Below, one piece after another: positions 1-64,000 of a stretch of 64,000 bases of DNA. The notes below the pieces were generated by a model. The model had not been told where the DNA came from, did not search any database, and saw nothing but the letters and a program-made list of their open reading frames with translations. The DNA comes from Streptomyces katrae. Lineage in GTDB: Bacteria > Actinomycetota > Actinomycetes > Streptomycetales > Streptomycetaceae. How positions within the stretch are numbered: the stretch's first letter is position 1; the number at the start of each line of letters is the position of its first letter. The DNA is taken from the NCBI RefSeq assembly GCF_002028425.1, contig NZ_CP020042.1, positions 5,803,560 through 5,867,559 of the forward strand, written 5' to 3'. The position numbers and the translations under genes were made by a program.

Positions 1-115
1 GGTGCTGCGGACGGAGTAGCGGACAACCACGCCTGAACCGCGGCTCCTGCGGACGGACTTCCGTAACTCACGACGACCTGCCCGCGCGAGGGAGCCGGGC
101 CCGAGGGGCCCGTCC

Positions 116-121
116 TACGCT
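116..121 (+). promoter_or_regulatory. Possible -10 element for a leaderless antiporter mRNA
   Basis: The hexamer TACGCT fits the streptomycete -10 pattern TAnnnT and lies exactly 7 nt before the GTG start at 129. No Shine-Dalgarno sequence precedes that GTG. This spacing would place the transcription start on or next to the start codon, giving a leaderless mRNA. No convincing -35 is visible, so this is an inference from spacing only. Confidence 0.35.
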
Positions 122-128
122 TCGTGAG

Positions 129-1442
129 GTGACGACCGCAGCCGCGCCCGTTCCCGCCCCCACCCACCACGCCCTGCTGGTGCTCCTCCTCCAGCTGGCG
201 CTCCTGCTGCTCCTCGCCGTCTGCCTCGGGCAGCTGGCCGCGCGCTTCAGGCTGCCCGCGATCGTCGGAGAGCTCTGCGCGGGGGTCCTCGTCGGCCCCT
301 CGGTCCTCGGCCATCTGCTGCCCGGCTTCGCCGCCTGGCTGCTGCCGCAGCAGCCCGAGCAGATGCACCTCCTCGACGCGGTCGGGCAGCTCGGCGTCCT
401 GCTCCTCGTCGGGATCACCGGGATGGAACTCCAGTCCGACCTCGTCCGGCGGCGCGGCGCCACCGCGGTACGGGTGAGCGCCGCCGGTCTCATCCTGCCC
501 CTGGTGCTCGGCGTCGCCACGGGCTACCTGCTGCCCCGCTCACTGCTGCCCGCCGGCACCGACCCGACGGTGTTCGCCCTGTTCCTCGGCGTGGCCCTGT
601 GCGTCAGCGCGATCCCGGTGATCGCCAAGACCCTGCTGGACATGGACCTCCTGCACCGCGAGGTCGGCCAGCTGACCCTGGCCTCCGGGGTGATCGACGA
701 CGTCGTCGGCTGGTTCCTGCTCTCCGTCGTCTCGGCGATGGCCACGGCCGGCCTGACCGCCGGCCGGCTCGCCGCCTCCCTGCTCTACCCCGTGGGCGTC
801 GTGCTGTTCGCCCTGCTGGTGGGCCGGCCCGCCGTCAGGCTCGCGCTGGGCGCGGCCGGCCGCTCGCCCGAGCCCGGGCCGACCGTCGCCGTGGCGGCGC
901 TGGCCGTACTGCTCGGCTCCGCGGGTGCGCACGCCCTGGGTCTGGAGCCGGTCTTCGGGGCCTTCGTCGCCGGCGTACTGATCAGCACCAGCGGCAGACC
1001 GGACCGGGAGAAACTGGCCCCGCTGCGCACCACGGTGCTGGCCTTCCTCGCGCCGCTCTACTTCGCCACGGCCGGGCTCCGGACGGACCTGACGGCGCTG
1101 GCCAGGCCGGCGGTCCTGGCCGCGGCCTGCGCGGTCCTCGCCGTGGCCGTCGTCGGCAAGTTCGCGGGGGCCTACGCCGGGGCGAAGCTGAGCCGGCTCA
1201 GCGGCTGGGAGGCCTTCGCCCTCGGCGCCGGCATGAACTCCCGCGGGGTGATCGAGGTGATCGTGGCGATGACAGGCCTGCGGCTCGGCATCCTCGGACC
1301 CGAGGCGTACACCGTCGTCATCCTCGTCGCGATCGTGACCTCCCTCATGGCCCCGCCCCTCCTGCGCCTGGCCATGGCCCGCGTCGAGGAGGGACCGGAC
1401 CCGCAACCCCACCCGGCCCCGGTTGCCGCGGCCGGCGTCTGA
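129..1442 (+). CDS. Cation:proton antiporter, CPA2 (KefB/NapA-like) family
   Basis: An integral membrane antiporter expected to exchange Na+ or K+ for H+. The 437 residues hold about twelve hydrophobic segments between residues ~15 and ~415. Family hallmarks are GELCAGVLVGPSVLG (47-61) and the paired membrane aspartates D191-D192 in GVIDDVVGW, which in this family carry the transported cation or protons. It has the bare transport domain and no C-terminal TrkA-N regulatory domain. The C-terminal ~20 residues are Pro-rich and probably cytoplasmic. The GTG at 129 is chosen because conserved sequence begins soon after it and nothing upstream looks coding; it has no Shine-Dalgarno. Its 3' end faces the wHTH gene with only an 11-bp gap. 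The ion specificity cannot be read from the sequence. Confidence 0.85.
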   Translation: MTTAAAPVPAPTHHALLVLLLQLALLLLLAVCLGQLAARFRLPAIVGELCAGVLVGPSVLGHLLPGFAAWLLPQQPEQMHLLDAVGQLGVLLLVGITGMELQSDLVRRRGATAVRVSAAGLILPLVLGVATGYLLPRSLLPAGTDPTVFALFLGVALCVSAIPVIAKTLLDMDLLHREVGQLTLASGVIDDVVGWFLLSVVSAMATAGLTAGRLAASLLYPVGVVLFALLVGRPAVRLALGAAGRSPEPGPTVAVAALAVLLGSAGAHALGLEPVFGAFVAGVLISTSGRPDREKLAPLRTTVLAFLAPLYFATAGLRTDLTALARPAVLAAACAVLAVAVVGKFAGAYAGAKLSRLSGWEAFALGAGMNSRGVIEVIVAMTGLRLGILGPEAYTVVILVAIVTSLMAPPLLRLAMARVEEGPDPQPHPAPVAAAGV

Positions 1443-1453
1443 CCCGCCCCGGA

Positions 1454-1786
1454 TCAGCCCAGCGGGCCCGCGATGGCCGCCAGGGCGGCGAGGTGCCGGC
1501 GGTAGCCGGCCAGGCCGTCCTCAGTCAGCCGCAGCCAGGTCCGCGGCCTGCGCCCGACCCGACCCTTCTCGACGGCCACCCAGCCCTCCTCCTCCAGCCG
1601 CGTCACCTGCTTGGACAGCGCGGAGTCGGTGATCTCCACGAGGTCCCGCACGGAGGCGAACTCGGCCTTCTCCACGGGCGCGAGCGCCGCCACGATCGAC
1701 AGCCGCACCGCCGAGGAGAGCAGCGGTGCGAGGGCGTGGCGGGGATGCGGGGAGCGCCCCGGATCCGCCGGGGTCTGCGTGCTCAT
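1454..1786 (-). CDS. Short winged-helix transcriptional regulator (MarR-like)
   Basis: A 110-residue DNA-binding protein. The wHTH spans residues ~25-95: the recognition-helix region is LSKQVTRLEEEGWV (57-70), followed by a basic wing GRVGRRPRTW. It belongs to the short one-domain group often encoded with a small membrane protein that it regulates. The ATG at 1786 is chosen over longer reading because it overlaps the stop of the upstream membrane-protein gene in an ATGA (1783-1786), implying translational coupling. It probably binds the palindrome at 2254-2276 and autoregulates the pair. The signal it senses is unknown. Confidence 0.75.
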   Translation of the reverse strand: MSTQTPADPGRSPHPRHALAPLLSSAVRLSIVAALAPVEKAEFASVRDLVEITDSALSKQVTRLEEEGWVAVEKGRVGRRPRTWLRLTEDGLAGYRRHLAALAAIAGPLG

Positions 1787-2199
1787 GCCGCCCGGGTCCC
1801 CTGCCGGGCCGCCACGGCGGGCGGCAGCGCGCACACGAGCGCGGCGGCGGCCGCGAAGCCGGCACTGTCCGGGAAGACGGCGAGGCCGGCCGCGAGCGCC
1901 GCCGCGTAGCAGGCCGCCCACGCACCGACCGCCGTCAGGTGCCGGCGGGCGTACCCCCGCGGAACCACCGGCTGCCGCATCGCGAACACCGACAGCCCCG
2001 TCACCACCAGGGCGTTCGCCAGCGAGCACACCAGCGCGCCGGCCGGCCCGTGCCACAGCAGCACCGCCGGGACGAGGGCGAGCTGCCATCCGGCGAACGC
2101 CCACAAGTATCCGGCGTGCCAGCGGCCCCGCCTGCGTGCCTGGGCCTCGATGCGTGCGACGCCGCTCAGTGCGACTGCCGCGGCTGCTCGTTCGGACAT
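1783..2199 (-). CDS. Small integral membrane protein, unknown function
   Basis: A 138-residue protein with an Arg-rich N-terminus (residues 16-27) and four hydrophobic segments at roughly 31-50, 52-75, 88-110 and 113-130. I do not recognise a catalytic motif. The start at 2199 is supported by a strong purine-rich ribosome site (GGGGAGGGGA) just upstream. It is the first gene of a two-gene operon with the wHTH regulator. Such regulator/membrane-protein pairs commonly respond to membrane-active or exported compounds, but nothing in this sequence names one. Confidence 0.6.
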   Translation of the reverse strand: MSERAAAAVALSGVARIEAQARRRGRWHAGYLWAFAGWQLALVPAVLLWHGPAGALVCSLANALVVTGLSVFAMRQPVVPRGYARRHLTAVGAWAACYAAALAAGLAVFPDSAGFAAAAALVCALPPAVAARQGTRAA

Positions 2200-2253
2200 G
2201 GGTCGTCCCCTCCCCGTAGTGCTCCGGGCGGCCTGTGCATGGCCACCCGGCAT

Positions 2254-2276
2254 CTAGTTTCCACTATGGAAAGTAG
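2254..2276 (-). promoter_or_regulatory. Palindromic operator candidate upstream of the wHTH/membrane-protein operon
   Basis: A 23-bp near-perfect palindrome with arms CTAgTTTCCA and TGGAAAgTAG around a 3-bp centre; the only arm mismatch is G/G at 2257 and 2273. It lies 55 bp upstream of the start at 2199 and is AT-rich in a GC-rich background. Size, symmetry and position suit a dimeric winged-helix repressor, most simply the co-transcribed regulator. Confidence 0.55.
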
Positions 2277-2408
2277 TTGGCGATGCGTCAGGTGTCCATA
2301 TCGCCGTACGAGTCCGGGGTGTGGCCGGAACGTGTCGGGTCGCACCTGCGGTGGACCGGCATGATCTACCGTGGGGCGGCATCTGCTGGTGTGGCGTGAG
2401 ACGGGGGC

Positions 2409-5108
2409 ATGGGCGTGCCGATCGGATTTGTCGACCGCGTGGAGCACCTGGACGAGCTGCGCTCGGTCGTCGCCGCGCTCGGGGACGGGCGGGGCGGGCA
2501 GGCCATCGCGGTCGACGGGGTGTCGGGCATGGGCAAGTCGGCGCTGCTGCGGGCCTTCGAGGCCGAGGCGCCCGCCGGCTGCCGCGTCGTGTCCACCCGG
2601 TGCCGCCCCGGTATCGGCCCCGACCTGATGTACGGGCCGGTCCTCGACCTGCTCCTGAAGCTGGGCGAGGCCGAGCCCCGGCGGCGCGGGCGCTTGCGGC
2701 GGATGCTCGGCGCCACCGGGCAGGGGGTGGTCCGTTCGGCCCCCGAGGTCCTCTCGGCGATCGTCCCGGGACTGGGGGCCGTGTTCACCCTGGGCCGGGA
2801 GATCACCGAGGCCTCCCTCGACTCCGGCTCCATGCCCTTCGACAGCCTCCTGCCCTTCCGGCACGCGGCCGCCCTGCGGATCGCGGAGGGCCTGCTCGAA
2901 CTCGTGCGCCAGGGCCCGCCGACCGTCATCGTCATCGACGACGTCCAGCACATCGACGAGAGCAGCCAGCTCGTCCTGGACCAGCTGCTGCGCGCCCTCG
3001 CCCGCGAACAGCTGGCCGTGGTCCTGAGCCACGCCAGCGACGCCGCACACGCCGGCGGCAAGGAGTCCAAGGTCGAGGCGCTGCTGCACAGCTGGGCCGG
3101 CGAGGGACTGCTGCGCCGCCGCACGATGCGCGGGCTGCCGCAGGACGCCATCGCCGAACTCGTCGCGCAGCGGCATCCCGCCGCCCCGCCGGCCCTCTCC
3201 CGCCGGCTGGCCGAACTGACCGGCGGACACGCCATCTTCGTCTCCCTCTGCCTCGACGAGTGGACCCCGCAGGACGGTGCCGAGGTACCCCTGCCGGCCA
3301 GCCTCTCCCGCGTCGTCGAGGAGCGGCTGCGCGCCCTGACCGACCAGGACCGGCTCCTGCTGGCCACCGCCGCCACCCAGGGCGACGTGTTCCTCTCCCA
3401 CACCGTCGCCGCCGCGACGGGCCTGCCCCACGACCTGGTCATGGAACGGCTGCGGCTGATCGCCCGCGACCACCGCCTGGTCGTCCCCGCGACACCGCCC
3501 GCCTGGGCGCGCTGGGAGTCCGCCGACTGCTACCGCTTCGAGCACCGGGCCCTGTGGAGCGTGGTCTACACGGAGCAGAGCGCCGAGCAGATGCGTTCGC
3601 GGCACGCCCGCATCGCGCACGCCCTCGGCCAGGGCCCGCCGGAGACCATGTCGCTGGAGCGCCGCCTGGAGGTCGCCCGCCACCTCCGCCACGGCGGCCC
3701 CTCCTGCCTCCTCGCCTCGGCCGACGCCCACTTCGACCTCGCCCGCGACGCGGCCACCCAGGGGCTCTCCTTCGCCGAGGCCGAGCGGCACTGCGAGGAG
3801 GTCATCCGCGCCGTACGGCAGCTGCCCGCCGGCACCGAGGGCCGCGACCGGCGCCTGGTCCGCGTCGTCGAACTGCTGCTCTCGCTGACCGAGGTCCGCT
3901 GGCGCGGCCAGAGCACACCGGCCGGCGGGCCGGACATCGACGCCCTGGCCGCCGAGGCGGAGGCGGCCGCCGCCCGCTGCGCCGACCCCGACCTCGTCAT
4001 CCGGGCCACCCTGCTGCGCGGCAAGACCCTGCTGGCCACCCGCGGCCTCGTCCCCTCCCTGGAGAAGCTGAGGGCGGCCGTCGAACTGGCCGAGGAACAC
4101 GGCGACCCGGCCGCCCTGTTCGTGGCCCGCGTCGAGTACGGCCGCCAGGTCTCCAAGCGCAGGCTCGCCGACGGCCTGGCCCAGCTGCGCGAGGCCGAGC
4201 GCCTGTACGCGTCGGACCCGCGCCTGGGCGGCGGCGCCACCCCGGTCCTCCAGCACGCCCGCAACCTGGGCGAGATGCAGCTCGGCATCACCCTCTTCGA
4301 CAGCGGACACCTCTCCGAGGCGCTGGCCCGCATCGGGCGGTGCGTGGCCCGGCTGCGCGAGGAGCCGCTCAACGCGGAGCTGCCCATGGCGCTCAACTAC
4401 CTCGCCCAGGTGCGCCTGGGCCTCGGCGACGGCACCGGCGCGGCGGAGGCGCTGCGCGAAGCCCTCGGGTTCGAGGCGGACCGGGGCGGCGACAGCGCCT
4501 GGCACGCCTACAACGCGGCGCTCCTCGCCCGGATCCTCGCCGACCGGCCGGAGACCCGGGACGAGGCCCGGCGGCTGATCGCCGACGCCTGGGCGGAGAC
4601 CGAACGGACCTGGCTGGCCAACCTCGTCCCCATCGTCCGCAACCTCTGCGCCGAGGTCCTCCTCGCCGGAGCGGACGGTGACCCGCGGGCCCCCGGCGCC
4701 GCGGAGGCCCTCCAGGAGGCGGAACGGCTGGCTATCGCCACCTGCGTCGAGACGCGGCGCAGCGGCATGGTCCGCAGCGAGATCGCCGCGTACTGCCTGC
4801 GCAGCCGGATCCGGCTGCGCGGGGGCGACCCGGCCGGGGCCGTGGAACAGGCCCGGGAGGCCCTGAGGATGCTGGACGAGGTGGGGGACATGCCCGCGCT
4901 GCGGACGGAGGAGGTCCTCTGGCACGCCGGGCGGGCCCTCGCGGCGTACGGGGCCGGGGAGGAGGCGCGGGGGCTGCTCGGCCGGGCTCGGCGGGAGGTC
5001 CTGCGCAAGGCGGGGCTGATCGGCGACGAGGCGCTGCGCGAGCGGTTCCTGACCGCGGTGCCGCTCAACCGCTCGCTCCTCGCGGCCGACGGGGAGGGAA
5101 CGTGCTGA
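2409..5108 (+). CDS. AAA/STAND ATPase with a long TPR-like helical region
   Basis: An 899-residue cytoplasmic signalling-type ATPase. The N-terminal module has Walker A GVSGMGKSA (37-45) and Walker B VIVIDDVQHID (~172-182), as in the AAA_16 domain of LAL/AfsR-like regulators. From residue ~400 to the end the sequence is an Ala/Leu/Glu-rich array of helical hairpins resembling tetratricopeptide repeats. Unlike true LAL regulators it has no C-terminal LuxR-type HTH: the protein ends in a helical region with no recognisable DNA-binding motif. The ATG at 2409 follows a GGGGGC stretch and lies just ahead of the conserved FVDR motif. The stop overlaps the start of the QueD gene by 7 nt, so the two are probably co-transcribed. 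The partner or ligand is unknown. Confidence 0.7.
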   Translation: MGVPIGFVDRVEHLDELRSVVAALGDGRGGQAIAVDGVSGMGKSALLRAFEAEAPAGCRVVSTRCRPGIGPDLMYGPVLDLLLKLGEAEPRRRGRLRRMLGATGQGVVRSAPEVLSAIVPGLGAVFTLGREITEASLDSGSMPFDSLLPFRHAAALRIAEGLLELVRQGPPTVIVIDDVQHIDESSQLVLDQLLRALAREQLAVVLSHASDAAHAGGKESKVEALLHSWAGEGLLRRRTMRGLPQDAIAELVAQRHPAAPPALSRRLAELTGGHAIFVSLCLDEWTPQDGAEVPLPASLSRVVEERLRALTDQDRLLLATAATQGDVFLSHTVAAATGLPHDLVMERLRLIARDHRLVVPATPPAWARWESADCYRFEHRALWSVVYTEQSAEQMRSRHARIAHALGQGPPETMSLERRLEVARHLRHGGPSCLLASADAHFDLARDAATQGLSFAEAERHCEEVIRAVRQLPAGTEGRDRRLVRVVELLLSLTEVRWRGQSTPAGGPDIDALAAEAEAAAARCADPDLVIRATLLRGKTLLATRGLVPSLEKLRAAVELAEEHGDPAALFVARVEYGRQVSKRRLADGLAQLREAERLYASDPRLGGGATPVLQHARNLGEMQLGITLFDSGHLSEALARIGRCVARLREEPLNAELPMALNYLAQVRLGLGDGTGAAEALREALGFEADRGGDSAWHAYNAALLARILADRPETRDEARRLIADAWAETERTWLANLVPIVRNLCAEVLLAGADGDPRAPGAAEALQEAERLAIATCVETRRSGMVRSEIAAYCLRSRIRLRGGDPAGAVEQAREALRMLDEVGDMPALRTEEVLWHAGRALAAYGAGEEARGLLGRARREVLRKAGLIGDEALRERFLTAVPLNRSLLAADGEGTC

Positions 5109-5480
5109 CCATCACCAAGGAGTTCCACTTCTCCGCCAGCCACGTCCTGGACCGGCTGCCCTCCTGGCACCCGTGCGCCCGGATGCACGGCCACAACTAC
5201 GCCGTCGTCATCGAGCTCTCCGGCCGCCGCGAGGACCTGACCGAGGCCGGGTTCGTCCGGGACTACCGGGACCTGGACGCCTTCAAGCAGTGGATGGACG
5301 AGACCTTCGACCACCGGCACCTCAATGAGGCGCTGGGGGGGGGGTATCTCCCCGTCGGCCGAGAACCTGGCCGTGTGGATCTTCGACCAGTGGACGGAGC
5401 GGATCCCCGAGCTGACGGCGGTCAGGATCTCGGAGACCCCGAAGACCTGGGCGGAGTACCGGCCGGCCAGGGGCGCCTGA
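5102..5480 (+). pseudogene. queD: 6-carboxytetrahydropterin synthase (QueD) family, frameshifted in a G10 tract
   Basis: The family converts 7,8-dihydroneopterin triphosphate to a 6-substituted pterin on the way to deazapurines or biopterin. Visible residues are the Zn ligands H14, H29 and H31, the CxxxHGH motif (C25-H31) and the DH pair (70-71). After HLNEAL the frame is lost in ten consecutive G (5335-5344). Removing one G restores GISPSAENLAVWIFDQW through WAEYRPARGA and a stop at 5480, giving a normal ~125-residue protein. As written, the frame runs on to 5533 into nonsense and through one arm of a terminator. This is either a sequencing error, a real null allele, or slippage. GTG start at 5102, with GGGAGGGAA upstream, overlaps the preceding gene. 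Confidence 0.75.
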
Positions 5481-5504
5481 CGGCACCGCGGCGAGGCCGG
5501 CCGG

Positions 5505-5556
5505 CCCCGGGCCCGACTGACGGGCGCGGCTGACGGGCCCTCAGGCGGGCCCGGGG
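5505..5556. terminator. Long GC-rich inverted repeat between convergent queD and SnoaL-like genes
   Basis: Arms CCCCGGGCCCG (5505-5515) and CGGGCCCGGGG (5546-5556) are perfectly complementary over 11 bp, with a 30-nt loop. The right arm lies inside the last codons of the minus-strand gene. Position between convergent stops suggests a bidirectional terminator, although each arm is also self-complementary. Confidence 0.45.
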
Positions 5557-5966
5557 GCGAGCCCGTCCTCGACCAGGCCGGCCAGGACCGCCTGGCCCAG
5601 GGCGTGGACGGCGGACTGGGGCCGGACCATCACGGTGAACTCCTTGATCCGGCCCTCCTCGTCGAACTGCAGCTGGTCGATCCCGTGGATCTGGCGGCCC
5701 GCCACCAGCGCCCGGAAGGGCAGGACGACCGTCGGGGCGGCCTCGCCGTCCGCGCTGGTCTCGGCCTCCCCCTCCAGGCGCCCCAGGTAGCGCAGGTCCT
5801 CGAAGGTGCGCAGCAGCACCCCGAACAGGCCCATGACCATGGCCTTGCCCTCGAACGGGACGAACTTCACCGGGCTGTAGAGGCGGACGTCCTCCGTGAA
5901 CAGCTCGTCCAGCGCGGCGAGATCGCGCTTCTCCACGGCGGCGCGGAAGCGTTCGGCAGTCTCCAT
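5541..5966 (-). CDS. SnoaL/NTF2-like fold protein
   Basis: A 141-residue protein of the SnoaL-like (NTF2 superfamily) type. It has an N-terminal helix (ETAERFRAAVEKRDLAALDE), then FTEDVRLYSPV and a C-terminal strand pair around QLQFDEEGRIKEFTVMVRP (~98-116), the usual cone-shaped alpha+beta barrel. Members range from small-molecule isomerases to ligand-binding proteins, and no catalytic residues can be assigned here. It is divergent from the PadR regulator, with the 34-bp palindrome at 6000-6033 between them, so it is a likely target of that regulator. Confidence 0.65.
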   Translation of the reverse strand: METAERFRAAVEKRDLAALDELFTEDVRLYSPVKFVPFEGKAMVMGLFGVLLRTFEDLRYLGRLEGEAETSADGEAAPTVVLPFRALVAGRQIHGIDQLQFDEEGRIKEFTVMVRPQSAVHALGQAVLAGLVEDGLAPGPA

Positions 5967-5999
5967 GACCCCTCCTGGAATGCGTGGTGATCCGAGTAC

Positions 6000-6033
6000 T
6001 ACTCAACAATCGGACTAGTCACTTTCTTGAGTA
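6000..6033. promoter_or_regulatory. Nested palindromic operator between the SnoaL-like and padR-type genes
   Basis: The outer arms TACTCAA (6000-6006) and TTGAGTA (6027-6033) and the inner palindrome GACTAGTC (6013-6020) share the same centre, 6016.5. AA/TT at 6008-6009 and 6024-6025 also match. It lies 34 bp upstream of the SnoaL-like start and 40 bp upstream of the PadR start, the expected place for an autoregulating PadR dimer controlling a divergent pair. Confidence 0.65.
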
Positions 6034-6072
6034 TGATGCCGACGGGTACGAGGAAAGGGAAGGGGGCCCGGC

Positions 6073-6642
6073 ATGGCACTGCGGCACGCGGTCCTGGCGG
6101 CGCTGCTCGACGACGAATACAGCGGCTACCAGCTGGCGAAGGCCTTCGACATCAGCGTCGCCAACTTCTGGCACGCCCTGCCCCAGCAGCTCTACGCCGA
6201 GCTGGCCAGGCTGGAGGCGGACGGGCTGGTCGCGGGCCGCGAGGTGGTCCAGGAGACCCGGCCCAACAAGCGCCTCTTCCGGGTCACCGAGGCCGGCCGC
6301 GCCGAGCTGGAACGGTTCGCCGAGGCCGCGTCCAAGCCGTCCTCCATCCGCGACGACCTCCTCGTCAAGGTCCAGACCGCCGACCGCATCGGCACCGGCC
6401 CCGTCATCGAGCAGCTGGAGCAGCGGGCCGCCGCCGCCGGGGCCAAGCTCGAACTCCTCGGCACACTCCTGCACCACATGCGCGGCGACACGGACGAGGC
6501 GGAGTACCTCCTGCGGGGCGAGCGGATCGGGCGGTACCTGACCTGCCTGCGCGGCCTGGCCTTCGAACGGGAGCACCGGGACTGGTGCCTGCGGACCGCG
6601 GCCGTACTACGGGAAAGGCAGCAGACGGATGCACAACGGTGA
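6073..6642 (+). CDS. PadR family transcriptional regulator
   Basis: A 189-residue PadR-type repressor. The N-terminal winged helix includes ALLDDEYSGYQLAKAF (10-25) and the YAELARLEADGLV helix, with the wing around TRPNKRLFRVTEAGRAELE. The C-terminal half is the dimerising helical region (Vir_C-like), ending in REHRDWCLRTAAVLRE. The start at 6073 is supported by GGGAAGGGGG about 8 nt upstream. It overlaps the GDSL hydrolase gene by 14 nt, implying coupled translation. It probably controls the divergent SnoaL-like gene and itself through the nested palindrome. The inducer is unknown; PadR proteins often sense phenolics or other lipophiles. Confidence 0.85.
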   Translation: MALRHAVLAALLDDEYSGYQLAKAFDISVANFWHALPQQLYAELARLEADGLVAGREVVQETRPNKRLFRVTEAGRAELERFAEAASKPSSIRDDLLVKVQTADRIGTGPVIEQLEQRAAAAGAKLELLGTLLHHMRGDTDEAEYLLRGERIGRYLTCLRGLAFEREHRDWCLRTAAVLRERQQTDAQR

Positions 6643-7402
6643 ACCCCTGTGCTACGTCGCCCTGGGCGACAGCCAGACCGAGGGGCTCGGGGACGGCGAC
6701 GACACGGTGGGCCTGCGCGGGTTCGCCGACCGGCTCGCCGAGCACCTCGCGGCCGTCCACCCGGGCCTGCTCTACGCCAACCTCGCCGTCCGCGGCCGGC
6801 TCGCCGGCCGGGTCCGGGCGGAACAGCTGGGCCCGGCCCTGGAGCTGGCGCCCGACGTGGCCACCGTCGTGGCCGGCGTCAACGACGTGCTCCGGCCCCG
6901 GTTCGACGCCGCCGAGGTGGCCGGAGAACTGGAGGAGATGTTCGCCGCACTGACCGCGGCCGGGGCCCGGGTCGCGACCGTCACCTTCCCCGACGTGGGC
7001 CGGATCGCGCCCATGGCCCGGCCGCTGCGCCCGCGCGTGGCGGAGCTCAACGCCCGCGTCCGGGCCGCCGCCGCGCGCCACGGGGTCGTGGTCGCCGAGA
7101 CGGGCCGGGCGGCCGTGGGGACCGACCCGCGCCTGTGGAGCACCGACCGGCTGCACGCGAGCCCCCTCGGCCACGCCCGGATCGCCGCCGCCCTGGCCGA
7201 GGCCCTCGCCCTGCCGGGAGCCGACGACACCTGGCAGCGCCCCCTGCCGCCCCGGCCGCCGCGCACCGCCGTCCGGGCGGTGGCGGCCGAGGTGGGCTGG
7301 GCGGCGGGCTTCCTCGGCCCCTGGCTCGGCCGGCGGCTGCGCGGCGCCTCCTCCGGCGACGGCCGCACCGCCAAGCGCCCCCGTCCGCTGCCGCTCGCCT
7401 AG
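6629..7402 (+). CDS. SGNH/GDSL hydrolase
   Basis: A 257-residue esterase/lipase-type hydrolase. Block I is ALGDSQTEG with nucleophile S15, the oxyanion-hole glycine is in AVRGRLAG (~56), block III is GVNDVL with N85, and block V is DRLHAS with D173 and H176, so the catalytic set is complete. No signal peptide is present, so it should be cytoplasmic. The C-terminal ~50 residues are Pro/Arg-rich and basic, a tail beyond the catalytic core. It shares a 14-nt overlap with the padR-type gene. Its stop overlaps that of the convergent VOC gene in a shared CTAG (7399-7402). The substrate is not predictable. Confidence 0.85.
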   Translation: MHNGEPLCYVALGDSQTEGLGDGDDTVGLRGFADRLAEHLAAVHPGLLYANLAVRGRLAGRVRAEQLGPALELAPDVATVVAGVNDVLRPRFDAAEVAGELEEMFAALTAAGARVATVTFPDVGRIAPMARPLRPRVAELNARVRAAAARHGVVVAETGRAAVGTDPRLWSTDRLHASPLGHARIAAALAEALALPGADDTWQRPLPPRPPRTAVRAVAAEVGWAAGFLGPWLGRRLRGASSGDGRTAKRPRPLPLA

Positions 7403-8184
7403 TCCTCCGCGGCGGACCGCACCAGGGCGAAGACCGCCCCCTCCGGGTCCGCCACCAGGGCCAGCCGCCCCCGGATCCGGTCCCGGGGCGGGCTGAGCAC
7501 CCGGCCGCCCAGCGCGGCGACCCGGGCGGTCGCCGCGTCGGTGTCGCGGACCTCGAAGTACGTCATCCAGTGCGGGCCACGGTCGTGCGGCAGGGAGCGG
7601 CCGACCCCGTGCACCGCCGCCACCGGCCGGCCGTCCAGCCGCAGGGTCAGGTAGTCGAAGTCGGCCGAGGCCGCCGGGTGCCGCTCGGCCTCGTGGCCGA
7701 AGACGTGCTGGTAGAACTTGCCGACCGTCGACGTGTCCTGGGTGACCAGCTCGTTCCACACCGGGGTCCCCGGCACCCCGTAGGGCCGCCCGTGGCCCGA
7801 GTCCTGCCAGATCCCGAAGATCGCCCCCAGCGGGTCGGAGCAGATCGCCACCCGTCCCTCGGCCCCGGCGTCCATCGGGCCCACCGCCACCGTCCCGCCG
7901 CAGGAGCGGATCGCCTCGGCCGCGCAGTCGGCGTCGTCGATGGCGAAGTAGGGGGTCCAGGCGACCGGAAGGTTCCGGTCGGGCGGCATCTCCCCGATTC
8001 CGGCCACCTCCTCTCCGTCGAGGACGGCCCGGACGCCCGGGCCGAGCTGCGCGGGTCCCGGCTCGTACTCCCAGCCGAACAGGTCGGCGTAGAAGTCCTC
8101 GGTCCTCCCGAGCCCGTGCACCATCAGGCTCACCCAGCACGGTGTGCCGGACGGCCGCCGCGAAGCCCCCGCTGCCTCGGTCAT
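7399..8184 (-). CDS. VOC-superfamily (glyoxalase/bleomycin-resistance fold) protein with two VOC domains
   Basis: A 261-residue tandem VOC protein. The first half (residues ~15-125) carries TPCWVSLMVHGLGRTEDFYA and ends in CSDPLGAIFGIWQ. The second half (~140-258) repeats the pattern with TPVWNELVTQDTSTVGKFY and ends in VADPEGAVFALVR. Such proteins bind hydrophobic ligands or metals and include dioxygenase-like and resistance proteins. Metal ligands cannot be assigned with confidence. The ATG at 8184 is preferred over longer frames because GGAGGAG precedes it at good distance and the first VOC strand follows soon after. It is divergent from the sulfurtransferase gene. Confidence 0.75.
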   Translation of the reverse strand: MTEAAGASRRPSGTPCWVSLMVHGLGRTEDFYADLFGWEYEPGPAQLGPGVRAVLDGEEVAGIGEMPPDRNLPVAWTPYFAIDDADCAAEAIRSCGGTVAVGPMDAGAEGRVAICSDPLGAIFGIWQDSGHGRPYGVPGTPVWNELVTQDTSTVGKFYQHVFGHEAERHPAASADFDYLTLRLDGRPVAAVHGVGRSLPHDRGPHWMTYFEVRDTDAATARVAALGGRVLSPPRDRIRGRLALVADPEGAVFALVRSAAED

Positions 8185-8360
8185 GTCAGCAGTCTCCTCC
8201 GTCGTGTCCCGAATGACGCCGCTGATGCTTCCACTCCGCGGGGCGCCGTGCGGCCCGACCGGGCCGGACGGGGCGGGCGCGGACGGAGATGACCGGATCA
8301 CTGCGGCCCGTCGATGTCCGGCTTGTTACACGGGTGTCCGGCGGGGAGGAAGATGGGCCC

Positions 8361-9194
8361 ATGACTGCGATTCTCTCGGCCTCCGCACTGATGGACGAGC
8401 TGGCCTCCGACCGCCCGCCGGTGCTCCTGGACGTCCGCTGGCAGCTGGGCGGCCCCGACCAGCGACCCGCCTACGAGGCCGGGCACCTGCCCGGCGCCGT
8501 GTACGTCGACCTCAACCGCGAACTGGCAGGTCCGCCCGGGTCCGGCGGCCGCCACCCGCTGCCCGAACCGGAGGCGTTCGGCGCCGTGATGCGCCGCGCC
8601 GGGGTCCGGACGGACGAGCCGGTGGTCGTGTACGACGGCGGCCAGGGCTGGGCGGCCGCCCGCGCCTGGTGGCTGCTGCGCTGGACGGGTCACCCGAACG
8701 TGCGAGTCCTGGACGGGGGCCTGGCCGCGTGGACCGCGTCGGGCGGCCCGGTGACGGCCGACGCGCCGACTCCGGGCGAGGGCGATTTCAAGCCAAACCC
8801 CGGCGCGCTGGGCCTGCTGGAAGCCGACGACGCGGCCGCCCTGGCCCGTACGGGACTGCTGCTGGACGCCCGGGCGGGGGAGCGCTACCGGGGTGAGGTC
8901 GAGCCCATCGACCGGGTCGGCGGTCACATCCCGGGCGCGGTCTCGGCGCCGACCACCGAGAACACGGGCCCCGACGGCCTGTTCCTGCCGGCGGAGACCC
9001 TGAAGGCCCGGTTCGCGGAGCTGGGCGCCACCCCGGACACCGAGGTGGGCGTGTACTGCGGTTCCGGGGTCTCCGGGGCGCACGAGGTCCTCGCGCTGGA
9101 GGTGGCGGGCATCCCGGCCGCCCTCTACGCGGGCAGCTGGTCGCACTGGTCCGCGGACCCCGCCCGCCCGGTGGCCACCGGCCCCAACCCCTGA
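8361..9194 (+). CDS. Two-domain rhodanese-family sulfurtransferase
   Basis: A 277-residue tandem rhodanese. The N-terminal inactive domain covers residues ~8-130 (LLDVRWQLGG, AGHLPGAVYVDLN, DGGLAAW). The C-terminal catalytic domain covers ~150-275 with GHIPGAVSAP and the active-site loop CGSGVSG, catalytic C233. The CG(S/T)GV loop resembles 3-mercaptopyruvate sulfurtransferases more than thiosulfate-specific CRKGVT rhodaneses, so the mercaptopyruvate type is favoured. The ATG at 8361 is preceded by GGGGAGGAAG. It is convergent with sepH, with a strong hairpin between the stops. Confidence 0.85.
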   Translation: MTAILSASALMDELASDRPPVLLDVRWQLGGPDQRPAYEAGHLPGAVYVDLNRELAGPPGSGGRHPLPEPEAFGAVMRRAGVRTDEPVVVYDGGQGWAAARAWWLLRWTGHPNVRVLDGGLAAWTASGGPVTADAPTPGEGDFKPNPGALGLLEADDAAALARTGLLLDARAGERYRGEVEPIDRVGGHIPGAVSAPTTENTGPDGLFLPAETLKARFAELGATPDTEVGVYCGSGVSGAHEVLALEVAGIPAALYAGSWSHWSADPARPVATGPNP

Positions 9195-9203
9195 CGCGTC
9201 CGA

Positions 9204-9235
9204 GTCCGGCGGCGCCCCTCGGGGCTCCGCCGGAC
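9204..9235. terminator. Bidirectional terminator between sulfurtransferase gene and sepH
   Basis: A 15-bp stem with a single mismatch, GTCCGGCGG paired with CCGCCGGAC and continued inward by GCCCC/GGGGC, closed by a 2-nt apex. It sits 9 bp after one stop and 5 bp before the other of convergent genes. There is no U-tract, which is usual in Streptomyces. Confidence 0.7.
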
Positions 9236-9239
9236 CGGG

Positions 9240-10262
9240 CTACTCCTGCTTCTTGCGCCGGGTCCCGAAGACGATCTCGTCCCAGCTGGGCACCGCCGCG
9301 CGGCGCCCGGGCCGGACCCCGTCGGCCTCGGCCTGCCGGTCGGTCGTGCCCGTCAGCCGTTCGCGATGACCCGCGACCGTCCGCGGCATCAGCACGTCCG
9401 CGTACGCCGCTCCGGCGCCGGCCGAGGCCGCCGCGGCCGGGGGCTCTTCCGTCCCGGCCTCCTCCTCCGCGTCGTCGGTCCGGTCCGGGACCACCAGGTC
9501 GCCCCGGAAGCTGGGGACGGCCTCCAGCAGGCTGGTCAGCGTGTCCCGTTCCTCCTCGGGCTCCGGCGCGGGCGGCGGGGCGGCGGGGCGCTCGATCTGC
9601 CGGTCGAGCGCGCGGTCCAGCGGCCGGTCGCGCGGCAGCCGGGCGATCCTCGGAACGAACGGGAAGCTCGGTTCCGGGGTCGACGGCAGGTCGTCCGACT
9701 CGCCGATCAGGGAGCGGGCCTCGTCGTCCACGGCGACGACCAGCCGGCGCGGCGGGTCGTACGTCCAGCTCGCGGAGTGCGGCTCGCCCACCACCCGGTA
9801 GACGAGCAGGACCTCCCAGGTGCCGTCGTCGCGGCGCCAGGAGTCCCACTGCACCGAGTCCTTGTCGGCCCCGCGCAGCGTGAGCCGTTCCTGCACGGCC
9901 TCGCCGAGCTGCGGTCCGGTGTTCTCCCCGGGGCGGCGCACGGGGGTCTTGCGGGCCCGCTCGGCCATGAAGGCGCGCTCGGCCAGGACCGGGCCCTCGA
10001 AGCGCCGGACCCGGTCGACGGGGATGCCGGCGAGCTGCGCGACCTCCTCGGCGGAGGCACCGGCCCGTATGCGCGCCTGGATGTCGCGGGGGCGGAGGTG
10101 GCTCTCCACCTCGATCTCGATCTGGTTCAGGCGCGCGCGGTCATTGCGCACGGCAGCCCGCAGCCGCTCGTCGATCGGAAGCGTGTACTCCGTGCTGTCC
10201 GCAGCCTTGAGCACCAGTCGTGTTCCGTCATTCGAGACGGCCACGACACGCAGTTCGGGCAT
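9240..10262 (-). CDS. sepH: Septation protein SepH (DUF3071)
   Basis: An actinobacterial cell-division protein that binds FtsZ and promotes its assembly during sporulation and vegetative septation. The 340-residue product has the conserved N-terminal DUF3071 domain (residues ~1-190), starting MPELRVVAVSNDGTRLVL and including an HTH-like stretch ASAEEVAQLAGIPVDRVRRF (~69-88). A Pro/Glu-rich linker follows, and a short conserved C-terminal tail SWDEIVFGTRRKKQE. The ATG at 10262 is preferred because the conserved domain begins there. The function rests on family knowledge from S. venezuelae and Mycobacterium. Confidence 0.92.
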   Translation of the reverse strand: MPELRVVAVSNDGTRLVLKAADSTEYTLPIDERLRAAVRNDRARLNQIEIEVESHLRPRDIQARIRAGASAEEVAQLAGIPVDRVRRFEGPVLAERAFMAERARKTPVRRPGENTGPQLGEAVQERLTLRGADKDSVQWDSWRRDDGTWEVLLVYRVVGEPHSASWTYDPPRRLVVAVDDEARSLIGESDDLPSTPEPSFPFVPRIARLPRDRPLDRALDRQIERPAAPPPAPEPEEERDTLTSLLEAVPSFRGDLVVPDRTDDAEEEAGTEEPPAAAASAGAGAAYADVLMPRTVAGHRERLTGTTDRQAEADGVRPGRRAAVPSWDEIVFGTRRKKQE

Positions 10263-10794
10263 GGGGACCTCCCGGGTGGTGCCTGCCGACGTCACGTGCG
10301 TCGCTGCTTCCGCTAGTCGAGTGTGGCCTGCCCGGGTGCAGCCTGCCACAACCTTGCCGAGTTAAACCGGCGTGTCGGGCATGCGCCCTTGATCGACGTT
10401 ATGGCACGGTTACCTGTTGGGCACGCACAGTGACCAAGTGGTTACTGTGCGCAGCAGGAGCCCGTGCGATACCGCGGCATCACCGGTCTTGAGCGCCGCT
10501 TCTCCGTCAGCCGGCCCCCTCTCCCGGGTCCGGACATCCGAAAGGAAGGACGGCCCCAGGGCTCGCCACAGTACTCCATTCGGGCCACCTGGGTGGACCG
10601 CCGCGCCGCCGAACTTGTCCCGGGCGGCGGGAGTTGGCCTGCCCGGAATCGGGCCCTGAAGGCGGTCCACCTGCGTACGCGGCCGATTCGGGGTGTCCTG
10701 CTTCACAGAATCCACAGAAACGGAACTTCTCATTTCGCTCAGGTGTCGGTAACTGCAGGAAGAGGAGAAGCGCGAGGGGCAGGACACGCAGGGG
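10263..10794. other. 532-bp divergent intergenic region upstream of sepH and the membrane protein at 10795
   Basis: No convincing gene is seen on either strand. It must hold the sepH promoter and that of the downstream membrane-protein gene. The clearest structure is the 26-bp palindrome at 10425-10450. The sequence from 10700 to 10740 is markedly less GC-rich than its surroundings, consistent with promoter DNA, but I cannot fix -35/-10 boxes. Confidence 0.5.
10425..10450. promoter_or_regulatory. 26-bp near-perfect palindrome in the sepH upstream region
   Basis: Arms GCACAGTGACCA and TGGTTACTGTGC match at 11 of 12 positions around a 2-bp centre (AG at 10437-10438). The TGACCA/TGGT(T)A core recalls GntR-type operators. 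It lies 163 bp upstream of the sepH start, in the middle of the intergenic region. Confidence 0.5.
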
Positions 10795-11622
10795 ATGGCG
10801 ATGGGTCAGAAGACGGTAGGGGGAGGCGGACCGGGCGGTCGCGAGGACGAGGGCACGGGCGGAGGGCGCGCGAAGCTCGACCTGAGCGCGGCCCAGGTCG
10901 CGGGCAGTTCCCTCGCCACCGTCGCGGCCGCGCTGCTCGCCTCCAAGCTGGGCGTCTACGGCACCATCCTCGGCGCCGGCGTGGTCAGCGTGGTGGCGAC
11001 CGCCGGCGGCCCGGTCATCCAGCACGCCTTCCGCCGCACCGGCGACCGGCTGCGCGAGGGCGTCCGTTCCAGGAGCCGTCAGGCCCCCGCGCCCGCCGGG
11101 GCGGAGGAGTCCGCGGCCCCGCCGGCGGGGGAGTTCGGCGAGGCCACCGTGCACGGCACCCGCGTACGGGGCTGGAAGCGCACGGCGGTGGCCTCCGGGG
11201 CGGCCTTCGCCCTCGCCATCGGCGGCCTCGGGACGTACGAGGCCTTCGCGGGCACCTCCGTCAGCAGCGGCGGCGGCACCCTCCTGTCAGGCGGCTTCCG
11301 CACGGCGCCCGACCACCGCCCCTCCGAGCGGAAGGACGCCCCGGAGTCGGGGGACCGCGGCGAGCGGGGCGAACACGGCGGGAAGGGCGGCAAGGACGGC
11401 CCGGACGGGCGGAGCCCCGGCCCGGGGGGTTCCCCGAGCCCGTCCGCCTCGCACGGCGGGCGCGGTCCGGACCCGGACCCCTCGCCCACCCCCTCCCGCT
11501 CGGCGGGCCCCGGCCCGGACCCGTCCCCCTCGGCCTCCCGGCAGACCCCGGACCCGGGCCCCGCCCCGAGCACCGGCGGCACCGGCGCACCGGGCGGGGG
11601 CGGCGGCGCCGGACGGGAGTGA
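10795..11622 (+). CDS. Membrane protein with low-complexity Pro/Ser/Gly tail, unknown function
   Basis: A 275-residue protein with a Gly-rich N-terminus, an Ala/Gly/Val-rich hydrophobic stretch at ~32-72 (one or two membrane segments), a hydrophilic Arg-rich region (~75-125), and a second membrane segment at ~130-150. The last ~110 residues are low complexity: charged Gly-rich, then Pro/Ser/Asp repeats ending in poly-Gly. That tail is typical of disordered, possibly extracytoplasmic extensions of streptomycete membrane proteins. I recognise no enzyme motif. The start could be ATG 10795 or ATG 10801; both follow GCAGGGG closely. It is convergent with the oxidase gene, 7 bp away. Confidence 0.55.
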   Translation: MAMGQKTVGGGGPGGREDEGTGGGRAKLDLSAAQVAGSSLATVAAALLASKLGVYGTILGAGVVSVVATAGGPVIQHAFRRTGDRLREGVRSRSRQAPAPAGAEESAAPPAGEFGEATVHGTRVRGWKRTAVASGAAFALAIGGLGTYEAFAGTSVSSGGGTLLSGGFRTAPDHRPSERKDAPESGDRGERGEHGGKGGKDGPDGRSPGPGGSPSPSASHGGRGPDPDPSPTPSRSAGPGPDPSPSASRQTPDPGPAPSTGGTGAPGGGGGAGRE

Positions 11623-11629
11623 CCGGGCG

Positions 11630-12961
11630 TCAGTCCCCCAGCACCCGCCGCAGGTAGTCGTTGCCGAACAGCCGCTCCGGGTCCAGCCGGTCGCGCAGCG
11701 CCGTGAACTCCCCGAACCGCGGGTACGCCGCGGCCAGGTACTCCGCGTCCCGGGTGTGCACCTTGCCCCAGTGGGGGCGCCCGCCGTGGGCGGTGAAGAT
11801 GCGCTCGGCCGCCGTGAAGTAGGCCTGGTACGGGGTGCCCCGGTACATGTGCACCGCGATGTACGCCGTGTCCCGGCCCGAGGCCGTGGAGAGGGGGATG
11901 TCGTCCGCCGGGGCCGTGCGCACCTCCACCGGGAAGCTGATCCGCAGGTCGGAGCCGTCGACCATGGCCTTGAGCTCCCGCAGGGCCCCGACCGCCCGCT
12001 CGCGCGGGAGGGCGTACTCCATCTCCACGAACCGGACCCGGCGCGGGCTGGTGAACACCTTGTACGGGATGTCCGTGTAGGTGCGCGCCGACAGGGCGCG
12101 GCTGGCGATCCGGGCGATGGAGGGGATGGCCGCGGGGACCGCGCGGCCCAGCGAGTTGACGGCCTGGAAGAGGCCGTTGGACAGCAGCTCGTCCTCGATC
12201 CAGCCGCTGACCGCTCCGGGCGGGGCGGCGGGGCCCTGGCTGCGGTTGTTGCGCTTGGTGTTGCAGTTGCCGGTGTGCGGGAACCAGTAGAACTCGAAGT
12301 GCTCGTTCTCCGCGACGTGCTGGTCGAACTCGGCGGTCACCCGGTCGAAGGGCATCGGCTCCTCACGGGCGGTCAGGAAGAACAGCGGCTCCACCGCGAA
12401 GGTGATCGAGGTGACGATGCCCAGCGCTCCGATGCCGAGCCGGGCGGCCGCGAACACCTCCGGGTTCTCCTTCTCCGAGCAGACCATCAGCCGCCCGTCC
12501 GCGGTGACCAGCTCCAGCGCGCGGATCTGCGCGGCGATGGAGGCCGAGTCGCGGCCGGTGCCGTGCGTGCCGGTGCTGGTGGCGCCGGAGACCGTCTGCT
12601 CCATGATGTCGCCCATGTTGGTGAGCGACAGGCCCTGAGCGGCCAGGGCGCGGTTGAGGTCCTTCAGTGCCGTGCCGGCCGCCACGGTGACCGTGCCGGC
12701 GCCCCGGTCCACCGACAGGATCCCGGTGAGCGCCTGCGGCCGTACGAGCACGCCGTCGGTGGCGGCGGCCGCGGTGAAGGAGTGGCCGGTGCCGACCGCC
12801 TTGACCCGCAGGCCCTCCGCGGCGGCCCGGCGGACCGCCTCCTGGAGCTCACCGACCGAAGCGGGGGTCACCGTGCGCGCCGGCGTGGCGCGGACGTTGC
12901 CCGCCCAGTTACGCCACGCGGTCCGCCCGCTCTCCGCTGCTGTCCCCGATGTCGCCGTCAC
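11630..12961 (-). CDS. FAD-dependent D-arabinono-1,4-lactone/sugar-lactone oxidase family
   Basis: A VAO-type flavoprotein of 443 residues. The N-terminal FAD-binding domain (~15-185) has VKAVGTGHSFT, in which H60 is the position used for covalent flavin attachment in relatives such as alditol oxidase, and SGATSTGTHGTG (~126-137). The C-terminal ALO domain (~195-440) ends with the conserved HWGK and DPERLFGNDYL. The likely reaction is oxidation of an aldonolactone or polyol with O2 or another acceptor; the exact substrate is not determinable. The GTG at 12961 is preceded by GGGGAGGAG. It overlaps the upstream MFS gene by 53 nt, so the transporter and oxidase are a coupled operon. Confidence 0.8.
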   Translation of the reverse strand: MTATSGTAAESGRTAWRNWAGNVRATPARTVTPASVGELQEAVRRAAAEGLRVKAVGTGHSFTAAAATDGVLVRPQALTGILSVDRGAGTVTVAAGTALKDLNRALAAQGLSLTNMGDIMEQTVSGATSTGTHGTGRDSASIAAQIRALELVTADGRLMVCSEKENPEVFAAARLGIGALGIVTSITFAVEPLFFLTAREEPMPFDRVTAEFDQHVAENEHFEFYWFPHTGNCNTKRNNRSQGPAAPPGAVSGWIEDELLSNGLFQAVNSLGRAVPAAIPSIARIASRALSARTYTDIPYKVFTSPRRVRFVEMEYALPRERAVGALRELKAMVDGSDLRISFPVEVRTAPADDIPLSTASGRDTAYIAVHMYRGTPYQAYFTAAERIFTAHGGRPHWGKVHTRDAEYLAAAYPRFGEFTALRDRLDPERLFGNDYLRRVLGD

Positions 12962-14165
12962 GCGAGGGCTCCTCCCCTTGCGCCGGCCTCGTCAGCCGGC
13001 GGTAACCCGCGAACGCCACCGCCGCCGCGGCGATCCCCGAGGAGATCGAGACGACGTACCCGCGCTGGGCCCCGGCCGCGTCGATGACCAGACCGGTCAC
13101 GGAGGAACCGACCGCGACACCGACTGCCAGGCCGGTGCTGATCCACGTCATGCCCTCGGTGAGCTTCGCGCGTGGTACGTGCGCTTCGATCAGGGCCATC
13201 GTGGTGATCATCGTGGGAGCGATGGCGAGGCCCGAGACGAAGAGCGCCACGGCCAGAAACGGAAGGTTCCCGGCCAGTAGGAGGGGGATCATACTCACGG
13301 CCATCGCACAGATGCCCAGTACCCACCGGCGTTCCGTCCGGCCCTTGAGGTGGAGCAGGCCGAAGACGATGCCCGCCAGACAGGATCCGGCCGCCCAGAT
13401 GGCCAGGATGAAGCTGGCGGCGGACTTGTGGCCCTGCTCCTCGGCGAAGGCGAGGGTGGAGACGTCGATGGAGCCGAAGATGGCGCCGGTCGCCACGAAG
13501 GTGGCCGTCAGCACCTGGAGGCCGGGGGAGCGCAGGGCGGAGGAGCGGCCGTCCTCCTGGCCGCGCGGATGCGGCGGCGGCTCCGTGGCGCGCTGTGCGG
13601 TGAGCAGCCAGACGCCGACGAGCAGGCAGCCCGCGGCGATCACCGGGCCGGCCTCCGGGAACCAGGTGGTGGACAGCCCGATGGCCAGGATGGGGCCGAA
13701 GATGAAGCAGACCTCGTCGATCACGGACTCGAAGGAGTACGCGGTGTGCAGCTCGCGCGGCGCGTCCCGGTAGAGCTCGGTCCAGCGGGCGCGGACCATC
13801 GAGCCGACGCTCGGGACGCAGCCCGCGACGGCCGCGAAGACGAACAGGGTCCAGTCGGGCAGCCCGTTGGCGGCGGCCAGGACCAGGGCCGTGACGGAGG
13901 CGACGGAGACCAGTGTCGCGGGCCGCAGCACCCGCCGCTGGCCGTACTGGTCGACCAGCCGGGAGACCTGGGGGCCGATCACCGCGGCGGCCAGGGCCAG
14001 GGTTCCGGTGAGGGCGCTGGCCATCGCGTAGCGGCCGGTGATCTCCGAGATCATCGTGAGGATGCCGACGCCGACCATGGAGATCGGCAGCCGGCCTATG
14101 AGGCCGGCGGCGCTGAAGGCCTTGGTGCCGGAGGCCGCGAAGATCGCGCGGTAGGGACTGGGCAA
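12909..14165 (-). CDS. Major facilitator superfamily transporter
   Basis: A 418-residue MFS permease with about twelve membrane segments in two halves, split by a hydrophilic loop at ~190-215 ([16 protein letters not shown]). The inter-helix signature [17 protein letters not shown] (~68-84) corresponds to MFS motif A. The closest general type is drug/sugar efflux MFS of actinobacteria. It is the first gene of the transporter-oxidase operon and is divergent from ferrochelatase. The candidate iron box at 14262-14280 lies ~97 bp upstream. The substrate is unknown. Confidence 0.8.
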
Positions 14166-14261
14166 GGTCTCTCCGTAAGGGACGTCATAGGCCCATACAG
14201 GTTACGACCGCCTCTGGGGCACCCGCACGGGGAAATCGGCGACACCGACATTTGAGGCGGC

Positions 14262-14280
14262 GGAACTTAGGGTCACCTTA
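14262..14280 (+). promoter_or_regulatory. Candidate DmdR/IdeR iron box upstream of ferrochelatase
   Basis: The 19-mer GGAACTTAGGGTCACCTTA matches the DmdR1/IdeR consensus as I remember it (TTAGGTTAGGCTCACCTAA) at 13 of 19 positions, including the whole central TTAGGnTCACCT run. It is partly palindromic around 14273-14274. It lies 70 bp upstream of hemH in the divergent hemH/MFS region. Confidence 0.4.
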
Positions 14281-14350
14281 CCTGGAAGGCGTCCCGGCAT
14301 GCGGACCGGCCGGTTCTCCCGCGCGCACCCCGGGTGGCAGGATTCGAGGC

Positions 14351-15517
14351 ATGTCAGACCAGCTCCGTGCCCCCGACGCGCCCGCGGCCGAAGGCCTCGC
14401 GGCCCCCTACGACGCCCTCCTGCTGCTGTCCTTCGGCGGCCCCGAGGGACCCGACGACGTCGTGCCGTTCCTGGAGAACGTCACCCGCGGGCGAGGGATC
14501 CCGCGCGAGCGCCTCAAGGAGGTCGGGCAGCACTACTTCGGCTTCGGCGGGGTCAGCCCGATCAACGGGCAGAACCGCGAGCTGCTGGCCGCGCTGCGCA
14601 AGGACCTCGCGGACGCGGGGCTGGACCTGCCCGTGTACTGGGGCAACCGCAACTGGGCCCCGTACCTGACCGACGTGATGCGCGAGATGGTCCGCGACGG
14701 CCGCCGCCGCATCGCCGTCCTCGCCACCAGCGCGTACGCCTCCTACTCGGGCTGCCGCCAGTACCGCGAGAACCTCGCCGACGCGCTGGCGGCCCTGGCG
14801 GAGGAGGGCCTGGAGCTCCCCCGGGTGGACAAGCTGCGGCACTACTTCAACCACCCCGGCTTCGTCCGGCCCATGACCGACGGGGTGCTGGCCTCGCTCG
14901 CCGCCCTGCCCGAGGAGGTCCGGGACGGCGCCCACCTGGCCTTCACCACCCATTCCATCCCCACCGCCGCCGCCGACGCCTCCGGCCCGGTCGAGGACCA
15001 CACCGAGGGCGGCGAGGGCGGGGCCTACGTCCGCCAGCACCTCGACGTCGCCCGGGTGATCGCCGACGCCGTCGAGGCCGAGACCGGCACGGCCCGCCCC
15101 TGGAAGCTCGTCTACCAGTCCCGCAGCGGAGCCCCCCACATCCCGTGGCTGGAGCCCGACATCTGCGACCACCTGGAGGCCCTGCACGCCGAGGGCGTGC
15201 CGGCGGTCGTCATGGTGCCCATCGGCTTCGTCTCCGACCACATGGAGGTCCTCTACGACCTCGACACGGAGGCCATGGCCAAGGCCGCCGAGCTGGGCCT
15301 GCCCGCCGCGCGCTCCGCCACCGTCGGCGCCGACCCGCGGTTCGCCGCGGCCGTACGGGAGCTCGTGCTGGAGCGGGCCGCCCGCGAGCGCGGCGAGCGG
15401 CCCGCGGAGTGCTGGCTGGGCAGCCTGGGCCAGAGCCACGACCTGTGCGCGGTGGGCTGCTGCCCCGCGCGCACGCCCCGCCCGGCGGCCGCCGGCGCGG
15501 ACAGCCCGTACGCCTAG
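14351..15517 (+). CDS. hemH: Ferrochelatase (coproporphyrin III ferrochelatase type)
   Basis: Inserts Fe2+ into the porphyrin in heme synthesis. In actinobacteria the substrate is coproporphyrin III, so cpfC is the equivalent name. The 388 residues cover the chelatase fold: [20 protein letters not shown] near the N-terminus, QYRENL, the active-site TTHSIP histidine and the [14 protein letters not shown] motif. The actinobacterial 2Fe-2S ligands appear intact: a cysteine in SGCRQYREN and the C-terminal CAVGCC group. The ATG at 14351 is chosen because LLLSFGG needs only a short leader. The gene is followed after 9 nt by the inositol-phosphatase-family gene. A possible iron box lies upstream. 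Confidence 0.93.
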
Positions 15518-15526
15518 GGGGAGAAC

Positions 15527-16330
15527 GTGATCTCACAGGAGCTGAAGGCCGAACTGCTGGAGGTGGGCCTGGAGGCCGCCCGGCGGGCCGGGGAGCTGCT
15601 GCGCGACGGCCGTCCGGCCGACCTCGCGGTGGCCGCGACCAAGACCAGCCCGATCGACGTGGTGACCGAGATGGACCTTGCGGCGGAGAAGCTGATCACC
15701 GCGATCCTCGCGGAGCGGCGGCCCGGGGACGGGCTGCTCGGCGAGGAGGGCGCGGACGTCGTCGGCACCAGCGGGGTCCGCTGGGTCGTCGACCCGCTGG
15801 ACGGCACCGTCAACTACCTCTACGGGCTCCCCGGCTGGGGCGTCTCCGTCGCCGCCGAGTACCGGGGCGAGACCGTGGTGGGCGTGGTGGCGGCCCCGAT
15901 GCGCGGGGAGACGTACCACGCCGTGCTCGGCGGCGGGGCCTGGTCGGGCGGCGCCCGCCTGTCCTGCCGGGCGGCGGCCCCGCTGGACCAGGCGCTGGTC
16001 GCCACCGGCTTCGGCTACCTCAAGAGCCGGCGGGAGCACCAGGCCGAGGTGGTCCGGAGGATCATCCCGCTCGTCCGCGACATCCGGCGCGGCGGCTCGG
16101 CGGCGCTCGACCTGTGCGACGTGGCGGCCGGCCGGCTCGACGGGTACTACGAGCGCGGACTGAACCCCTGGGACTTCGCGGCGGGCGAGCTGATCGCCCG
16201 CGAGGCGGGCGCGCTGACCGGCGGCCGGCCCGGCGAGCCGCTGTCGGGAGAGCTGGCGGTGGCGGCCGGCCCGGCGGTCTTCGCCTCCCTCCAGCCGCTC
16301 CTGGACGAAGCCGGGGCCTGGCACGACTGA
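15527..16330 (+). CDS. Inositol monophosphatase family phosphatase
   Basis: A Mg2+-dependent Li+-sensitive phosphatase-fold enzyme of 267 residues. Metal-binding motifs are complete: LLGEEG (E73-E74), WVVDPLDGTVNY with D89, D92, G93 and T94, and NPWDFAAGELIAREAG near the C-terminus. Family members dephosphorylate inositol-1-phosphate, histidinol phosphate, FBP or PAP. Nothing separates these here, and the SuhB/IMPase-type activity is the default. The GTG at 15527 is preceded by GGGGGAGAA. It is co-transcribed with hemH and followed by a strong terminator. Confidence 0.85.
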   Translation: MISQELKAELLEVGLEAARRAGELLRDGRPADLAVAATKTSPIDVVTEMDLAAEKLITAILAERRPGDGLLGEEGADVVGTSGVRWVVDPLDGTVNYLYGLPGWGVSVAAEYRGETVVGVVAAPMRGETYHAVLGGGAWSGGARLSCRAAAPLDQALVATGFGYLKSRREHQAEVVRRIIPLVRDIRRGGSAALDLCDVAAGRLDGYYERGLNPWDFAAGELIAREAGALTGGRPGEPLSGELAVAAGPAVFASLQPLLDEAGAWHD

Positions 16331-16354
16331 GCCCGTCTCCGCGCCCATGCGGAA

Positions 16355-16386
16355 GGACCCCCCGCCGCGGGTGCGGCAGGGGGTCC
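16355..16386 (+). terminator. Terminator after the hemH operon
   Basis: A 14-bp stem with one mismatch: GGACCCCC and CGCCGC-type left arm (16355-16368), tetraloop GGGT, and right arm GCGGCAGGGGGTCC (16373-16386). It starts 25 bp after the phosphatase stop. Confidence 0.75.
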
Positions 16387-16462
16387 GTCGCCGTTCTGGG
16401 TGCCCTCCCGGGGCCGGGGCTCCGGGGCGGGCGGTGTCGCTCGGGCCGAGACGGCCGTACAG

Positions 16463-16482
16463 ACCGGGGCGGGGGCCCCGGT
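16463..16482 (-). terminator. Terminator of the small minus-strand gene
   Basis: Arms ACCGGGGC and GCCCCGGT pair perfectly around a GGGG loop. The structure touches the stop codon of the 55-residue gene, immediately downstream of it on the minus strand. Confidence 0.55.
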
Positions 16483-16649
16483 CAGGCCGCCTTGACCGCC
16501 ACTCCGTGCTCCGCGGCGAGCCGCTGGAGGTCTTCCAACGCGGCCTGTTCCACATCCGCGAGGTAGTCGTCGCCCGTCTCACGGGCCTTGCTCAGGTCCG
16601 ACTGCGTGGCGCTGATGCGCTGCAGGAGACCCGCGGTGAATGCGTCCAT
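16482..16649 (-). CDS. Small helical protein, unknown function
   Basis: A 55-residue protein with a start supported by GAGGGGG upstream. It is predicted to be almost wholly alpha-helical: MDAFTAGLLQRISATQSDL, then a charged stretch KARETGDDYLADVEQAALED and a C-terminal LQRLAAEHGVAVKAA. No cysteine or catalytic motif is present. It is divergent from cutR, and the region between holds the palindrome at 16832-16854. I cannot assign a function. Clean codon use, a good ribosome site and its own hairpin support it being real. Confidence 0.6.
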   Translation of the reverse strand: MDAFTAGLLQRISATQSDLSKARETGDDYLADVEQAALEDLQRLAAEHGVAVKAA

Positions 16650-16831
16650 GGTGGGTGCGCCCCCTCTTCGTGGGTCGCGGCGGACGAGCGCGGGGCAGTC
16701 CGCCGTCAGGGAGTGGATGGGGTGTGCAGACGTCCTCCCCGGCACCCTGGGCCCAGAAACCTCGTAAGGCCAGGGAATCCTCACTTCCGACCCCTTCAGG
16801 CGCCCGGGAAGGGGCGGAGGGGCGCCTTACA

Positions 16832-16854
16832 GCCGGTTTACGGCCGAAACCGGC
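16832..16854. promoter_or_regulatory. Inverted repeat upstream of cutR
   Basis: Perfect 8-bp arms GCCGGTTT and AAACCGGC are separated by 7 bp that contain the palindrome CGGCCG. The repeat is centred 77 bp upstream of the cutR start. It could be an operator for CutR or another regulator, or a 5' leader hairpin. Confidence 0.45.
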
Positions 16855-16919
16855 AGGATGGAGGCGCAATACAGGTGTGCCCTCAGGAGTGCCCTCGGGG
16901 CTCGAAGGAAGGAAACGAC

Positions 16920-17573
16920 GTGCGCGTACTCGTCGTCGAGGACGAGCAGCTGCTCGCCGATGCGGTGGCCACGGGCCTGCGCCGGGAGGCCATGGCCGTG
17001 GACGTCGTGTACGACGGCGCCGCGGCCCTGGAGCGCGTCGGGGTGAACGACTACGACGTGGTCGTGCTCGACCGGGACCTTCCGCTGGTGCACGGCGACG
17101 ACGTCTGCCGGAAGATCATCGAACTCGGCATGGCCACCCGCGTCCTCATGCTCACCGCCTCCGGCGACGTCAGCGACCGCGTGGAGGGCCTGGAGCTGGG
17201 GGCCGACGACTACCTGCCCAAGCCCTTCGCCTTCAGCGAGCTGATCGCCCGCGTCCGCGCCCTGGGCCGGCGGACGACCGTGGCGCTGCCGCCCGTGCTG
17301 GAGCGGGCCGGGATCAAGCTCGACCCCAACCGGCGCGAGGTCTTCCGCGAGGGCCGGGAGGTGCAGCTGGCGCCCAAGGAGTTCGCGGTGCTGGAGGTGC
17401 TCATGCGCAGCGAGGGGACCGTGGTCTCCGCCGAGCAGCTGCTGGAGAAGGCCTGGGACGAGAACACCGACCCCTTCACCAACGTGGTCCGGGTCACGGT
17501 CATGACCCTGCGCCGCAAGCTGGGCGAGCCGCCCGTCATCGTGACCGTGCCCGGCTCCGGCTACCGGATCTGA
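16920..17573 (+). CDS. cutR: Response regulator CutR (OmpR family)
   Basis: A 217-residue DNA-binding response regulator, the length known for CutR. The receiver domain (1-120) has the acidic pair E7-D8, phosphoacceptor D51 in VVVLDRDLPLVHGDD, LTAS, and K in DDYLPKPF. The C-terminal winged helix (~125-217) has the OmpR-type LAPKEFAVLEVLM and TVMTLRRKLG and ends PGSGYRI. CutRS has been linked to secretion stress and to repression of actinorhodin in S. lividans/coelicolor. The GTG at 16920 is preceded by GAAGGAAGGAAA. The identification rests on sequence, length and synteny between hemH and dut. Confidence 0.88.
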   Translation: MRVLVVEDEQLLADAVATGLRREAMAVDVVYDGAAALERVGVNDYDVVVLDRDLPLVHGDDVCRKIIELGMATRVLMLTASGDVSDRVEGLELGADDYLPKPFAFSELIARVRALGRRTTVALPPVLERAGIKLDPNRREVFREGREVQLAPKEFAVLEVLMRSEGTVVSAEQLLEKAWDENTDPFTNVVRVTVMTLRRKLGEPPVIVTVPGSGYRI

Positions 17574-17577
17574 CCCG

Positions 17578-18822
17578 ATGGCCGCGACCCCCTCGCCACC
17601 ACCGGCGCCACCGAAACCCACCTGGGACCCCGGCCAGCCCGAGGGTCCCTTCCCGTGGCTGCGGCCGACCATCCGCATACGGCTCACCCTGCTGTACGGC
17701 GGCATGTTCCTGATCGCCGGGATCCTGCTGCTGTCGATCATCTACCTGCTGGCGGCCCAGGCCCTGCGGGAGGGCAACGCGCTCCCGTTCAAGATCGTGG
17801 GCGGCCAGAAGGTCGAGGTCTCCAGCAGCACCTGCCCCGGCGTGGCCATCGACCAGTCGATCGAGCAGTTCAACGCCGCGATCGGGCAGTGCATCCTCGA
17901 CCAGCGCAAGCACGCGCTGGACGACCTGCTCAGCCGCTCGCTGATGGCCCTGATGGGCCTGAGCGTGATCGCCTTCGCCTTCGGCTACGCGATGGCCGGC
18001 CGGGTGCTCTCGCCGCTGGGCAAGATCACCCGTACCGCCCGCCGGGTGGTCGGCTCCGATCTGACCCGGCGGATCGAGCTGGACGGGCCGGACGACGAGC
18101 TGAAGGAGCTCGCCGACACCTTCGACGAGATGCTCGACCGCCTGGAGCGGGCCTTCACCGCCCAGCAGCGGTTCGTGGCCAACGCCTCGCACGAGCTGCG
18201 GACCCCGCTGGCCATCAACCGGACGCTGCTGGAGGTCCACCTGTCGGATCCCGGTGCGCCGGTGGAGCTCCAGCAGCTGGGCAAGACGCTGCTGGCCACC
18301 AACGAGCGCAGCGAGCAGCTGGTCGAGGGCCTGCTGCTGCTGGCCCGTAGCGAGAACCAGATCGTGGAGCGCAAACCGGTCGACCTGGCGGAGGTCGCCT
18401 CGCGCGCCATCGACCAGGTGCACGGGGAGGCGCAGGCCAAGGGCGTGGAGATCCGCGGCGAGCGCGCCCTGGCCGTGGTCCAGGGCAACGGCGTGCTGCT
18501 GGAGCGGATCGCCCTGAACCTGGTGCAGAACGCCGTCCGGTACAACGTGCCGGAGGGCGGCTGGGTGGAGGTCACGACCGAGGTCCAGCACGGCCAGGCG
18601 GTGATGCTCGTCTCGAACACCGGTCCTGTGGTTCCCGCGTACGAGGTGGACAACCTCTTCGAGCCCTTCAGACGGCTGCGTACGGAGCGAACGGGCAGTG
18701 ACAAGGGTGTGGGCCTCGGCCTGTCCATCGCGCGCTCCGTGGCGCGCGCACACGGCGGCCGCATCCTGGCGACCCCGCGCGAGGGCGGTGGCCTGGTGAT
18801 GCGTGTCACGTTGCCCCTTTGA
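17578..18822 (+). CDS. cutS: Sensor histidine kinase CutS
   Basis: A 414-residue membrane sensor kinase. After a Pro-rich cytoplasmic N-terminus come TM1 (~35-60), an extracytoplasmic loop (~61-120) and TM2 (~122-141), then HAMP (~142-195), HisKA with phosphoaccepting H205 in ASHELRTP, and HATPase_c with N-box NLVQNAVRYN and GVGLGLSIARSVARAHGG. The loop contains exactly two cysteines, C86 (STCPG) and C105 (GQCIL), a feature reported for CutS and proposed to sense extracellular thiol redox or protein-folding state. The gene starts 4 nt after cutR and ends at a long hairpin. Confidence 0.88.
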   Translation: MAATPSPPPAPPKPTWDPGQPEGPFPWLRPTIRIRLTLLYGGMFLIAGILLLSIIYLLAAQALREGNALPFKIVGGQKVEVSSSTCPGVAIDQSIEQFNAAIGQCILDQRKHALDDLLSRSLMALMGLSVIAFAFGYAMAGRVLSPLGKITRTARRVVGSDLTRRIELDGPDDELKELADTFDEMLDRLERAFTAQQRFVANASHELRTPLAINRTLLEVHLSDPGAPVELQQLGKTLLATNERSEQLVEGLLLLARSENQIVERKPVDLAEVASRAIDQVHGEAQAKGVEIRGERALAVVQGNGVLLERIALNLVQNAVRYNVPEGGWVEVTTEVQHGQAVMLVSNTGPVVPAYEVDNLFEPFRRLRTERTGSDKGVGLGLSIARSVARAHGGRILATPREGGGLVMRVTLPL

Positions 18823-18826
18823 TCCG

Positions 18827-18866
18827 CCCTCCAGGTTGTTCGCTGTCAGCGGAACGGCCTGGAGGG
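18827..18866 (+). terminator. cutRS terminator
   Basis: A long two-part hairpin. The basal stem is CCCTCCAGG (18827-18835) with CCTGGAGGG (18858-18866). After a TT/GG internal loop, the upper stem is GTTCGCTG with CAGCGGAAC (one bulged base) around a single-nt apex. It begins 4 bp after the cutS stop. Confidence 0.75.
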
Positions 18867-18883
18867 GTGGCAAGCCTCGACTG

Positions 18884-18897
18884 TGTGATCGATCACA
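18884..18897. promoter_or_regulatory. Perfect 14-bp palindrome TGTGATCGATCACA
   Basis: A fully symmetric site between the cutS terminator and the DUF4193 leader. Its half-site TGTGA resembles CRP-family half-sites, but the spacing is 4 bp instead of 6, so a classical CRP assignment is not justified. Confidence 0.4.
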
Positions 18898-19019
18898 TTG
18901 TCGAGTGTCCGGGCATGTGCGTTCCGTGACCCCGAGAAGGCCGGAAAGCCCGGGAAGTCCGGGTTTCCGGCGCCCCGGATGGCGGGAAATACACGGGGTG
19001 GCGTCCGTGCAATACGCCC

Positions 19020-19041
19020 CCGGGACCGTGTACGGTCCCGG
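19020..19041. repeat. Inverted repeat with perfect 10-bp arms
   Basis: Arms CCGGGACCGT (19020-19029) and ACGGTCCCGG (19032-19041) flank a 2-bp centre GT. It lies 166 bp upstream of the DUF4193 start. The tight apex argues for a DNA operator more than an RNA hairpin, but either is possible. Confidence 0.45.
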
Positions 19042-19206
19042 TCGTCATCCCAGCTGCGGCCCCCTGCGGGCGTGGGGCTGGGTGTCGATTGAGTAACAGA
19101 CCTTGATGTGAGGCAAAATCTCCGCCTCAGGTCGGGCACAAGTCCGGCCTCTCGCGCGTTACGTGCGCTGAGACACCGCTAAATCCCAGAGGGGGAGAGC
19201 GAAAAA

Positions 19207-19503
19207 ATGGCAACGGACTACGACACCCCACGCAAGACCGACGACGACGTCGACAACGACAGCATCGAAGAGCTGAAGGCGCGGCGCAGCGACAAGGTCA
19301 CTTCGAGCGTCGACATCGAGGACTTCGACGGCGCCGAGAGCCTGGAACTCCCGGGTGCGGACCTCTCCAACGAGGAGCTGGCCGTCCGGGTGCTGCCCAA
19401 GCAGGCCGACGAGTTCACCTGCATGAGCTGCTTCCTGGTGCACCACCGCAGCCAGCTGGCTCGTGAGAAGGACGGCCAGCCGATCTGCCGCGACTGCGAC
19501 TAG
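19207..19503 (+). CDS. DUF4193 zinc-ribbon-like protein
   Basis: A 98-residue conserved actinobacterial protein. The N-terminal ~65 residues are acidic and probably flexible (DDDVDNDSIEELKARR, SVDIEDFDGAESLELP). The C-terminus holds a Zn-binding knuckle: C72 and C75 in CMSCFLVHH, and C94 and C97 in CRDCD, the protein ending right after the last cysteine. The pattern matches DUF4193. The role is not known; related proteins are small, abundant and near RbpA-like zinc proteins in size. It has an excellent ribosome site and is followed after 9 nt by the next gene on the same strand. Confidence 0.85.
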   Translation: MATDYDTPRKTDDDVDNDSIEELKARRSDKVTSSVDIEDFDGAESLELPGADLSNEELAVRVLPKQADEFTCMSCFLVHHRSQLAREKDGQPICRDCD

Positions 19504-19512
19504 GTCTCGGCC

Positions 19513-20451
19513 GTGACCGGCTCGACGCCGTTCCGGAAGCTTCGCTTTCGGAAGACCGGCGATCCGGCGGCAGGAGCGCAGGCGGAAACCACGGGCCCGG
19601 CAACGGGCCCCGGGGCCGTCGGCGACCCGGCCTCCGGCACGACTGTCGTGCCGTCCGACACCGCCCCGGCGGTGCCGCCGGCCACAGTGGCGGACGAGGA
19701 GTCCCGGGACAGGCCCGGGGCGCGTCGGATGCAAGCCGTCAAGAACGGTGTGCGCAAGGGCGGCGAGAGTGCGAGAAACGCCGCCCTGTACATCACCGAC
19801 CTCATCATCGAGAACGCCCCGCGCGTTCCGGTCAGGGACCTCGCGACCCTGCGCGCGCAGTTCCCCGGCCTCGGTCCCGATCAGCTGGCCGACAAGCTGA
19901 TCGCCGGGGCCGCCAACGCCACCTCGACCGTGGGTGCGGGCATCGGCGCGGCCGCCATGATGCCGGTCCCGCCCGCCATGCCGGCGGAGCTGGCCGCCGA
20001 GATCACCGGCGTCGCCGCCATCGAGCTGAAGCTCATCGCCGAACTGCACGAGGTCTACGGGCAGCGGCCGCCCGGCACCCTGAAGGACCGCAGCCTCGCC
20101 TACCTCACGGCCTGGACCGAGGAACGCGGGATCGACCTGACCAAGCCGACCACGCTCAACGCGGCGCTCGGCGGCCAGATGAAGCGCGAACTGCGCCAGC
20201 AGATCACGAAACGGATGGTCCGCAACCTGCCCAACCTGATGCCGTTCATGGTCGGCGCCGCCGTCGGCGCGGTCATGAACCGCCGGGACACCAGGAAACT
20301 CGCCGAGAAGGTCCGTACGGACCTGCGCCGCCGGGCCGTGCCCTGGGCGGCCCTCCCCGCCGCCGGACCCGCGCAGCACCCCGCCCAGCCCCTTCCCGGG
20401 GCCGCCCCGGCCGCACTGGAGCCCCCGGACCCCGACGGCTTCGGCCGCTGA
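19513..20451 (+). CDS. Conserved actinobacterial protein with a Gly/Ala-rich hydrophobic core, unknown function
   Basis: 312 residues. The N-terminal ~75 residues are low complexity (Pro/Ala/Thr) and disordered. The conserved part (~75-275) has amphipathic helices around an Ala/Gly/Met-rich hydrophobic stretch at ~135-160 (NATSTVGAGIGAAAMMPVP) and a second hydrophobic piece (~225-245), NLMPFMVGAAVGAVMN. The pattern recalls EcsC-like proteins, but I do not claim membership. The GTG at 19513 sits 9 nt after the DUF4193 stop, so the two are likely co-transcribed. It is convergent with the DUF3093 gene. Confidence 0.6.
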   Translation: MTGSTPFRKLRFRKTGDPAAGAQAETTGPATGPGAVGDPASGTTVVPSDTAPAVPPATVADEESRDRPGARRMQAVKNGVRKGGESARNAALYITDLIIENAPRVPVRDLATLRAQFPGLGPDQLADKLIAGAANATSTVGAGIGAAAMMPVPPAMPAELAAEITGVAAIELKLIAELHEVYGQRPPGTLKDRSLAYLTAWTEERGIDLTKPTTLNAALGGQMKRELRQQITKRMVRNLPNLMPFMVGAAVGAVMNRRDTRKLAEKVRTDLRRRAVPWAALPAAGPAQHPAQPLPGAAPAALEPPDPDGFGR

Positions 20452-20464
20452 CCGCCCCCGGCCC

Positions 20465-20938
20465 TCAGGCCTGCGGAGCCGAAGCCTCCCGCGCGGCGCG
20501 GACCGCCGCCGCCAGGGCGTGGGGCTCGCGCGTGGAGACGTACACGTACGGGGTGGGGTCCGCCGGGTCGGTGACCTCGATCCGGACCGCCGTCGGGATG
20601 TAGCTGCGCATCAGCATGAAGGCCCGCATGTCGGCCTTGTACGTGCGCCAGGCCCGCGCCTCCTCGCCCTCCAGCACCTCGGGCTCGCCCAGCGCCGACA
20701 CCGGGATCCGGGACTCGCCCGCCGCCAGCACCCCGTTCACCACGCGCACCCGGGCGGAGCCCATCGAGCTCACCAGCATCCCCGCCAGCGCGCCGCCGCC
20801 GACGAACCCCGCCAGCAGCGGCAGCGTGCCCAGCGGAAGGGTGATCAGGGCGCCGGCCACACCGGTCAGGGCGGCGATGCCCCACCAGGAGCGGGGGGCG
20901 GAGAGGCGTTCGTCGTGGTGCGCGGGGGAGAGCTGCAT
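20465..20938 (-). CDS. DUF3093 membrane protein
   Basis: A 157-residue actinobacterial protein. After YDERLS-like DERLSAPRSWW come two membrane segments (~20-38 and ~41-58), then a C-terminal soluble beta-rich domain (~63-145) containing VRVVNGVLAAGESRIPVSALG and RRSYIP-like MRSYIPTAVRIEVTDP, typical of DUF3093. The function is not established. The ATG at 20938 is chosen since DERLSAPRSWW is the conserved beginning of the family. It is divergent from the thioesterase gene with only 58 bp between starts. Confidence 0.8.
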   Translation of the reverse strand: MQLSPAHHDERLSAPRSWWGIAALTGVAGALITLPLGTLPLLAGFVGGGALAGMLVSSMGSARVRVVNGVLAAGESRIPVSALGEPEVLEGEEARAWRTYKADMRAFMLMRSYIPTAVRIEVTDPADPTPYVYVSTREPHALAAAVRAAREASAPQA

Positions 20939-20996
20939 GCCCTCAAGCCTCCCACGAGGCGACCGGCGGGTAGCCGCGCGGGTAAGGTCTGCGGCT

Positions 20997-21581
20997 GTGA
21001 GTGGACGAAACACAGCGTTGACGCCCCCGGCCGGTGCCGTCGCTCCGGTCCGGCATCCCGATGCCCCGGCACCCGGAGAGCTCCTCGGTGCGCACTACGA
21101 ACACTGTTTCGGGTGCGGCGGGGGCCAGCCCCACGGGCTCCATCTGGAGGCCCGCGCGGGTGAGGGCGTGCGCGTCACCGCCGAGTTCACCGTCCGTCCC
21201 GCCCACCAGGGCGCGCCGGGCCTCGCCCACGGCGGGGTGCTGGCCACCGCGCTCGACGAGACGCTGGGATCCCTGAACTGGCTGCTGCGCGTCATCGCGG
21301 TGACCGGCCGGCTGGAGACCGACTTCGTGCGGCCCGTCCCGGTCGACACCGTGCTGCACCTGGAGGCCGAGGTCACGGCCGTCGCGGGCCGGAAGATCTA
21401 CTCCACGGCCGTGGGCCGGATAGGCGGCCCGGACGGGCCCGTCGCCGTCCGCGCCGACGCGCTCTTCATCGAGGTGAAGGTCGACCACTTCATCGACAAC
21501 GGTCGGCCCGAGGAGATCCGGGCGGCGATGGCCGACCCGGACCAGGTCAGGCGCGCACGCGCCTTCGAGGTGAACCCCTGA
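20997..21581 (+). CDS. PaaI/hotdog-fold thioesterase
   Basis: A 194-residue hotdog-fold protein of the PaaI/acyl-CoA thioesterase type. Key features are HCFGCGGGQPHGLHLE (~37-52) and the catalytic-loop HGGVLATALDETLG (~79-92), in which the aspartate or glutamate acts on the thioester. The ~25 N-terminal residues are unconserved. The GTG at 20997 gives VSGRNT as the first residues; a later start is possible. The stop codon overlaps the dut start (TGATG), so it is co-translated with dut. The acyl-CoA substrate is unknown. Confidence 0.8.
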   Translation: MSGRNTALTPPAGAVAPVRHPDAPAPGELLGAHYEHCFGCGGGQPHGLHLEARAGEGVRVTAEFTVRPAHQGAPGLAHGGVLATALDETLGSLNWLLRVIAVTGRLETDFVRPVPVDTVLHLEAEVTAVAGRKIYSTAVGRIGGPDGPVAVRADALFIEVKVDHFIDNGRPEEIRAAMADPDQVRRARAFEVNP

Positions 21582-22126
21582 TGTCCCAGAAGAACCACGG
21601 ACCCCGTCATGACGTCGACGTGCTGATCCGCCGCGTCGACCCCGAGGTCCCGGTCCCGGCCTACGGCCACCCCGGCGACGCCGGCTGCGACCTGGTGACC
21701 ACCGTGGCCGCCGAGCTGGAGCCCGGGGAGCGGGCCGTCCTGCCCACCGGCATCTCCATCGCGCTGCCCGACGGGTACGCCGCCTTCGTGCACCCCCGCT
21801 CGGGCCTGGCCGCCCGCTGCGGCCTCGCGCTCGTGAATGCCCCGGGGACGGTGGATGCCGGGTACCGTGGGGAGATCAAGGTGATCGTGGTCAATCTCGA
21901 CCCGCGCGAGAGCGTCCGGTTCGAGCGCTTCGACCGCATTGCCCAGCTGGTTGTCCAGCGGGTCGAGAAGGTCCGCTTCCACGAGGTGGCGGAACTTCCC
22001 GGCTCGGCCCGGGCCGACGGGGGGTTCGGCTCCACCGGCGGTCATGCGGCCGTGGCCGGATCCGGCGCTGGTCAGCAGGGTGGGAATGGCTACGCTTCGG
22101 TCGTAACCGACCGGGAAGGACAGTGA
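21581..22126 (+). CDS. dut: dUTP diphosphatase (dUTPase)
   Basis: Hydrolyses dUTP to dUMP and pyrophosphate, keeping uracil out of DNA and feeding thymidylate synthesis. All trimeric dUTPase motifs are visible in order: YGHPGDAGCDL, HPRSGLAARCG, GTVDAGYRGEIKV, RIAQLVVQRV and the C-terminal P-loop-like ARADGGFGSTGGH. The 181 residues include a ~30-residue C-terminal extension beyond the last motif, normal for Streptomyces. It overlaps the thioesterase stop by one base and is followed 1 nt later by the DUF3710 gene, so the three form an operon. Confidence 0.95.
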   Translation: MSQKNHGPRHDVDVLIRRVDPEVPVPAYGHPGDAGCDLVTTVAAELEPGERAVLPTGISIALPDGYAAFVHPRSGLAARCGLALVNAPGTVDAGYRGEIKVIVVNLDPRESVRFERFDRIAQLVVQRVEKVRFHEVAELPGSARADGGFGSTGGHAAVAGSGAGQQGGNGYASVVTDREGQ

Positions 22127-22127
22127 C

Positions 22128-22895
22128 GTGTTCGGACGTCGCAAGAAGAACGACTCCGCCGACGACGGCGGCGCGGCCGAGCAGGTCGACGGCGTGCGCC
22201 CCGACGAGGCGGCCGAAGCCGGGGAACCCCGGCGGGTGAACCTGCCTCCGGCCCCGCGGCCCGACGGCCCCTGGGACGTCTCCGAGGTGCCCGGCAACCC
22301 CGCGGACGGCCGGGTCGACCTCGGCGGCATCCTCGTCCCCGGTGTCGAGGGCATGGAACTGCGCGTCGAGGTCGCCGGTGACGCGATCGTCGCCGCCACC
22401 GTGGTCCTGCGGGACAGCGCCGTCCAGCTTCAGGCCTTCGCCGCCCCCAAGAAGGAGGGCATCTGGGGCGAGGTCCGCGAGGAGATCGCCTCGGGCATCA
22501 CCCAGCAGGGCGGTCTCATCGACGAGGTCGACGGGCCCCTGGGCTGGGAGCTGCGCGCGCAGGTCCCCGTTCCGCTGCCCGACGGCCAGACCGGCGCCCA
22601 GCTGGTGCGCTTCGTCGGCGTCGACGGCCCGCGCTGGTTCCTGCGCGGCGTCATCTCCGGCCAGGGCGCGGTGCGCCCCGAGTCGGCCGGCGTGCTGGAG
22701 CAGATCTTCCGGGACACCGTCGTCGTGCGCGGCGAGGGCCCGATGGCCCCGCGCGACCCCATCGTCCTGAAGCTGCCGAACGACGCCCAGATGGTGCCGG
22801 ACGGCGTGCAGACGGCCGAGGACCAGGAGAGCTCCCGCTTCTCCGGCGGCATGGGCCAGCTGGAGCAGGGCCCGATGATCACCGAGATCCGCTGA
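22128..22895 (+). CDS. DUF3710 protein
   Basis: A 255-residue conserved actinobacterial protein that regularly follows dut. A charged N-terminal segment (FGRRKKNDSADD) and acidic linker precede a conserved beta-rich domain (~50-235) with RVDLGGILVPGVEGMELR and KKEGIWGEVREEI, then GPRWFLRGVISGQGA. There are no membrane segments and no catalytic motif that I can name. The GTG at 22128 directly follows the dut stop. A clear hairpin terminator lies 34 bp downstream. Confidence 0.85.
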   Translation: MFGRRKKNDSADDGGAAEQVDGVRPDEAAEAGEPRRVNLPPAPRPDGPWDVSEVPGNPADGRVDLGGILVPGVEGMELRVEVAGDAIVAATVVLRDSAVQLQAFAAPKKEGIWGEVREEIASGITQQGGLIDEVDGPLGWELRAQVPVPLPDGQTGAQLVRFVGVDGPRWFLRGVISGQGAVRPESAGVLEQIFRDTVVVRGEGPMAPRDPIVLKLPNDAQMVPDGVQTAEDQESSRFSGGMGQLEQGPMITEIR

Positions 22896-22928
22896 ACCGG
22901 CGGACCTCGGCGCCACCCGTTTCACACC

Positions 22929-22960
22929 GCGGGCCGTACTCCTCCGGGGATACGGCCCGC
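22929..22960 (+). terminator. Terminator of the thioesterase-dut-DUF3710 operon
   Basis: Perfect 10-bp arms GCGGGCCGTA and TACGGCCCGC with a 12-nt loop, 34 bp after the DUF3710 stop. Confidence 0.75.
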
Positions 22961-23054
22961 TGCCGTACCCGCCGGGCGTCAGGGATGCGTCAGGGATCTC
23001 CGTCCGGCCGCCGATCGGTGCGTGAACAGCGGGAACGTCCCCGAGAATGAGCGC

Positions 23055-25667
23055 ATGGGACGCGGCAGGCTGAGGATCTATCTGGGCGCGGCACCCGGTG
23101 TGGGCAAGACGTACGCCATGCTCTCCGAAGGCCACCGGCGGGTGGAGCGGGGCGGTGACGTCGCCGTCGGCTTCGTCGAGCACCACGGGCGGCCGCGCAC
23201 CGAGGTCATGCTGCACGGCCTCGAACAGGTCCCCCGGCGGGAGCTGGTCCACCGGGGCGCCACCTTCACGGAGATGGACGTGGACGCGGTCCTCGCGCGC
23301 CGCCCCGCCGTGGCCCTCGTCGACGAGCTCGCACACACCAACGTGCCCGGCTCGCGCAACGCCAAGCGCTGGCAGGACGTCGAGGAGCTCCTGCGGGCCG
23401 GCATCGACGTGGTCACCACCGTCAACATCCAGCACCTGGAGTCCCTCGGGGACGTGGTCGAGACGATCACCGGCGTGCGCCAGCGCGAGACCGTCCCGGA
23501 CGAGGTGGTCCGGCGGGCCGAGCAGGTCGAGCTGGTCGACATGTCCCCGCAGGCCCTGCGCCGGCGGATGGCCCACGGCAACATCTACCAGCCCGACAAG
23601 GTCGACGCGGCCCTGTCCAACTACTTCCGGCCCGGCAACCTGACCGCGCTGCGCGAGCTGGCGCTGCTCTGGGTGGCCGACCGGGCCGACGAGTACCTCC
23701 AGCAGTACCGCGGCGAGCACGGCATCCGATCCACCTGGCAGGCCCGCGAGCGCATCGTCGTGGGCCTCACCGGAGGGCCCGAGGGGCGGACGCTGATCCG
23801 CCGGGCCGCGCGGATGGCCGCCAAGGGCTCCGGCAGCGAGATCCTCGCCGTGTACATCGCCCGCAGCGACGGGCTGACCTCCGCCTCCCCCAAGGAGCTC
23901 GCGGTCCAGCGGACCCTGGTCGAGGACCTTGGAGGAACGTTTCACCATGTGATCGGCGACAACGTCCCCGAAGCCCTCCTCGCCTTCGCCCGCGGGGTCA
24001 ACGCCACCCAGATCGTCCTGGGCTCCAGCCGCCGCAAGACCTGGCAGTACGTCCTGGGCCCCGGGGTGGGCGCGACCGTGGCCCGCGACTCGGGACCCGA
24101 CCTCGACGTGCACATCGTCACGCACGAGGAGGTGGCCAAGGGGCGCGGGCTGCCCGTGGCCCGCTCCGCCGCCCGGCTCGGGCGGCCCCGGATCGTGGCC
24201 GGCTGGCTGGTCGGCGTGGTCTTCCCGGTGCTGCTCTCCCTGCTGCTCACCCACATCAGCACGGACCCGGGCCTGGCCAACGACATGCTGCTGTTCCTGG
24301 GGCTGACGGTGGCGGCCGCCCTGCTGGGCGGCCTCTGGCCGGCGCTCGCCTCCGCCGCCTTCGGGTCGCTGCTGCTGAACTACTTCTTCGTCGAGCCCCT
24401 GCACCGGTTCACCATCTCCGACCCCCGCAACATCATGGCCATCTCGGTCTTCTTCGGCGTCGCCGTCTCGGTGGCCTCCGTGGTCGACCTGGCGGCCCGG
24501 CGCACCCACCAGGCCGCCCGGCTGCGGGCGGAGTCCGAGATCCTGTCCACCCTGGCCGGGAGCGTCCTGCGCGGCGAGACCGCCCTGGACGCGCTGCTGG
24601 AGCGGGTGCGCGAGACCTTCGCCATGGAGTCGGTGGCCCTGCTGGAGCGGGCCGGCGAGCTGGAGCCCTGGACCCCGGCCGGCAGCGTGGGCCCGGCGCC
24701 CGTGGCCCGGCCGGAGGACGCCGACGTGGACATGCCGATCGGCGACCACATGGCGCTGGCCCTGTCCGGGCGGGTACTGCCCGCCGAGGACCGCCGGGTG
24801 CTCGGCGCCTTCGCCGCCCAGGCCGCCGTGGTGCTCGACCGCCAGCGGCTGGTGGGGGAGGCCGAGGAGGCCCGCAGGCTGGCCGAGGGCAACCGGATCC
24901 GCACCGCCCTGCTGGCCGCCGTCAGCCACGACCTGCGCACCCCCCTGGCCTCCATCAAGGCCTCCGTCAGCTCCCTGCGCTCCGCCGACGTCGAGTGGTC
25001 CGAGGAGGACCGGGCCGAGCTGCTGGAGGGCATCGAGGACGGCGCCGACCGGCTGGACCACCTGGTGGGCAACCTGCTCGACATGTCCCGGCTCCAGACC
25101 GGCACCGTGACCCCGCTGATCCGGGAGATCGACCTGGACGAGGTGGTCCCGATGGCGCTGGGAGGCGTACCGGAGGACAGCGTGCTGCTGGACGTGCCGG
25201 AGACCCTGCCGATGGTGCGGGTGGATCCGGGGCTGCTGGAGCGGAGCGTGGCCAACGTCGTGGAGAACGCCGTCAAGTACAGCCCCCGGGGACAGCGGGT
25301 GCTGGTCGCGGCCAGCGCCCTCGGCGACCGGGTCGAGGTCCGGGTCGTCGACCGCGGGCCCGGGGTGCCCGACGAGGCCAAGGACCGCATCTTCGCCCCG
25401 TTCCAGCGGTACGGGGACGCCCCGCGCGGGGCCGGGGTGGGCCTGGGCCTGGCGGTGGCACGGGGCTTCGCCGAGGCCATGGACGGCACCCTCACCGCCG
25501 AGGACACCCCCGGCGGCGGGCTGACCATGGTGCTCACCCTCCGCGCGGCGCACCCCGCCGGGCCCGCCGGAACCGCGGACCGCCCCGACGGCGTTGTCCA
25601 GGCGGATCCCCCCGAAATCCAGCGCACCGGGGACCTCCCCGGACGACAGAAAGCAGGACCCCGATGA
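23055..25667 (+). CDS. kdpD: Osmosensitive K+ channel-type sensor histidine kinase KdpD
   Basis: The K+/turgor sensor of the KdpDE pair, ~870 residues. Order of domains: N-terminal KdpD domain with Walker A GAAPGVGKTYAML and Walker B LVDELAHTN (~8-215), Usp-like domain (~235-360), DUF4118 with four membrane segments (~385-490), GAF-like region (~500-610), HisKA with phosphoaccepting histidine at ~625 in AVSHDLRTPLA, and HATPase_c with VENAVKYSPRG and GVGLGLAVARGF. Start ATG 23055 is preferred; an in-frame GTG at 23022 lacks a ribosome site. It overlaps kdpE by ATGA. No kdpFABC genes are near. Confidence 0.93.
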   Translation: MGRGRLRIYLGAAPGVGKTYAMLSEGHRRVERGGDVAVGFVEHHGRPRTEVMLHGLEQVPRRELVHRGATFTEMDVDAVLARRPAVALVDELAHTNVPGSRNAKRWQDVEELLRAGIDVVTTVNIQHLESLGDVVETITGVRQRETVPDEVVRRAEQVELVDMSPQALRRRMAHGNIYQPDKVDAALSNYFRPGNLTALRELALLWVADRADEYLQQYRGEHGIRSTWQARERIVVGLTGGPEGRTLIRRAARMAAKGSGSEILAVYIARSDGLTSASPKELAVQRTLVEDLGGTFHHVIGDNVPEALLAFARGVNATQIVLGSSRRKTWQYVLGPGVGATVARDSGPDLDVHIVTHEEVAKGRGLPVARSAARLGRPRIVAGWLVGVVFPVLLSLLLTHISTDPGLANDMLLFLGLTVAAALLGGLWPALASAAFGSLLLNYFFVEPLHRFTISDPRNIMAISVFFGVAVSVASVVDLAARRTHQAARLRAESEILSTLAGSVLRGETALDALLERVRETFAMESVALLERAGELEPWTPAGSVGPAPVARPEDADVDMPIGDHMALALSGRVLPAEDRRVLGAFAAQAAVVLDRQRLVGEAEEARRLAEGNRIRTALLAAVSHDLRTPLASIKASVSSLRSADVEWSEEDRAELLEGIEDGADRLDHLVGNLLDMSRLQTGTVTPLIREIDLDEVVPMALGGVPEDSVLLDVPETLPMVRVDPGLLERSVANVVENAVKYSPRGQRVLVAASALGDRVEVRVVDRGPGVPDEAKDRIFAPFQRYGDAPRGAGVGLGLAVARGFAEAMDGTLTAEDTPGGGLTMVLTLRAAHPAGPAGTADRPDGVVQADPPEIQRTGDLPGRQKAGPR

Positions 25668-26350
25668 CCCGGGTGCTCGTGGTGGAGGACGAACCGCAGA
25701 TCGTCCGGGCCCTCGTGATCAACCTCAAGGCGCGCAAGTACGAGGTGGACGCCGCCGCCGACGGGGCGGCCGCTCTGGAACTGGCGGCCGCCCGCCACCC
25801 CGACGTGGTCGTCCTCGACCTCGGCCTGCCCGACATGGACGGGGTCGAGGTGATCAGGGGCCTGCGCGGCTGGACCCGTGTCCCGATCCTGGTCCTCTCC
25901 GCCCGGCACAGCTCCGACGAGAAGGTCGAGGCCCTCGACGCGGGCGCCGACGACTACGTCACCAAGCCCTTCGGCATGGACGAGCTGCTCGCCCGGCTGC
26001 GCGCGGCCGTCCGCCGGGCCGAGCCGGCCGCCGGGGCGGGCGGGGACGAGGTGGTCGTGGAGACCGAGGGGTTCACGGTGGACCTCGCGGCCAAGAAGGC
26101 GGTCCGCGAGGGACGCGACGTACGGCTCACCCCCACCGAGTGGCACCTGCTGGAGGTGCTCGTGCGCAACGGGGGGAAGCTGGTCAGCCAGAAACAGCTC
26201 CTCCAGGAGGTCTGGGGGCCCTCCTACGGGACCGAGACCAACTACCTGAGGGTCTACATGGCCCAGCTGCGCCGCAAGCTGGAGGCGGACCCCTCGCACC
26301 CGCGGCACTTCATCACCGAACCGGGCATGGGCTACCGCTTCGAGAAGTAG
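25664..26350 (+). CDS. kdpE: Response regulator KdpE
   Basis: An OmpR-family response regulator of 228 residues that activates the kdp K+-ATPase operon. The receiver domain has the acidic pair in VVEDEPQIV, phosphoacceptor aspartate in VVVLDLGLPDMDG (~52), LSARHSSDEKV (serine in place of threonine, as often in KdpE), and the lysine in DDYVTKPFGMDELLARL. The C-terminal winged helix has LTPTEWHLLEVLV and YLRVYMAQLRRKLE, ending PGMGYRFEK. It is translationally coupled to kdpD. Its usual target operon is not in the window, so it must act in trans. Confidence 0.93.
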   Translation: MTRVLVVEDEPQIVRALVINLKARKYEVDAAADGAAALELAAARHPDVVVLDLGLPDMDGVEVIRGLRGWTRVPILVLSARHSSDEKVEALDAGADDYVTKPFGMDELLARLRAAVRRAEPAAGAGGDEVVVETEGFTVDLAAKKAVREGRDVRLTPTEWHLLEVLVRNGGKLVSQKQLLQEVWGPSYGTETNYLRVYMAQLRRKLEADPSHPRHFITEPGMGYRFEK

Positions 26351-26392
26351 TGGGGCTTCGAGGGGGAGCGGGGGCGCCGGTAGGCTTCCTGT

Positions 26393-26812
26393 ATGAGTGC
26401 TGAACCGCGTCCCGAGAAGCCCGCGAAACCGGCCAGGCCGGCGGGCCGGTTCCGCCGGATGATAGAGCGGCTGTCCACCTCCCAGGAGGAGCTGCATTCG
26501 GCGGAACTGCAGGAGGACGCAGAAGCCGCGGGGTGCACGCGGATCTGCGACTGCCACGACCGCCAGATAGTCAAGGTGACCGGAACCCTGCGTACCGTCA
26601 CCCTGCGGCCGCGCGCGGGCGTACCCGCCCTGGAGGCGGAGCTCTTCGACGGCTCGGCCGCGCTGGACGTGGTGTGGCTCGGGCGTCGCTCGATCGTGGG
26701 AATCGAGCCCGGGCGGCGCATGATCGCCTCCGGGCGGATCGCGATGAGCCACGGACGCCGGGTCCTGTTCAACCCGAAGTACGAACTCCGACCCCTCGGA
26801 CAGGAGCACTGA
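26393..26812 (+). CDS. OB-fold nucleic-acid-binding domain protein
   Basis: A 139-residue protein. A basic Pro/Lys-rich N-terminus and a short helix (RMIERLSTSQEEL) precede an OB-fold (~55-135) with VKVTGTLRTVTLRPR, LEAELFDGSAALDVVWLGRR and GIEPGRRMIASGRIAM. This is the RecG/aspartyl-tRNA-synthetase-type anticodon or ssDNA-binding wedge fold. Members are found throughout actinobacteria next to DUF3159 genes and their role is unproven. It is followed after 3 nt by the DUF3159 gene. Confidence 0.8.
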   Translation: MSAEPRPEKPAKPARPAGRFRRMIERLSTSQEELHSAELQEDAEAAGCTRICDCHDRQIVKVTGTLRTVTLRPRAGVPALEAELFDGSAALDVVWLGRRSIVGIEPGRRMIASGRIAMSHGRRVLFNPKYELRPLGQEH

Positions 26813-26815
26813 CCG

Positions 26816-27532
26816 GTGACGTCACTCGACCGACCGACCACGCCGGGGTCCGCCCCCTCCAACCCCCCCGGGGACCAGAAGGAGGTCACGCAGGCGGCGC
26901 TCTTCGACGCCTTCGGCGGCATCCGGGGCACCGTGGAGACCATGCTCCCCGGCCTGCTGTTCGTGATGATCTACACGATCAACAAGGACGTGAAGATGTC
27001 CGCCATCGCGGCGGGCGTGGTCGCGGTGCTGCTGGTGATCGTGCGGCTGCTGCGCAAGGACACCGTCAAGCACGCCTTCAGCGGGGTCTTCGGCGTCGGC
27101 GTGGGCGTGGCCTTCGCCCTGTTCACGGGCAGCGCGAAGGGCTTCTACCTGCCCGGCATGATCTACGGGGTCGGCCTGGGCGTGGCCTTCACGCTGTCGG
27201 CGCTGGTCGGCTTCCCGCTGCTGGGCGTGATCCTCGGGCCGGTGTTCAAGGAGAACCTGTCCTGGCGGACCCGCAACCCCGGGCGCAAGAAGGCGTACAC
27301 CAAGGCCAGCCTGGCCTGGGGCCTGATCTTCCTGGCGAAGTACGCGATCCTCTTCCCGCTCTACTGGTGGGGTGACGAGACCCAGCTGGGCTGGGTGCTG
27401 ATCGCGCTGAAGCTCCCGCCGATGGTGCTGGCCGTGTACTTCACCTGGGTCTTCCTGGCGAAGGCGCCGCCGCCGATCGACGTGATCGCCGAGTACGAGG
27501 CCGAGGAGGCCGCCCGCGAGAAGCGGGGCTGA
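26816..27532 (+). CDS. DUF3159 membrane protein
   Basis: A 238-residue actinobacterial membrane protein. The conserved start VTQAALFDAFGGIRGTVETM is followed by about six hydrophobic segments between ~42 and ~222, with the last loop rich in Lys/Arg (RNPGRKKAYTK). The general arrangement resembles intracellular septation protein A-like proteins, but function is not known. The GTG at 26816 begins 3 nt after the OB-fold gene, so the two are co-translated. It ends at a very strong bidirectional hairpin. Confidence 0.82.
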   Translation: MTSLDRPTTPGSAPSNPPGDQKEVTQAALFDAFGGIRGTVETMLPGLLFVMIYTINKDVKMSAIAAGVVAVLLVIVRLLRKDTVKHAFSGVFGVGVGVAFALFTGSAKGFYLPGMIYGVGLGVAFTLSALVGFPLLGVILGPVFKENLSWRTRNPGRKKAYTKASLAWGLIFLAKYAILFPLYWWGDETQLGWVLIALKLPPMVLAVYFTWVFLAKAPPPIDVIAEYEAEEAAREKRG

Positions 27533-27545
27533 ACCGCAGCGTGCC

Positions 27546-27580
27546 GAAGGGGCGGGGTGACCGGGTCACCCCGCCCCTTC
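27546..27580. terminator. Bidirectional terminator between DUF3159 and RCK genes
   Basis: A perfect dyad: GAAGGGGCGGGGTGACC pairs with its complement through 27580 around a single central base (27563), about 17 bp. It lies 13 bp after the DUF3159 stop and 9 bp from the convergent RCK gene stop. Confidence 0.85.
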
Positions 27581-27589
27581 TGCATTGCC

Positions 27590-28252
27590 TCAGTGCTTGG
27601 CCTGGAGGAGGTCCTCCAGCTGCTCCTCACGGGCCTGGGCGGCCACGAACAGGAGCTCGTCGCCCGGCTCCAGGGTCTCCTCGCCGTGCGGGGTGAGCAC
27701 CCGGTTGCCGCGGATGATCGTCACCAGCGAGGTGTCCTCGGGCCAGTTGATCTCGCTGATCTGGGTCCCCGCCACCGAGGAGTCGGCCGGCAGGGTCAGC
27801 TCGACCAGGTTGGCGTCGCCGTGGCTGAAGCGCAGCAGGCGCACCAGGTCGCCGACGCTGACGGCCTCCTCGACCAGGGCCGACATCAGGCGCGGCGTGG
27901 AGACCGCGACGTCGACGCCCCAGGACTCGTTGAAGAGCCACTCGTTCTTCGGGTTGTTCACCCGCGCCACGACCCGGGGGACCCCGTACTCGGTCTTGGC
28001 GAGGAGGGAGACGACCAGGTTCACCTTGTCGTCACCGGTGGCGGCGATGACCACGTTGCAGCGCTGCAGCGCCGCCTCGTCGAGCGAGGTGATCTCGCAG
28101 GCGTCGGCCAGCAGCCACTCCGCCTGCGGCACCCGCTCCACCGAGATGGCGGTCGGCGCCTTGTCCACGAGGAGCACCTCGTGGCCGTTCTCCAGCAGCT
28201 CGCCCGCGATGGAGCGGCCCACGGCCCCGGCTCCGGCGATCGCGACCCTCAT
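27590..28252 (-). CDS. TrkA/RCK-type K+ uptake regulatory protein (second of pair)
   Basis: A cytoplasmic RCK protein of 220 residues. The TrkA-N Rossmann domain (1-~135) has the nucleotide-binding GAGAVG (7-12) and VDK acidic turn. The TrkA-C domain (~140-215) follows with SVAGTQISEINWPEDTSLV and LEPGDELLFVA. Such proteins gate K+ channels or transporters upon binding NAD(H), ATP/ADP or c-di-AMP. The ATG at 28252 overlaps the stop of the first RCK gene (28249-28252). The pair resembles two-subunit RCK regulators and is divergent from the KimA-like permease. Confidence 0.85.
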   Translation of the reverse strand: MRVAIAGAGAVGRSIAGELLENGHEVLLVDKAPTAISVERVPQAEWLLADACEITSLDEAALQRCNVVIAATGDDKVNLVVSLLAKTEYGVPRVVARVNNPKNEWLFNESWGVDVAVSTPRLMSALVEEAVSVGDLVRLLRFSHGDANLVELTLPADSSVAGTQISEINWPEDTSLVTIIRGNRVLTPHGEETLEPGDELLFVAAQAREEQLEDLLQAKH

Positions 28253-28917
28253 GCGTGTGCCTCCTCGGGGCCCTCGGCGAAGGCCGCCTCGACCTTGTCG
28301 ATCTCGTCCGTGCGCATCATCACGTGGACGAGGTCGCCCTCCTGGAGCACGGTCTGCGAAGTGGGCAGCATCGCCTCGCCCAGGCGGGTGAGGAACGCGA
28401 CACGCACGCCCGTCTCCTCCTGGAGCTTGCTGACCTTGTGCCCGATCCAGGCGGGGGAGGTGTGCACCTCCGCGAGCTGGACGCCGCCGCTCGGGTCGCG
28501 CCACAGGGGCTCGGCGCCCGACGGCAGCAGCCGGCGCAGCATCTGGTCGGCGGTCCACCGTACGGTCGCGACGGTGGGGATGCCGAGGCGCTGGTACACC
28601 TCGGCGCGCTTGGGGTCGTAGATGCGGGCGGCGACGTTCTCGACGCCGAACATCTCGCGGGCCACGCGGGCCGCGATGATGTTGGAATTGTCACCACTGC
28701 TGACCGCGGCGAAGGCTCCCGCCTCCTCGATCCCGGCCTCGCGCAGGGTGTCCTGGTCGAAGCCGACCCCGGTGACGCGGCGGCCGCCGAACGAAGCCCC
28801 GAGCCGGCGGAATGCGGTGGGGTCCTGGTCGACGACGGCGACCGTATGCCCCTGCTGCTCCAAGGTCTGCGCGAGGGCGGAGCCCACTCTTCCGCAGCCC
28901 ATAATGACGATGTGCAC
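28249..28917 (-). CDS. TrkA/RCK-type K+ uptake regulatory protein (first of pair)
   Basis: A 222-residue RCK protein beginning VHIVIMGCGRVGSALAQTL. It has the Rossmann motif GCGRVG, the acidic VDQD and the TrkA-C domain (~145-215) with PAWIGHKVSKLQEETGV and VLQEGDLVHVMM. The GTG at 28917 is chosen over an upstream in-frame ATG (28962) because GGAAGG lies ~8 nt before it and the Rossmann strand starts at residue 2. It is the first gene of the two-RCK operon. Two paralogous RCK subunits may form a hetero-octamer or serve different transporters. Confidence 0.85.
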   Translation of the reverse strand: MHIVIMGCGRVGSALAQTLEQQGHTVAVVDQDPTAFRRLGASFGGRRVTGVGFDQDTLREAGIEEAGAFAAVSSGDNSNIIAARVAREMFGVENVAARIYDPKRAEVYQRLGIPTVATVRWTADQMLRRLLPSGAEPLWRDPSGGVQLAEVHTSPAWIGHKVSKLQEETGVRVAFLTRLGEAMLPTSQTVLQEGDLVHVMMRTDEIDKVEAAFAEGPEEAHA

Positions 28918-29014
28918 GGCCGTCCTTCCGGCTGTCAGCGGCTCGCTGGTTTCCAGCCTCATTGCATGCTCTGGCTAAACAGGGTCTCAGACCACGGCCC
29001 AAGCTACACACGGG

Positions 29015-29032
29015 TGGTCACCGGTGTGACCA
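29015..29032. promoter_or_regulatory. Palindrome between the RCK operon and the KimA-like gene
   Basis: Perfect 7-bp arms TGGTCAC and GTGACCA with a 4-bp spacer; the inner CACCGGTG is also symmetric. It lies ~98 bp from the RCK start and ~96 bp from the permease start, almost midway, so it is a good candidate for shared control. Confidence 0.45.
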
Positions 29033-29114
29033 TTTGGGGTCCGCGGGGTGCCTCATTGGCGGCGCATTGGTGAGGATCATGGACCGGGGGTTCGTCAGCC
29101 CGATATCGAACGCT

Positions 29115-29120
29115 TACGAT
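29115..29120 (+). promoter_or_regulatory. Probable -10 box giving a leaderless KimA-like mRNA
   Basis: TACGAT fits TAnnnT and lies 7 nt before the GTG at 29128, which has no Shine-Dalgarno sequence. A weak -35-like TTCGTC lies 18 bp upstream. The geometry matches leaderless transcripts that are common in Streptomyces. Confidence 0.45.
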
Positions 29121-29127
29121 CCTCTGC

Positions 29128-31182
29128 GTGTCCAAACTGACCGACGTGCCCAAACGGATCCTGATTGGCCGGGCGCTGCGCAGCGACCGCCTCGGGGAAA
29201 CGCTCCTCCCCAAGCGGATCGCCCTTCCCGTCTTCGCCTCCGACCCGCTCTCGTCCGTGGCATATGCCCCCGGCGAGGTCTTGCTTGTCCTGTCGATCGC
29301 GGGTGTGTCGGCGTACCACTTCAGCCCCTGGATCGCGGTCGCGGTCGTCGTGCTGATGTTCACCGTCGTGGCTTCCTACCGGCAGAACGTCCACGCGTAC
29401 CCCAGCGGCGGCGGCGACTACGAGGTCGCCAACACCAACCTCGGCCCCAAGGCCGGGCTGACGGTGGCGAGCGCCCTGCTCGTCGACTACGTCCTCACCG
29501 TCGCCGTGTCCATTTCCTCCGGCGTCGAGAATCTCGGCTCCGCCGTCGATTTCGTCATCGAGCACAAGGTGCTCTCGGCGATCATCATGATTCTGCTCCT
29601 CACGCTGATGAACCTGCGCGGAGTGAAGGAATCCGGGAAACTCTTCGCCATCCCGACGTATGTGTTCGTCGGCGCGGTTTTCGTCATGATCGCCTGGGGT
29701 GCCTGGCGCGGCCTGGTCATGGGCGACACCATGACCGCGCCCACCGCCCACCTGGAGATCAAGGCCGAACACCAGGGACTCGCCGGCTTCGCGCTGGTCT
29801 TCCTGCTGCTGCGCGCCTTCTCCTCCGGCTGTGCCGCCCTGACCGGCGTCGAGGCCATCAGCAACGGCGTGCCGGCCTTCCGCAAGCCCAAGAGCAAGAA
29901 CGCCGCCACCACCCTCGCCCTGATGGGCGCCCTCGCCGTCACCATGTTCTGCGGGATCATCGGCCTGGCCATGGCCACCAAGGTCCGCATGGCCGAGGCA
30001 CCCGCCACCAACCTGCTGGACCACGGCGTCCCCGTCGGCGCCGGCTTCGTCCAGCACCCGGTGATCTCCCAGGTCGCCGAAGCCGTCTTCGGCAGCGGCA
30101 GCATCCTGTTCATCGTCCTGGCGACCGCGACGGCCCTGGTCCTCTTCCTGGCCGCCAACACCGCCTACAACGGCTTCCCGCTGCTCGGCTCGATCCTCGC
30201 CCAGGACCGGTACCTGCCGCGCCAGCTGCACACCCGCGGCGACCGGCTCGCCTTCTCCAACGGCATCGTGCTGCTGGCCGGCGCCGCCATGCTGCTGGTG
30301 TGGATCTACGACGCCGACTCCACCAAGCTGATCCAGCTCTACATCGTCGGCGTGTTCGTCTCCTTCACGCTCAGCCAGATCGGCATGGTCCGGCACTGGA
30401 ACCGCCACCTGGCGAGCGAGCGCGACCAGGCCGCCCGCCGCCGGATGCACCGCTCCCGGGCCATCAACACCTTCGGCGCGGCCTTCACCGGGCTCGTCCT
30501 GGTCGTCGTGCTGGCCACCAAGTTCACGCACGGCGCCTGGGTCGCCCTCATGGGCATGCTGATCTTCTACGGCACCATGACCGCCATCCGGAAGCACTAC
30601 GACCGGGTCGCCTCCGAGATCGCCGCGGACGAGGGCCCCAGCGACGACAGCGTGCGCCCCTCCCGGGTCCACTCCATCGTCCTGGTCTCCAAGGTCCACA
30701 AGCCCACCCTGCGCGCCCTGGCCTTCGCCAAGCTCACCCGCTCGGACACCCTGGAGGCGCTCAGCATCAGCGTCGACCCGGCCGAGACCAAGGCGCTCAG
30801 GGACGAGTGGGAGCGGCGCGGGATCAACGTCCCGCTGAAGATCCTCGACTCCCCCTACCGCGAGATCACCCGCCCGGTGGTCGAGTACGTCAAGGGGCTG
30901 CGCAGCGAGAACCCGCGCGACGCGGTCAGCGTCTACATCCCCGAGTACGTCGTCGGCCGCTGGTACGAGCACCTGCTGCACAACCAGAGCGCGCTGCGCC
31001 TCAAGGGCCGCCTGCTCTTCACCCCCGGCGTGATGGTCACCTCGGTGCCCTACCAGCTGGAGTCCTCGGAGCTCGCCCGCCGGCGGGCCCGCAAGCGCCA
31101 GGAGTGGAACGCCCCGGGCGCGGTGCGCCGCGGCCCCGTCGACACCCCGCGGCCGCGTCCCAAGGACCCGGCGGGGAGGTAG
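29128..31182 (+). CDS. APC-superfamily permease, KimA-like K+ importer
   Basis: A 684-residue transporter of the amino acid-polyamine-cation superfamily. About twelve membrane segments span ~45-520, and a soluble C-terminal domain (~540-650) includes SIVLVSKVHKPTLRALAFA and VEYVKGLRSENPRDAVSVYIPEYV in two pieces. This architecture is that of KimA (formerly YdaO), a high-affinity K+/H+ symporter. Within TM1, D39 and Y46 of SDPLSSVAYAPGE have the same spacing as K+-coordinating residues of KimA as I recall them. The divergent RCK genes support a K+ role over amino acid transport. A terminator with a U-tract follows. Confidence 0.82.
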   Translation: MSKLTDVPKRILIGRALRSDRLGETLLPKRIALPVFASDPLSSVAYAPGEVLLVLSIAGVSAYHFSPWIAVAVVVLMFTVVASYRQNVHAYPSGGGDYEVANTNLGPKAGLTVASALLVDYVLTVAVSISSGVENLGSAVDFVIEHKVLSAIIMILLLTLMNLRGVKESGKLFAIPTYVFVGAVFVMIAWGAWRGLVMGDTMTAPTAHLEIKAEHQGLAGFALVFLLLRAFSSGCAALTGVEAISNGVPAFRKPKSKNAATTLALMGALAVTMFCGIIGLAMATKVRMAEAPATNLLDHGVPVGAGFVQHPVISQVAEAVFGSGSILFIVLATATALVLFLAANTAYNGFPLLGSILAQDRYLPRQLHTRGDRLAFSNGIVLLAGAAMLLVWIYDADSTKLIQLYIVGVFVSFTLSQIGMVRHWNRHLASERDQAARRRMHRSRAINTFGAAFTGLVLVVVLATKFTHGAWVALMGMLIFYGTMTAIRKHYDRVASEIAADEGPSDDSVRPSRVHSIVLVSKVHKPTLRALAFAKLTRSDTLEALSISVDPAETKALRDEWERRGINVPLKILDSPYREITRPVVEYVKGLRSENPRDAVSVYIPEYVVGRWYEHLLHNQSALRLKGRLLFTPGVMVTSVPYQLESSELARRRARKRQEWNAPGAVRRGPVDTPRPRPKDPAGR

Positions 31183-31193
31183 GCCCGGCGGGT

Positions 31194-31256
31194 GGCGAAC
31201 GGCCGGACGGGATCCACGTAAACTGGTGGGTCGGTCGTCCGGCCGTTCGCCTTTTT
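31194..31256 (+). terminator. Intrinsic terminator with U-tract after the KimA-like gene
   Basis: Perfect 15-bp arms GGCGAACGGCCGGAC (31194-31208) and GTCCGGCCGTTCGCC (31237-31251), a 28-nt loop and a TTTTT run at 31252-31256. It begins 12 bp after the permease stop and ends 40 bp before the next gene, so the loop and tail overlap the next gene's promoter region. Confidence 0.85.
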
Positions 31257-31296
31257 CCGTTTTTCCGCCCCTGAATCTCCCTGGAGTCTCCCCACC

Positions 31297-32628
31297 ATGA
31301 CCGAGCAGAACGAGAAGCAGTCACTGGTCGGGGAGGAGTACGAGGTCGAGGTCGGCCCCGTCGCGCACGGCGGCCACTGCATCGCGCGGACCTCAGACGG
31401 CCGCGTCCTGTTCGTCCGGCACACCCTGCCGGGCGAGAAGGTCGTCGCGCGCGTGACGGAGGGCGAGGCGGACTCCCGCTTCCTGCGCGCCGACGCGGTC
31501 ACGATCCTGACCGCCTCCAAGGACCGGGTCGAGGCCCCCTGCGCCTTCGCCGGCCCCGGAAAGTGCGGCGGCTGCGACTGGCAGCACGCCAAGCCCGGCG
31601 CCCAGCGCCGGCTCAAGGGCGAGGTCGTCGCCGAGCAGCTCAAGCGGCTCGCGGGCCTCACCCCCGAGGAGGCCGGCTGGGACGGCACGGTGGCCCCCGC
31701 CGAGGGCGACAAGCTCCCGGCCGGCGAGGTCCCGCAGTGGCGCACCCGCGTCCAGTACGCCATCGACGAGGACGGCCGCGTCGGCCTGCGCAAGCACCGC
31801 TCGCACGACATCGAGCCCGTCGACCACTGCATGATCGCTGCGCCCGGGGTCACGGAACTGGGCATCGAGAAGCGCTCCTGGCCGGCGATGGCCTCGGTCG
31901 AGGCGATCGCCGCCTCCGGCTCGAGCGACCGCCAGGTCGTCCTCACCCCGCGCCCGGGCGGCCGCCTGCCCCTGGTCGAGCTCGACAAGCCCGTCTCCGT
32001 CCTCCGGGTCGAGGAGAAGGACGGCGGGATCCACCGCGTCCACGGCCGCCCCTTCGTCCGCGAGCGCGCCGACGGCCGCACCTACCGCGTCGGCATGGGC
32101 GGCTTCTGGCAGGTCCACCCGCAGGCCGCCGACACCCTGATCAAGGCCGTCATGCAGGGCCTGATGCCGCGCAAGGGCGAGATGGCCCTCGACCTCTACT
32201 GCGGCGTCGGCATCTTCGCGGGCGCGCTCGCGGAGCGCCTCGGCGAGACGGGGGCGGTCCTCGGCATCGAGTCGGGCAAGCGCGCGGTGGAGGACGCCCG
32301 CCACAACCTGGCCGACTTCCCCCGGGTCCGCATCGAACAGGGCAAGGTCGACACGGCCCTCCCGCGCACCGGCATCACCGAGTGCGACCTGATCGTCCTG
32401 GACCCCCCGCGCGCGGGCGCCGGCAAGCAGACGGTCCGCCACATCGCGGGCCTCTCGGCCCGCCGCATCGCCTACGTCGCCTGCGACCCGGCGGCGCTGG
32501 CCCGCGACCTGGGCTACTTCAAGGAGGCGGGCTACAAGGTCCGCACGCTCCGCGTCTTCGACCTCTTCCCGATGACGCACCACGTGGAGTGCGTCGCGAT
32601 CCTAGAGCCGACTGGAAAAGGCCTCTGA
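31297..32628 (+). CDS. TRAM-domain class I SAM-dependent RNA (uracil-5-)methyltransferase, TrmA/RlmCD family
   Basis: Methylates C5 of a uridine in tRNA or 23S rRNA. The 443 residues show an N-terminal TRAM domain (~8-70), 4Fe-4S ligands C82, C90, C93 and C178, the SAM site LDLYCGVGIFAG (~299-309), LDPPRAGAGK (~368-377) and catalytic C396 in YVACDPAALARDL, with a terminal HHVE general-base motif. Presence of the Fe-S cluster and TRAM domain points to the RlmD/RumA side of the family, but the target uridine cannot be determined. It is the last conserved core gene before the defence island. Confidence 0.9.
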   Translation: MTEQNEKQSLVGEEYEVEVGPVAHGGHCIARTSDGRVLFVRHTLPGEKVVARVTEGEADSRFLRADAVTILTASKDRVEAPCAFAGPGKCGGCDWQHAKPGAQRRLKGEVVAEQLKRLAGLTPEEAGWDGTVAPAEGDKLPAGEVPQWRTRVQYAIDEDGRVGLRKHRSHDIEPVDHCMIAAPGVTELGIEKRSWPAMASVEAIAASGSSDRQVVLTPRPGGRLPLVELDKPVSVLRVEEKDGGIHRVHGRPFVRERADGRTYRVGMGGFWQVHPQAADTLIKAVMQGLMPRKGEMALDLYCGVGIFAGALAERLGETGAVLGIESGKRAVEDARHNLADFPRVRIEQGKVDTALPRTGITECDLIVLDPPRAGAGKQTVRHIAGLSARRIAYVACDPAALARDLGYFKEAGYKVRTLRVFDLFPMTHHVECVAILEPTGKGL

Positions 32629-33180
32629 TCTGCAGGTTAGGGCAGTGTGCGTTGTGTGTGCTGTGGGCGTTACGGGCGATGTCTTGACGCTGATTTGACG
32701 CACGCTCTGGTGGGTCGTCAGCTCCCTGATTACGCAGGTCGCGTCAGGTGTCAGGCCTCAAGCCGGAGACTTGGCATTACGAATTCTTGACGGCGCGCTG
32801 CCATGGGTGGCCAATGCTCATGGCAGCGGGAGCTGTCCGGGCATCGCTGAACACCTCGAAATGGGCGTTCGGCGACTACTTTCCGTAACCCGGACCGTAG
32901 GGGCTCAAGCCGCCAAGGAACGGCTTCAGACGCACGCTGCCCGCCCCCACACTACGAGAATCACCTGATACCCGCTGATCCTCTACCGGCCGCGGAATGC
33001 GGGTCGGTAATGGTCCTCTTTGGCTGGACCTATGCGGTGCGTGGCGAGATCCGACCGCCGCGTGCCTGCTCGATGTGAGGTGCACCTTTCTCCCCTTAGA
33101 CTGCCGCTGCGTGGTCCGGGGAGTCGCGGAACGTGAGAACGGGGCCTGGTGCCCACACCACGAGGGGAGGCGCACGACCC
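32629..33180. other. 552-bp gene-poor gap at the border of the defence island
   Basis: No convincing ORF is seen; the region has lower G+C than its neighbours. It contains two TTGACGC copies 11 bp apart (32684-32690 and 32695-32701), the hairpin at 32796-32828 and a smaller one, AAGCCG (32907-32912) with CGGCTT (32921-32926). The last 60 bp must include the kinase promoter. I found no tRNA, integrase remnant or transposase in it, but the composition change marks it as a probable insertion boundary. Confidence 0.5.
32796..32828. repeat. Hairpin-forming inverted repeat in the island-border gap
   Basis: Perfect 10-bp arms CGCTGCCATG (32796-32805) and CATGGCAGCG (32819-32828) around a 13-nt loop. 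It could be a transcription terminator protecting the core chromosome side, an RNA element, or a recombination-site remnant. Confidence 0.45.
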
Positions 33181-34389
33181 GTGGAGCCACTGAGGGATGA
33201 CGATCCGCAGGTCATCGGGGCGTACCGGTTGGTGTGCCGGATCGGGGCCGGCGGCATGGGCCAGGTGTATCTGGGGGAGTCCGCCGCGGGTCAGCAGGTG
33301 GCCGTCAAGGTCATCAAGGCGTCGGTGCTCGACGAGGACACCCGGGCCCGGTTCCTGCTGGAGGTGGACAGCCTCAAGACGGTGTACGGGCCTTTCATCG
33401 CGGCCTTCGTGGCCGCCGACGCCCAGGCCGACCAGCCCTGGCTCGCCGTCGAGTACGTTGCCGGGCCGGATCTGCGGACGTTCGTCACGGAGAACGGTCC
33501 GCTGCCGCTCGCCGAGACGGCCAGCCTCGGCGCGCTCCTGGCCGAGGGACTCACCACCGTTCACGACGCCGGCCTGCTCCACCGCGACCTCAAGCCGCAG
33601 AACATCCTGCTGGCCCAGTACGGCCCCAAGGTGATCGACTTCGGCCTCGCCGTCCTCGCCGAGCGGCGCTCCACCCTGACCGCCACCGGATTCGTCGTCG
33701 GCTCCGTCCTGTGCATGCCCCCGGAACAGGCGCGCGGCGAGCACCAGCTCGACACGGCGGCCGACGTCTACTCCCTGGGCGTGGTTCTGCTGTATGCCGC
33801 GACCGGGCACTATCCGTACACCGGGCCGACCTGGCAGGCGGTGGCGCTCCGGATCGAGGACCCCGAGACCCTGCCCGATCTTGCCGGACTCCCGCCGCAA
33901 CTCCGCCCGCTGATCACCGACATGCTCGCGCTCGACTCCGCCGCCCGTCCCACGCTCACCGAGGTCACCGCGGAGCTCGTGGAAGTGATCCACGGCTGCG
34001 GCCTGACGGCAGCGCAGGCCAAGCGGCTGCTCGGCGACCATACACCGACACTTCCGGTGCCGAGCGTGACGGCTCCGGCGCAGGAGTCAGCCGAGTACCC
34101 GGCGTACACGCCGACACTGGTCGACGTGGCCGTGCACGAGAGCGAAGGCCCGGCGGACGCACCGGCCGACTCCGAGGAGCAGGACGAGCAGGACCCGCAG
34201 TTCGGGGACGAACCGCGCGGCGATGAGGAGGCCCCGGAGGCTCAGGCACAAGCGGAACGGGCTCCCGAGCGCCCCGCCACCCGGCCTGCCGTGCCACGGG
34301 ACTCCGGTACCTCGGGTGTCCGGCTCACCGCACCCCTGCGCATCGCCGAGTCCCTCCGTGCCGCGTATGCACGCGAGGCGCGGTTCTGA
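33181..34389 (+). CDS. Serine/threonine protein kinase (Hanks type) of the defence island
   Basis: A 402-residue kinase. The catalytic domain (~12-275) has the Gly-rich loop IGAGGMGQVY (21-30), ATP lysine K43 in VAVKVIK, HRDLKPQN (134-141, catalytic D136) and DFGLA (153-157), all intact. There is no membrane segment; after the kinase domain comes a ~125-residue acidic, disordered tail rich in Glu/Pro/Ala. It therefore differs from the PASTA kinases of cell division. The GTG at 33181 follows GGGGAGG. It precedes the helicase and methylase genes on the same strand after 188 bp. Kinases occur in Pgl/BREX-2 (PglW) and other systems, so a signalling role in the defence block is plausible. Confidence 0.85.
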   Translation: MEPLRDDDPQVIGAYRLVCRIGAGGMGQVYLGESAAGQQVAVKVIKASVLDEDTRARFLLEVDSLKTVYGPFIAAFVAADAQADQPWLAVEYVAGPDLRTFVTENGPLPLAETASLGALLAEGLTTVHDAGLLHRDLKPQNILLAQYGPKVIDFGLAVLAERRSTLTATGFVVGSVLCMPPEQARGEHQLDTAADVYSLGVVLLYAATGHYPYTGPTWQAVALRIEDPETLPDLAGLPPQLRPLITDMLALDSAARPTLTEVTAELVEVIHGCGLTAAQAKRLLGDHTPTLPVPSVTAPAQESAEYPAYTPTLVDVAVHESEGPADAPADSEEQDEQDPQFGDEPRGDEEAPEAQAQAERAPERPATRPAVPRDSGTSGVRLTAPLRIAESLRAAYAREARF

Positions 34390-34505
34390 CCCGGGGCGTC
34401 CATACCCATCTGACCTCGCGGTTCACGCTCCTTCCCGGATCCGGCCGGATTGATCGATCAGTTCCCGGCGCCACGCCACCCCGTGAAAGACTTGCCCCCT
34501 CGAAC

Positions 34506-34547
34506 CGGCCCCCGTACGGGTGGGGCCGCAGCCGCAGTCACTGCGGC
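34506..34547 (+). repeat. Two tandem hairpins between the kinase and drmD-like genes
   Basis: The first hairpin has arms CGGCCCC (34506-34512) and GGGGCCG (34522-34528). The second, GCCGCAG TCA CTGCGGC (34531-34547), is perfect over 7 bp with a 3-nt loop. They lie 30-70 bp upstream of the helicase start and may separate kinase transcription from the helicase-methylase operon or act as an attenuator. Confidence 0.45.
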
Positions 34548-34577
34548 GCACGCATGCACGACGGAGGGACGTACGGG

Positions 34578-37574
34578 GTGGCAGAGCAGGGGGAGACCCG
34601 GTACCCGGCAGGAGCCCAGATCCTTGTCCGTGACGAGGAGTGGCTGGTCAAGAACTCGGTCCGGACGGACCACGACGGCTCCAAGATCGAGGCCGTCGGG
34701 ATCTCCGAGTTCGTCCGGGACGAGGAGGCGGTCTTCTTCACGGAGATCGACACGGTCGAGCTCCTGGAGCCTGAGAAGACCCGCCTGGTGCCCGACACCT
34801 CGTCCTACTTCCGCCGGGGCAGGCTCTTCCTGGAAGCCGTCCTGCGCAAGACTCCCCTGCCGCAGTCCGAGCGCGGACTGGCCCTGGCCGACCGCTTCCT
34901 GCTCGACCCGCTCGCCTACCAGCAGCGCCCCGCCGAGCTCGCGCTGTCCATGCGCAACCTCCGCCCACGCCTGCTCATCGCCGACGTCGTCGGTCTCGGC
35001 AAGACCCTGGAGATCGGCCTCACACTGGCCGAGCTGATCCGCAGGGGCCGGGGCGAGCGCATCCTCGTCGTCACCCCGCAGAGCGTCCTGGAGCAGTTCC
35101 AGCACGAGCTGTGGACCCGCTTCTCCATTCCTCTGGTACGCCTCGACTCCCTCGGCATCCAGCGCATCCAGCGTGAGATCCCGGCCGGCCGGAACCCGTT
35201 CACCCACTACAAGCGCGTCATCATCTCCGTCGACACGCTCAAGAACATCGGCCAGTACCGCCACCACCTGGAGCGCATCCGGTGGGACGCCGTGGTCATC
35301 GACGAGTCCCACAACCTCATCAACCCGGGCAGTCAGCGGCGCGCCCTGGCGGAGATCCTGGCGCCCCGCACCGACGCGCTGCTCCTGGCCAGTGCTACAC
35401 CGCACAACGGCGACAAGCGCTCGTTCGCGGACCTCGTCTCCCTGCTCGACCCGGCCGCCATCGCGGACCCGAACCACTACGACCCCGCCGAGGACCTCGG
35501 CCACCTCTTCATCCGGCGTACGAAGATCAGCCCCGAGGTCCGCGACGAGATGGGCTCGGAGTGGGCGGACCGTGGGCCGACCCGCTCCCTGCACTGCGCG
35601 GCGAACGAGGCCGAGGAGCGGATCTTCGCGGAGCTCACTCGGTACTGGATTCCCACGCCGCCTGACAGCACCGACTTCGGCACGGCCGACCAGGATGTAA
35701 AGCCGGTCGCCACCGACCCCCTCTTCGCCTACAACCTCCTCAAGACCTTCCTCTCCTCGCACACCGCCCTCGCCGAGACGGTCGCCACCCGCATCACCAC
35801 CCTCGACAAGAAGGCCCGCAAGGCCGCCGCCGAAGGCAAGCGGCACGATCCCGCGATCGACACCGAGCAGGCGGCCCTCGCCCGGCTGCGCGAGATCACC
35901 GACTCCATGGGCGACGGGAGCGGGCCCGGTGATTCGGCCAAGCTCGACAAGCTTGTCGAGCAGCTGAAGGAGATCGGCGTCGGCCCGCGCAGCACCGTCC
36001 GCGCCGTCGTCTTCTCCGAGCGGATCCCGACCCTCAAGTGGCTGGCCCGCGTCGTACCCGCCCGCCTCGGCTTCCCGGCCACCGGGGACGGCACGGTGAA
36101 GGCCGTGAGCATCATGCACGGCGGCCTCAGCGACGACGAACAGCAGAAGATCCTGGAGGCCTTCGGCCTCGCCGACCATCCGGTACGCCTGCTCTTCACC
36201 GGCGACGTCGCCTCCGAAGGCGTCAACCTGCACCGTCAGTGCCACCACCTGATCCACTACGACATCCCGTGGTCGCTGATCCGCATCGAGCAGCGCAACG
36301 GCCGTATCGACCGCTACGGGCAGCGCTACGAGCCCCAGTTCCGCGCGCTGATCCTCACCTCCGCACTGCCGGGCGCCAAGGACGACCGCACGGTCGCCGA
36401 GAAGCTGCTTAGCCGCGAGGAGGAAGCCCACAAGCTCAACGGCACGGCGGAGGCGGAGACCGGCTACTACCGGGCCGACGAGGAGGAGCGACGGCTCATC
36501 CGCGAGCTGGTCGAGGGCGGCAGCGTCGAGGACTTCTTCGCCTCCGCCCCGGCCGCCTCGGACGGCGATCTCGCTGACCTGTTCGGCCAGGTGGACACCA
36601 TCACCCAGCAGGAGCTGCCGCCCCGCGCCGAGACCATCTCGCTCTTCGAGCCGGACGGGGACGCCCCCGTGGTCACCGAACAGGCCACGGCCGCCTTCGT
36701 GGACACCGCGCTGGCCGAGTTGTACGGGGAGCACGCCGAGGACCGCGTGGGCCTGTTCCGCGACAAGGACACCGAGGGGCGGGAGTACCTCTCCCTCTCC
36801 CCGGCGAAGGCCCCGGACCTGCTGCACCGCCTCAAGGCCCTGCCACCTTCCTACCTCAAGGAACAGGGCATCGCGGAGCGGATGCTGCTGACTTTCGACC
36901 GGCAGCTCGCCCAGCGCAAGCTCACCGAGGCCCGCGAGAGCAGCCACACCATGTGGCCGGGCGTTTCCTTCCTCACCGACATCCACCCCGTGGTGGAGTG
37001 GCTCACGGACAAGGTGCTGGTCCAGTTCGGCCGCCAGGAGGCGCCGGTCATCACCTCGCCCCACGTCGAGCAGCCCACCTTCCTCGTCCAGGGCATCTAC
37101 TCCAATGCCCTGGGCCGCCCCACCGTCGTGCGGTGGATGGCCGTCTCCGGCCTGCCCGGCGCCCCCGAGGTCCGCGCCATGGACGAGGCGCTGAGCGCCG
37201 CCAAGGTCGGCCCCAGGCTCGCCCGGACCGGCGGACCGGCCGACCTCTCGCACCTCCAGTCGCTGATCCCGGCCGCCGTGGCGGCTGCCCGCGACCACCT
37301 GGAGGCGTCCAAGGACGAATGGGAGGAGCAGATCAGCAAGCCGCTGGCCGACTACCGCGACCACCTCAAGCAGTGGCAGCAGGACTCCCTGCTGCCCGGC
37401 ACGACCGGCCGCCGGGAGCGCCAGATCGAGGAGACCGCCGACGAACAGGCGCGTCTGCTCGACCAGTTGCAGACCACCGGCCGCCCCCTGCTGAGGGTCC
37501 TGGCCGTCCTGGACCGGCCCGCCCCGGACGCGCCCGCCATCGACGACACCACCACGGACCGGGCGGAGAGCTGA
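34578..37574 (+). CDS. drmD: SNF2-type DEAD/DEAH helicase, DISARM DrmD-like
   Basis: A 998-residue superfamily 2 ATPase. Lobe 1 has Walker A DVVGLGKTLE (~137-147), motif II DESH (~241-244) and SATPHNGDK (motif III). Lobe 2 has VVFSERIPTLKW, LLFTGDVASEGVNLH and the arginine-finger motif QRNGRIDRYGQ, typical of SNF2/RapA-like translocases. Long helical N- and C-terminal regions flank it. The GTG at 34578 is preferred because GGAGGGA lies ~9 nt upstream; the earlier in-frame ATG at 34554 has none. The stop is 1 nt before the methylase start, so they are coupled. SNF2 helicase plus Eco57I-type methylase is the class 1 DISARM pair; drmD assignment is by this context. Confidence 0.8.
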   Translation: MAEQGETRYPAGAQILVRDEEWLVKNSVRTDHDGSKIEAVGISEFVRDEEAVFFTEIDTVELLEPEKTRLVPDTSSYFRRGRLFLEAVLRKTPLPQSERGLALADRFLLDPLAYQQRPAELALSMRNLRPRLLIADVVGLGKTLEIGLTLAELIRRGRGERILVVTPQSVLEQFQHELWTRFSIPLVRLDSLGIQRIQREIPAGRNPFTHYKRVIISVDTLKNIGQYRHHLERIRWDAVVIDESHNLINPGSQRRALAEILAPRTDALLLASATPHNGDKRSFADLVSLLDPAAIADPNHYDPAEDLGHLFIRRTKISPEVRDEMGSEWADRGPTRSLHCAANEAEERIFAELTRYWIPTPPDSTDFGTADQDVKPVATDPLFAYNLLKTFLSSHTALAETVATRITTLDKKARKAAAEGKRHDPAIDTEQAALARLREITDSMGDGSGPGDSAKLDKLVEQLKEIGVGPRSTVRAVVFSERIPTLKWLARVVPARLGFPATGDGTVKAVSIMHGGLSDDEQQKILEAFGLADHPVRLLFTGDVASEGVNLHRQCHHLIHYDIPWSLIRIEQRNGRIDRYGQRYEPQFRALILTSALPGAKDDRTVAEKLLSREEEAHKLNGTAEAETGYYRADEEERRLIRELVEGGSVEDFFASAPAASDGDLADLFGQVDTITQQELPPRAETISLFEPDGDAPVVTEQATAAFVDTALAELYGEHAEDRVGLFRDKDTEGREYLSLSPAKAPDLLHRLKALPPSYLKEQGIAERMLLTFDRQLAQRKLTEARESSHTMWPGVSFLTDIHPVVEWLTDKVLVQFGRQEAPVITSPHVEQPTFLVQGIYSNALGRPTVVRWMAVSGLPGAPEVRAMDEALSAAKVGPRLARTGGPADLSHLQSLIPAAVAAARDHLEASKDEWEEQISKPLADYRDHLKQWQQDSLLPGTTGRRERQIEETADEQARLLDQLQTTGRPLLRVLAVLDRPAPDAPAIDDTTTDRAES

Positions 37575-37575
37575 C

Positions 37576-40500
37576 GTGACGTACGACTCCCTCGTCAACC
37601 ACGGCGAGTACCTTTCCGCCCACTACCTGGCCGAGGTGCTCCCCAAGGACCTCAAGGCGAAGGACGGCCTCCTCGCCCGCTGGGCCACCGCGGAGGAAGA
37701 AGCCCGCCGCCACCACGCGGACGCCGTCGCGAAGGCGCGCGAGGAGGGCGCCGACCCGGCCACCGTCCCGCCGCGCGCCCGCACCCCGCGCGAGGGCCTG
37801 CGCGCCCTGCACAGCACCTACTTCGCCGGCCGCGCCGCCTTCGAGCAGGACGAGGCAGCCCTTGCCGAACCTGACGCGCCCCGGCCCGCCGACTGGGCGA
37901 AGCGCGTCACCGACCTGCACCTCGCCACGCTGCGTGCCCTCGGCTTCTCCGACGCCCACGAGCAGGCCATCACGCTCCACCGCTCCGGCCACGAGTACAC
38001 CGCGCAGATCGCCCACCACGAGCCGGGTCTTGTCGCCGTCTCCTGCGGCTGGACCGCCCAGCCGGACGCCGCCCTCGACCCGGACGGCGCCGGCCGCCTC
38101 CTGCACCCGGTGGCGCTGGAGGCATCCGCCCGCCTGGAGGACGCCAAGGCGATCACCGATTTCCTGTTCGCCTGCGAGGAGCCGCCCCGGTACGTGCTGC
38201 TCCTCGTCGGCGGCGTCATCGTCCTCGCCGACCGGCTGGCCTGGCACGAGGGCCGCTACCTCGCGGCCGACCTCGACGCCGCGCTGAACCGCCGCGACGA
38301 CCGCAACGGCGGCGAACTCGACACCATCGCGGCCCTGTTCGGCTCCGACTCCCTGCGCATTCCGGCCGAGGGCGGCACCGCGCCGCTCGCCGGCTTCGTC
38401 GACAAGTCCGGCAAGCACGCCGTGGGCGTCTCCACCGAACTGCGGGAAGGCCTGCGCCTGTCCGTCGAGTGGATCGCCAACGAGGTCTTGGCACGCCTGC
38501 GCGAACAGGGCGTCGCACCGCACCAGCTCGACGACCCGGCCCGCCTCGCCAAGGAACTCAGCCGAGAGTCGCTGCGCTACCTCTACCGCATCCTGTTCCT
38601 GCTGTACGCCGAGGCGCAGCCGAACCTCGGCATCCTGCCGGTGGACTACCCCGAGTACGAGCGCGGATACGGCCTCCAGCGCCTCGGTGACCTCGTCGTG
38701 CGCGACCTGGTCGGCGAGCGGTCGCGGCGCAGCTTCCACCTGTACGAATCCCTCGACCTGCTGTTCCGCAAGGTGGAGGGCGGCCACCGGGAGTGGGGCA
38801 CCGAACCCGAGGACGCGGTGGCGGAGGCCGCGGACCAGGCCGCCGCCCAGGCCGAACGCGAGGCGGACAAGCTCCTTGCCGAGGGCGCCATCACTCAGGC
38901 CGAGCACACCGACCGGCTCCGCGAGGCCGACCGCTCCCGCCGCGCCGCCGCCCGCAGCGCCGACATCGGCCTGCGCTTCGAGCCGCTGAAGTCCGAGCTC
39001 TTCAAGCCGGACGCCGTCCGCCTCATCTCGCAGGACCAGCTGGAGAACCCGCACCACGACCCCGCCGACCCGGACAGCAGCGAGCACCTCGACACCCGGC
39101 TGCGCAACGAGACCCTGCACCGGGTGCTGCGTCGCCTGATGCTCACCAAGGGCAAGGGCCGTGAGCGCGGCGGCTTCATCTCGTACGCCCAGCTCGGCAT
39201 CAATCAGCTCGGCGCGGTCTACGAGGGCCTGATGTCGTACACCGGCTTCATTGCGGAGGAGGACCTGTACGAGGTCGCCAAGGGTGGCGATCCGTCCGGC
39301 GGCAGCTGGATGATCCCGGCCTCTCGGGTGCAGGACTACTCGGACGAGGTGTTCGTCGAGCGCGTCAACGAGGAGACGGGCCGGCCGGTCCGTGTGGTCC
39401 ACCCGAAGGGCTCGTTCGTCTACCGCCTCGCGGGCCGCGACCGGCAGACCTCCGCCTCGTACTACACGCCGAAGTCCCTGACCGAGGTGACGGTCGAGCT
39501 GGCCCTCAAGCACCGCCTGACCGAGGAGACCTCGGCCAGGGAACTCCTGGAGTGGAAGATCTGCGAGCCCGCCCTGGGCTCGGGCGCCTTCCTCAACGAG
39601 GCCATCGACCAGGTGGCGGCCGAGTACCTGCGCCGCCGCGAGCGGGAGCTGGCCCCGCGCCGCATCGACACCGAGCAGCGCCAGATCGAGCTCCAGAAGG
39701 TCAAGGCGTACATCGCCCTGCACAACGCGTACGGCGTCGACCTGAACGCCACGGCGGTGGAGCTGGCGGAGGTCTCGCTCTGGCTCAACTCCATGCACCC
39801 GGGCATGCGGGCCCCGTGGTTCGGCCTGCACCTGCGGCGCGGCAACTCCCTGATCGGGGCCGGCCGGAAGGTCTACCGGGGTGCGGACCTGACCGACCGC
39901 GCGTGGCTGGCGAAGAAGGACACCCTGCCGCCGACCGAGCTTTCGTTCCGCGACGGCGAGCTGCCGGAGGGCGCCGTCCACCACTTCCTCCTTCCGGCGG
40001 TCGGCTGGGGCGCGGTGGCGGACGAGAGCGAGGCGAAGAAGCTCGCCGAGTGGCAGGCGAAGGCGCTCGGCAAGTGGCGCAAGGGTGTCCAGCGGCCCCC
40101 GAAGGGCCCGAAGCCGTTCGTGGAGAAGGCCGACGAGCCGCAGGAGGCCCGGCAGAAGCGGTACGACCGCTGGTACAAGGCGGCATCGGGCACCGAGCTG
40201 CTCCGCCTCCAGGGCGTGGCCCGTCGCGTCGAGTTCCTGTGGAGCCTGGTCGCCAAGCGGCTGGAGCTGTCGGAGCGGAAGATCTCGCGGCGGGTGGAGG
40301 TCTGGGGCGCGGACTGGCTGAAGCACCCGGCCGAGGCCGTGGACAAGCAGAAGGTCCTGGACGACCTCACGGTGCTGGGCACGCCGTACTGGCGGCTCAA
40401 GACGGTGATGGACACCTGGTGCGCGCTGTGGTTCTGGCCGCTGGACAAGGTGGCCGAGCTGGACGGCACGTCCCCCGACTACGCGGCGGGCAGCGGTGTC

Positions 40501-43104
40501 GTCAGCGAGGCGCAACTCGCGGCGCTGCTGGCGGGCGAGCGCGCGGCGGCGACCGCTCCCGAGCCGAGTGGTCCTGCCCCGGGTGACCTCACCTGGCAGA
40601 TGACCGGCCTCTTCGACGACCCGGACGGCGAGCAGACGGCGTTCGCGGTCGACGGGGCCGAGGAGCCGAAGGGGTCGGGGCCGCGCCGGCGCACGGGCGG
40701 CCGGACGCAGCAGATCAAGGACAAGTGGCGCTCGATCATCCCGCTGAAGGAGTTCACCGACTGGCTGGACTTCCTGGAGGCGACCCTCGGCACGGAGGAC
40801 GTCCCGGACGGCACGTTCCTGGCCGGCCTGGACTCCCGCCCGGTGGACGAGGCGCTGGAAGTCCTGGAGTCGTTCGAGCGGAGCCTCGACGGCACCCTCG
40901 GCATGGACACGGGCTTCAACCTGCGGATCCGCTTCCCGTGGCTCCACACGGTCGAGGACATCGCGGGCACGACGGAGCGCGACATAAAGGCGGAGGACGG
41001 CCACGGCTTCTTCCACTGGGAGCTGCACTTCGCCCATGTGTTCCGGGGCGAGGGTGGGGGCTTCGACCTCCAGGTGGGTAACCCGCCGTGGGTCAGGCCG
41101 GACTGGGACGAGGGCGTGGTGCTGGCCGAGGCCGAGCCTTGGTTCAAGCTCTCGGAGAAGCCGTCTGCCTCAGTGTGGCGAGACCGGAAGGCCGAGGTGT
41201 TGGACGACTACGGTCGTCGCGGCGCCTACTTGAGCGACCTGGTTGCCACTGTCGGTACGGCTACCTTCCTCAGCCAGCCGACGACGTACCCGTTGATCTC
41301 TGGGACGCGGCCTGACCTCTATCGGGCCTTCATGTGCCGGACCTGGGCCAACATGGCCGGTGACGGAACCATTGGCTTGGTCCACCCGGACTCACACTTC
41401 AGCGGTGACAAGGAGGGCCGACTGCGAGAGGCTGCGTACGAGCGACTGCTGGTCCACGGCGACTTTGTCAACGCGGGAAACCGCTTCTTCCCGCCGCCGG
41501 TGGGCAGGTCCAGCCACTTCGGTGTGCACATCTACGGGCAGGCGGGGGAGATCGGCTTCGACCATCTGTCGTGGCTCTTCTCCGTCGACGCCCTGCGTAA
41601 GTCAGACACGGACGACGGCACGGCCCCGGACCCCGGTGTGCGATTTGGCAGCAGCTGGGACGAGCGGCCGCACCGCAAGCGGATCGTTCGGGTGGATGAG
41701 GAGACCCTGGCGCAGTGGCAGCGCTTGACCGGCGAGGAAGACCAACCGGTGCGGCAGGCGCGTTTGCTGTCCCCTGTAAGTACGGCGGAGGCTCAGGCTA
41801 TCCGGGCACTCGCCGACTATCCGCTGCGGCTGGCGGCACTCAACCCGCAGATCAGTAGCGGATACAACGAGAAGACCGCCAAGGACGTGGGCCTCATTGG
41901 CTACAACACGGCTGATGGCCAGGGCGAGGTCTTCCGGCCGACCAAGTGGTCCGAGGTGATCCTCAAGGGCCCGCAGATCGGTCTGGCGAACCCGATGTTC
42001 AAGCAGCCGAGTCAGGGAGGCGGCGAGGTCCTGGGCCTCAACCCCCTGGAGCTCGCCGACGACGCAGTACCGGAGACCGAGTACGTCCGCGTGGCCGACG
42101 AGCACACCTACAAGGCCGCGCAGGACTACTGGACCGACCACAGGACGCTGGAGGAGCTGCGGGCCTCGGAGGTGGAGGTCGCCCGGGCGAGGGCCGCGGT
42201 GGCCGCGTCGCAGGACCTTGCGATCGAGGAGGTCACCGACGAGCAGGTTGACGGGCATCTTCTGGGACGGAGGCGGCGGCCGTATACCGACTTCTACCGG
42301 TTGGCGTGGCGTGAGTTCATCGCCCCGGATACAGAGCGCAGTCTCTACGTTGCCATGCTACCGCCTGGCCCTGCGCACATTCACGCAGTTAGAAGCGCTT
42401 CCGTCAGCGATATCCGCAGTTCCGCTTTGACCGCTGGCTTCTGGTCGGCGATTCCGATCGACTACCTGCTGCGCTCGACACGAGTCAGGCACCTCGACGT
42501 TACGCCGGCTCGTAGGCTTCCCGTCCCGTCAGCTGAGCACCCGCTTGCCTCACCACTGCTCTTGCGAACGCTGCGTCTCAACTGCCTTACCCGTGCGTAC
42601 GCTGACTTGTGGGAAAGCCTGTACGACCGGACATGGCCCGGATACGAGCCGTGGGCGTGCGTCTGGCCTGACCTCACCGCCTTGAACGAGGTCACACCCG
42701 AGTGGAATCGCGCAACCCCGCTTCGAACCGAGCGGGCTCGTCGAGCGGCACTGGTTGAGATCGATGCGCTGGTGGCAGTCTGGCTTGGGGTGAGTGCTGA
42801 CGCGCTGGCGGCCATGTACAAAGCCCGATTCCCGATCATGCAGGACTTCGACGCGGTTACCTGGTTCGACAAGAGCGAGCGCAAGATTGCGGGCGATCGC
42901 TACACCTTCGGCTTCGGTCAGACGAAAGAGCAGTACGAGCAGTTCCTCGCGCATGACAAGGGCGAGCGGGCCGAGCCGCCGGAGGGTTACGCAAAGCCCT
43001 TCTACAAGGCGCAACGGGAACAGGAGATGCGTGCGGCGCACGCCTACTTCTCGGCCCGGCTTCAGGATGCGATCAACCAGGGCAAGTGGACGCCTAACGC
43101 GTGA
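37576..43104 (+). CDS. drmMI: Giant Eco57I-type N6-adenine DNA methylase, DISARM DrmMI-like (class 1)
   Basis: A 1842-residue DNA methyltransferase. The N-terminal ~600 residues are helical without a recognised nuclease motif. YYTPKSLTEVTVELALKH introduces the methylase core; the SAM motif CEPALGSGAFL is at ~664-674, LNATAVELAEVSLWL follows, and catalytic NPPW is at ~1169-1172 after a ~500-residue insertion. The remaining ~670 residues should include target recognition. Codon usage changes inside this part: about a third of codons from 42301 to 42618 end in A/T, against ~4% near the gene start. In DISARM the methylase marks host DNA. It could also be a BrxX/PglX relative. A terminator follows directly. 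Confidence 0.82.
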   Translation: MTYDSLVNHGEYLSAHYLAEVLPKDLKAKDGLLARWATAEEEARRHHADAVAKAREEGADPATVPPRARTPREGLRALHSTYFAGRAAFEQDEAALAEPDAPRPADWAKRVTDLHLATLRALGFSDAHEQAITLHRSGHEYTAQIAHHEPGLVAVSCGWTAQPDAALDPDGAGRLLHPVALEASARLEDAKAITDFLFACEEPPRYVLLLVGGVIVLADRLAWHEGRYLAADLDAALNRRDDRNGGELDTIAALFGSDSLRIPAEGGTAPLAGFVDKSGKHAVGVSTELREGLRLSVEWIANEVLARLREQGVAPHQLDDPARLAKELSRESLRYLYRILFLLYAEAQPNLGILPVDYPEYERGYGLQRLGDLVVRDLVGERSRRSFHLYESLDLLFRKVEGGHREWGTEPEDAVAEAADQAAAQAEREADKLLAEGAITQAEHTDRLREADRSRRAAARSADIGLRFEPLKSELFKPDAVRLISQDQLENPHHDPADPDSSEHLDTRLRNETLHRVLRRLMLTKGKGRERGGFISYAQLGINQLGAVYEGLMSYTGFIAEEDLYEVAKGGDPSGGSWMIPASRVQDYSDEVFVERVNEETGRPVRVVHPKGSFVYRLAGRDRQTSASYYTPKSLTEVTVELALKHRLTEETSARELLEWKICEPALGSGAFLNEAIDQVAAEYLRRRERELAPRRIDTEQRQIELQKVKAYIALHNAYGVDLNATAVELAEVSLWLNSMHPGMRAPWFGLHLRRGNSLIGAGRKVYRGADLTDRAWLAKKDTLPPTELSFRDGELPEGAVHHFLLPAVGWGAVADESEAKKLAEWQAKALGKWRKGVQRPPKGPKPFVEKADEPQEARQKRYDRWYKAASGTELLRLQGVARRVEFLWSLVAKRLELSERKISRRVEVWGADWLKHPAEAVDKQKVLDDLTVLGTPYWRLKTVMDTWCALWFWPLDKVAELDGTSPDYAAGSGVVSEAQLAALLAGERAAATAPEPSGPAPGDLTWQMTGLFDDPDGEQTAFAVDGAEEPKGSGPRRRTGGRTQQIKDKWRSIIPLKEFTDWLDFLEATLGTEDVPDGTFLAGLDSRPVDEALEVLESFERSLDGTLGMDTGFNLRIRFPWLHTVEDIAGTTERDIKAEDGHGFFHWELHFAHVFRGEGGGFDLQVGNPPWVRPDWDEGVVLAEAEPWFKLSEKPSASVWRDRKAEVLDDYGRRGAYLSDLVATVGTATFLSQPTTYPLISGTRPDLYRAFMCRTWANMAGDGTIGLVHPDSHFSGDKEGRLREAAYERLLVHGDFVNAGNRFFPPPVGRSSHFGVHIYGQAGEIGFDHLSWLFSVDALRKSDTDDGTAPDPGVRFGSSWDERPHRKRIVRVDEETLAQWQRLTGEEDQPVRQARLLSPVSTAEAQAIRALADYPLRLAALNPQISSGYNEKTAKDVGLIGYNTADGQGEVFRPTKWSEVILKGPQIGLANPMFKQPSQGGGEVLGLNPLELADDAVPETEYVRVADEHTYKAAQDYWTDHRTLEELRASEVEVARARAAVAASQDLAIEEVTDEQVDGHLLGRRRRPYTDFYRLAWREFIAPDTERSLYVAMLPPGPAHIHAVRSASVSDIRSSALTAGFWSAIPIDYLLRSTRVRHLDVTPARRLPVPSAEHPLASPLLLRTLRLNCLTRAYADLWESLYDRTWPGYEPWACVWPDLTALNEVTPEWNRATPLRTERARRAALVEIDALVAVWLGVSADALAAMYKARFPIMQDFDAVTWFDKSERKIAGDRYTFGFGQTKEQYEQFLAHDKGERAEPPEGYAKPFYKAQREQEMRAAHAYFSARLQDAINQGKWTPNA

Positions 43105-43113
43105 ACGCCAGTG

Positions 43114-43142
43114 CCCCGCGTCGGAGGTGATCCGGCGCGGGG
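43114..43142. terminator. Bidirectional terminator between the methylase and DUF397 genes
   Basis: A 12-bp stem with one wobble pair: CCCCGCG then TCGGA on the left, TCCGG then CGCGGGG on the right, with loop GGTGA. It lies 9 bp after the methylase stop, facing the convergent DUF397 stop. Confidence 0.75.
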
Positions 43143-43160
43143 TGGACGGAGGTGGCCGGG

Positions 43161-43343
43161 TCAGGCCTGAATCGCGTGTGAGACGAAACCACCCCACGCG
43201 GCGGGGGAGAGGGCGAGCTGCGGGCCCTGCTTGATCTTGGAGTCGCGGACGTGGATCGTCGGGGGGCAGACGGCGATCTCCACGCAGTCACCGGAGCCGC
43301 CACTGCTGTAGCTGGACTTGTTCCAAGAGGGCGACTTCAACAC
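43161..43343 (-). CDS. DUF397 protein, second half of a split tandem pair
   Basis: A 60-residue DUF397 domain: WNKSSYSSGGSGDCVEIA, then VCPPTIHVRDSK and a C-terminal AAWGGFVSHA, the normal order for the family. The only start is a GTG at 43343 within the preceding ORF, in another frame, without its own ribosome site. Typical streptomycete proteins carry a short DUF397 half fused in frame to a complete one, so this looks like the 3' half separated by a frameshift at about 43326-43331. DUF397 proteins pair with XRE regulators, possibly as their antagonists. Confidence 0.6.
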   Translation of the reverse strand: MLKSPSWNKSSYSSGGSGDCVEIAVCPPTIHVRDSKIKQGPQLALSPAAWGGFVSHAIQA

Positions 43344-43404
43344 AGGAGTCGCCAGAGCTACCGCTGTAGCTGCTCTTGAACCAGGCCAGTTCCGTGGTAC
43401 TCAT
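43288..43404 (-). CDS. Short DUF397 half-domain protein (frameshifted)
   Basis: A 38-residue product starting MSTTELAWFKSSYSGSSGD and CVEVAL, the classic beginning of tandem DUF397 proteins. It then runs into an unrelated tail (LEQVQLQQWRLR) before stopping. Removing one T from CTCTTGG (reading CTC TGG AAC) would join CVEVAL to WNKSSYSS of the following ORF, giving a continuous ~80-residue protein. It overlaps the XRE stop in an ATGA, so it is translationally coupled to that regulator. It may be a true mutation or a sequencing error. Confidence 0.5.
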   Translation of the reverse strand: MSTTELAWFKSSYSGSSGDSCVEVALLEQVQLQQWRLR

Positions 43405-44273
43405 GTTGCTCCTCGCATCTGCCGCAACAGGCTCACGGACTCTTCTTCGGAGAGAGCCTGTGACCGCATCCTGGCATATCGCAGCTGGAGCGTGCTGACC
43501 ACTTTGGGGTCGCAGATGAACTGGCCTCCTTCCTGTCCCTCGCAGTAGCCGAACCATCGGTTGGCGGAGGTCTCCAGCAGCTGCATTGGCCCGTCAAGCC
43601 CTGCGTGGCGCTCTCGCACTTGAGGCATCACTTGAATCTCGATGTTCCTGAGCTGCGTGAGGTCGAGGATGTGCTCGATGAGTGCTCGTGTGACGGCTGT
43701 CCCACCCGCACGCCTCAAGAAAAGGTGCTCTTCCAGGATGAAGCTATAGGCGGTATTTGGACGCTCGTGGAGCAGTCGCTGCCGCTTCAAGCGCGCAGCC
43801 AGGTGATCTTCGACCTCCTCGTCACTCAGCGGCGGAAGCCGGTGCTCGAACAACGTCCGCGCGTACCCCTCCGTCTGCAACAGCCCAGGGATCAAGCGGC
43901 ACTCGTACGTGTACAGCGTGACCGCCTCCGCTTCCAGCCGGGCCCACTTTCTGAACCAACTAGCCAGCCCCGGCTGTCGGGACAGATGCCGCGCTGCCTT
44001 CTTCAGCGCGCCCGTGTTGCCCAGTGCCGCCTCCGCCCGCTCCACGAACTCCGGGTCCGGCATGCGCCGGCCCTGCTCGCTCGACGCGACCGTGTGCTTT
44101 GAGAACCGCACCAGCGGGACGAAGTCCTCCCGGCTCAGCCCCGCGTGCTCGCGCAGCGCCTGGACCACCGCGCCGAACGTCCGCAGGCTGTCCGAGGAAT
44201 CCGGCTCACCTCCGCCCGGCGTCGGTCCGCCCGCGCACGGTTCCTCGTCCATGCCATCCATGTACTCGGCCAT
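43401..44273 (-). CDS. XRE-family regulator with DUF5753-type C-terminal domain
   Basis: A 290-residue regulator. The N-terminal XRE helix-turn-helix (~30-90) reads FGAVVQALREHAGLSREDF and VRFSKHTVASSEQGRR. The C-terminal domain (~110-285) has the streptomycete signature YECRLIPGLLQTEGYART, the LEEHLFLRRAGGT stretch and a terminal GQFICDPKVVSTLQLRYARMR, matching DUF5753 partners of DUF397 proteins. The ATG at 44273 is preceded by GGAGG; upstream in-frame codons lack one. It is divergent from a GHKL-ATPase gene across the perfect palindrome at 44365-44389, its likely operator. G+C at third positions is lower than in core genes. Confidence 0.85.
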   Translation of the reverse strand: MAEYMDGMDEEPCAGGPTPGGGEPDSSDSLRTFGAVVQALREHAGLSREDFVPLVRFSKHTVASSEQGRRMPDPEFVERAEAALGNTGALKKAARHLSRQPGLASWFRKWARLEAEAVTLYTYECRLIPGLLQTEGYARTLFEHRLPPLSDEEVEDHLAARLKRQRLLHERPNTAYSFILEEHLFLRRAGGTAVTRALIEHILDLTQLRNIEIQVMPQVRERHAGLDGPMQLLETSANRWFGYCEGQEGGQFICDPKVVSTLQLRYARMRSQALSEEESVSLLRQMRGAT

Positions 44274-44364
44274 CACCGGCCACCTCCGCGCCCGCCCACC
44301 TCGCGTCCCACACCCGACCCTTCTCATGGTCACGTTCGGTGACGCGTACTGTCCACCCGTTGTG

Positions 44365-44389
44365 CGCGTACGCTGACGCAGCGTACGCG
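44365..44389. promoter_or_regulatory. Perfect 11-bp-arm palindrome between the XRE and GHKL-ATPase genes
   Basis: Arms CGCGTACGCTG (44365-44375) and CAGCGTACGCG (44379-44389) flank ACG. It lies 92 bp upstream of the XRE start and 46 bp upstream of the ATPase start, in the only intergenic region of the regulatory module, so it is a strong operator candidate for the XRE protein. Confidence 0.6.
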
Positions 44390-44434
44390 GCGCATCCCTG
44401 GTGAAGCGGCCTTGGAACCCGCCAGATTGGCGCC

Positions 44435-44881
44435 ATGACACCTCCCCCCACCCGCCAAGGCGATGTCACCGTACGTGCGTTCGCCCAACGCTTCAGCTCC
44501 ACCCCGCTCGGCGCCCGCCTGGCCCGTCATCTCGCGCTCCATCAGCTGCACGGCTGGGGCATCCCGTACGGCTCGGAGGCCTCCGACATCACCGCCCAAC
44601 TCGTCGCCGAGCTGGCCGCCAACTCCGTGACGCACGGCCGGGTACCCGGCCGGGACTTCGAGCTGCGGCTCGCGCTCACCGACGGCACCCTCCGCGTCGA
44701 GGTCTCGGACACCCGTGGCGAGCGTCGGCCGCCCCACCCCCGCGAGCTCCCCGAGCCCCGGCCCCTCGCCGACTCGGGCCGCGGGTTGTTCCTCGTAGAG
44801 GCGCTGGCCGATCGGTGGGAGGTGCTGGACCGGGTACCCATCGGCAAGACCGTGCGGGCGGAGCTCGACCTGACGCGCTGA
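44435..44881 (+). CDS. Stand-alone GHKL ATPase (anti-sigma-factor/RsbW-like kinase fold)
   Basis: A 148-residue protein made of a single HATPase_c-like domain. N-box LVAELAANSVTHGRV, G1-like VSDTRGERRP and G2 DSGRGLFLVEAL are visible, so ATP binding is expected. There is no phosphoacceptor histidine or membrane segment. Streptomyces has many such proteins beside XRE-DUF397 pairs, in a conserved three-gene regulatory arrangement. It could be an anti-sigma factor kinase or a partner switch; its target is unknown. It lies 76 bp before the DUF262 gene on the same strand and may be transcribed with the downstream defence genes. Confidence 0.8.
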   Translation: MTPPPTRQGDVTVRAFAQRFSSTPLGARLARHLALHQLHGWGIPYGSEASDITAQLVAELAANSVTHGRVPGRDFELRLALTDGTLRVEVSDTRGERRPPHPRELPEPRPLADSGRGLFLVEALADRWEVLDRVPIGKTVRAELDLTR

Positions 44882-44957
44882 CCTCGCCACTCTCCTCCCG
44901 CCGTCTATAGGGTGACCGTGAAGGTCACGTACGGCGATACGAGGGCGACGGGGAGAC

Positions 44958-46262
44958 ATGGCCGATCTGGAGGACAGCGGCAGCGGACGGGCCGTCGGGC
45001 GGCGGAAGGCCGTGGGGTACGAGCGCTATCAGCCGCCCGCAGAGGATGGTGAGTTCCAGCCGGACGCGCTCTTCCTGCCCCTGGACAGCCCACTCGAAAT
45101 CGGCTCCGACGGACTCCCCACCGGAGTCGAGCTGGAGCAGTCCGCCGACGAGGAGGGCGATCCGAGAGCGGCGGAGGAATCCGATCCCGACGGCATCCGC
45201 GCCCCGTTCCGGCCCGAGAACATCAAGATCGAGACGCAGGCGACCACCGTCGATCTGCTGCTGTCCCGCCTGCGCGAGAAGATGATCGACCTGGCGCCGG
45301 ACTTCCAGCGCCGGGCCGGTATCTGGACCGACGTGCAGCAGAGCCGGCTCATCGAGTCCCTCCTACTGCGGATCCCGATCTCCTCCTTCCACATGGCGCA
45401 GGACGAGGACGACAACTGGGCCGTCGTGGACGGAATCCAGCGGCTCACCGCCATTGCCCGGTTCATGGCCCCCGAAGCCGTCGGAATGACCCCGCTCACC
45501 CTCCGCGGGCTCGACTATCTGCGGGACTTCCACGGCCACACCTACGAGGACCTCACCGGGCGCCTGCGCATCCGGCTCCGCGAGACCCAGCTCGTCGTGC
45601 ACATCATCCAGCAGGGCACGCCCGAGGCGGTCAAGTACAACGTCTTCTCGCGGATCAACACGGGCGGAATGCCGCTCAAGCCGCAGGAGATCCGGCACGC
45701 CATGGTGAAGGGCCCGGCCCGGACCTTCCTGGCCGATCTCGCCGAGGACGCGGCCTTCGGTGACGCCACCGGCTGGAGCGTCTCCAACGAGCGGATGGCC
45801 GACCGGGAGATGGTGCTGCGCTTCATGGCCTTCCGGCTGTCCAACCCGTTCGAGCACACGCAGCGGGACTTCGACCAGTTCCTTGTGAACGCCATGCACG
45901 GCATCAACCGGCTGACCGAGGAGGACCGCGAGGCGCACGCACGGGAGTTCCGGGAGGCGATGAAATGCGCCACCGGCCTCTTCGGCGAACACGCCTTCCG
46001 GAAGTGGAAGGGCGCCAAGGCCAAATCACCCATCAACAAGGCCCTTTTCGAAGCGGTCGCGGTGAATCTCGCCGACTTGAGTGATCATGAGCGTGATGTG
46101 CTGGTAGCGTCCCGTAACACGGTCCTCACCGGCTTCTTCGAGCTGATGAAGGACTGGGACTTCGACCGTTCCATCTCCATCGCCACCGGCGACCCGAAGA
46201 AGGTACGGACGCGGTTCGGCGAGATGGCGAAGCTCTACCGGGGGGTAGTGGACAGTGCTTGA
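44958..46262 (+). CDS. DUF262 (GmrS/ParB-like fold) protein
   Basis: A 434-residue protein. The N-terminal ~80 residues are acidic and disordered. The DUF262 domain (~85-320) has LAPDFQRRAGIWTDVQQSRLIESLLL, here seen in two parts, and the family hallmark DGIQRLTAI (DGQQRLT type) followed by NVFSRINTGGMPLKPQEIRHAM. DUF262 proteins are NTP-dependent subunits of defence nucleases such as GmrSD. This one has no C-terminal DUF1524/HNH nuclease half, so a separate protein would have to provide cleavage. It overlaps the ATPase gene by 8 nt. It is the first gene of the five-gene set to 57587. Confidence 0.85.
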   Translation: MADLEDSGSGRAVGRRKAVGYERYQPPAEDGEFQPDALFLPLDSPLEIGSDGLPTGVELEQSADEEGDPRAAEESDPDGIRAPFRPENIKIETQATTVDLLLSRLREKMIDLAPDFQRRAGIWTDVQQSRLIESLLLRIPISSFHMAQDEDDNWAVVDGIQRLTAIARFMAPEAVGMTPLTLRGLDYLRDFHGHTYEDLTGRLRIRLRETQLVVHIIQQGTPEAVKYNVFSRINTGGMPLKPQEIRHAMVKGPARTFLADLAEDAAFGDATGWSVSNERMADREMVLRFMAFRLSNPFEHTQRDFDQFLVNAMHGINRLTEEDREAHAREFREAMKCATGLFGEHAFRKWKGAKAKSPINKALFEAVAVNLADLSDHERDVLVASRNTVLTGFFELMKDWDFDRSISIATGDPKKVRTRFGEMAKLYRGVVDSA

Positions 46263-47445
46263 CCGGCTGACGCTGGCGAACTACAAGGCCTTTCAGCACG
46301 CGGAGCTGCCGCTCGGCCCGCTTACGCTGCTGACCGGGCTGAACTCCTCCGGCAAGAGCAGCGTCCTGCAAGCGCTCGCCCTCCTCCACCAGTCGTACAC
46401 GGCCGGGGATCTCGACCACGCGGGAGAGCTGGCGCTGGAAGGCGCCGTGGGGCGCCTCGAAGCCCCGCACGAGAACGGCTTCCTGCTCAACGGCGAGCTC
46501 GTCGGACTCGGCACCGGGCAGGACGTCCTGCACGAGGAATTCACCGGGGACGAGCCGGAGATCACCCTGGCCGTGGGCGAGGGACCGTACCGGTACTCGT
46601 GGACGGTCGGGTACGAGCCCGAGCAGAACCTGCTGCCCCTAACCGCGGTGGACCTGCCGCTGACCACCGAGGGGTACGGGAGCCGGCCGAGCGGGGACGC
46701 GGCTGTGTTTCCGCGGTACTTCACCGCCGGATTCCAGTACCTGCACGCAGACCGGATCTCACCCGCCGAGTTCTATCCGCGCGACCACCACGCGGTCGTC
46801 GGGCGCGGGTTCCTCGGCGTACGCGGCGAGCACACCGTCAACTTCCTGCGCCACCACGCCCGGGACGAGGTGCCCGAGGGGCCGCTGCGCCACCCCAAGG
46901 CCGCCTCAGCGCTGCTGCTGGACCAGGCCGCCGCCTGGATGGGCGAGCTGTGCCCGGGGGTGGACATCGAGGCGGCGGCGATCGAGGGCACCGACTCGGT
47001 ACAGCTGTCGTACGGGTTCACGGGCGCGCTCGGCGCCAGCCGCCGCCGGCGTCCGACGAACGTCGGCTTCGGCCTCACCTACGCCCTGCCGATCGTGGTG
47101 GCCTGCCTGACGGCCCGGCCCGGCTCGCTGATCCTGCTGGAGAACCCGGAGGCCCATCTGCACCCGCAGGGGCAGACGCGGATGGCCGCGCTCGCGGCGG
47201 CGGCCGCCGCGCAGGGGGCGCAGCTGATCGTGGAGACGCACAGCGACCACGTGATCAACGGGGTGCGGCTCGCGGTCAAGCAGGGGCGGCTGGCACCGGA
47301 CCAGGTGGTCCTGCACTACTTCCGCGGCGACGGTACGGGAGTCGGCTTCGTCACCCCGCGGGTGGACGAGGACGGACTGCTCGACCAGTGGCCCGAGGGC
47401 TTCTTCGACGAGCTGGAGAACACGCTCGACCAGCTGCTCGGCTGA
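46255..47445 (+). CDS. AAA/ABC-type ATPase with DUF3696 C-terminus
   Basis: A 396-residue ATPase of the RecF/OLD-like P-loop group. Walker A is GLNSSGKSS (28-36), and the Walker B region is ILLENPEAHLHPQGQ (~292-306), followed by the D-loop-like IVETHSDHVINGVR. The C-terminus LHYFRGDG with LDQWPEGFFDE is the DUF3696 signature. No TOPRIM domain is attached, so it is not a complete OLD nuclease. It is probably the motor or sensor of a complex with the DUF262 protein and/or the following unknown protein. The GTG at 46255 lies within the DUF262 gene's last codons, so the two are translationally coupled. Confidence 0.85.
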   Translation: MLDRLTLANYKAFQHAELPLGPLTLLTGLNSSGKSSVLQALALLHQSYTAGDLDHAGELALEGAVGRLEAPHENGFLLNGELVGLGTGQDVLHEEFTGDEPEITLAVGEGPYRYSWTVGYEPEQNLLPLTAVDLPLTTEGYGSRPSGDAAVFPRYFTAGFQYLHADRISPAEFYPRDHHAVVGRGFLGVRGEHTVNFLRHHARDEVPEGPLRHPKAASALLLDQAAAWMGELCPGVDIEAAAIEGTDSVQLSYGFTGALGASRRRRPTNVGFGLTYALPIVVACLTARPGSLILLENPEAHLHPQGQTRMAALAAAAAAQGAQLIVETHSDHVINGVRLAVKQGRLAPDQVVLHYFRGDGTGVGFVTPRVDEDGLLDQWPEGFFDELENTLDQLLG

Positions 47446-47449
47446 ACAG

Positions 47450-47474
47450 CGAGCCCGGGGGTGGGCCCGGCTCG
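47450..47474 (+). repeat. Hairpin between the DUF3696 ATPase and the 313-aa gene
   Basis: Arms CGAGCC (47450-47455) and GGCTCG (47469-47474) with inner GGG/CCC pairing, located between the ATPase stop and the ribosome site (GCGGAGGGGGAAA) of the next gene. It could attenuate or adjust expression within the operon. Confidence 0.4.
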
Positions 47475-47497
47475 TCACACATCGCGGAGGGGGAAAC

Positions 47498-48439
47498 GTG
47501 CCGCTGCTGTTCCTGAACGACACCTCATGCGGGACCGGATGCGACCCGGCCCGGGCCGACCGGGCCATGACGGAGCTGGCGAAGACCGTGCTGACCGTCG
47601 TAGCGGCCGACCGGCCGGGCACCAGGCTGGTCAGCAAGGAGCCGCTGAACAGCGTGCACATCGCCGCCGGTCATCCCATCGGCAAGTGGTACGGCCAGCC
47701 GCGCAACCGTGACGCCTGGTTGCGGATGCTCAAGATGCAGACCTCCTCCCCGTTCAAGACGGTGTTTCCCGAAGGGGAGTCCTTCGCGGACGTCGAGTAC
47801 CGCCACCAGGGCGTCCCGGTGGAGGGACTGGGAGCGGCCCACCTGATGGGTGGTGTGGGAGTCTCCCTCCCCGTGGATCCCCGGTGGGATGCCGACCGAC
47901 TGACCTTGGAGCGGGAGCAGCTCACCGAGGACGGCGGCGCCTCGGAGATCAGTGAGGCGGAGATCCGGCACGCCTCGTCCCCAAGCCACCTCGACGGGCA
48001 TCTGAAGTGGATCGAGGCCCGGGTCGCCGGGATCCGCCGGTCCGGTCTCGACCAGGTGCGCCGGGGCGCCGAGCTGTGGGAGCGGCGCGAGACGTTCTTC
48101 CCCCACCTCCAGTGGCTTCCCCGTGTCGAGCAGGACCTCCGGGATCTGCCGGAGGTGTGGGTCAAGCCGGTGCGTGAGCGGCTCTTCGAGCTGGAGGAAG
48201 CCGCGGCCGAGTGGGACCCGGTCACTCGCCCCATCGCGCCCCAGTGGCGATCGTACGTACGCCAGGAGTTCGAAGCGCGCCGTCGGTTCTGCTGGTTCCC
48301 CGATCTGGACGGCACGCAGCAGCTCTTCGACTGGCACTCGGAGTTCCTGCCGAAGCCCGGCCGGCTGCATTTCCGGCTGGTGCCGGAGGCGGCAACTGTG
48401 CGGGTGGCGTACGCCGGCCGGAAGCGCGGCATCGCCTGA
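47498..48439 (+). CDS. Unrecognised 313-aa defence-island protein
   Basis: I do not recognise this family. The GTG at 47498 has a strong ribosome site and normal codon use, so it is a real gene. The N-terminus MPLLFLNDTSCGTGCDPA is a hydrophobic strand followed by two cysteines (C11, C15). A helical region with NRDAWLRMLKM and SPFKTVFPEGESF follows, then GLGAAHLMGGVGVSLPVD (~110-127), a charged middle, and a C-terminal LHFRLVPEAATVRVAYAGRK that looks like the end of a small barrel or RelE-like strand pair. No membrane segment is present. Placed between an ATPase lacking a nuclease domain and a helicase-nuclease, it may be the effector or a DNA-binding subunit; that is only inference. Confidence 0.6.
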   Translation: MPLLFLNDTSCGTGCDPARADRAMTELAKTVLTVVAADRPGTRLVSKEPLNSVHIAAGHPIGKWYGQPRNRDAWLRMLKMQTSSPFKTVFPEGESFADVEYRHQGVPVEGLGAAHLMGGVGVSLPVDPRWDADRLTLEREQLTEDGGASEISEAEIRHASSPSHLDGHLKWIEARVAGIRRSGLDQVRRGAELWERRETFFPHLQWLPRVEQDLRDLPEVWVKPVRERLFELEEAAAEWDPVTRPIAPQWRSYVRQEFEARRRFCWFPDLDGTQQLFDWHSEFLPKPGRLHFRLVPEAATVRVAYAGRKRGIA

Positions 48440-48482
48440 AGCCCCGAGCCGCCGGGCGGGCCCCCGAAACCGCAGGTAGAAC

Positions 48483-48506
48483 CCGCCGCGCCTAGGGGTG
48501 CGGCGG
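48483..48506 (+). repeat. Hairpin in the 149-bp gap before the giant helicase gene
   Basis: Perfect 7-bp arms CCGCCGC (48483-48489) and GCGGCGG (48500-48506) with a 10-nt loop. A TAnnnT-like TACCGT follows shortly after, so the gap may contain a terminator and a second promoter. Confidence 0.35.
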
Positions 48507-48588
48507 ATGCCCCGGATACCGTAGGCGTGTGGCCCGGCCACGATCAGTGCCACCGGGACGACAGCACGCAGCAGCAAGGAGGACCGCG

Positions 48589-51500
48589 GTGCGACCGACT
48601 CTCGCCGCCGAGCAGGTACGGGGCAGTCTGAGCCAGTACCTGGCGACGACGTACGCGCTGGCGGACGAAGGCACCCGGCGGGCGCTGGAGAGCTTCCTCG
48701 GCGACCCGGACGACGGGATCTTCCGCGGGCCGTACCTGCGCATCCGCACGCCCTTCCGGTCGGCGGCGAACGACGACTGGCAGCGGCACCTTCAGTGGTG
48801 GCCGAGGGGTTTCCGCCCGCACCGGCACCAGGAGCAGGCATGGGAGCGGCTCTCCACCCTGCACGGCCCGGCCCGGCCCACGCTGGTGACCACGGGTACC
48901 GGCTCCGGCAAGACAGAGTCCTTCTTGGTGCCGCTGCTCGACCACTGCCGCCGGGAGCGCGCGGCCGGGCGGGAGGGCGTGAAAGCCGTCCTGCTGTACC
49001 CGATGAACGCGCTCGCCACCGACCAGGCGCACCGCATCAACGACTACCTGGCCGACGAGAAGGACGCCCGGCTGAGGGAGGCCGGTGTACAGGCCGCCCT
49101 GTATGTGGGCGACAAGCCCTCGCGGGAGTTCAAGCAGGCCAACCCGCGGATCGTGGTCGAGCGGGACGAGATCCGGCGGACCCGGCCGGACATCCTGATC
49201 ACCAATTACAAGATGCTGGACCTGCTGCTCCAGCGGCCCGAGGACCACCGGCTGTGGCAGGGCTCCGCCCTCGCCTATGTGGTACTGGACGAGTTCCACA
49301 CGTACGACGGCGCCCAGGGCACGGATGTGGCGATGCTGCTGCGGCGCCTCGGGGCGGTAGCGGGGCTGAACGAGCCCGGGCGCCCGCTCGGGCCGGTCTG
49401 CCCCGTCGCGACCTCGGCCACCCTCGGCGAGAACGGAGCCGGCGGCGCTGAGCGCACTGCCATGCTCGACGTTGCCGAACAGGTCTTCGGGGTCCCCTTC
49501 ACGCTGGACGCCGTCATCGCCGAGGACCGGCGCACTGCCCAGGAGTTCGCCGGGGAATCCGACTTCACGCTGCCGTTCCCCGCTCCGCACGACGTGGTCG
49601 CGCTCGGCGACCCCACGCGGGACCCGCACGCGATGGACCAGCTCGTCTCCGCCTTCACGGGGGAGGCCGGGCTCTCGCCTGCGGAACTCGGGGCGCGGCT
49701 GCGGCGGCACCGGCTCACCGCCGCGGTGCTGGAGATCCTCGACGGCAGCCCGAAGACCCTCGCCGAAGTGATGGAGATCCTGCCGAGGTACGCCTACCAC
49801 TGGGGCATGGCTGCGCAGCGGCAGCCCACCGTGGCCGCCCAGGCGCTCGCCCGCTACGTCGCACTCCTGTCCGTCGCCCGCGACCCCGAAGATCCGCGGC
49901 GCCCCCTGCTGTCCATCGAGGTGCACCACTGGGTGCGCTCCGTCTCACGGGTGCTGCGCGGCATCAGCGGGGCGCGGGCCGAGTTCCGCTGGGACGACGA
50001 AAGGGTGACCTCTGCCGGGAAGCTTGCCCGCACATCGGGAGAGAGCGGCGGCGCTGCGGACGACGAGGCGCCCGCACCCGCCGACGACAGCGCTCCACCG
50101 CCGGCCCAGGTGTTCCTCCCGGCCGTCTTCTGCCGCGAGTGCGGGAAGTCCGGCTGGGCCGCGTTCTCACCGGAGGCCGACCCGGCCGAACTCGACCTGA
50201 ACGCGGCGAAGATCCGGCGTGCCTCGGTCGGGCGGGACAAGCGCCGGGTCCGCAATATGATCGCGGCCAGTGGGCAGCAGGCGCACGAAGCCGCCTTCGC
50301 CCAGGAGAAGCCGCGCGGCGGGCCGACCGTGATGGTGCTGGACGGCGTCAGCGGGCGGCTGCGGCCGCTCTCACCCGAGAAGGATTTCGAGGAGCCTGTC
50401 GAGGAAGGCGGGCCGCGCCCGGCGAAGGCCCTGCACAACGCGGCGTTCGTGGTCACCGATCTCGGCAGCGACCGGGCCGCCCAGGGCGATCAGTGTCCCG
50501 CCTGCCGGACCTTCAACTCGATCCGCTACCTCGGTACCGGCCTCGCCGCGCTCGCGGCGGCCTCGATCACCCAGCTGTTCACCGGCGGGGAACTGGACAA
50601 GAACCTCAAGGAGAACAAGACGCTCCTGTTCAGCGACTCGGTCCAGGACGCCGCCCACCGCGCCGGCTACGTCGCCAGCCGCTCGTACACCTTCTCCTTC
50701 CGCTCGCTCCTGGCCAGCCGCATCGACGAAGAGCAGTCCATCGCGCTGAGCGATCTCGCGGCGGACCTCATCGCCGACGTTGTCGACAGCAGTGCCGTGC
50801 GGGCTGCCGTCATCCCGCCGGACCTGCACGTCTTCAAGGGTGTCGACACCCTGCTCGCGGGGCGCAGCCGCGGCTCGCGGGCCACGTGGGAGCTCATCGC
50901 GCAGCGGCTGGCGTTCGCGGCCGTCATGGAGTTCGGCCTCAGATCCCGGCAGGGCCGCACCTTGGAGCTGACCCGGACCGTGGCGGCGGATGTCCCGCTG
51001 GAGGACCCGGACGCGGTCGCCGACCTGGTACGGGAACTGCTGCACACCACCCCCGGTGAGATCGCGCTGCCGGACGGCTCCGTGCCCGGCCCGGACCAGT
51101 TCGTCGGCTACGTACGAGGGCTCCTGGAGCGCCTGCGCACCCGGGGCGCGATCCGGCATGCCTGGCTGGACCCGTGGATCGACCAGGCGGGAGTACGCCG
51201 CTGGCCGGTCTGGGGCGGACGCACACCCGGCATGCCCGCCTTCCCGCCCGGGGTGTCGGCTCCGTCCTTCCTGCTGGGCAGCCCCAAGCAGGGCAGCGAG
51301 GACTTCGACGTCCTGACCGGACGGCTCGGGTGGTACCAGGACTGGACACGGCGCGCACTGGGCCTGCGGCCCGACGCCGCGAACGATTTCCTCGTGCGCC
51401 TGCTGCCTTCGCTTGCCGAGGCCGGCGTCCTGTCGGCGCGCACCGCCCAGGACGGTGCCACACGCGTCTACGGCCTCCAGCCCGGCCACATCCAGGTCCG

Positions 51501-54500
51501 CAAGCTCTCCGACGACGCCGTGGCCGACGCGACCGCGCGCTGCCCGGTCTGCTCCTGGGAGCAGACCATCGACCCGGAGCTCGCCGACCACTGGCACGCC
51601 CAGCCCTGTCCCCGCTACCGTTGCGGAGGACACCTGCGCACCGGGCGAGACATCGAAAGCGGCGTACGCCAAAGGGACTTCACCGACGACTTCTACCGGC
51701 GGATGTACCGGGATGCCGGCGTCTTCACCATCAACACCGCCGAGCACACCGGCACCCTCGACAGGCCCAAGCGCGAGGCCGTCGAGAAGGCCTTCCGCGA
51801 CGGCATCGACGTCCACTACGCCAATCCGCAGGTGCTCTCCTGCACTCCGACCCTCGAACTCGGCATCGACATCGGCGACCTGTCGGCCGTCGTCCTCGCC
51901 TCGCTGCCCAAGGGTCCGGCCAACTACGCCCAGCGGGTCGGCCGGGCCGGCCGCTCCACGGGCAACGCCTACCTGCTCACCATGGTCGACCGCGGCCCCC
52001 GGGACCGTTACTACCTCGACGACCCGCGGCAGATGATCGCCGGAGACATCCAGCCGCCGGGCTGCTACCTGTCCGCCGTGGAGATCCTGCGCCGCCAGTA
52101 CCTCGCTCATCTGCTCGACCTGGCCGCCGCCGGGCGGCTGACCCTGCCCGGAGGCGGTGCGGCGGTACCGGTCCTCCCGCTGCCTCACCAGGCCACCCAG
52201 CTCTTCGGCCAGAGCGCCTGGCTCTCGGAATTCACGGCGGCCGCTCTGGACGGAGGAGCGCGTCTCGTCGAGGAGTTCCTGGAGCTCTTCCCGCCCCACG
52301 ACGAGGCACGCGGGACGGGCGTGAGCCCGCAGGCCGCCGACGCGCTGCGCACCTACGCCACGTCGGGCATCGCGGGGAAGCTCGACGAGGCCCGTGAGCA
52401 GTGGGAGAGCCGCCGACGCGAAATGCAGCGCCGGGTCGACGCGATCGACAAGGCCCACGGCCTGCTCGTCGCCGGCGACCCCGAGCACGAGCGGCAGGGA
52501 CGCGAACTGCGCGCCGAACGGCGAGCGGTGACACGTCGCTCGGCCGAGATCAGCCGCGGCACCGCGCACGGTGCCCTCGTGGACCTCGGCCTGCTGCCCA
52601 ACTACAGCCTGGTCGACACGCCGACCGAGCTGGAGGCCACCCTCAGCTGGACCGAGAAGGGCGAAGGCGGGCCCGACGCATACGAGAGCCGGGTGCTGAG
52701 GTACGAGCGGCCTGCGCGCCTCGCCCTGACGGATTTCGCCCCCGGCAACCACTACTACGTCCAGGGCTACAAGCACCGGATCACCGGCGTCGACATCGGC
52801 AGCGCCCGCCGCCCGGCGTGGCTGTGGTGGCGGATCTGCCCCGACTGCGGGCACGCGCGCACGCACCAGGCACAGCAGGACTCCAGCGCCTGCCCGCGCT
52901 GCGCCTCGCCCGCCATCGGGGACGTCGGCTGCCTGCACCGGGTACTGGTCCCGCACCGGGTCCACTCGCGCGACCAGCGTGACGACGTACGGGTCCGGGA
53001 CGACTCGGACGAGCGCGAGCGCCGCCACTACACCGTCGTTCCGGCGGTCGACATCCCGCGGGACGCGATCGATCAGGCCTGGAAGCACAAGCAGGCGACT
53101 TTCGGCTGGGAGTTCACCCGGCAGGCGGTCATCCGCCACCTCAACGTGGGAGCGAGCCGGGCCGAGAACGGGCCCGACGACGCCTTCGCCGGGCGCCGCG
53201 TACGACTCAACCCCTTCTGGGTGTGCGAGTCCTGCGGCTACGCCGACCCGGACGGCGGCCCGGTGGCGGACCACGACGCCCTCGTCCCCGTGAAGGCCTC
53301 GAAGTACCACCGGCCGTGGTGCCCCCGGCTGCGCGACGGGCTGTCCGAGAGCGATCCGCAGCAGCAGGGCGTGAAGATCCTGCTCGCCCACGAGCTGCGC
53401 ACCGAGGCACTGCGCATCCTCATCCCCGCCGTCACCGCACACACCCAGGAGCGGCTGGCCTCCTTCAAGGCCGTCCTGCTGGCCGGTATCGCCCGCAGCT
53501 ACGGGGGAGACCCCGACCACTTGTCGATCGTCGCCGACTCCATGCCTGACGCGGGCAACATCGACGGCGACACGCGCCGCCACTTCCTCGTGCTGTTCGA
53601 CACCCTTCCCGGCGGTACGGGGTACCTGGACCGCCTCGCGGGCGGTGACGGCCTGCGCGAGGTGCTCACGCGGGCCCGTCAGGTCATCGAGAGCTGCGTA
53701 TGCCGGGCCGAGGGCCGGCCGGCGTGCCACCGCTGCCTGTTGCGGTACGTCGCTGACAGCGAATACGAGCTGGTGTCCCGGGAACACGCCCTCGACATGC
53801 TGGGCGAACTACTCGGCCAGGCCGGCGAGGCCTGGAGCGCCGAGCCGGTCGGCACTACTCAGGACATCACGCTCGTCCACCAGGTGGAGAGCGAACTGGA
53901 AGCGCTCTTCCGTCGCGGGCTGCTGGAATGGGCGGAGAAGGCCGACGAGGTCAGCGTACGGACGGCGATCACGCCGGACGGCGAGCACGACACGACGCTG
54001 CGGTTCACCGCACCCGACGGCACGGTCGAGGGCTGGCGGATGGAGACCCAGCCCGATCTCGGCTTCACGCGACCGGATGTCGTCTTCCGCAGCCTCGACG
54101 ACGAGCGGCGGAGGGTGGCGGTCTACCTCGACGGCTACCGCTACCATGCGAGCCCGGAGTGCAACCGGATCGCGGATGACGCGGTGAAGCGGACCAGGCT
54201 GCGGTCCGAGCTCGGATGGCAGGTCTTCCAGCTCACCTGGGACGACGTCCAGGCGTGGACGGGACAGCGCCGGGCGCCCGCCGACCCGGTGTGGATGCCC
54301 TACCAGAACACGGCGCAGAAGACGGCCATGGACGTGCACCGCCGGATGCACGGCGGTGACACCCGCGACCTGACGCGGTTCGTCTGGGTCAATCCCGTGG
54401 AGACGCTGGTCGGCTACCTGACCACCCCGGAAGCCGATCTCTGGCGACGGCGCGCCCAGAGCGCGCTTGCCGGTTTCGCCGCGGTGTCCGCGACCAGCAG

Positions 54501-55338
54501 GGCCCTCGCGGACGGCTCCGGAATCGGGGAGAAGATCGGCGAGGCGTTGGGCGGCCGGAGGCTGTCCGGCGGCCAGGGCGCCGTGCAGGTGATGGCCACC
54601 AAGGACGCCGGCGGCTGCCCACTGGTGATCGCCCTCGACCTGCGCAAGGGGCAGACAGCCGCCGTCTGGACGGCACTGACCGTGCTCGACGACCGGCCGG
54701 CCACCATCGAGGCGGACGAGAAGACACACCGCCGGCGCTGGCAGGCCTGGCTGTACTGGACGAACCTGTTGCAGTTCCTCAACGAGGGCGAGGGCGACGG
54801 CGTACAGCTGGCCGGAAGCGCACTGCCCGGCTTTGCACCGATGGAGCTGGCGGTGACGGGCGGCGCCGGCTGGCTCACCTCGCAGCGCCGGGCCCATGAG
54901 CCGGCCGGGACCGGTGGGGAGACGGTCGGCGGCGAATCACCGGCCGGCGACGCCGCAGCGGTGGTACGGGATCCGGCCTGGGACGAGGTCATCGCCTACC
55001 TGGTCGACGACCCTGGACTGCCGGAGCTCGCCGGGGCGCTGGCCGATCTCGGCGTCCCCGTTCCGCAGGCCGGATTCGAACTGGGAGCCGCGGCCTGGCC
55101 GGCCGAACTGGCCTGGCCCGCCCACCGCATCGGCGTCGTCCTGGCCCACCAGCCCGATTCCGACGGCACACCTGACCAGGACGCGCTGGAACGCGACCGG
55201 GCCTACGCACAGGCGGGCTGGATGGTGCGACCTGCGACGGCCTGGACGGCAGAGGAGCTGGCGCAGGCCTTGGCCGGCTCACCCGACGGGTCACATCAAC
55301 AGCCGAACGAGCGCCACGACGAGGAGAACGACCGATGA
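48589..55338 (+). CDS. Giant DEAD/DEAH helicase with zinc ribbons, DUF1998 and a Vsr/DUF559-like nuclease domain
   Basis: 2249 residues. The helicase lobes have Walker A TGTGSGKTES (~100-110), DEFH (~232), VATSATLG, and lobe 2 TLELGIDIGDLS to QRVGRAGRS (~1089-1125). Cysteine pairs CRECG (~514), CPAC (~634), CPVC/CPRYRCGG (~984-1014) and CPDCG/CPRC (~1416-1440) suggest zinc ribbons. DUF1998 ends in CVCRAEGRPACHRCL (~1702-1716). Next, RPDVVF and VAVYLDGYRYH with GWQVFQLTWDDV (~1823-1885) look like a Vsr/DUF559-type PD-(D/E)xK nuclease. The last ~130 residues weakly repeat that pattern. The start GTG 48589 follows AAGGAGG. DruE and fused DrmA-DrmB are the nearest architectures known to me. Confidence 0.82.
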   Translation: MRPTLAAEQVRGSLSQYLATTYALADEGTRRALESFLGDPDDGIFRGPYLRIRTPFRSAANDDWQRHLQWWPRGFRPHRHQEQAWERLSTLHGPARPTLVTTGTGSGKTESFLVPLLDHCRRERAAGREGVKAVLLYPMNALATDQAHRINDYLADEKDARLREAGVQAALYVGDKPSREFKQANPRIVVERDEIRRTRPDILITNYKMLDLLLQRPEDHRLWQGSALAYVVLDEFHTYDGAQGTDVAMLLRRLGAVAGLNEPGRPLGPVCPVATSATLGENGAGGAERTAMLDVAEQVFGVPFTLDAVIAEDRRTAQEFAGESDFTLPFPAPHDVVALGDPTRDPHAMDQLVSAFTGEAGLSPAELGARLRRHRLTAAVLEILDGSPKTLAEVMEILPRYAYHWGMAAQRQPTVAAQALARYVALLSVARDPEDPRRPLLSIEVHHWVRSVSRVLRGISGARAEFRWDDERVTSAGKLARTSGESGGAADDEAPAPADDSAPPPAQVFLPAVFCRECGKSGWAAFSPEADPAELDLNAAKIRRASVGRDKRRVRNMIAASGQQAHEAAFAQEKPRGGPTVMVLDGVSGRLRPLSPEKDFEEPVEEGGPRPAKALHNAAFVVTDLGSDRAAQGDQCPACRTFNSIRYLGTGLAALAAASITQLFTGGELDKNLKENKTLLFSDSVQDAAHRAGYVASRSYTFSFRSLLASRIDEEQSIALSDLAADLIADVVDSSAVRAAVIPPDLHVFKGVDTLLAGRSRGSRATWELIAQRLAFAAVMEFGLRSRQGRTLELTRTVAADVPLEDPDAVADLVRELLHTTPGEIALPDGSVPGPDQFVGYVRGLLERLRTRGAIRHAWLDPWIDQAGVRRWPVWGGRTPGMPAFPPGVSAPSFLLGSPKQGSEDFDVLTGRLGWYQDWTRRALGLRPDAANDFLVRLLPSLAEAGVLSARTAQDGATRVYGLQPGHIQVRKLSDDAVADATARCPVCSWEQTIDPELADHWHAQPCPRYRCGGHLRTGRDIESGVRQRDFTDDFYRRMYRDAGVFTINTAEHTGTLDRPKREAVEKAFRDGIDVHYANPQVLSCTPTLELGIDIGDLSAVVLASLPKGPANYAQRVGRAGRSTGNAYLLTMVDRGPRDRYYLDDPRQMIAGDIQPPGCYLSAVEILRRQYLAHLLDLAAAGRLTLPGGGAAVPVLPLPHQATQLFGQSAWLSEFTAAALDGGARLVEEFLELFPPHDEARGTGVSPQAADALRTYATSGIAGKLDEAREQWESRRREMQRRVDAIDKAHGLLVAGDPEHERQGRELRAERRAVTRRSAEISRGTAHGALVDLGLLPNYSLVDTPTELEATLSWTEKGEGGPDAYESRVLRYERPARLALTDFAPGNHYYVQGYKHRITGVDIGSARRPAWLWWRICPDCGHARTHQAQQDSSACPRCASPAIGDVGCLHRVLVPHRVHSRDQRDDVRVRDDSDERERRHYTVVPAVDIPRDAIDQAWKHKQATFGWEFTRQAVIRHLNVGASRAENGPDDAFAGRRVRLNPFWVCESCGYADPDGGPVADHDALVPVKASKYHRPWCPRLRDGLSESDPQQQGVKILLAHELRTEALRILIPAVTAHTQERLASFKAVLLAGIARSYGGDPDHLSIVADSMPDAGNIDGDTRRHFLVLFDTLPGGTGYLDRLAGGDGLREVLTRARQVIESCVCRAEGRPACHRCLLRYVADSEYELVSREHALDMLGELLGQAGEAWSAEPVGTTQDITLVHQVESELEALFRRGLLEWAEKADEVSVRTAITPDGEHDTTLRFTAPDGTVEGWRMETQPDLGFTRPDVVFRSLDDERRRVAVYLDGYRYHASPECNRIADDAVKRTRLRSELGWQVFQLTWDDVQAWTGQRRAPADPVWMPYQNTAQKTAMDVHRRMHGGDTRDLTRFVWVNPVETLVGYLTTPEADLWRRRAQSALAGFAAVSATSRALADGSGIGEKIGEALGGRRLSGGQGAVQVMATKDAGGCPLVIALDLRKGQTAAVWTALTVLDDRPATIEADEKTHRRRWQAWLYWTNLLQFLNEGEGDGVQLAGSALPGFAPMELAVTGGAGWLTSQRRAHEPAGTGGETVGGESPAGDAAAVVRDPAWDEVIAYLVDDPGLPELAGALADLGVPVPQAGFELGAAAWPAELAWPAHRIGVVLAHQPDSDGTPDQDALERDRAYAQAGWMVRPATAWTAEELAQALAGSPDGSHQQPNERHDEENDR

Positions 55339-57587
55339 CCGGCACCACGCCCACCGCGGGCGCCACCCTGCGCCTGTTGGACAAGGCGGACAAGGAGATC
55401 GTCCGGCTGGACCGGGCGATCGTCGGAGCGGTCTACAAATTCCTGCACGACTTCCGCAGGAATCCCGAGTCCGGCGGTTTCGACCTCAAGCCACTGAAGG
55501 GCGACCGCCGGCTGTGGTCCGCCCGCGTCAACCGCGAGTACCGGGCGCTGCTCCTGCACCTCGGGGGTAACGACTGGCTGCTCGTCTCGGTCAAGCACCG
55601 CGGGCACGTCCACCAGAACCTGGACCGACTGGCCTACGGCATCAACCAAATCACGGGCGCCATCGAGTACGTCGACCTTCAGGTGGTCGAGGACGACGTG
55701 CTGCGGCGGGCGCCCGAGACGCCGCAGGCGTCCACGCCCACGACCGCCGCGCCCGTACCCGCCGAAGAGCCCCTGTTCGGCCGGTACAGCGATGAACAGC
55801 TGGCCGGTCTCGGTGTCACCGAGCCGCTCATTCCGCTCATCCGCAAGCTGACCACGGACGACGAGCTCCTCGGACTCGCCGAGTACGCCCCGCGCCACAC
55901 CAGCGAGGTGCTCCTGCGGCTGCGCGATGGCGTCCCGTACGACGAGGTCAGGACGCAGGTCACCGAACCGGTCGAGCTCGACGAGAGCGAGCGGTTCGAC
56001 GCCGGTGACTGGCAGGCGGCGATCGACCGTTCCCAGGCCGTGGTCATCACGGACGACGACTCGCTGCAGAGCATCCTGGACGAAGGCGACTTCGGGCGGT
56101 GGAAGGTCTTCCTGCATCCCACGCAGGAGAAGCTCGTGCACCGCAGGTACTCCGGCCCCGCCCGGGTCGGCGGCGGGCCCGGGACGGGCAAGACGATCGT
56201 CGCCCTGCACCGGGTCCGGCACCTGGTCGAAAGCCTTCCCCCCGGCCACACCAAGCCGGTCCTCCTCACCACGTTCAACAAGAATCTGGCCGCCGACCTG
56301 AGGGCGCGGCTGCTCTCGCTCGCCGGTCCCGAGACCCTGGCACGCGTGGACATCGTCCACGTTGACCAACTGGCCACCCGCGTCGTCAGCGAGGCCGATC
56401 CGGGCAGCGCCAAGCGTCGGATCGACGACACCCAAGCCCTGCGCGAGTGGCGCCAACTCCTGCTGGAAGCCGGCGAGCACAAGTGGGACGCCGAGTTCCT
56501 CAGCGACGAGTGGAACCAGGTGATCCTGGGCCAGGCCGTGGCCACGCGCACCGAGTACTTCCGCGCCCGCCGGGCCGGCCGGGGCCGCAGCGTGTCGCGG
56601 ACCGACCGGGCGGAGATCTGGCAGCTCGCCGAACGCTTCACGCAGAGGCTGGACGTCAAGGGGCTGGAGACGCACCGGCAGGTCGCCGAACGGGCGGCCC
56701 GGCTGGAGATCACGCGCAAGTCCAAGATCGACAAGCGGGCGCAGGAACAGGACGACCGCGGTGGACTGCCCAATCTCCACGTCGAATCCGGTTCCGGGGC
56801 CTGGCTGCGCTACCGCTACCGGCACGTCGTCGTCGACGAAGCGCAGGATCTCAGTGCCGCCCACTGGAAGATGCTGCGCGCGATGGTGCCCTCGGAACCC
56901 GATGACATCTTCCTCGTCGGCGACACCCACCAGAGGATCTACGACAACCAGGTCACCCTCGGCAGCCTGGGCATCAACATCCGTGGCCGCTCGACCAAGC
57001 TGACGCTCAGCTACCGCACGACGAGAGAGATCCTGAAGTCCGCCATCCACGTCCTGGACGCCACCGAGTACGACGATCTCGACGGCGGTGGCGACGATCT
57101 GGCTGGCTACCGGTCGGTCCTCCACGGGGTCCGGCCCCAGCTGCGCGGAGCCGCCAGCTGGGACGAGGAGCTCGATCTCATCGTGCAGCAACTCCAGGCC
57201 TGGCACGACATCCCCCGTGAATCCGTAGCGATCTGCGTCCCGACGAACGACATGGTCACGCAGGTCGCCTACCGGCTCGCCCAGCGTGGCATCGCATCCA
57301 CGGAGATCACCCGCGACGGTCCTAAGCGGGACGAAGGTGTGCACATCGGCACCATGTACCGGTTCAAGGGCCTGGAATACCGGCGGATGCTCATCGCAGG
57401 TGTCTCCGAGGGACTCGTCCCGCGGTCCTCGGTCGATGCGTGGGAGCGAACCGACAGCGCACGGCACAAACGTGAGGTGCAGCGGGCGCGATCCCTGCTC
57501 TTCGTCGCGACGACGCGTGCCCGCGACGCTCTCACCATCACCTGGAACGGAGAACCCAGCCGTTTTCTGCGCCCTCTCGGCGTCTGA
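55335..57587 (+). CDS. UvrD/Rep-family helicase fused to an N-terminal ParE/RelE-like domain
   Basis: 750 residues. The first ~95 residues (KFLHDFRRNPESGGFDLKPL, then RLWSARVNREYRALL and VSVKHRGHVH) have the strand-helix pattern of RelE/ParE toxins, including the basic residues typical of the fold. The rest is an SF1A helicase: Walker A GGGPGTGKTIVALHR (~278-292), motif II VVVDEAQDLS (~498-507), QRIYD, TLSYRTTREI, HIGTMYRFKGLEYRRML and LLFVATTRARDAL (~723-735). It starts in an ATGA overlap with the giant helicase gene, so the two are coupled. This toxin-like/UvrD fusion may use the ParE-like part as a protein- or RNA-binding module; toxicity is not shown. Confidence 0.82.
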   Translation: MTGTTPTAGATLRLLDKADKEIVRLDRAIVGAVYKFLHDFRRNPESGGFDLKPLKGDRRLWSARVNREYRALLLHLGGNDWLLVSVKHRGHVHQNLDRLAYGINQITGAIEYVDLQVVEDDVLRRAPETPQASTPTTAAPVPAEEPLFGRYSDEQLAGLGVTEPLIPLIRKLTTDDELLGLAEYAPRHTSEVLLRLRDGVPYDEVRTQVTEPVELDESERFDAGDWQAAIDRSQAVVITDDDSLQSILDEGDFGRWKVFLHPTQEKLVHRRYSGPARVGGGPGTGKTIVALHRVRHLVESLPPGHTKPVLLTTFNKNLAADLRARLLSLAGPETLARVDIVHVDQLATRVVSEADPGSAKRRIDDTQALREWRQLLLEAGEHKWDAEFLSDEWNQVILGQAVATRTEYFRARRAGRGRSVSRTDRAEIWQLAERFTQRLDVKGLETHRQVAERAARLEITRKSKIDKRAQEQDDRGGLPNLHVESGSGAWLRYRYRHVVVDEAQDLSAAHWKMLRAMVPSEPDDIFLVGDTHQRIYDNQVTLGSLGINIRGRSTKLTLSYRTTREILKSAIHVLDATEYDDLDGGGDDLAGYRSVLHGVRPQLRGAASWDEELDLIVQQLQAWHDIPRESVAICVPTNDMVTQVAYRLAQRGIASTEITRDGPKRDEGVHIGTMYRFKGLEYRRMLIAGVSEGLVPRSSVDAWERTDSARHKREVQRARSLLFVATTRARDALTITWNGEPSRFLRPLGV

Positions 57588-57608
57588 CGAAGCGTTCAAA
57601 GGCCAATG

Positions 57609-57679
57609 GCCGTGATCGTCCCGAGCCGTCCGGCGGTCGTTTTCAGCCGAGTAGCTTCGTCACTGTCTGCGATCACGGC
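57609..57679. repeat. Inverted repeat upstream of jetA
   Basis: Perfect 10-bp arms GCCGTGATCG (57609-57618) and CGATCACGGC (57670-57679) separated by 51 bp, filling the 114-bp gap between the UvrD-fusion gene and jetA. It could be a paired operator or the base of a terminator structure. Confidence 0.45.
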
Positions 57680-57701
57680 TGATGCGTGACAATGGCCCGC
57701 G

Positions 57702-59264
57702 ATGACTGTCACCACCAGCACCCCGGAGCCCCGACCGGACGGGTACGGCCCCTTCGCCCACCTCACCGTCCAGAACACGGCTCTCTACCGGCATGTGATG
57801 CGGGTGTTCGTCGTCGCCAAGGAGCGGTTCGCGGTGCACCTGCGGCCCGAGGACGTGCATGCCGCTCTGCCGGGCGAGGTGCGGCCCGCCGAGCTGGATG
57901 CCGTGGTCAAGGCGCTGGACAGTCTCGTCGGCTGGGGGAATCTGCGCGCCGATCCCGATACCGCCCGCGTCACCGCCGTCGAGGACTTCTACCGGAAGCG
58001 GTTCATCTACCAGCTCACCCGGGCCGGAGAAGCCGCTGAGGAAGCCCTGGGCGTCTACGACGAGGCGCTCGGGCGGCGCGGCGCCCTGCAGGCCATCGCC
58101 CTGCACGACATCGTCACCCAGCTGCGGGCCCTGCTCGTGCTGGCAGCCGAGGAACAGCCGGATCAGGCCAAAACGCACCTGGCGCTTGATGCGCTGGCGA
58201 GTCGGTTCACCGCTCTTGCCGACAACGCCGGCGCCTTCATGGGGTCCCTGCAACGGACCATCGACCTCCACGACGTCGAGGAAGAGGTCTTCCTCGCCTA
58301 CAAGGACCAGCTCATCCAGTACCTGGAGAGGTTCATCCAGGACCTGATCACCCTCGGCGGGCGCATCGCCCGGCTCATCGTGGAACTGGAAGAGGGCGGG
58401 AGCATCGGGCCGCTGCTGCGGGCGGCCGCACGGCGTGAGGCCGCCGACGCGTCGCCGGAGGAGGCGGGGCACGCCGAGCGGGAGGCGTACGAGCGGTGGG
58501 CGGGGCGCTGGTCCGGGCTCGCCGCGTGGTTCATCAGCCGGGAAGGGCGGGAGTCGCAGGCCCGGCTGCTGCGTGGGCGGGCCCTCGGCGCGATTCCGCA
58601 GCTCCTGGCCGTCGTACGGTCGCTGAACGAGCGCAGGGCCGGGCGTTCCGACCGGTCCGCCGACTTCCGTACCCTCGCCCGCTGGTTCGCCGAGGCCCCC
58701 GACGACGACTCCCGGCACCGCCTCTGGCGCGCCGCCTTCGGGCTCTACCCCGCGCGGCACCTCACCGTGGACGCCGAGACCCTGGCCGCCCGTACGGCCC
58801 GGCCGGTTCCCGCCGCGACGTCGTGGGCGGCGGCGGAGCCGCTGCGGATCAGCCCCCAGCTGCGCCGCACGGGCAGTTACGAGCGGCGTGGCAAGCCCCG
58901 CAGGGTCGAGGACCGGGAGGAGCCGCGCCGCAGGCTCGCCGAGGTGGCCGCCAAGCAGGCCGCCGAGACGGCGGCGGCCCGCGCCCGGCTCGTCACCGGC
59001 GGGATCACCCGGCTCTCCGGGCTCGGCGAACTCGACCCCGTGTCCTTCGGGCTGTTCCTCCAGCTGCTGGGCGACGCGCTGGCCACCTGGCGGCCGGGCA
59101 TGCGGCATACCGTGGCCACCAGCAACGACGGCTCCATGGAGATCCGGCTCAGCGCGGTCGCCGACGGCGGCACCGCGGAGATCCGGACCCCCGGGGGTGT
59201 CTTCCGCGGCCCCGACCACCTCATCGAGATCGTCGACCTGACGGAAGGAGGCGGCGGCCGATGA
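57702..59264 (+). CDS. jetA: Wadjet JetA-type protein (TIGR02677/DUF2397)
   Basis: A 520-residue kleisin-like subunit of a Wadjet/MksF-type SMC complex that recognises and cleaves closed circular DNA (plasmids). The start region PFAHLTVQNTALYRHVMRVF and GWGNLRADPD give winged-helix-like N-terminal parts; a long helical middle (~110-330) and C-terminal LATWRPGMRHTVATSNDGSM complete the DUF2397 family pattern. No catalytic residues are expected. The ATG at 57702 lacks a good ribosome site. It overlaps jetB by ATGA. By DUF content this is the type II arrangement as I recall the classification. Confidence 0.85.
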   Translation: MTVTTSTPEPRPDGYGPFAHLTVQNTALYRHVMRVFVVAKERFAVHLRPEDVHAALPGEVRPAELDAVVKALDSLVGWGNLRADPDTARVTAVEDFYRKRFIYQLTRAGEAAEEALGVYDEALGRRGALQAIALHDIVTQLRALLVLAAEEQPDQAKTHLALDALASRFTALADNAGAFMGSLQRTIDLHDVEEEVFLAYKDQLIQYLERFIQDLITLGGRIARLIVELEEGGSIGPLLRAAARREAADASPEEAGHAEREAYERWAGRWSGLAAWFISREGRESQARLLRGRALGAIPQLLAVVRSLNERRAGRSDRSADFRTLARWFAEAPDDDSRHRLWRAAFGLYPARHLTVDAETLAARTARPVPAATSWAAAEPLRISPQLRRTGSYERRGKPRRVEDREEPRRRLAEVAAKQAAETAAARARLVTGGITRLSGLGELDPVSFGLFLQLLGDALATWRPGMRHTVATSNDGSMEIRLSAVADGGTAEIRTPGGVFRGPDHLIEIVDLTEGGGGR

Positions 59265-60496
59265 GCACTCCGCTCGCAGAGGTGCTGGACGGGCAGCACG
59301 CCGCCGAGCTTCGCAAGGCGGCCCGCGCGCTGCTCAAGCAGCCCCTGCTGCTGGCCCGTGGCCGGTCCGCCGACGAGTTCCGCCTCGTTCGCCGGCACGC
59401 CTCCGAACTGCGCGAATGGTTCGACCGCAACACCGGCTGGACCCTCCAGGCAGACGCCGAGGCCGCCCGCCTGCGTAAGATCCCCGGCGTCCTCACCGAC
59501 CCCACGCACCCCGCGCGGGAGGCGACCCGGGCCGCCGCCCCCTTCACCCGCCGCCGCTACGTGCTGCTGTGCCTGGCACTGGCCGCCCTCGAACGCGGCG
59601 AGGGGCAGATAGCCCTCGGCCGTCTCGCCGACCAGGTCGTCCTCGACGCCGCCGACCCCCACCTCGCCCGGGCCGGCATCCAGTTCACCCTGGACCGTCG
59701 CGAGGAGCGCCTCGACCTGGCCGCCGTCGTACGGCTCCTGCTCAGCCTCGGAGTCCTGCGACGCGTCGCCGGAGAGGAGGAGGCGTACGTCAGTGGGGCC
59801 GGCGATGTTCTCTACGACGTGGAACGCAGGGTGCTGGCGGGCCTGCTCGCCGCCCGCCGCGGCCCCTCCACCGTGCACGCCGAGACCCTGGCGGACCGGC
59901 TGACCGAACTCGTCGCCGATACCGCCCTGGACAGCGACGAGCTGCGCTTCCGCGCGATGCGGCGCTCGCTGACGCGCAGGCTGCTGGACGATCCGGTGCT
60001 CTACTACGACGAGCTGAGCGACGCCGAACTCGGCTACCTCACCCGGCAGCGAGGCTTCCTCACCTCCCGCATCACCGAACTGACCGGACTCGTTCCCGAG
60101 GTACGGGCCGAGGGCATCGCCATGGTCGACCCGGACGACGATCTCACCGACGCCCGGATGCCCGAGCAGGGAACCCACGGCCATGTCACGCTGCTGCTCG
60201 CCGAGCACTTGGCCGCGGCGGGAGGCCCGGTCACCGCCGACCGGCTGGCGCTCCGAGTCCGGGAACTCGCCGCCGAGCACGGCGGATTCTGGGCCAAGTC
60301 CGCGCGGGAGCCGGGCATGGAAGCCGAACTCGTCGAGCAGGCCGTCGCCCGGCTCGCCGCCCTCGGGCTGGTCTCCCGTACCGCCCACGGCGTGGCGCCG
60401 CGTCCCGCCCTCGCCCGGTACGCGGTCGGCGCGACCGTACTCCGTGAACCAGGCACCGCACGTATGCCCGCGCAGCGAAAGGCCCCCACGCCGTGA
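59261..60496 (+). CDS. jetB: Wadjet JetB-type protein (TIGR02678/DUF2398)
   Basis: A 411-residue KITE/MukE-like subunit. Family features are the N-terminal ELRKAARALLKQPLLLARG and RRHASELREWFDRNTGW, then TRRRYVLLCLALAALERGE, a winged-helix-like centre, and the C-terminal AVARLAALGLVSRTAHGV. The ATG at 59261 is chosen for the ATGA overlap with jetA, although the frame stays open upstream. It ends overlapping the jetC start (GTGA, 60493-60496), so all three genes are coupled. KITE subunits bind the kleisin and DNA and help close the SMC loop. Confidence 0.85.
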   Translation: MSTPLAEVLDGQHAAELRKAARALLKQPLLLARGRSADEFRLVRRHASELREWFDRNTGWTLQADAEAARLRKIPGVLTDPTHPAREATRAAAPFTRRRYVLLCLALAALERGEGQIALGRLADQVVLDAADPHLARAGIQFTLDRREERLDLAAVVRLLLSLGVLRRVAGEEEAYVSGAGDVLYDVERRVLAGLLAARRGPSTVHAETLADRLTELVADTALDSDELRFRAMRRSLTRRLLDDPVLYYDELSDAELGYLTRQRGFLTSRITELTGLVPEVRAEGIAMVDPDDDLTDARMPEQGTHGHVTLLLAEHLAAAGGPVTADRLALRVRELAAEHGGFWAKSAREPGMEAELVEQAVARLAALGLVSRTAHGVAPRPALARYAVGATVLREPGTARMPAQRKAPTP

Positions 60497-63400
60497 CCCG
60501 CCTCCCCGTCCCCTTGCGCTCCCGCTGGCAGCCCCTGCGCATCGGACTCGTCGACCTCTTCCACTACGACGTGGAGGAATTCCACTTCCGGGACGGGCGC
60601 CTGCTCCTGCGCGGGAACAACGGCACCGGCAAGTCCAAGGTGCTCGCGCTGACCCTGCCGTTCCTCCTCGACGGGGACCTCGGCTCCCGCCGCGTGGAAC
60701 CCGACGGCGACCCGGGCAAGAGGATGGAGTGGAACCTCCTCCTCGGCGGCGAGCACCCGCACTCCGAGCGGCTCGGCTACACCTGGATCGAGTTCGGCAG
60801 GCTCGACGAGGCCGGCGGCGAACAGCAGTTCCGTACGCTGCTCTGCGGGCTCAAGGCCGTCAGCGGGCGGGGCATCGCCCGGCACTGGTACGCGCTCACC
60901 AGCCAGCGCATCGACCACGGCCCGCAGACATCCGCCGAGGCGTCCCTCAGTCTGCTGGACGCCACCGGCACGGCCTTGTCCCGGGACCGGCTCGCGGAGG
61001 CCGTCGCAGGGCACGGCATGGTGTACGACCAGGCCAAGACCTACCGCAGGGCCGTCGACGAGAACCTCTTCGGACTCGGCGAGCAGCGTTACGGCGCCCT
61101 GGTCGACCTGCTCATCCAGCTCCGCCAGCCGCAGCTGTCCAAGCGCCCCAACGAGGCCGCACTCTCCCGCGCCCTCACCGAGGCCCTGCCGCCAATGGAT
61201 CAGGCGGTCATCGCCGATGTGGCCGAGGCCTTCCGCTCCCTGGACGAGGAGAAGGAGGAACTGGCCGCCGCGTCCGCCGCCGAACGGGCCGCCTCCGCCT
61301 TCCTGGAGCACTACCGGCGCTACGCCCGTATCGCCACACGCAGGCGCGCCCGCCTCCCGCGCGGTGAGCACTCCCGCTACGAGCACCTTCAGCGGGACCT
61401 CGCCGAGGCGCAGGCCCAGCAGACCCGGGCCGAGGAGGCACGGGCAGAGGCCGAGGAGCGGATCGCCGCTCTGGAAGAGACCCAGGCGCGCCTGCGGGCC
61501 CAGGACAGCGCCCTGCGCGAGGGCCCCGAGATGCGCAGCGCCCGGGAGCTGGAACAGGCGGCGAGGGCGGTCGAGCGGACCGCCCACGCCCTGGTCCGGG
61601 CCCGCGACGACCGGGATCAGGCCGCAGGTCTGCACACTCGGGCGCTCGGGAGGCTCGGCGCCGCCGAGAACCGGCTGCACTCCGCCGGCCGGCTGGCCGA
61701 GGAGGCCCTCCGCCAGGTGCAGGAGGCGGCCGACGCCGCGCGGATCGGCCTGCCCGTCGACGACCGGCTTCCCGAGCCCGAAATGCGGCGCGCGGCCGAG
61801 GAGTCGACAGACCGGGGCCGGCGCGTGCTCGCCCACGCGGAGGGGCTCCTGGCGGAGGCTGAGCACGCGGTCGAGGGGCGGCGCCAGGCTTCGGTCCGGC
61901 TCGACGAGGCGGACGCCGACCTGGATCAGACGACGGTGGCGCACGGCCAGGCGGAGGAGGCCGTGGCCCGCGCCGGGCAGGCCCTGCTGGACGACGTACG
62001 GGAACACGCACGCACCTGGACCGAACTGGCCTGTCCCGACCCGGCGGGCCTGCTCGACGAGCTCCAGGACTGGACGCGGCACCTCGACGGGCCCTACCCG
62101 GCCCGCGCACACGCGGCGCGCGCCCACAGCGCAGCCTCGGTGCGGCTGGCCGACCAGGCGGCCGAAGCCTCACGCCGGACAGCGGAGCTGACGGCGCGCA
62201 CCGGCCGGGTCCGCGCGGAGCTGGCCGCGCTGGAGGCAGGCGGCCGACGCGCCCCCCAGCCCCCGCCCACCCGCACACCGGGCCTGCGCGAGCAGCTTCC
62301 GGGCGCACCGCTGTGGCGGCTGGTGGACTTCGATGACGGCCTCCCGGACCGGGAGCGCGCCGGGCTGGAGGCGGCACTGGAAGCGTCCGGGCTGCTCGAT
62401 GCCTGGATCCTGCCCGACGGCTCGGCCCTGGCTGCGGACGGGCACGACGTACTCCTCTCCCCGGCGACCGGGGCGGTGGCCGGGCCCTCGCTCGGCGGGC
62501 TGCTCCGGCCGGCGATGGACGATGGCGACGCGCAGGCCGCGGCGGTGGGCGAGGACACGGTGGAACGGCTGCTCGCCGCCATCGGCGCGGGAGGGGACAG
62601 CGGGGCAGGCACCTGGGCGGCGACCGACGGGCGATTCCGGGTCGGTGCGCTCACCGGCCGCTGGGCCAAGCCCGCCGCCGAATACGTCGGTGAGGGCGCA
62701 CGAGAGGCAGCCCGGCGGGCCCGTATCACGGCCCTGAGTGCGGAACTCGACCTGCTCCAGCAGGAGTCGGAAGCCGCCCTGGCACAGGCGGAGGAGGTGG
62801 CCGCGCGTCGCCGTGTTCTCGACGGTGAGCTGGCCGCGATACCCGACGAGAGCCCCCTCACCCGGGCGCATGCCCACGTGACCGCCGCCGCCGAGGCGGT
62901 ACGCAGGACCCGGCTGCGGCGCGAGGAACGCGCCGCCGACCTCACCGAGGCGGCCGGGCGGGCCGAGCGGGCCGTCACCGAGCTCGCCGAGACGACGGCC
63001 GAACTGGGCCTGCCCGCCGACCGGGAGGGCCTGGCCGCCGTTCGCCGGGCGCACGGCTCCCTCGCCGTGGCTCTGGCCGCCCTCTGGCCGGCGTTGCGCG
63101 AACGCGGAGAGGCGGCCCGCCAGGCCGAGGAGGAACGCACCGAGGCCGGACAGGCGGGCGAGCGGACTGCCGAACTCGCCCTGAGGGCCGAGGAGGCCGG
63201 GCGGGAGGCAGCGGCCGCGGACGAGCGGCACACCACACTGCGCTCCACGGTCGGCGCGGCCGTAGCCGAACTCCAGCGACGGCTGACCGAGACGGCCGAA
63301 GCCCTGCGTGCTTGCGAGGCCGACCAGAAGGCCACCCGGCAGCGTCACGCCGAGGCCGACCGGGATGCGAGCAAGGCCGAAGGCCACATCGAGCGGCTCG

Positions 63401-64000
63401 GGAAGAACCTCGCGGAAGCGGCCGAGACACGCGCGGAAGCCATCGCGGGGCTACAACGGTTCACCACCACCGGCCTGATCGCGGTCGCCCTGCCCGACCT
63501 CCAGGTGCCCGACGCCGGAGACGGCCCCTGGGCGGCAACCCCCGCCATCGCGCTCGCCCGTGCCATCGAAGCGGGTCTGTCGTCGGCCGACGACTCGGAC
63601 GGGGCGTGGGAACGCGTACAGCGCCGCCTGAGCGAGGAACTCAAGACCCTCCAGGACACACTGTCCCGGCACGGCCACACCGCCTCCGCCCGCATGGTGG
63701 AGGACGGCATGGTCGTCGACATCGTCTACCAGGGCCGCGAGCGGGCCGTCCCCGAACTCGCCTCGGCGCTCACCGCCGAAGTCGGTGAGCTCACCCGCAT
63801 CCTGTCCGCCCGCGAACGGGAAATCCTCGAAACCCACCTCATCACCGAGGTCGCGGGCACCCTCCAGGAGCTCATCGGGGCCGCCGAGCGTCAGGTGCGG
63901 GACATGAACGCCGAGCTGGAGGACCGCCCCACCTCCACCGGAATGAAACTGCGGCTCATCTGGCGGGCCTCCCGCAAGGCCCCCTCCGGACTCGCCCAGG
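60493..64000 (+). CDS. jetC: Wadjet JetC-type SMC ATPase (TIGR02680), 3' end outside window
   Basis: At least 1169 residues, cut by the window edge; the family is usually ~1350-1400 residues, so roughly 200 residues should be missing, including the C-terminal signature and Walker B part. The N-terminal head has WQPLRIGLVDLFHYDVEEF and Walker A GNNGTGKSK (41-49). Two long coiled coils (~280-590 and ~760-1010), rich in Ala/Glu/Arg, flank a hinge-like globular region (~600-740) containing LWRLVDFDDGLPDRERAGLE. The GTG at 60493 overlaps the jetB stop. It powers loop extrusion in the plasmid-cleaving complex. The JetD nuclease (DUF2399) should lie just downstream. Confidence 0.88.
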   Translation, partial: MTRLPVPLRSRWQPLRIGLVDLFHYDVEEFHFRDGRLLLRGNNGTGKSKVLALTLPFLLDGDLGSRRVEPDGDPGKRMEWNLLLGGEHPHSERLGYTWIEFGRLDEAGGEQQFRTLLCGLKAVSGRGIARHWYALTSQRIDHGPQTSAEASLSLLDATGTALSRDRLAEAVAGHGMVYDQAKTYRRAVDENLFGLGEQRYGALVDLLIQLRQPQLSKRPNEAALSRALTEALPPMDQAVIADVAEAFRSLDEEKEELAAASAAERAASAFLEHYRRYARIATRRRARLPRGEHSRYEHLQRDLAEAQAQQTRAEEARAEAEERIAALEETQARLRAQDSALREGPEMRSARELEQAARAVERTAHALVRARDDRDQAAGLHTRALGRLGAAENRLHSAGRLAEEALRQVQEAADAARIGLPVDDRLPEPEMRRAAEESTDRGRRVLAHAEGLLAEAEHAVEGRRQASVRLDEADADLDQTTVAHGQAEEAVARAGQALLDDVREHARTWTELACPDPAGLLDELQDWTRHLDGPYPARAHAARAHSAASVRLADQAAEASRRTAELTARTGRVRAELAALEAGGRRAPQPPPTRTPGLREQLPGAPLWRLVDFDDGLPDRERAGLEAALEASGLLDAWILPDGSALAADGHDVLLSPATGAVAGPSLGGLLRPAMDDGDAQAAAVGEDTVERLLAAIGAGGDSGAGTWAATDGRFRVGALTGRWAKPAAEYVGEGAREAARRARITALSAELDLLQQESEAALAQAEEVAARRRVLDGELAAIPDESPLTRAHAHVTAAAEAVRRTRLRREERAADLTEAAGRAERAVTELAETTAELGLPADREGLAAVRRAHGSLAVALAALWPALRERGEAARQAEEERTEAGQAGERTAELALRAEEAGREAAAADERHTTLRSTVGAAVAELQRRLTETAEALRACEADQKATRQRHAEADRDASKAEGHIERLGKNLAEAAETRAEAIAGLQRFTTTGLIAVALPDLQVPDAGDGPWAATPAIALARAIEAGLSSADDSDGAWERVQRRLSEELKTLQDTLSRHGHTASARMVEDGMVVDIVYQGRERAVPELASALTAEVGELTRILSAREREILETHLITEVAGTLQELIGAAERQVRDMNAELEDRPTSTGMKLRLIWRASRKAPSGLAQ

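Follow-up and report, generated by a model that had tools for sequence, protein, structure and literature searches.

The window, a stretch of 64,000 nucleotides of Streptomyces katrae DNA, carries a chain of defence genes (Table 1), of which five consecutive plus-strand members (44958-57587) had been proposed in an earlier note as a new five-gene defence system. All five open reading frames are present, with GC by codon position of the coding type, and the described 8-nt overlap, ATGA overlap and 52-bp gap are exact. The reported 149-bp gap holds if armC starts at the in-frame GTG at 48589 and shrinks to 89 bp if it starts at GTG 48529; the former is the better fit, because the BLAST alignment to Escherichia coli ArmC starts at window residue 23. 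The boundary at 44958 did not stand, as the packed unit begins further upstream, where the same-strand set extends to a kinase gene, armA and armB (33133-43104), followed by a three-gene regulatory cassette, and half of ARMADA (armA and armB; 34554-43104) had been left outside. From 43100 to 57750 there is no plus-strand terminator-like site.

Table 1. Genes and features of the locus, with positions in the window
Feature	Position	Strand	Evidence and remarks
Hanks-type Ser/Thr kinase gene	33133..34389	+	directly 5' of armA; Pfam Pkinase E 1e-40
armA, SNF2/BrxHII-like helicase, ARMADA type II	34554..37574	+	E. coli ATCC 8739 ArmA match, 33% identity, residues 13-986
armB, PglX/type IIG-like DNA methyltransferase, ARMADA type II	37576..43104	+	E. 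coli ArmB, 30-33% identity, two segments
bldB-like DUF397 gene, 60 aa	43161..43343	-	Pfam DUF397 E 9e-19
whiJ-like regulator, HTH_31 + DUF5753, 290 aa, predicted start	43401..44273	-	Pfam DUF5753 E 5e-48, HTH_31 E 7e-11
divergent promoter region, candidate operator	44274..44434		GCGTAC repeats x3 at 44344, 44366, 44381; putative function
abaA-like HATPase gene, 148 aa	44435..44881	+	Pfam HATPase_c_2 E 1e-13
nsnA, DUF262/GmrSD_N protein of Menshen	44958..46262	+	PADLOC NsnA E 2.2e-128; DGIQR motif at residue 158
nsnB, OLD-like ATPase with DUF3696	46255..47445	+	PADLOC NsnB E 3.5e-114; Walker A at 28, LENPEAHLHP at 295
nsnC, 313 aa	47498..48439	+	PADLOC NsnC E 1.2e-101; residues ~200-313, predicted RelE-like toxin fold
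armC, YprA-like helicase, MZB/DUF1998 + candidate C-terminal Vsr-like nuclease domain	48529..55338 (start 48529 or 48589)	+	E. coli ArmC, 29% identity
armD, N-terminal RelE-like domain + UvrD/GajB-like helicase	55335..57587	+	E. coli ArmD, 33% identity, full length

Within this chain nsnA, nsnB and nsnC are adjacent and in order, each matching its PADLOC model over nearly its full length with E 1e-101 or better; the names of the Nsn models we take to be those of the Menshen subunits. The earlier descriptions of the first gene as a DUF262 protein without its usual HNH half, and of the second as an OLD-like ATPase without TOPRIM, were both borne out, by Pfam matches to GmrSD_N (E 4e-20) and to AAA_15/AAA_21 and DUF3696, with no TOPRIM match in the second gene and none to DUF1524 in any of the five at E 0.1, whereas the supposedly unrecognised 313-aa protein is NsnC. 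GmrSD type IV restriction, in which DUF262 is combined with a DUF1524 HNH domain, was rejected on the same absence of DUF1524. These features fit the description of Menshen, in the part of PMC10952713 drawn on here, as a DUF262 subunit paired with an OLD-like protein in the absence of DUF1524, and the window copy has the three subunits adjacent in order, but it differs in being placed within a second defence operon, downstream of a WhiJ/AbaA-type cassette. The predicted RelE-like end of NsnC may already have been described in a paper on Menshen domain polymorphism; sequence homology between this tail and the ArmD N-terminus was rejected (hhalign probability 0.1%).

The arm genes match one to one, and in the same order, those of the functionally tested ARMADA of E. 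coli ATCC 8739, with armB and armC split here by the intervening genes. Defence by the E. coli system, described as non-abortive in action, needs ArmA K136/D236, ArmB G605/N971, ArmC K110/D234 and ArmD K266/D454 (G605A and D454N cause only partial loss), armA and armB are essential in it, and its arm genes work without nsn, according to the main text of Bell et al. 2025 (PMC12458937). The window has all eight mutated residues, as do the relatives aligned with each protein (up to 20): K150 and D250 of ArmA, together with G668 and the NPPW at 1169 of ArmB, align with the mutated E. coli positions, and K128 and D254 of ArmC and K286 and D501 of ArmD are the conserved counterparts of theirs. By Pfam, ArmC carries DEAD, Helicase_C and MZB domains with a weak match to the Vsr-like MTES_1575 profile (E 1e-3, below the cut-off), and an RPD...LDG...H pattern is common to the window, E. 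coli ArmC and relatives. In ArmD, UvrD is accompanied by matches to ParE_like and YoeB that are weak and fall short of the curated cut-offs, and a profile of 27 ArmD N-termini matches Thermus thermophilus RelE 2khe (E 3.7e-4). The locus is like ARMADA type II (PMC12458937) in gene order, domains (the Vsr-like nuclease of ArmC as a candidate), the RelE-like ArmD N-terminus and the eight motif residues, but unlike it in having a regulatory cassette and Menshen between armB and armC and a Ser/Thr kinase gene before armA; in the main text of Bell et al. 2025, supplementary tables apart, the words kinase, Menshen and Wadjet are absent.

As a YprA-family helicase, ArmC is also related to DruE of Druantia (best PADLOC profile DruE3, E 2e-92), but its match to E. 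coli ArmC (639 bits, residues 23-1908 aligned) is far stronger than that to the neighbouring E. coli DruE (123 bits). Its partners are ArmA, ArmB and ArmD, no other Dru protein is found among the PADLOC matches listed for the window genes scanned, and membership in Druantia was rejected on these bit scores and partners.

Between armB and nsnA, DUF397, XRE-DUF5753 and HATPase genes lie side by side, all three with Pfam matches above the cut-off, as they do in the BldB/WhiJ/AbaA clusters described in the part of PMC10294661 used here; there, WhiJ9 binds to direct repeats located between divergent genes, and iosA activation in a bldB mutant depends on it. The window trio differs from these clusters in sitting inside a defence operon, with a candidate regulator and a putative binding site. 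The divergent promoter region is conserved in a ten-locus alignment, its GCGTAC repeats being clearest in eight. The genome has many such regulatory genes, ~17 DUF397 genes among them. The kinase encoded before armA has its catalytic motifs (HRDLKPQN from residue 150, DFG at 169), and a Ser/Thr kinase lies directly upstream of armA in 31/31 testable loci (16/16 and 14/14 others, where the stretch was covered).

The place between armB and armC is, in some Streptomyces relatives, a slot in which one set of defence genes can replace another, next to a putative regulatory switch. In all 20 loci with both flanks, which belong to one Streptomycetaceae ARMADA II clade, 4.3-22.6 kb separate the two genes; these slot counts exclude the ArmD genomes G022, G220, G180, G010 and G141 and weaker ArmD matches, G067, G125 and G136 show no armB in the sequence analysed, and G005 and G273, with armB or armC fragments, are assigned to no group. 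The cargo may be Menshen, HEC-01 (present in 11 of the 20 slots), caspase-helicase or DISARM-like genes, of a further seven slot proteins scanned, six were without a PADLOC match, and BldB/WhiJ/AbaA-like regulators occur in most slots, with a DUF397 match in 17/20 against 0.43 expected. Menshen is present in 8/8 loci of the window's ArmD subclade (subclade A, in a tree that excludes the partial ArmD of G257), with nsnC-armC gaps of ~40-160 bp in most of them and other cargo between nsnC and armC in G176; the sister subclade has other cargo in place of Menshen. Across the 20 named NsnC loci, armC-armD directly follow nsnABC in ten. Arm genes without nsn were found in 15 compact loci, and nsnABC without an arm gene in the sequence analysed in five of the seven loci examined where NsnC lay away from full-length ArmD (an NsnC match in G128 lies outside the loci examined), while G255, G257 and L150 have nsnABC beside armC remnants alone.

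Distances of nsnA and armC are closely correlated across the eight loci of subclade A (r 0.94; 0.93 given rpoB, p 4e-4), rpoB distances correlate with neither, and the hosts are not a clade by rpoB. Since the Nsn distances follow the Arm distances and neither set follows rpoB, the block moves as a unit; strictly vertical inheritance was rejected by the same comparison. Outside subclade A, linked and free Menshen are intermixed, the label being no more clustered than in shuffles (181 of 500 as low).

At the level of sequence, then, gene identity, gene order, intact motifs, recurrence and the common descent of nsn and arm are established. The locus is probably an ARMADA type II operon of Streptomyces (kinase, armA, armB ... 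armC, armD) with a cargo slot at the armB-armC junction, filled here by a divergent BldB/WhiJ/AbaA-like cassette and a complete Menshen (nsnABC), and the five genes first proposed are a composite, a known Menshen inside a known ARMADA. Their defence content, tight packing and recurrence, all five being present in every subclade A locus, were correctly recognised in the earlier note. The packing and the recurrence do favour a single new system, but that reading is very improbable: every one of the five genes is accounted for by two named systems, Menshen in the PADLOC models and ARMADA II of Bell et al. 2025 (PMC12458937); the proposed set omits armA and armB, which according to that main text are essential to the E. 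coli system; and its parts occur apart. The earlier note had itself listed a match to a named system and the separate occurrence of smaller groups as grounds against its proposal, and both were found.

The locus is likely to combine two defences that work autonomously, in layers, while being controlled together; we take Menshen and ARMADA to be autonomous because nsnABC persists beside armC remnants and without arm genes, and arm genes occur without nsn in the compact loci. ARMADA would act as the first line, with ArmB marking host DNA, the helicases ArmA and ArmC engaging phage DNA that is unmarked or abnormal, the candidate Vsr-type domain of ArmC cutting it, and ArmD contributing a helicase-RelE module. 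Menshen would form the autonomous second line, in which NsnA (a DUF262 NTPase) and NsnB (an ATPase) may detect infection and release NsnC, whose predicted RelE-like end would then cut ribosome-bound mRNA. Sitting at the GCGTAC repeats, the WhiJ-like protein could act as a transcriptional switch for the HATPase gene and nsnABC, and perhaps for armCD as well, and the kinase may gate ARMADA.

It is unlikely that nsnABC and armABCD form one cooperating system in this subclade, neither half fully working alone, with Menshen serving, for example, as sensor and toxin for a split ARMADA. The unbroken association, congruent descent and joint transfer, short nsnC-armC gaps and the terminator-free stretch would all fit cooperation, but congruent trees are expected from close linkage alone, nsnABC is kept both beside armC remnants and away from arm genes, other genes separate nsnC from armC in G176, the sister subclade fills the slot differently, and the E. 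coli arm genes function with no nsn present (PMC12458937, main text), as the compact loci also lack it. Rather doubtful, too, is a hitchhiking hotspot, in which chance recombination in a defence island drops defence genes between armB and armC with no shared control or function. The great diversity of the cargo, which includes proteins without a PADLOC match, the intermixing of linked and free Menshen outside subclade A and the abundance of such regulatory genes in the genome point that way; the identical slot position in 20/20 bounded loci, the trio, by its DUF397 gene, in most slots, and the retention of the same cargo by subclade A though its hosts are not a clade all speak against it.

With both systems known, it is the architecture, a slot within ARMADA, that looks new, and the nesting, the slot and the kinase were not found in print in a limited literature search that covered the main text of Bell et al. 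and, for Payne et al. 2024, its citation in PMC11411939. Embedded defences are known from TgvAB, carried in a type I R-M operon (PMC11411939), and from genes embedded in Hma clusters (Payne et al. 2024, as cited in PMC11411939). As with TgvAB, a complete defence module lies between the genes of another, and the HEC-01 of the slots carries the HEC name used for the Hma-embedded genes; judged by the passages of PMC11411939 used here, the locus differs from both in its ARMADA host, Menshen guest, developmental-type regulatory trio in the slot, and joint movement of host and guest.

Besides correcting a tempting call of a new system, the analysis exposes a specific architecture: a defence operon already validated by experiment contains a conserved slot for cargo, accompanied by a regulator of developmental type and a conserved kinase. 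It also makes slot contents elsewhere good candidates for new defence genes. More tentatively, Streptomyces ARMADA II might serve as a modular platform. A kinase would gate its helicase-methylase chassis, the built-in slot would take effector systems that can be swapped (Menshen, HEC-01, caspase-helicase), and these would be co-expressed with armCD from a WhiJ/BldB-type switch. Phage defence would be linked to development, with chassis and cargo cooperating and spreading together. If the cargo does cooperate with ARMADA, this would give a reason why some defence systems are nested and not merely clustered.

The first three genes of the five-gene unit match, nearly full length, the PADLOC models NsnA (E 2.2e-128), NsnB (E 3.5e-114) and NsnC (E 1.2e-101), names that we take to denote Menshen subunits, and genes 4 and 5 gave partial matches to DruE-like and GajB-like models. 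According to PMC10952713, Menshen combines a DUF262 gene and a predicted OLD nuclease. Genes 4 and 5 (armC, armD), together with an SNF2 helicase and a PglX/IIG-like methyltransferase gene, correspond to the type II ARMADA genes described by Bell et al. 2025 (PMC12458937). Against the E. coli ATCC 8739 ARMADA, the one tested in that work, identities were 33% for ArmA, 30-33% (two segments) for ArmB, 29% for ArmC and 33% for ArmD, and all eight residues mutated there are identical in the alignment (see table). In E. coli, all four genes are reported as required, with protection without abortive death (PMC12458937). Gene 4 as DruE was rejected, since it scored 639 bits against E. coli ArmC vs 123 bits against the DruE adjoining it. 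The positions of the five ORFs are exactly those of the earlier note, their domains are also as it described, and all five have coding-type GC by codon position. Given the PADLOC Nsn matches and the match to the ATCC 8739 ARMADA, the unit combines Menshen with the distal half of ARMADA and is not the new five-gene system that had been proposed; both component systems are already published. The 149-bp gap reported before armC holds from the downstream of two GTG starts and becomes 89 bp from the upstream one; the downstream start fits better, because the E. coli ArmC alignment begins at window residue 23.

Positions of features in the window, with ARMADA residues aligned to those mutated in E. 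coli
Feature	Position	Strand	Remark
TrmA-like gene	31297-32628		just upstream of kinase gene
Ser/Thr kinase gene	33133-34389		before armA
SNF2 helicase (armA)	34554-37574	+	upstream of unit; K150, D250
PglX/IIG-like methyltransferase (armB)	37576-43104	+	upstream of unit; G668, N1169
Low-GC stretch in regulatory cassette	43250-43850		GC ~0.60-0.64; window 0.72
Partial second DUF397 copy	43287-43389	-	
Divergent region	44274-44434		three GCGTAC repeats
Five-gene unit	44958-57587	+	
nsnC	47498-48439	+	
nsnC-armC gap	48440-48588		
TACCGTAG element	48517		
armC (K128, D254), upstream GTG	48529	+	
armC, downstream GTG	48589	+	
armD		+	K286, D501
Wadjet type II	57702-64000, on to G000:C1:5869408 (genome of the window)		

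ArmD and NsnC queries were run against 297 Streptomycetaceae genomes (G-numbers denote individual genomes). ArmD was found at E <= 1e-170 in 48 (partial matches in G141 and G257, nearly full-length ones in the other 46) and NsnC at E <= 1e-15 in 21, 16 of which are among the 48 ArmD genomes vs 3.4 expected (p 2e-10, relatedness ignored). Window genes were mapped onto DNA fetched around 42 further ArmD loci, and an ArmD tree of 42 rows (the window and 41 others) gave two clades, of 19 and 23 loci. In the former, armB and armC abut in 15 loci, cargo lies between them in G014 and G238, and armB or armC is present as fragments only in G005 and G273. Whereas armB and armC of E. coli ATCC 8739 follow each other without a gap, the window's clade of 23 has a slot between them, spanning 4.3 to 22.6 kb in all 20 loci having both genes; the other three, with armB absent from the DNA examined, are outside this count. 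DUF397 genes occur in 17 of the 20 slots (exceptions G196, G015 and G268), against 0.43 expected from the DUF397 frequency in the window's own genome (21 matches in 8.06 Mb, representing 17 separate genes). A second armB on G268:C13 (G268n), accompanied by DUF397-XRE genes and nsnABC, with armC not found in 60 kb, is either a partial ARMADA or a remnant.

Between armB and nsnA, the window carries three regulatory genes with Pfam matches to DUF397, DUF5753 with HTH, and HATPase, a trio that by sequence belongs with the BldB/WhiJ/AbaA-type paralogues known from Streptomyces. WhiJ9 is reported to bind direct repeats of a divergent intergenic region in Streptomyces (PMC10294661); the three GCGTAC repeats here are conserved across ten aligned loci, most clearly in eight. 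Immediately upstream of the complete DUF397 gene is a partial second copy in a different frame; three further DUF397 genes in this genome are likewise preceded by similar partial copies, in their case in frame. The low GC of the cassette would fit slot content that arrived separately. The TACCGTAG element occurs once in the 64-kb window and may serve armC as a promoter or operator. Of the 34 loci searched, eight have a TWACCGTAGG-like match upstream of armC, and visual inspection showed near matches in others.

The cargo itself varies: nsnABC is present in 11 of the 20 slots (and in G136, where armB lies beyond the contig), HEC-01A homologues in 11 (one a 141-aa fragment), HEC-01B homologues in nine, and a caspase-helicase with EACC1 in three, the HEC-01 counts being taken from protein clusters with one representative of each scanned. 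The G176 slot has DrmA, DrmB and UvrD-like genes besides. Seven further slot proteins were scanned, with one TPR match and no PADLOC match for six; slot proteins without a PADLOC match (in G283, G276, G060, G077, G268 and G056; e.g. 1178, 659, 566 and 510 aa, and 393 aa before nsnA in G056) are candidates for undescribed defence genes.

In the window's ArmD subclade, nsnABC lies inside the slot in 8/8 loci, whose grouping in the NsnA+B tree is compatible with the ArmD tree. Distances of nsnA and armC are correlated (r 0.94, p 4e-4 in eight loci; 0.88 in twelve), also given rpoB (0.93, p 4e-4), and their correlations with rpoB are 0.01 and 0.00 in the eight loci and non-significant in the twelve (0.19 and 0.07). 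A single rpoB clade for the eight hosts was rejected (AU p 6e-42). Because nsnA and armC are congruent, neither follows rpoB and the hosts are not one rpoB clade, these phylogenetic comparisons indicate that ARMADA and its Menshen moved as one block. Agreement between NsnC and ArmC in the closest six loci was weaker (r 0.37, p 0.09). NsnC is mosaic, with discordant identities of its N- and C-terminal parts between loci, as if the toxin-like end had been exchanged. In the sister subclade, linked Menshen copies are intermixed with free ones, requiring four linked/free changes on the tree; Menshen was likely exchanged repeatedly there, because this label is no more clustered than by chance (181/500 shuffles as low).

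Flanking genes were compared between each locus and the window alone, and counterparts besides kinases were jetA after armD in G125 and a TrmA-like gene just downstream of armD in G156, 84% identical to that of the window, a hint of a common insertion neighbourhood. A complete Wadjet type II (JetA2, JetB2, JetC2, JetD2) directly follows the window's armD, and in G255 and G257 jetABC lies close to nsnABC and remnants of armC.

A second NsnC survey (one genome per species, one peptide pattern) returned 20 loci, of which L153 and L155 are probably the G176 and G056 genomes. Around the 313-aa NsnC, suggested earlier as the query for such a check, nsnABC is followed directly by armC-armD in 10 loci, armC stands behind other cargo in two and is a fragment in one, and no arm gene was found within the DNA examined in seven. 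That Menshen and ARMADA cooperate is a live rival reading, but nsnABC also lies beside armC remnants (G255, G257, L150) or without arm genes (5/7 fetched loci distant from full ArmD), and 15 compact loci have arm genes without nsn. We therefore favor two autonomous, layered systems, as suggested by these gene distributions.

A Ser/Thr kinase homologue lies directly 5' of armA in 31/31 loci: the window, 16/16 others (15 of the slot-bearing clade and G238) and 14/14 compact loci, leaving out loci with armA truncated by the stretch end (e.g. G144, G176, G276, G014). Streptomyces genomes encode many such kinases, so the evidence for a link is the gene's position. Unlike these loci, the E. coli ATCC 8739 ARMADA island lacks an annotated kinase gene, and the main text of the ARMADA preprint (PMC12458937) does not use the word "kinase".

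The sequence comparisons establish the parts, motifs and shared descent; in the proposed mechanism, self DNA would be marked by the methylase, ArmA and ArmC would mount a helicase-nuclease attack, and ArmD would contribute a RelE module; Menshen may act as a second line, blocking translation, with switching by the WhiJ-like regulator and gating by the kinase. Defence nested within another defence has precedent in PMC11411939, which cites Payne et al. 2024. In the literature examined, we found no description of the armB-armC slot, regulatory trio, exchangeable cargo, block transfer or upstream kinase, and it is this architecture that is well supported as the new part.
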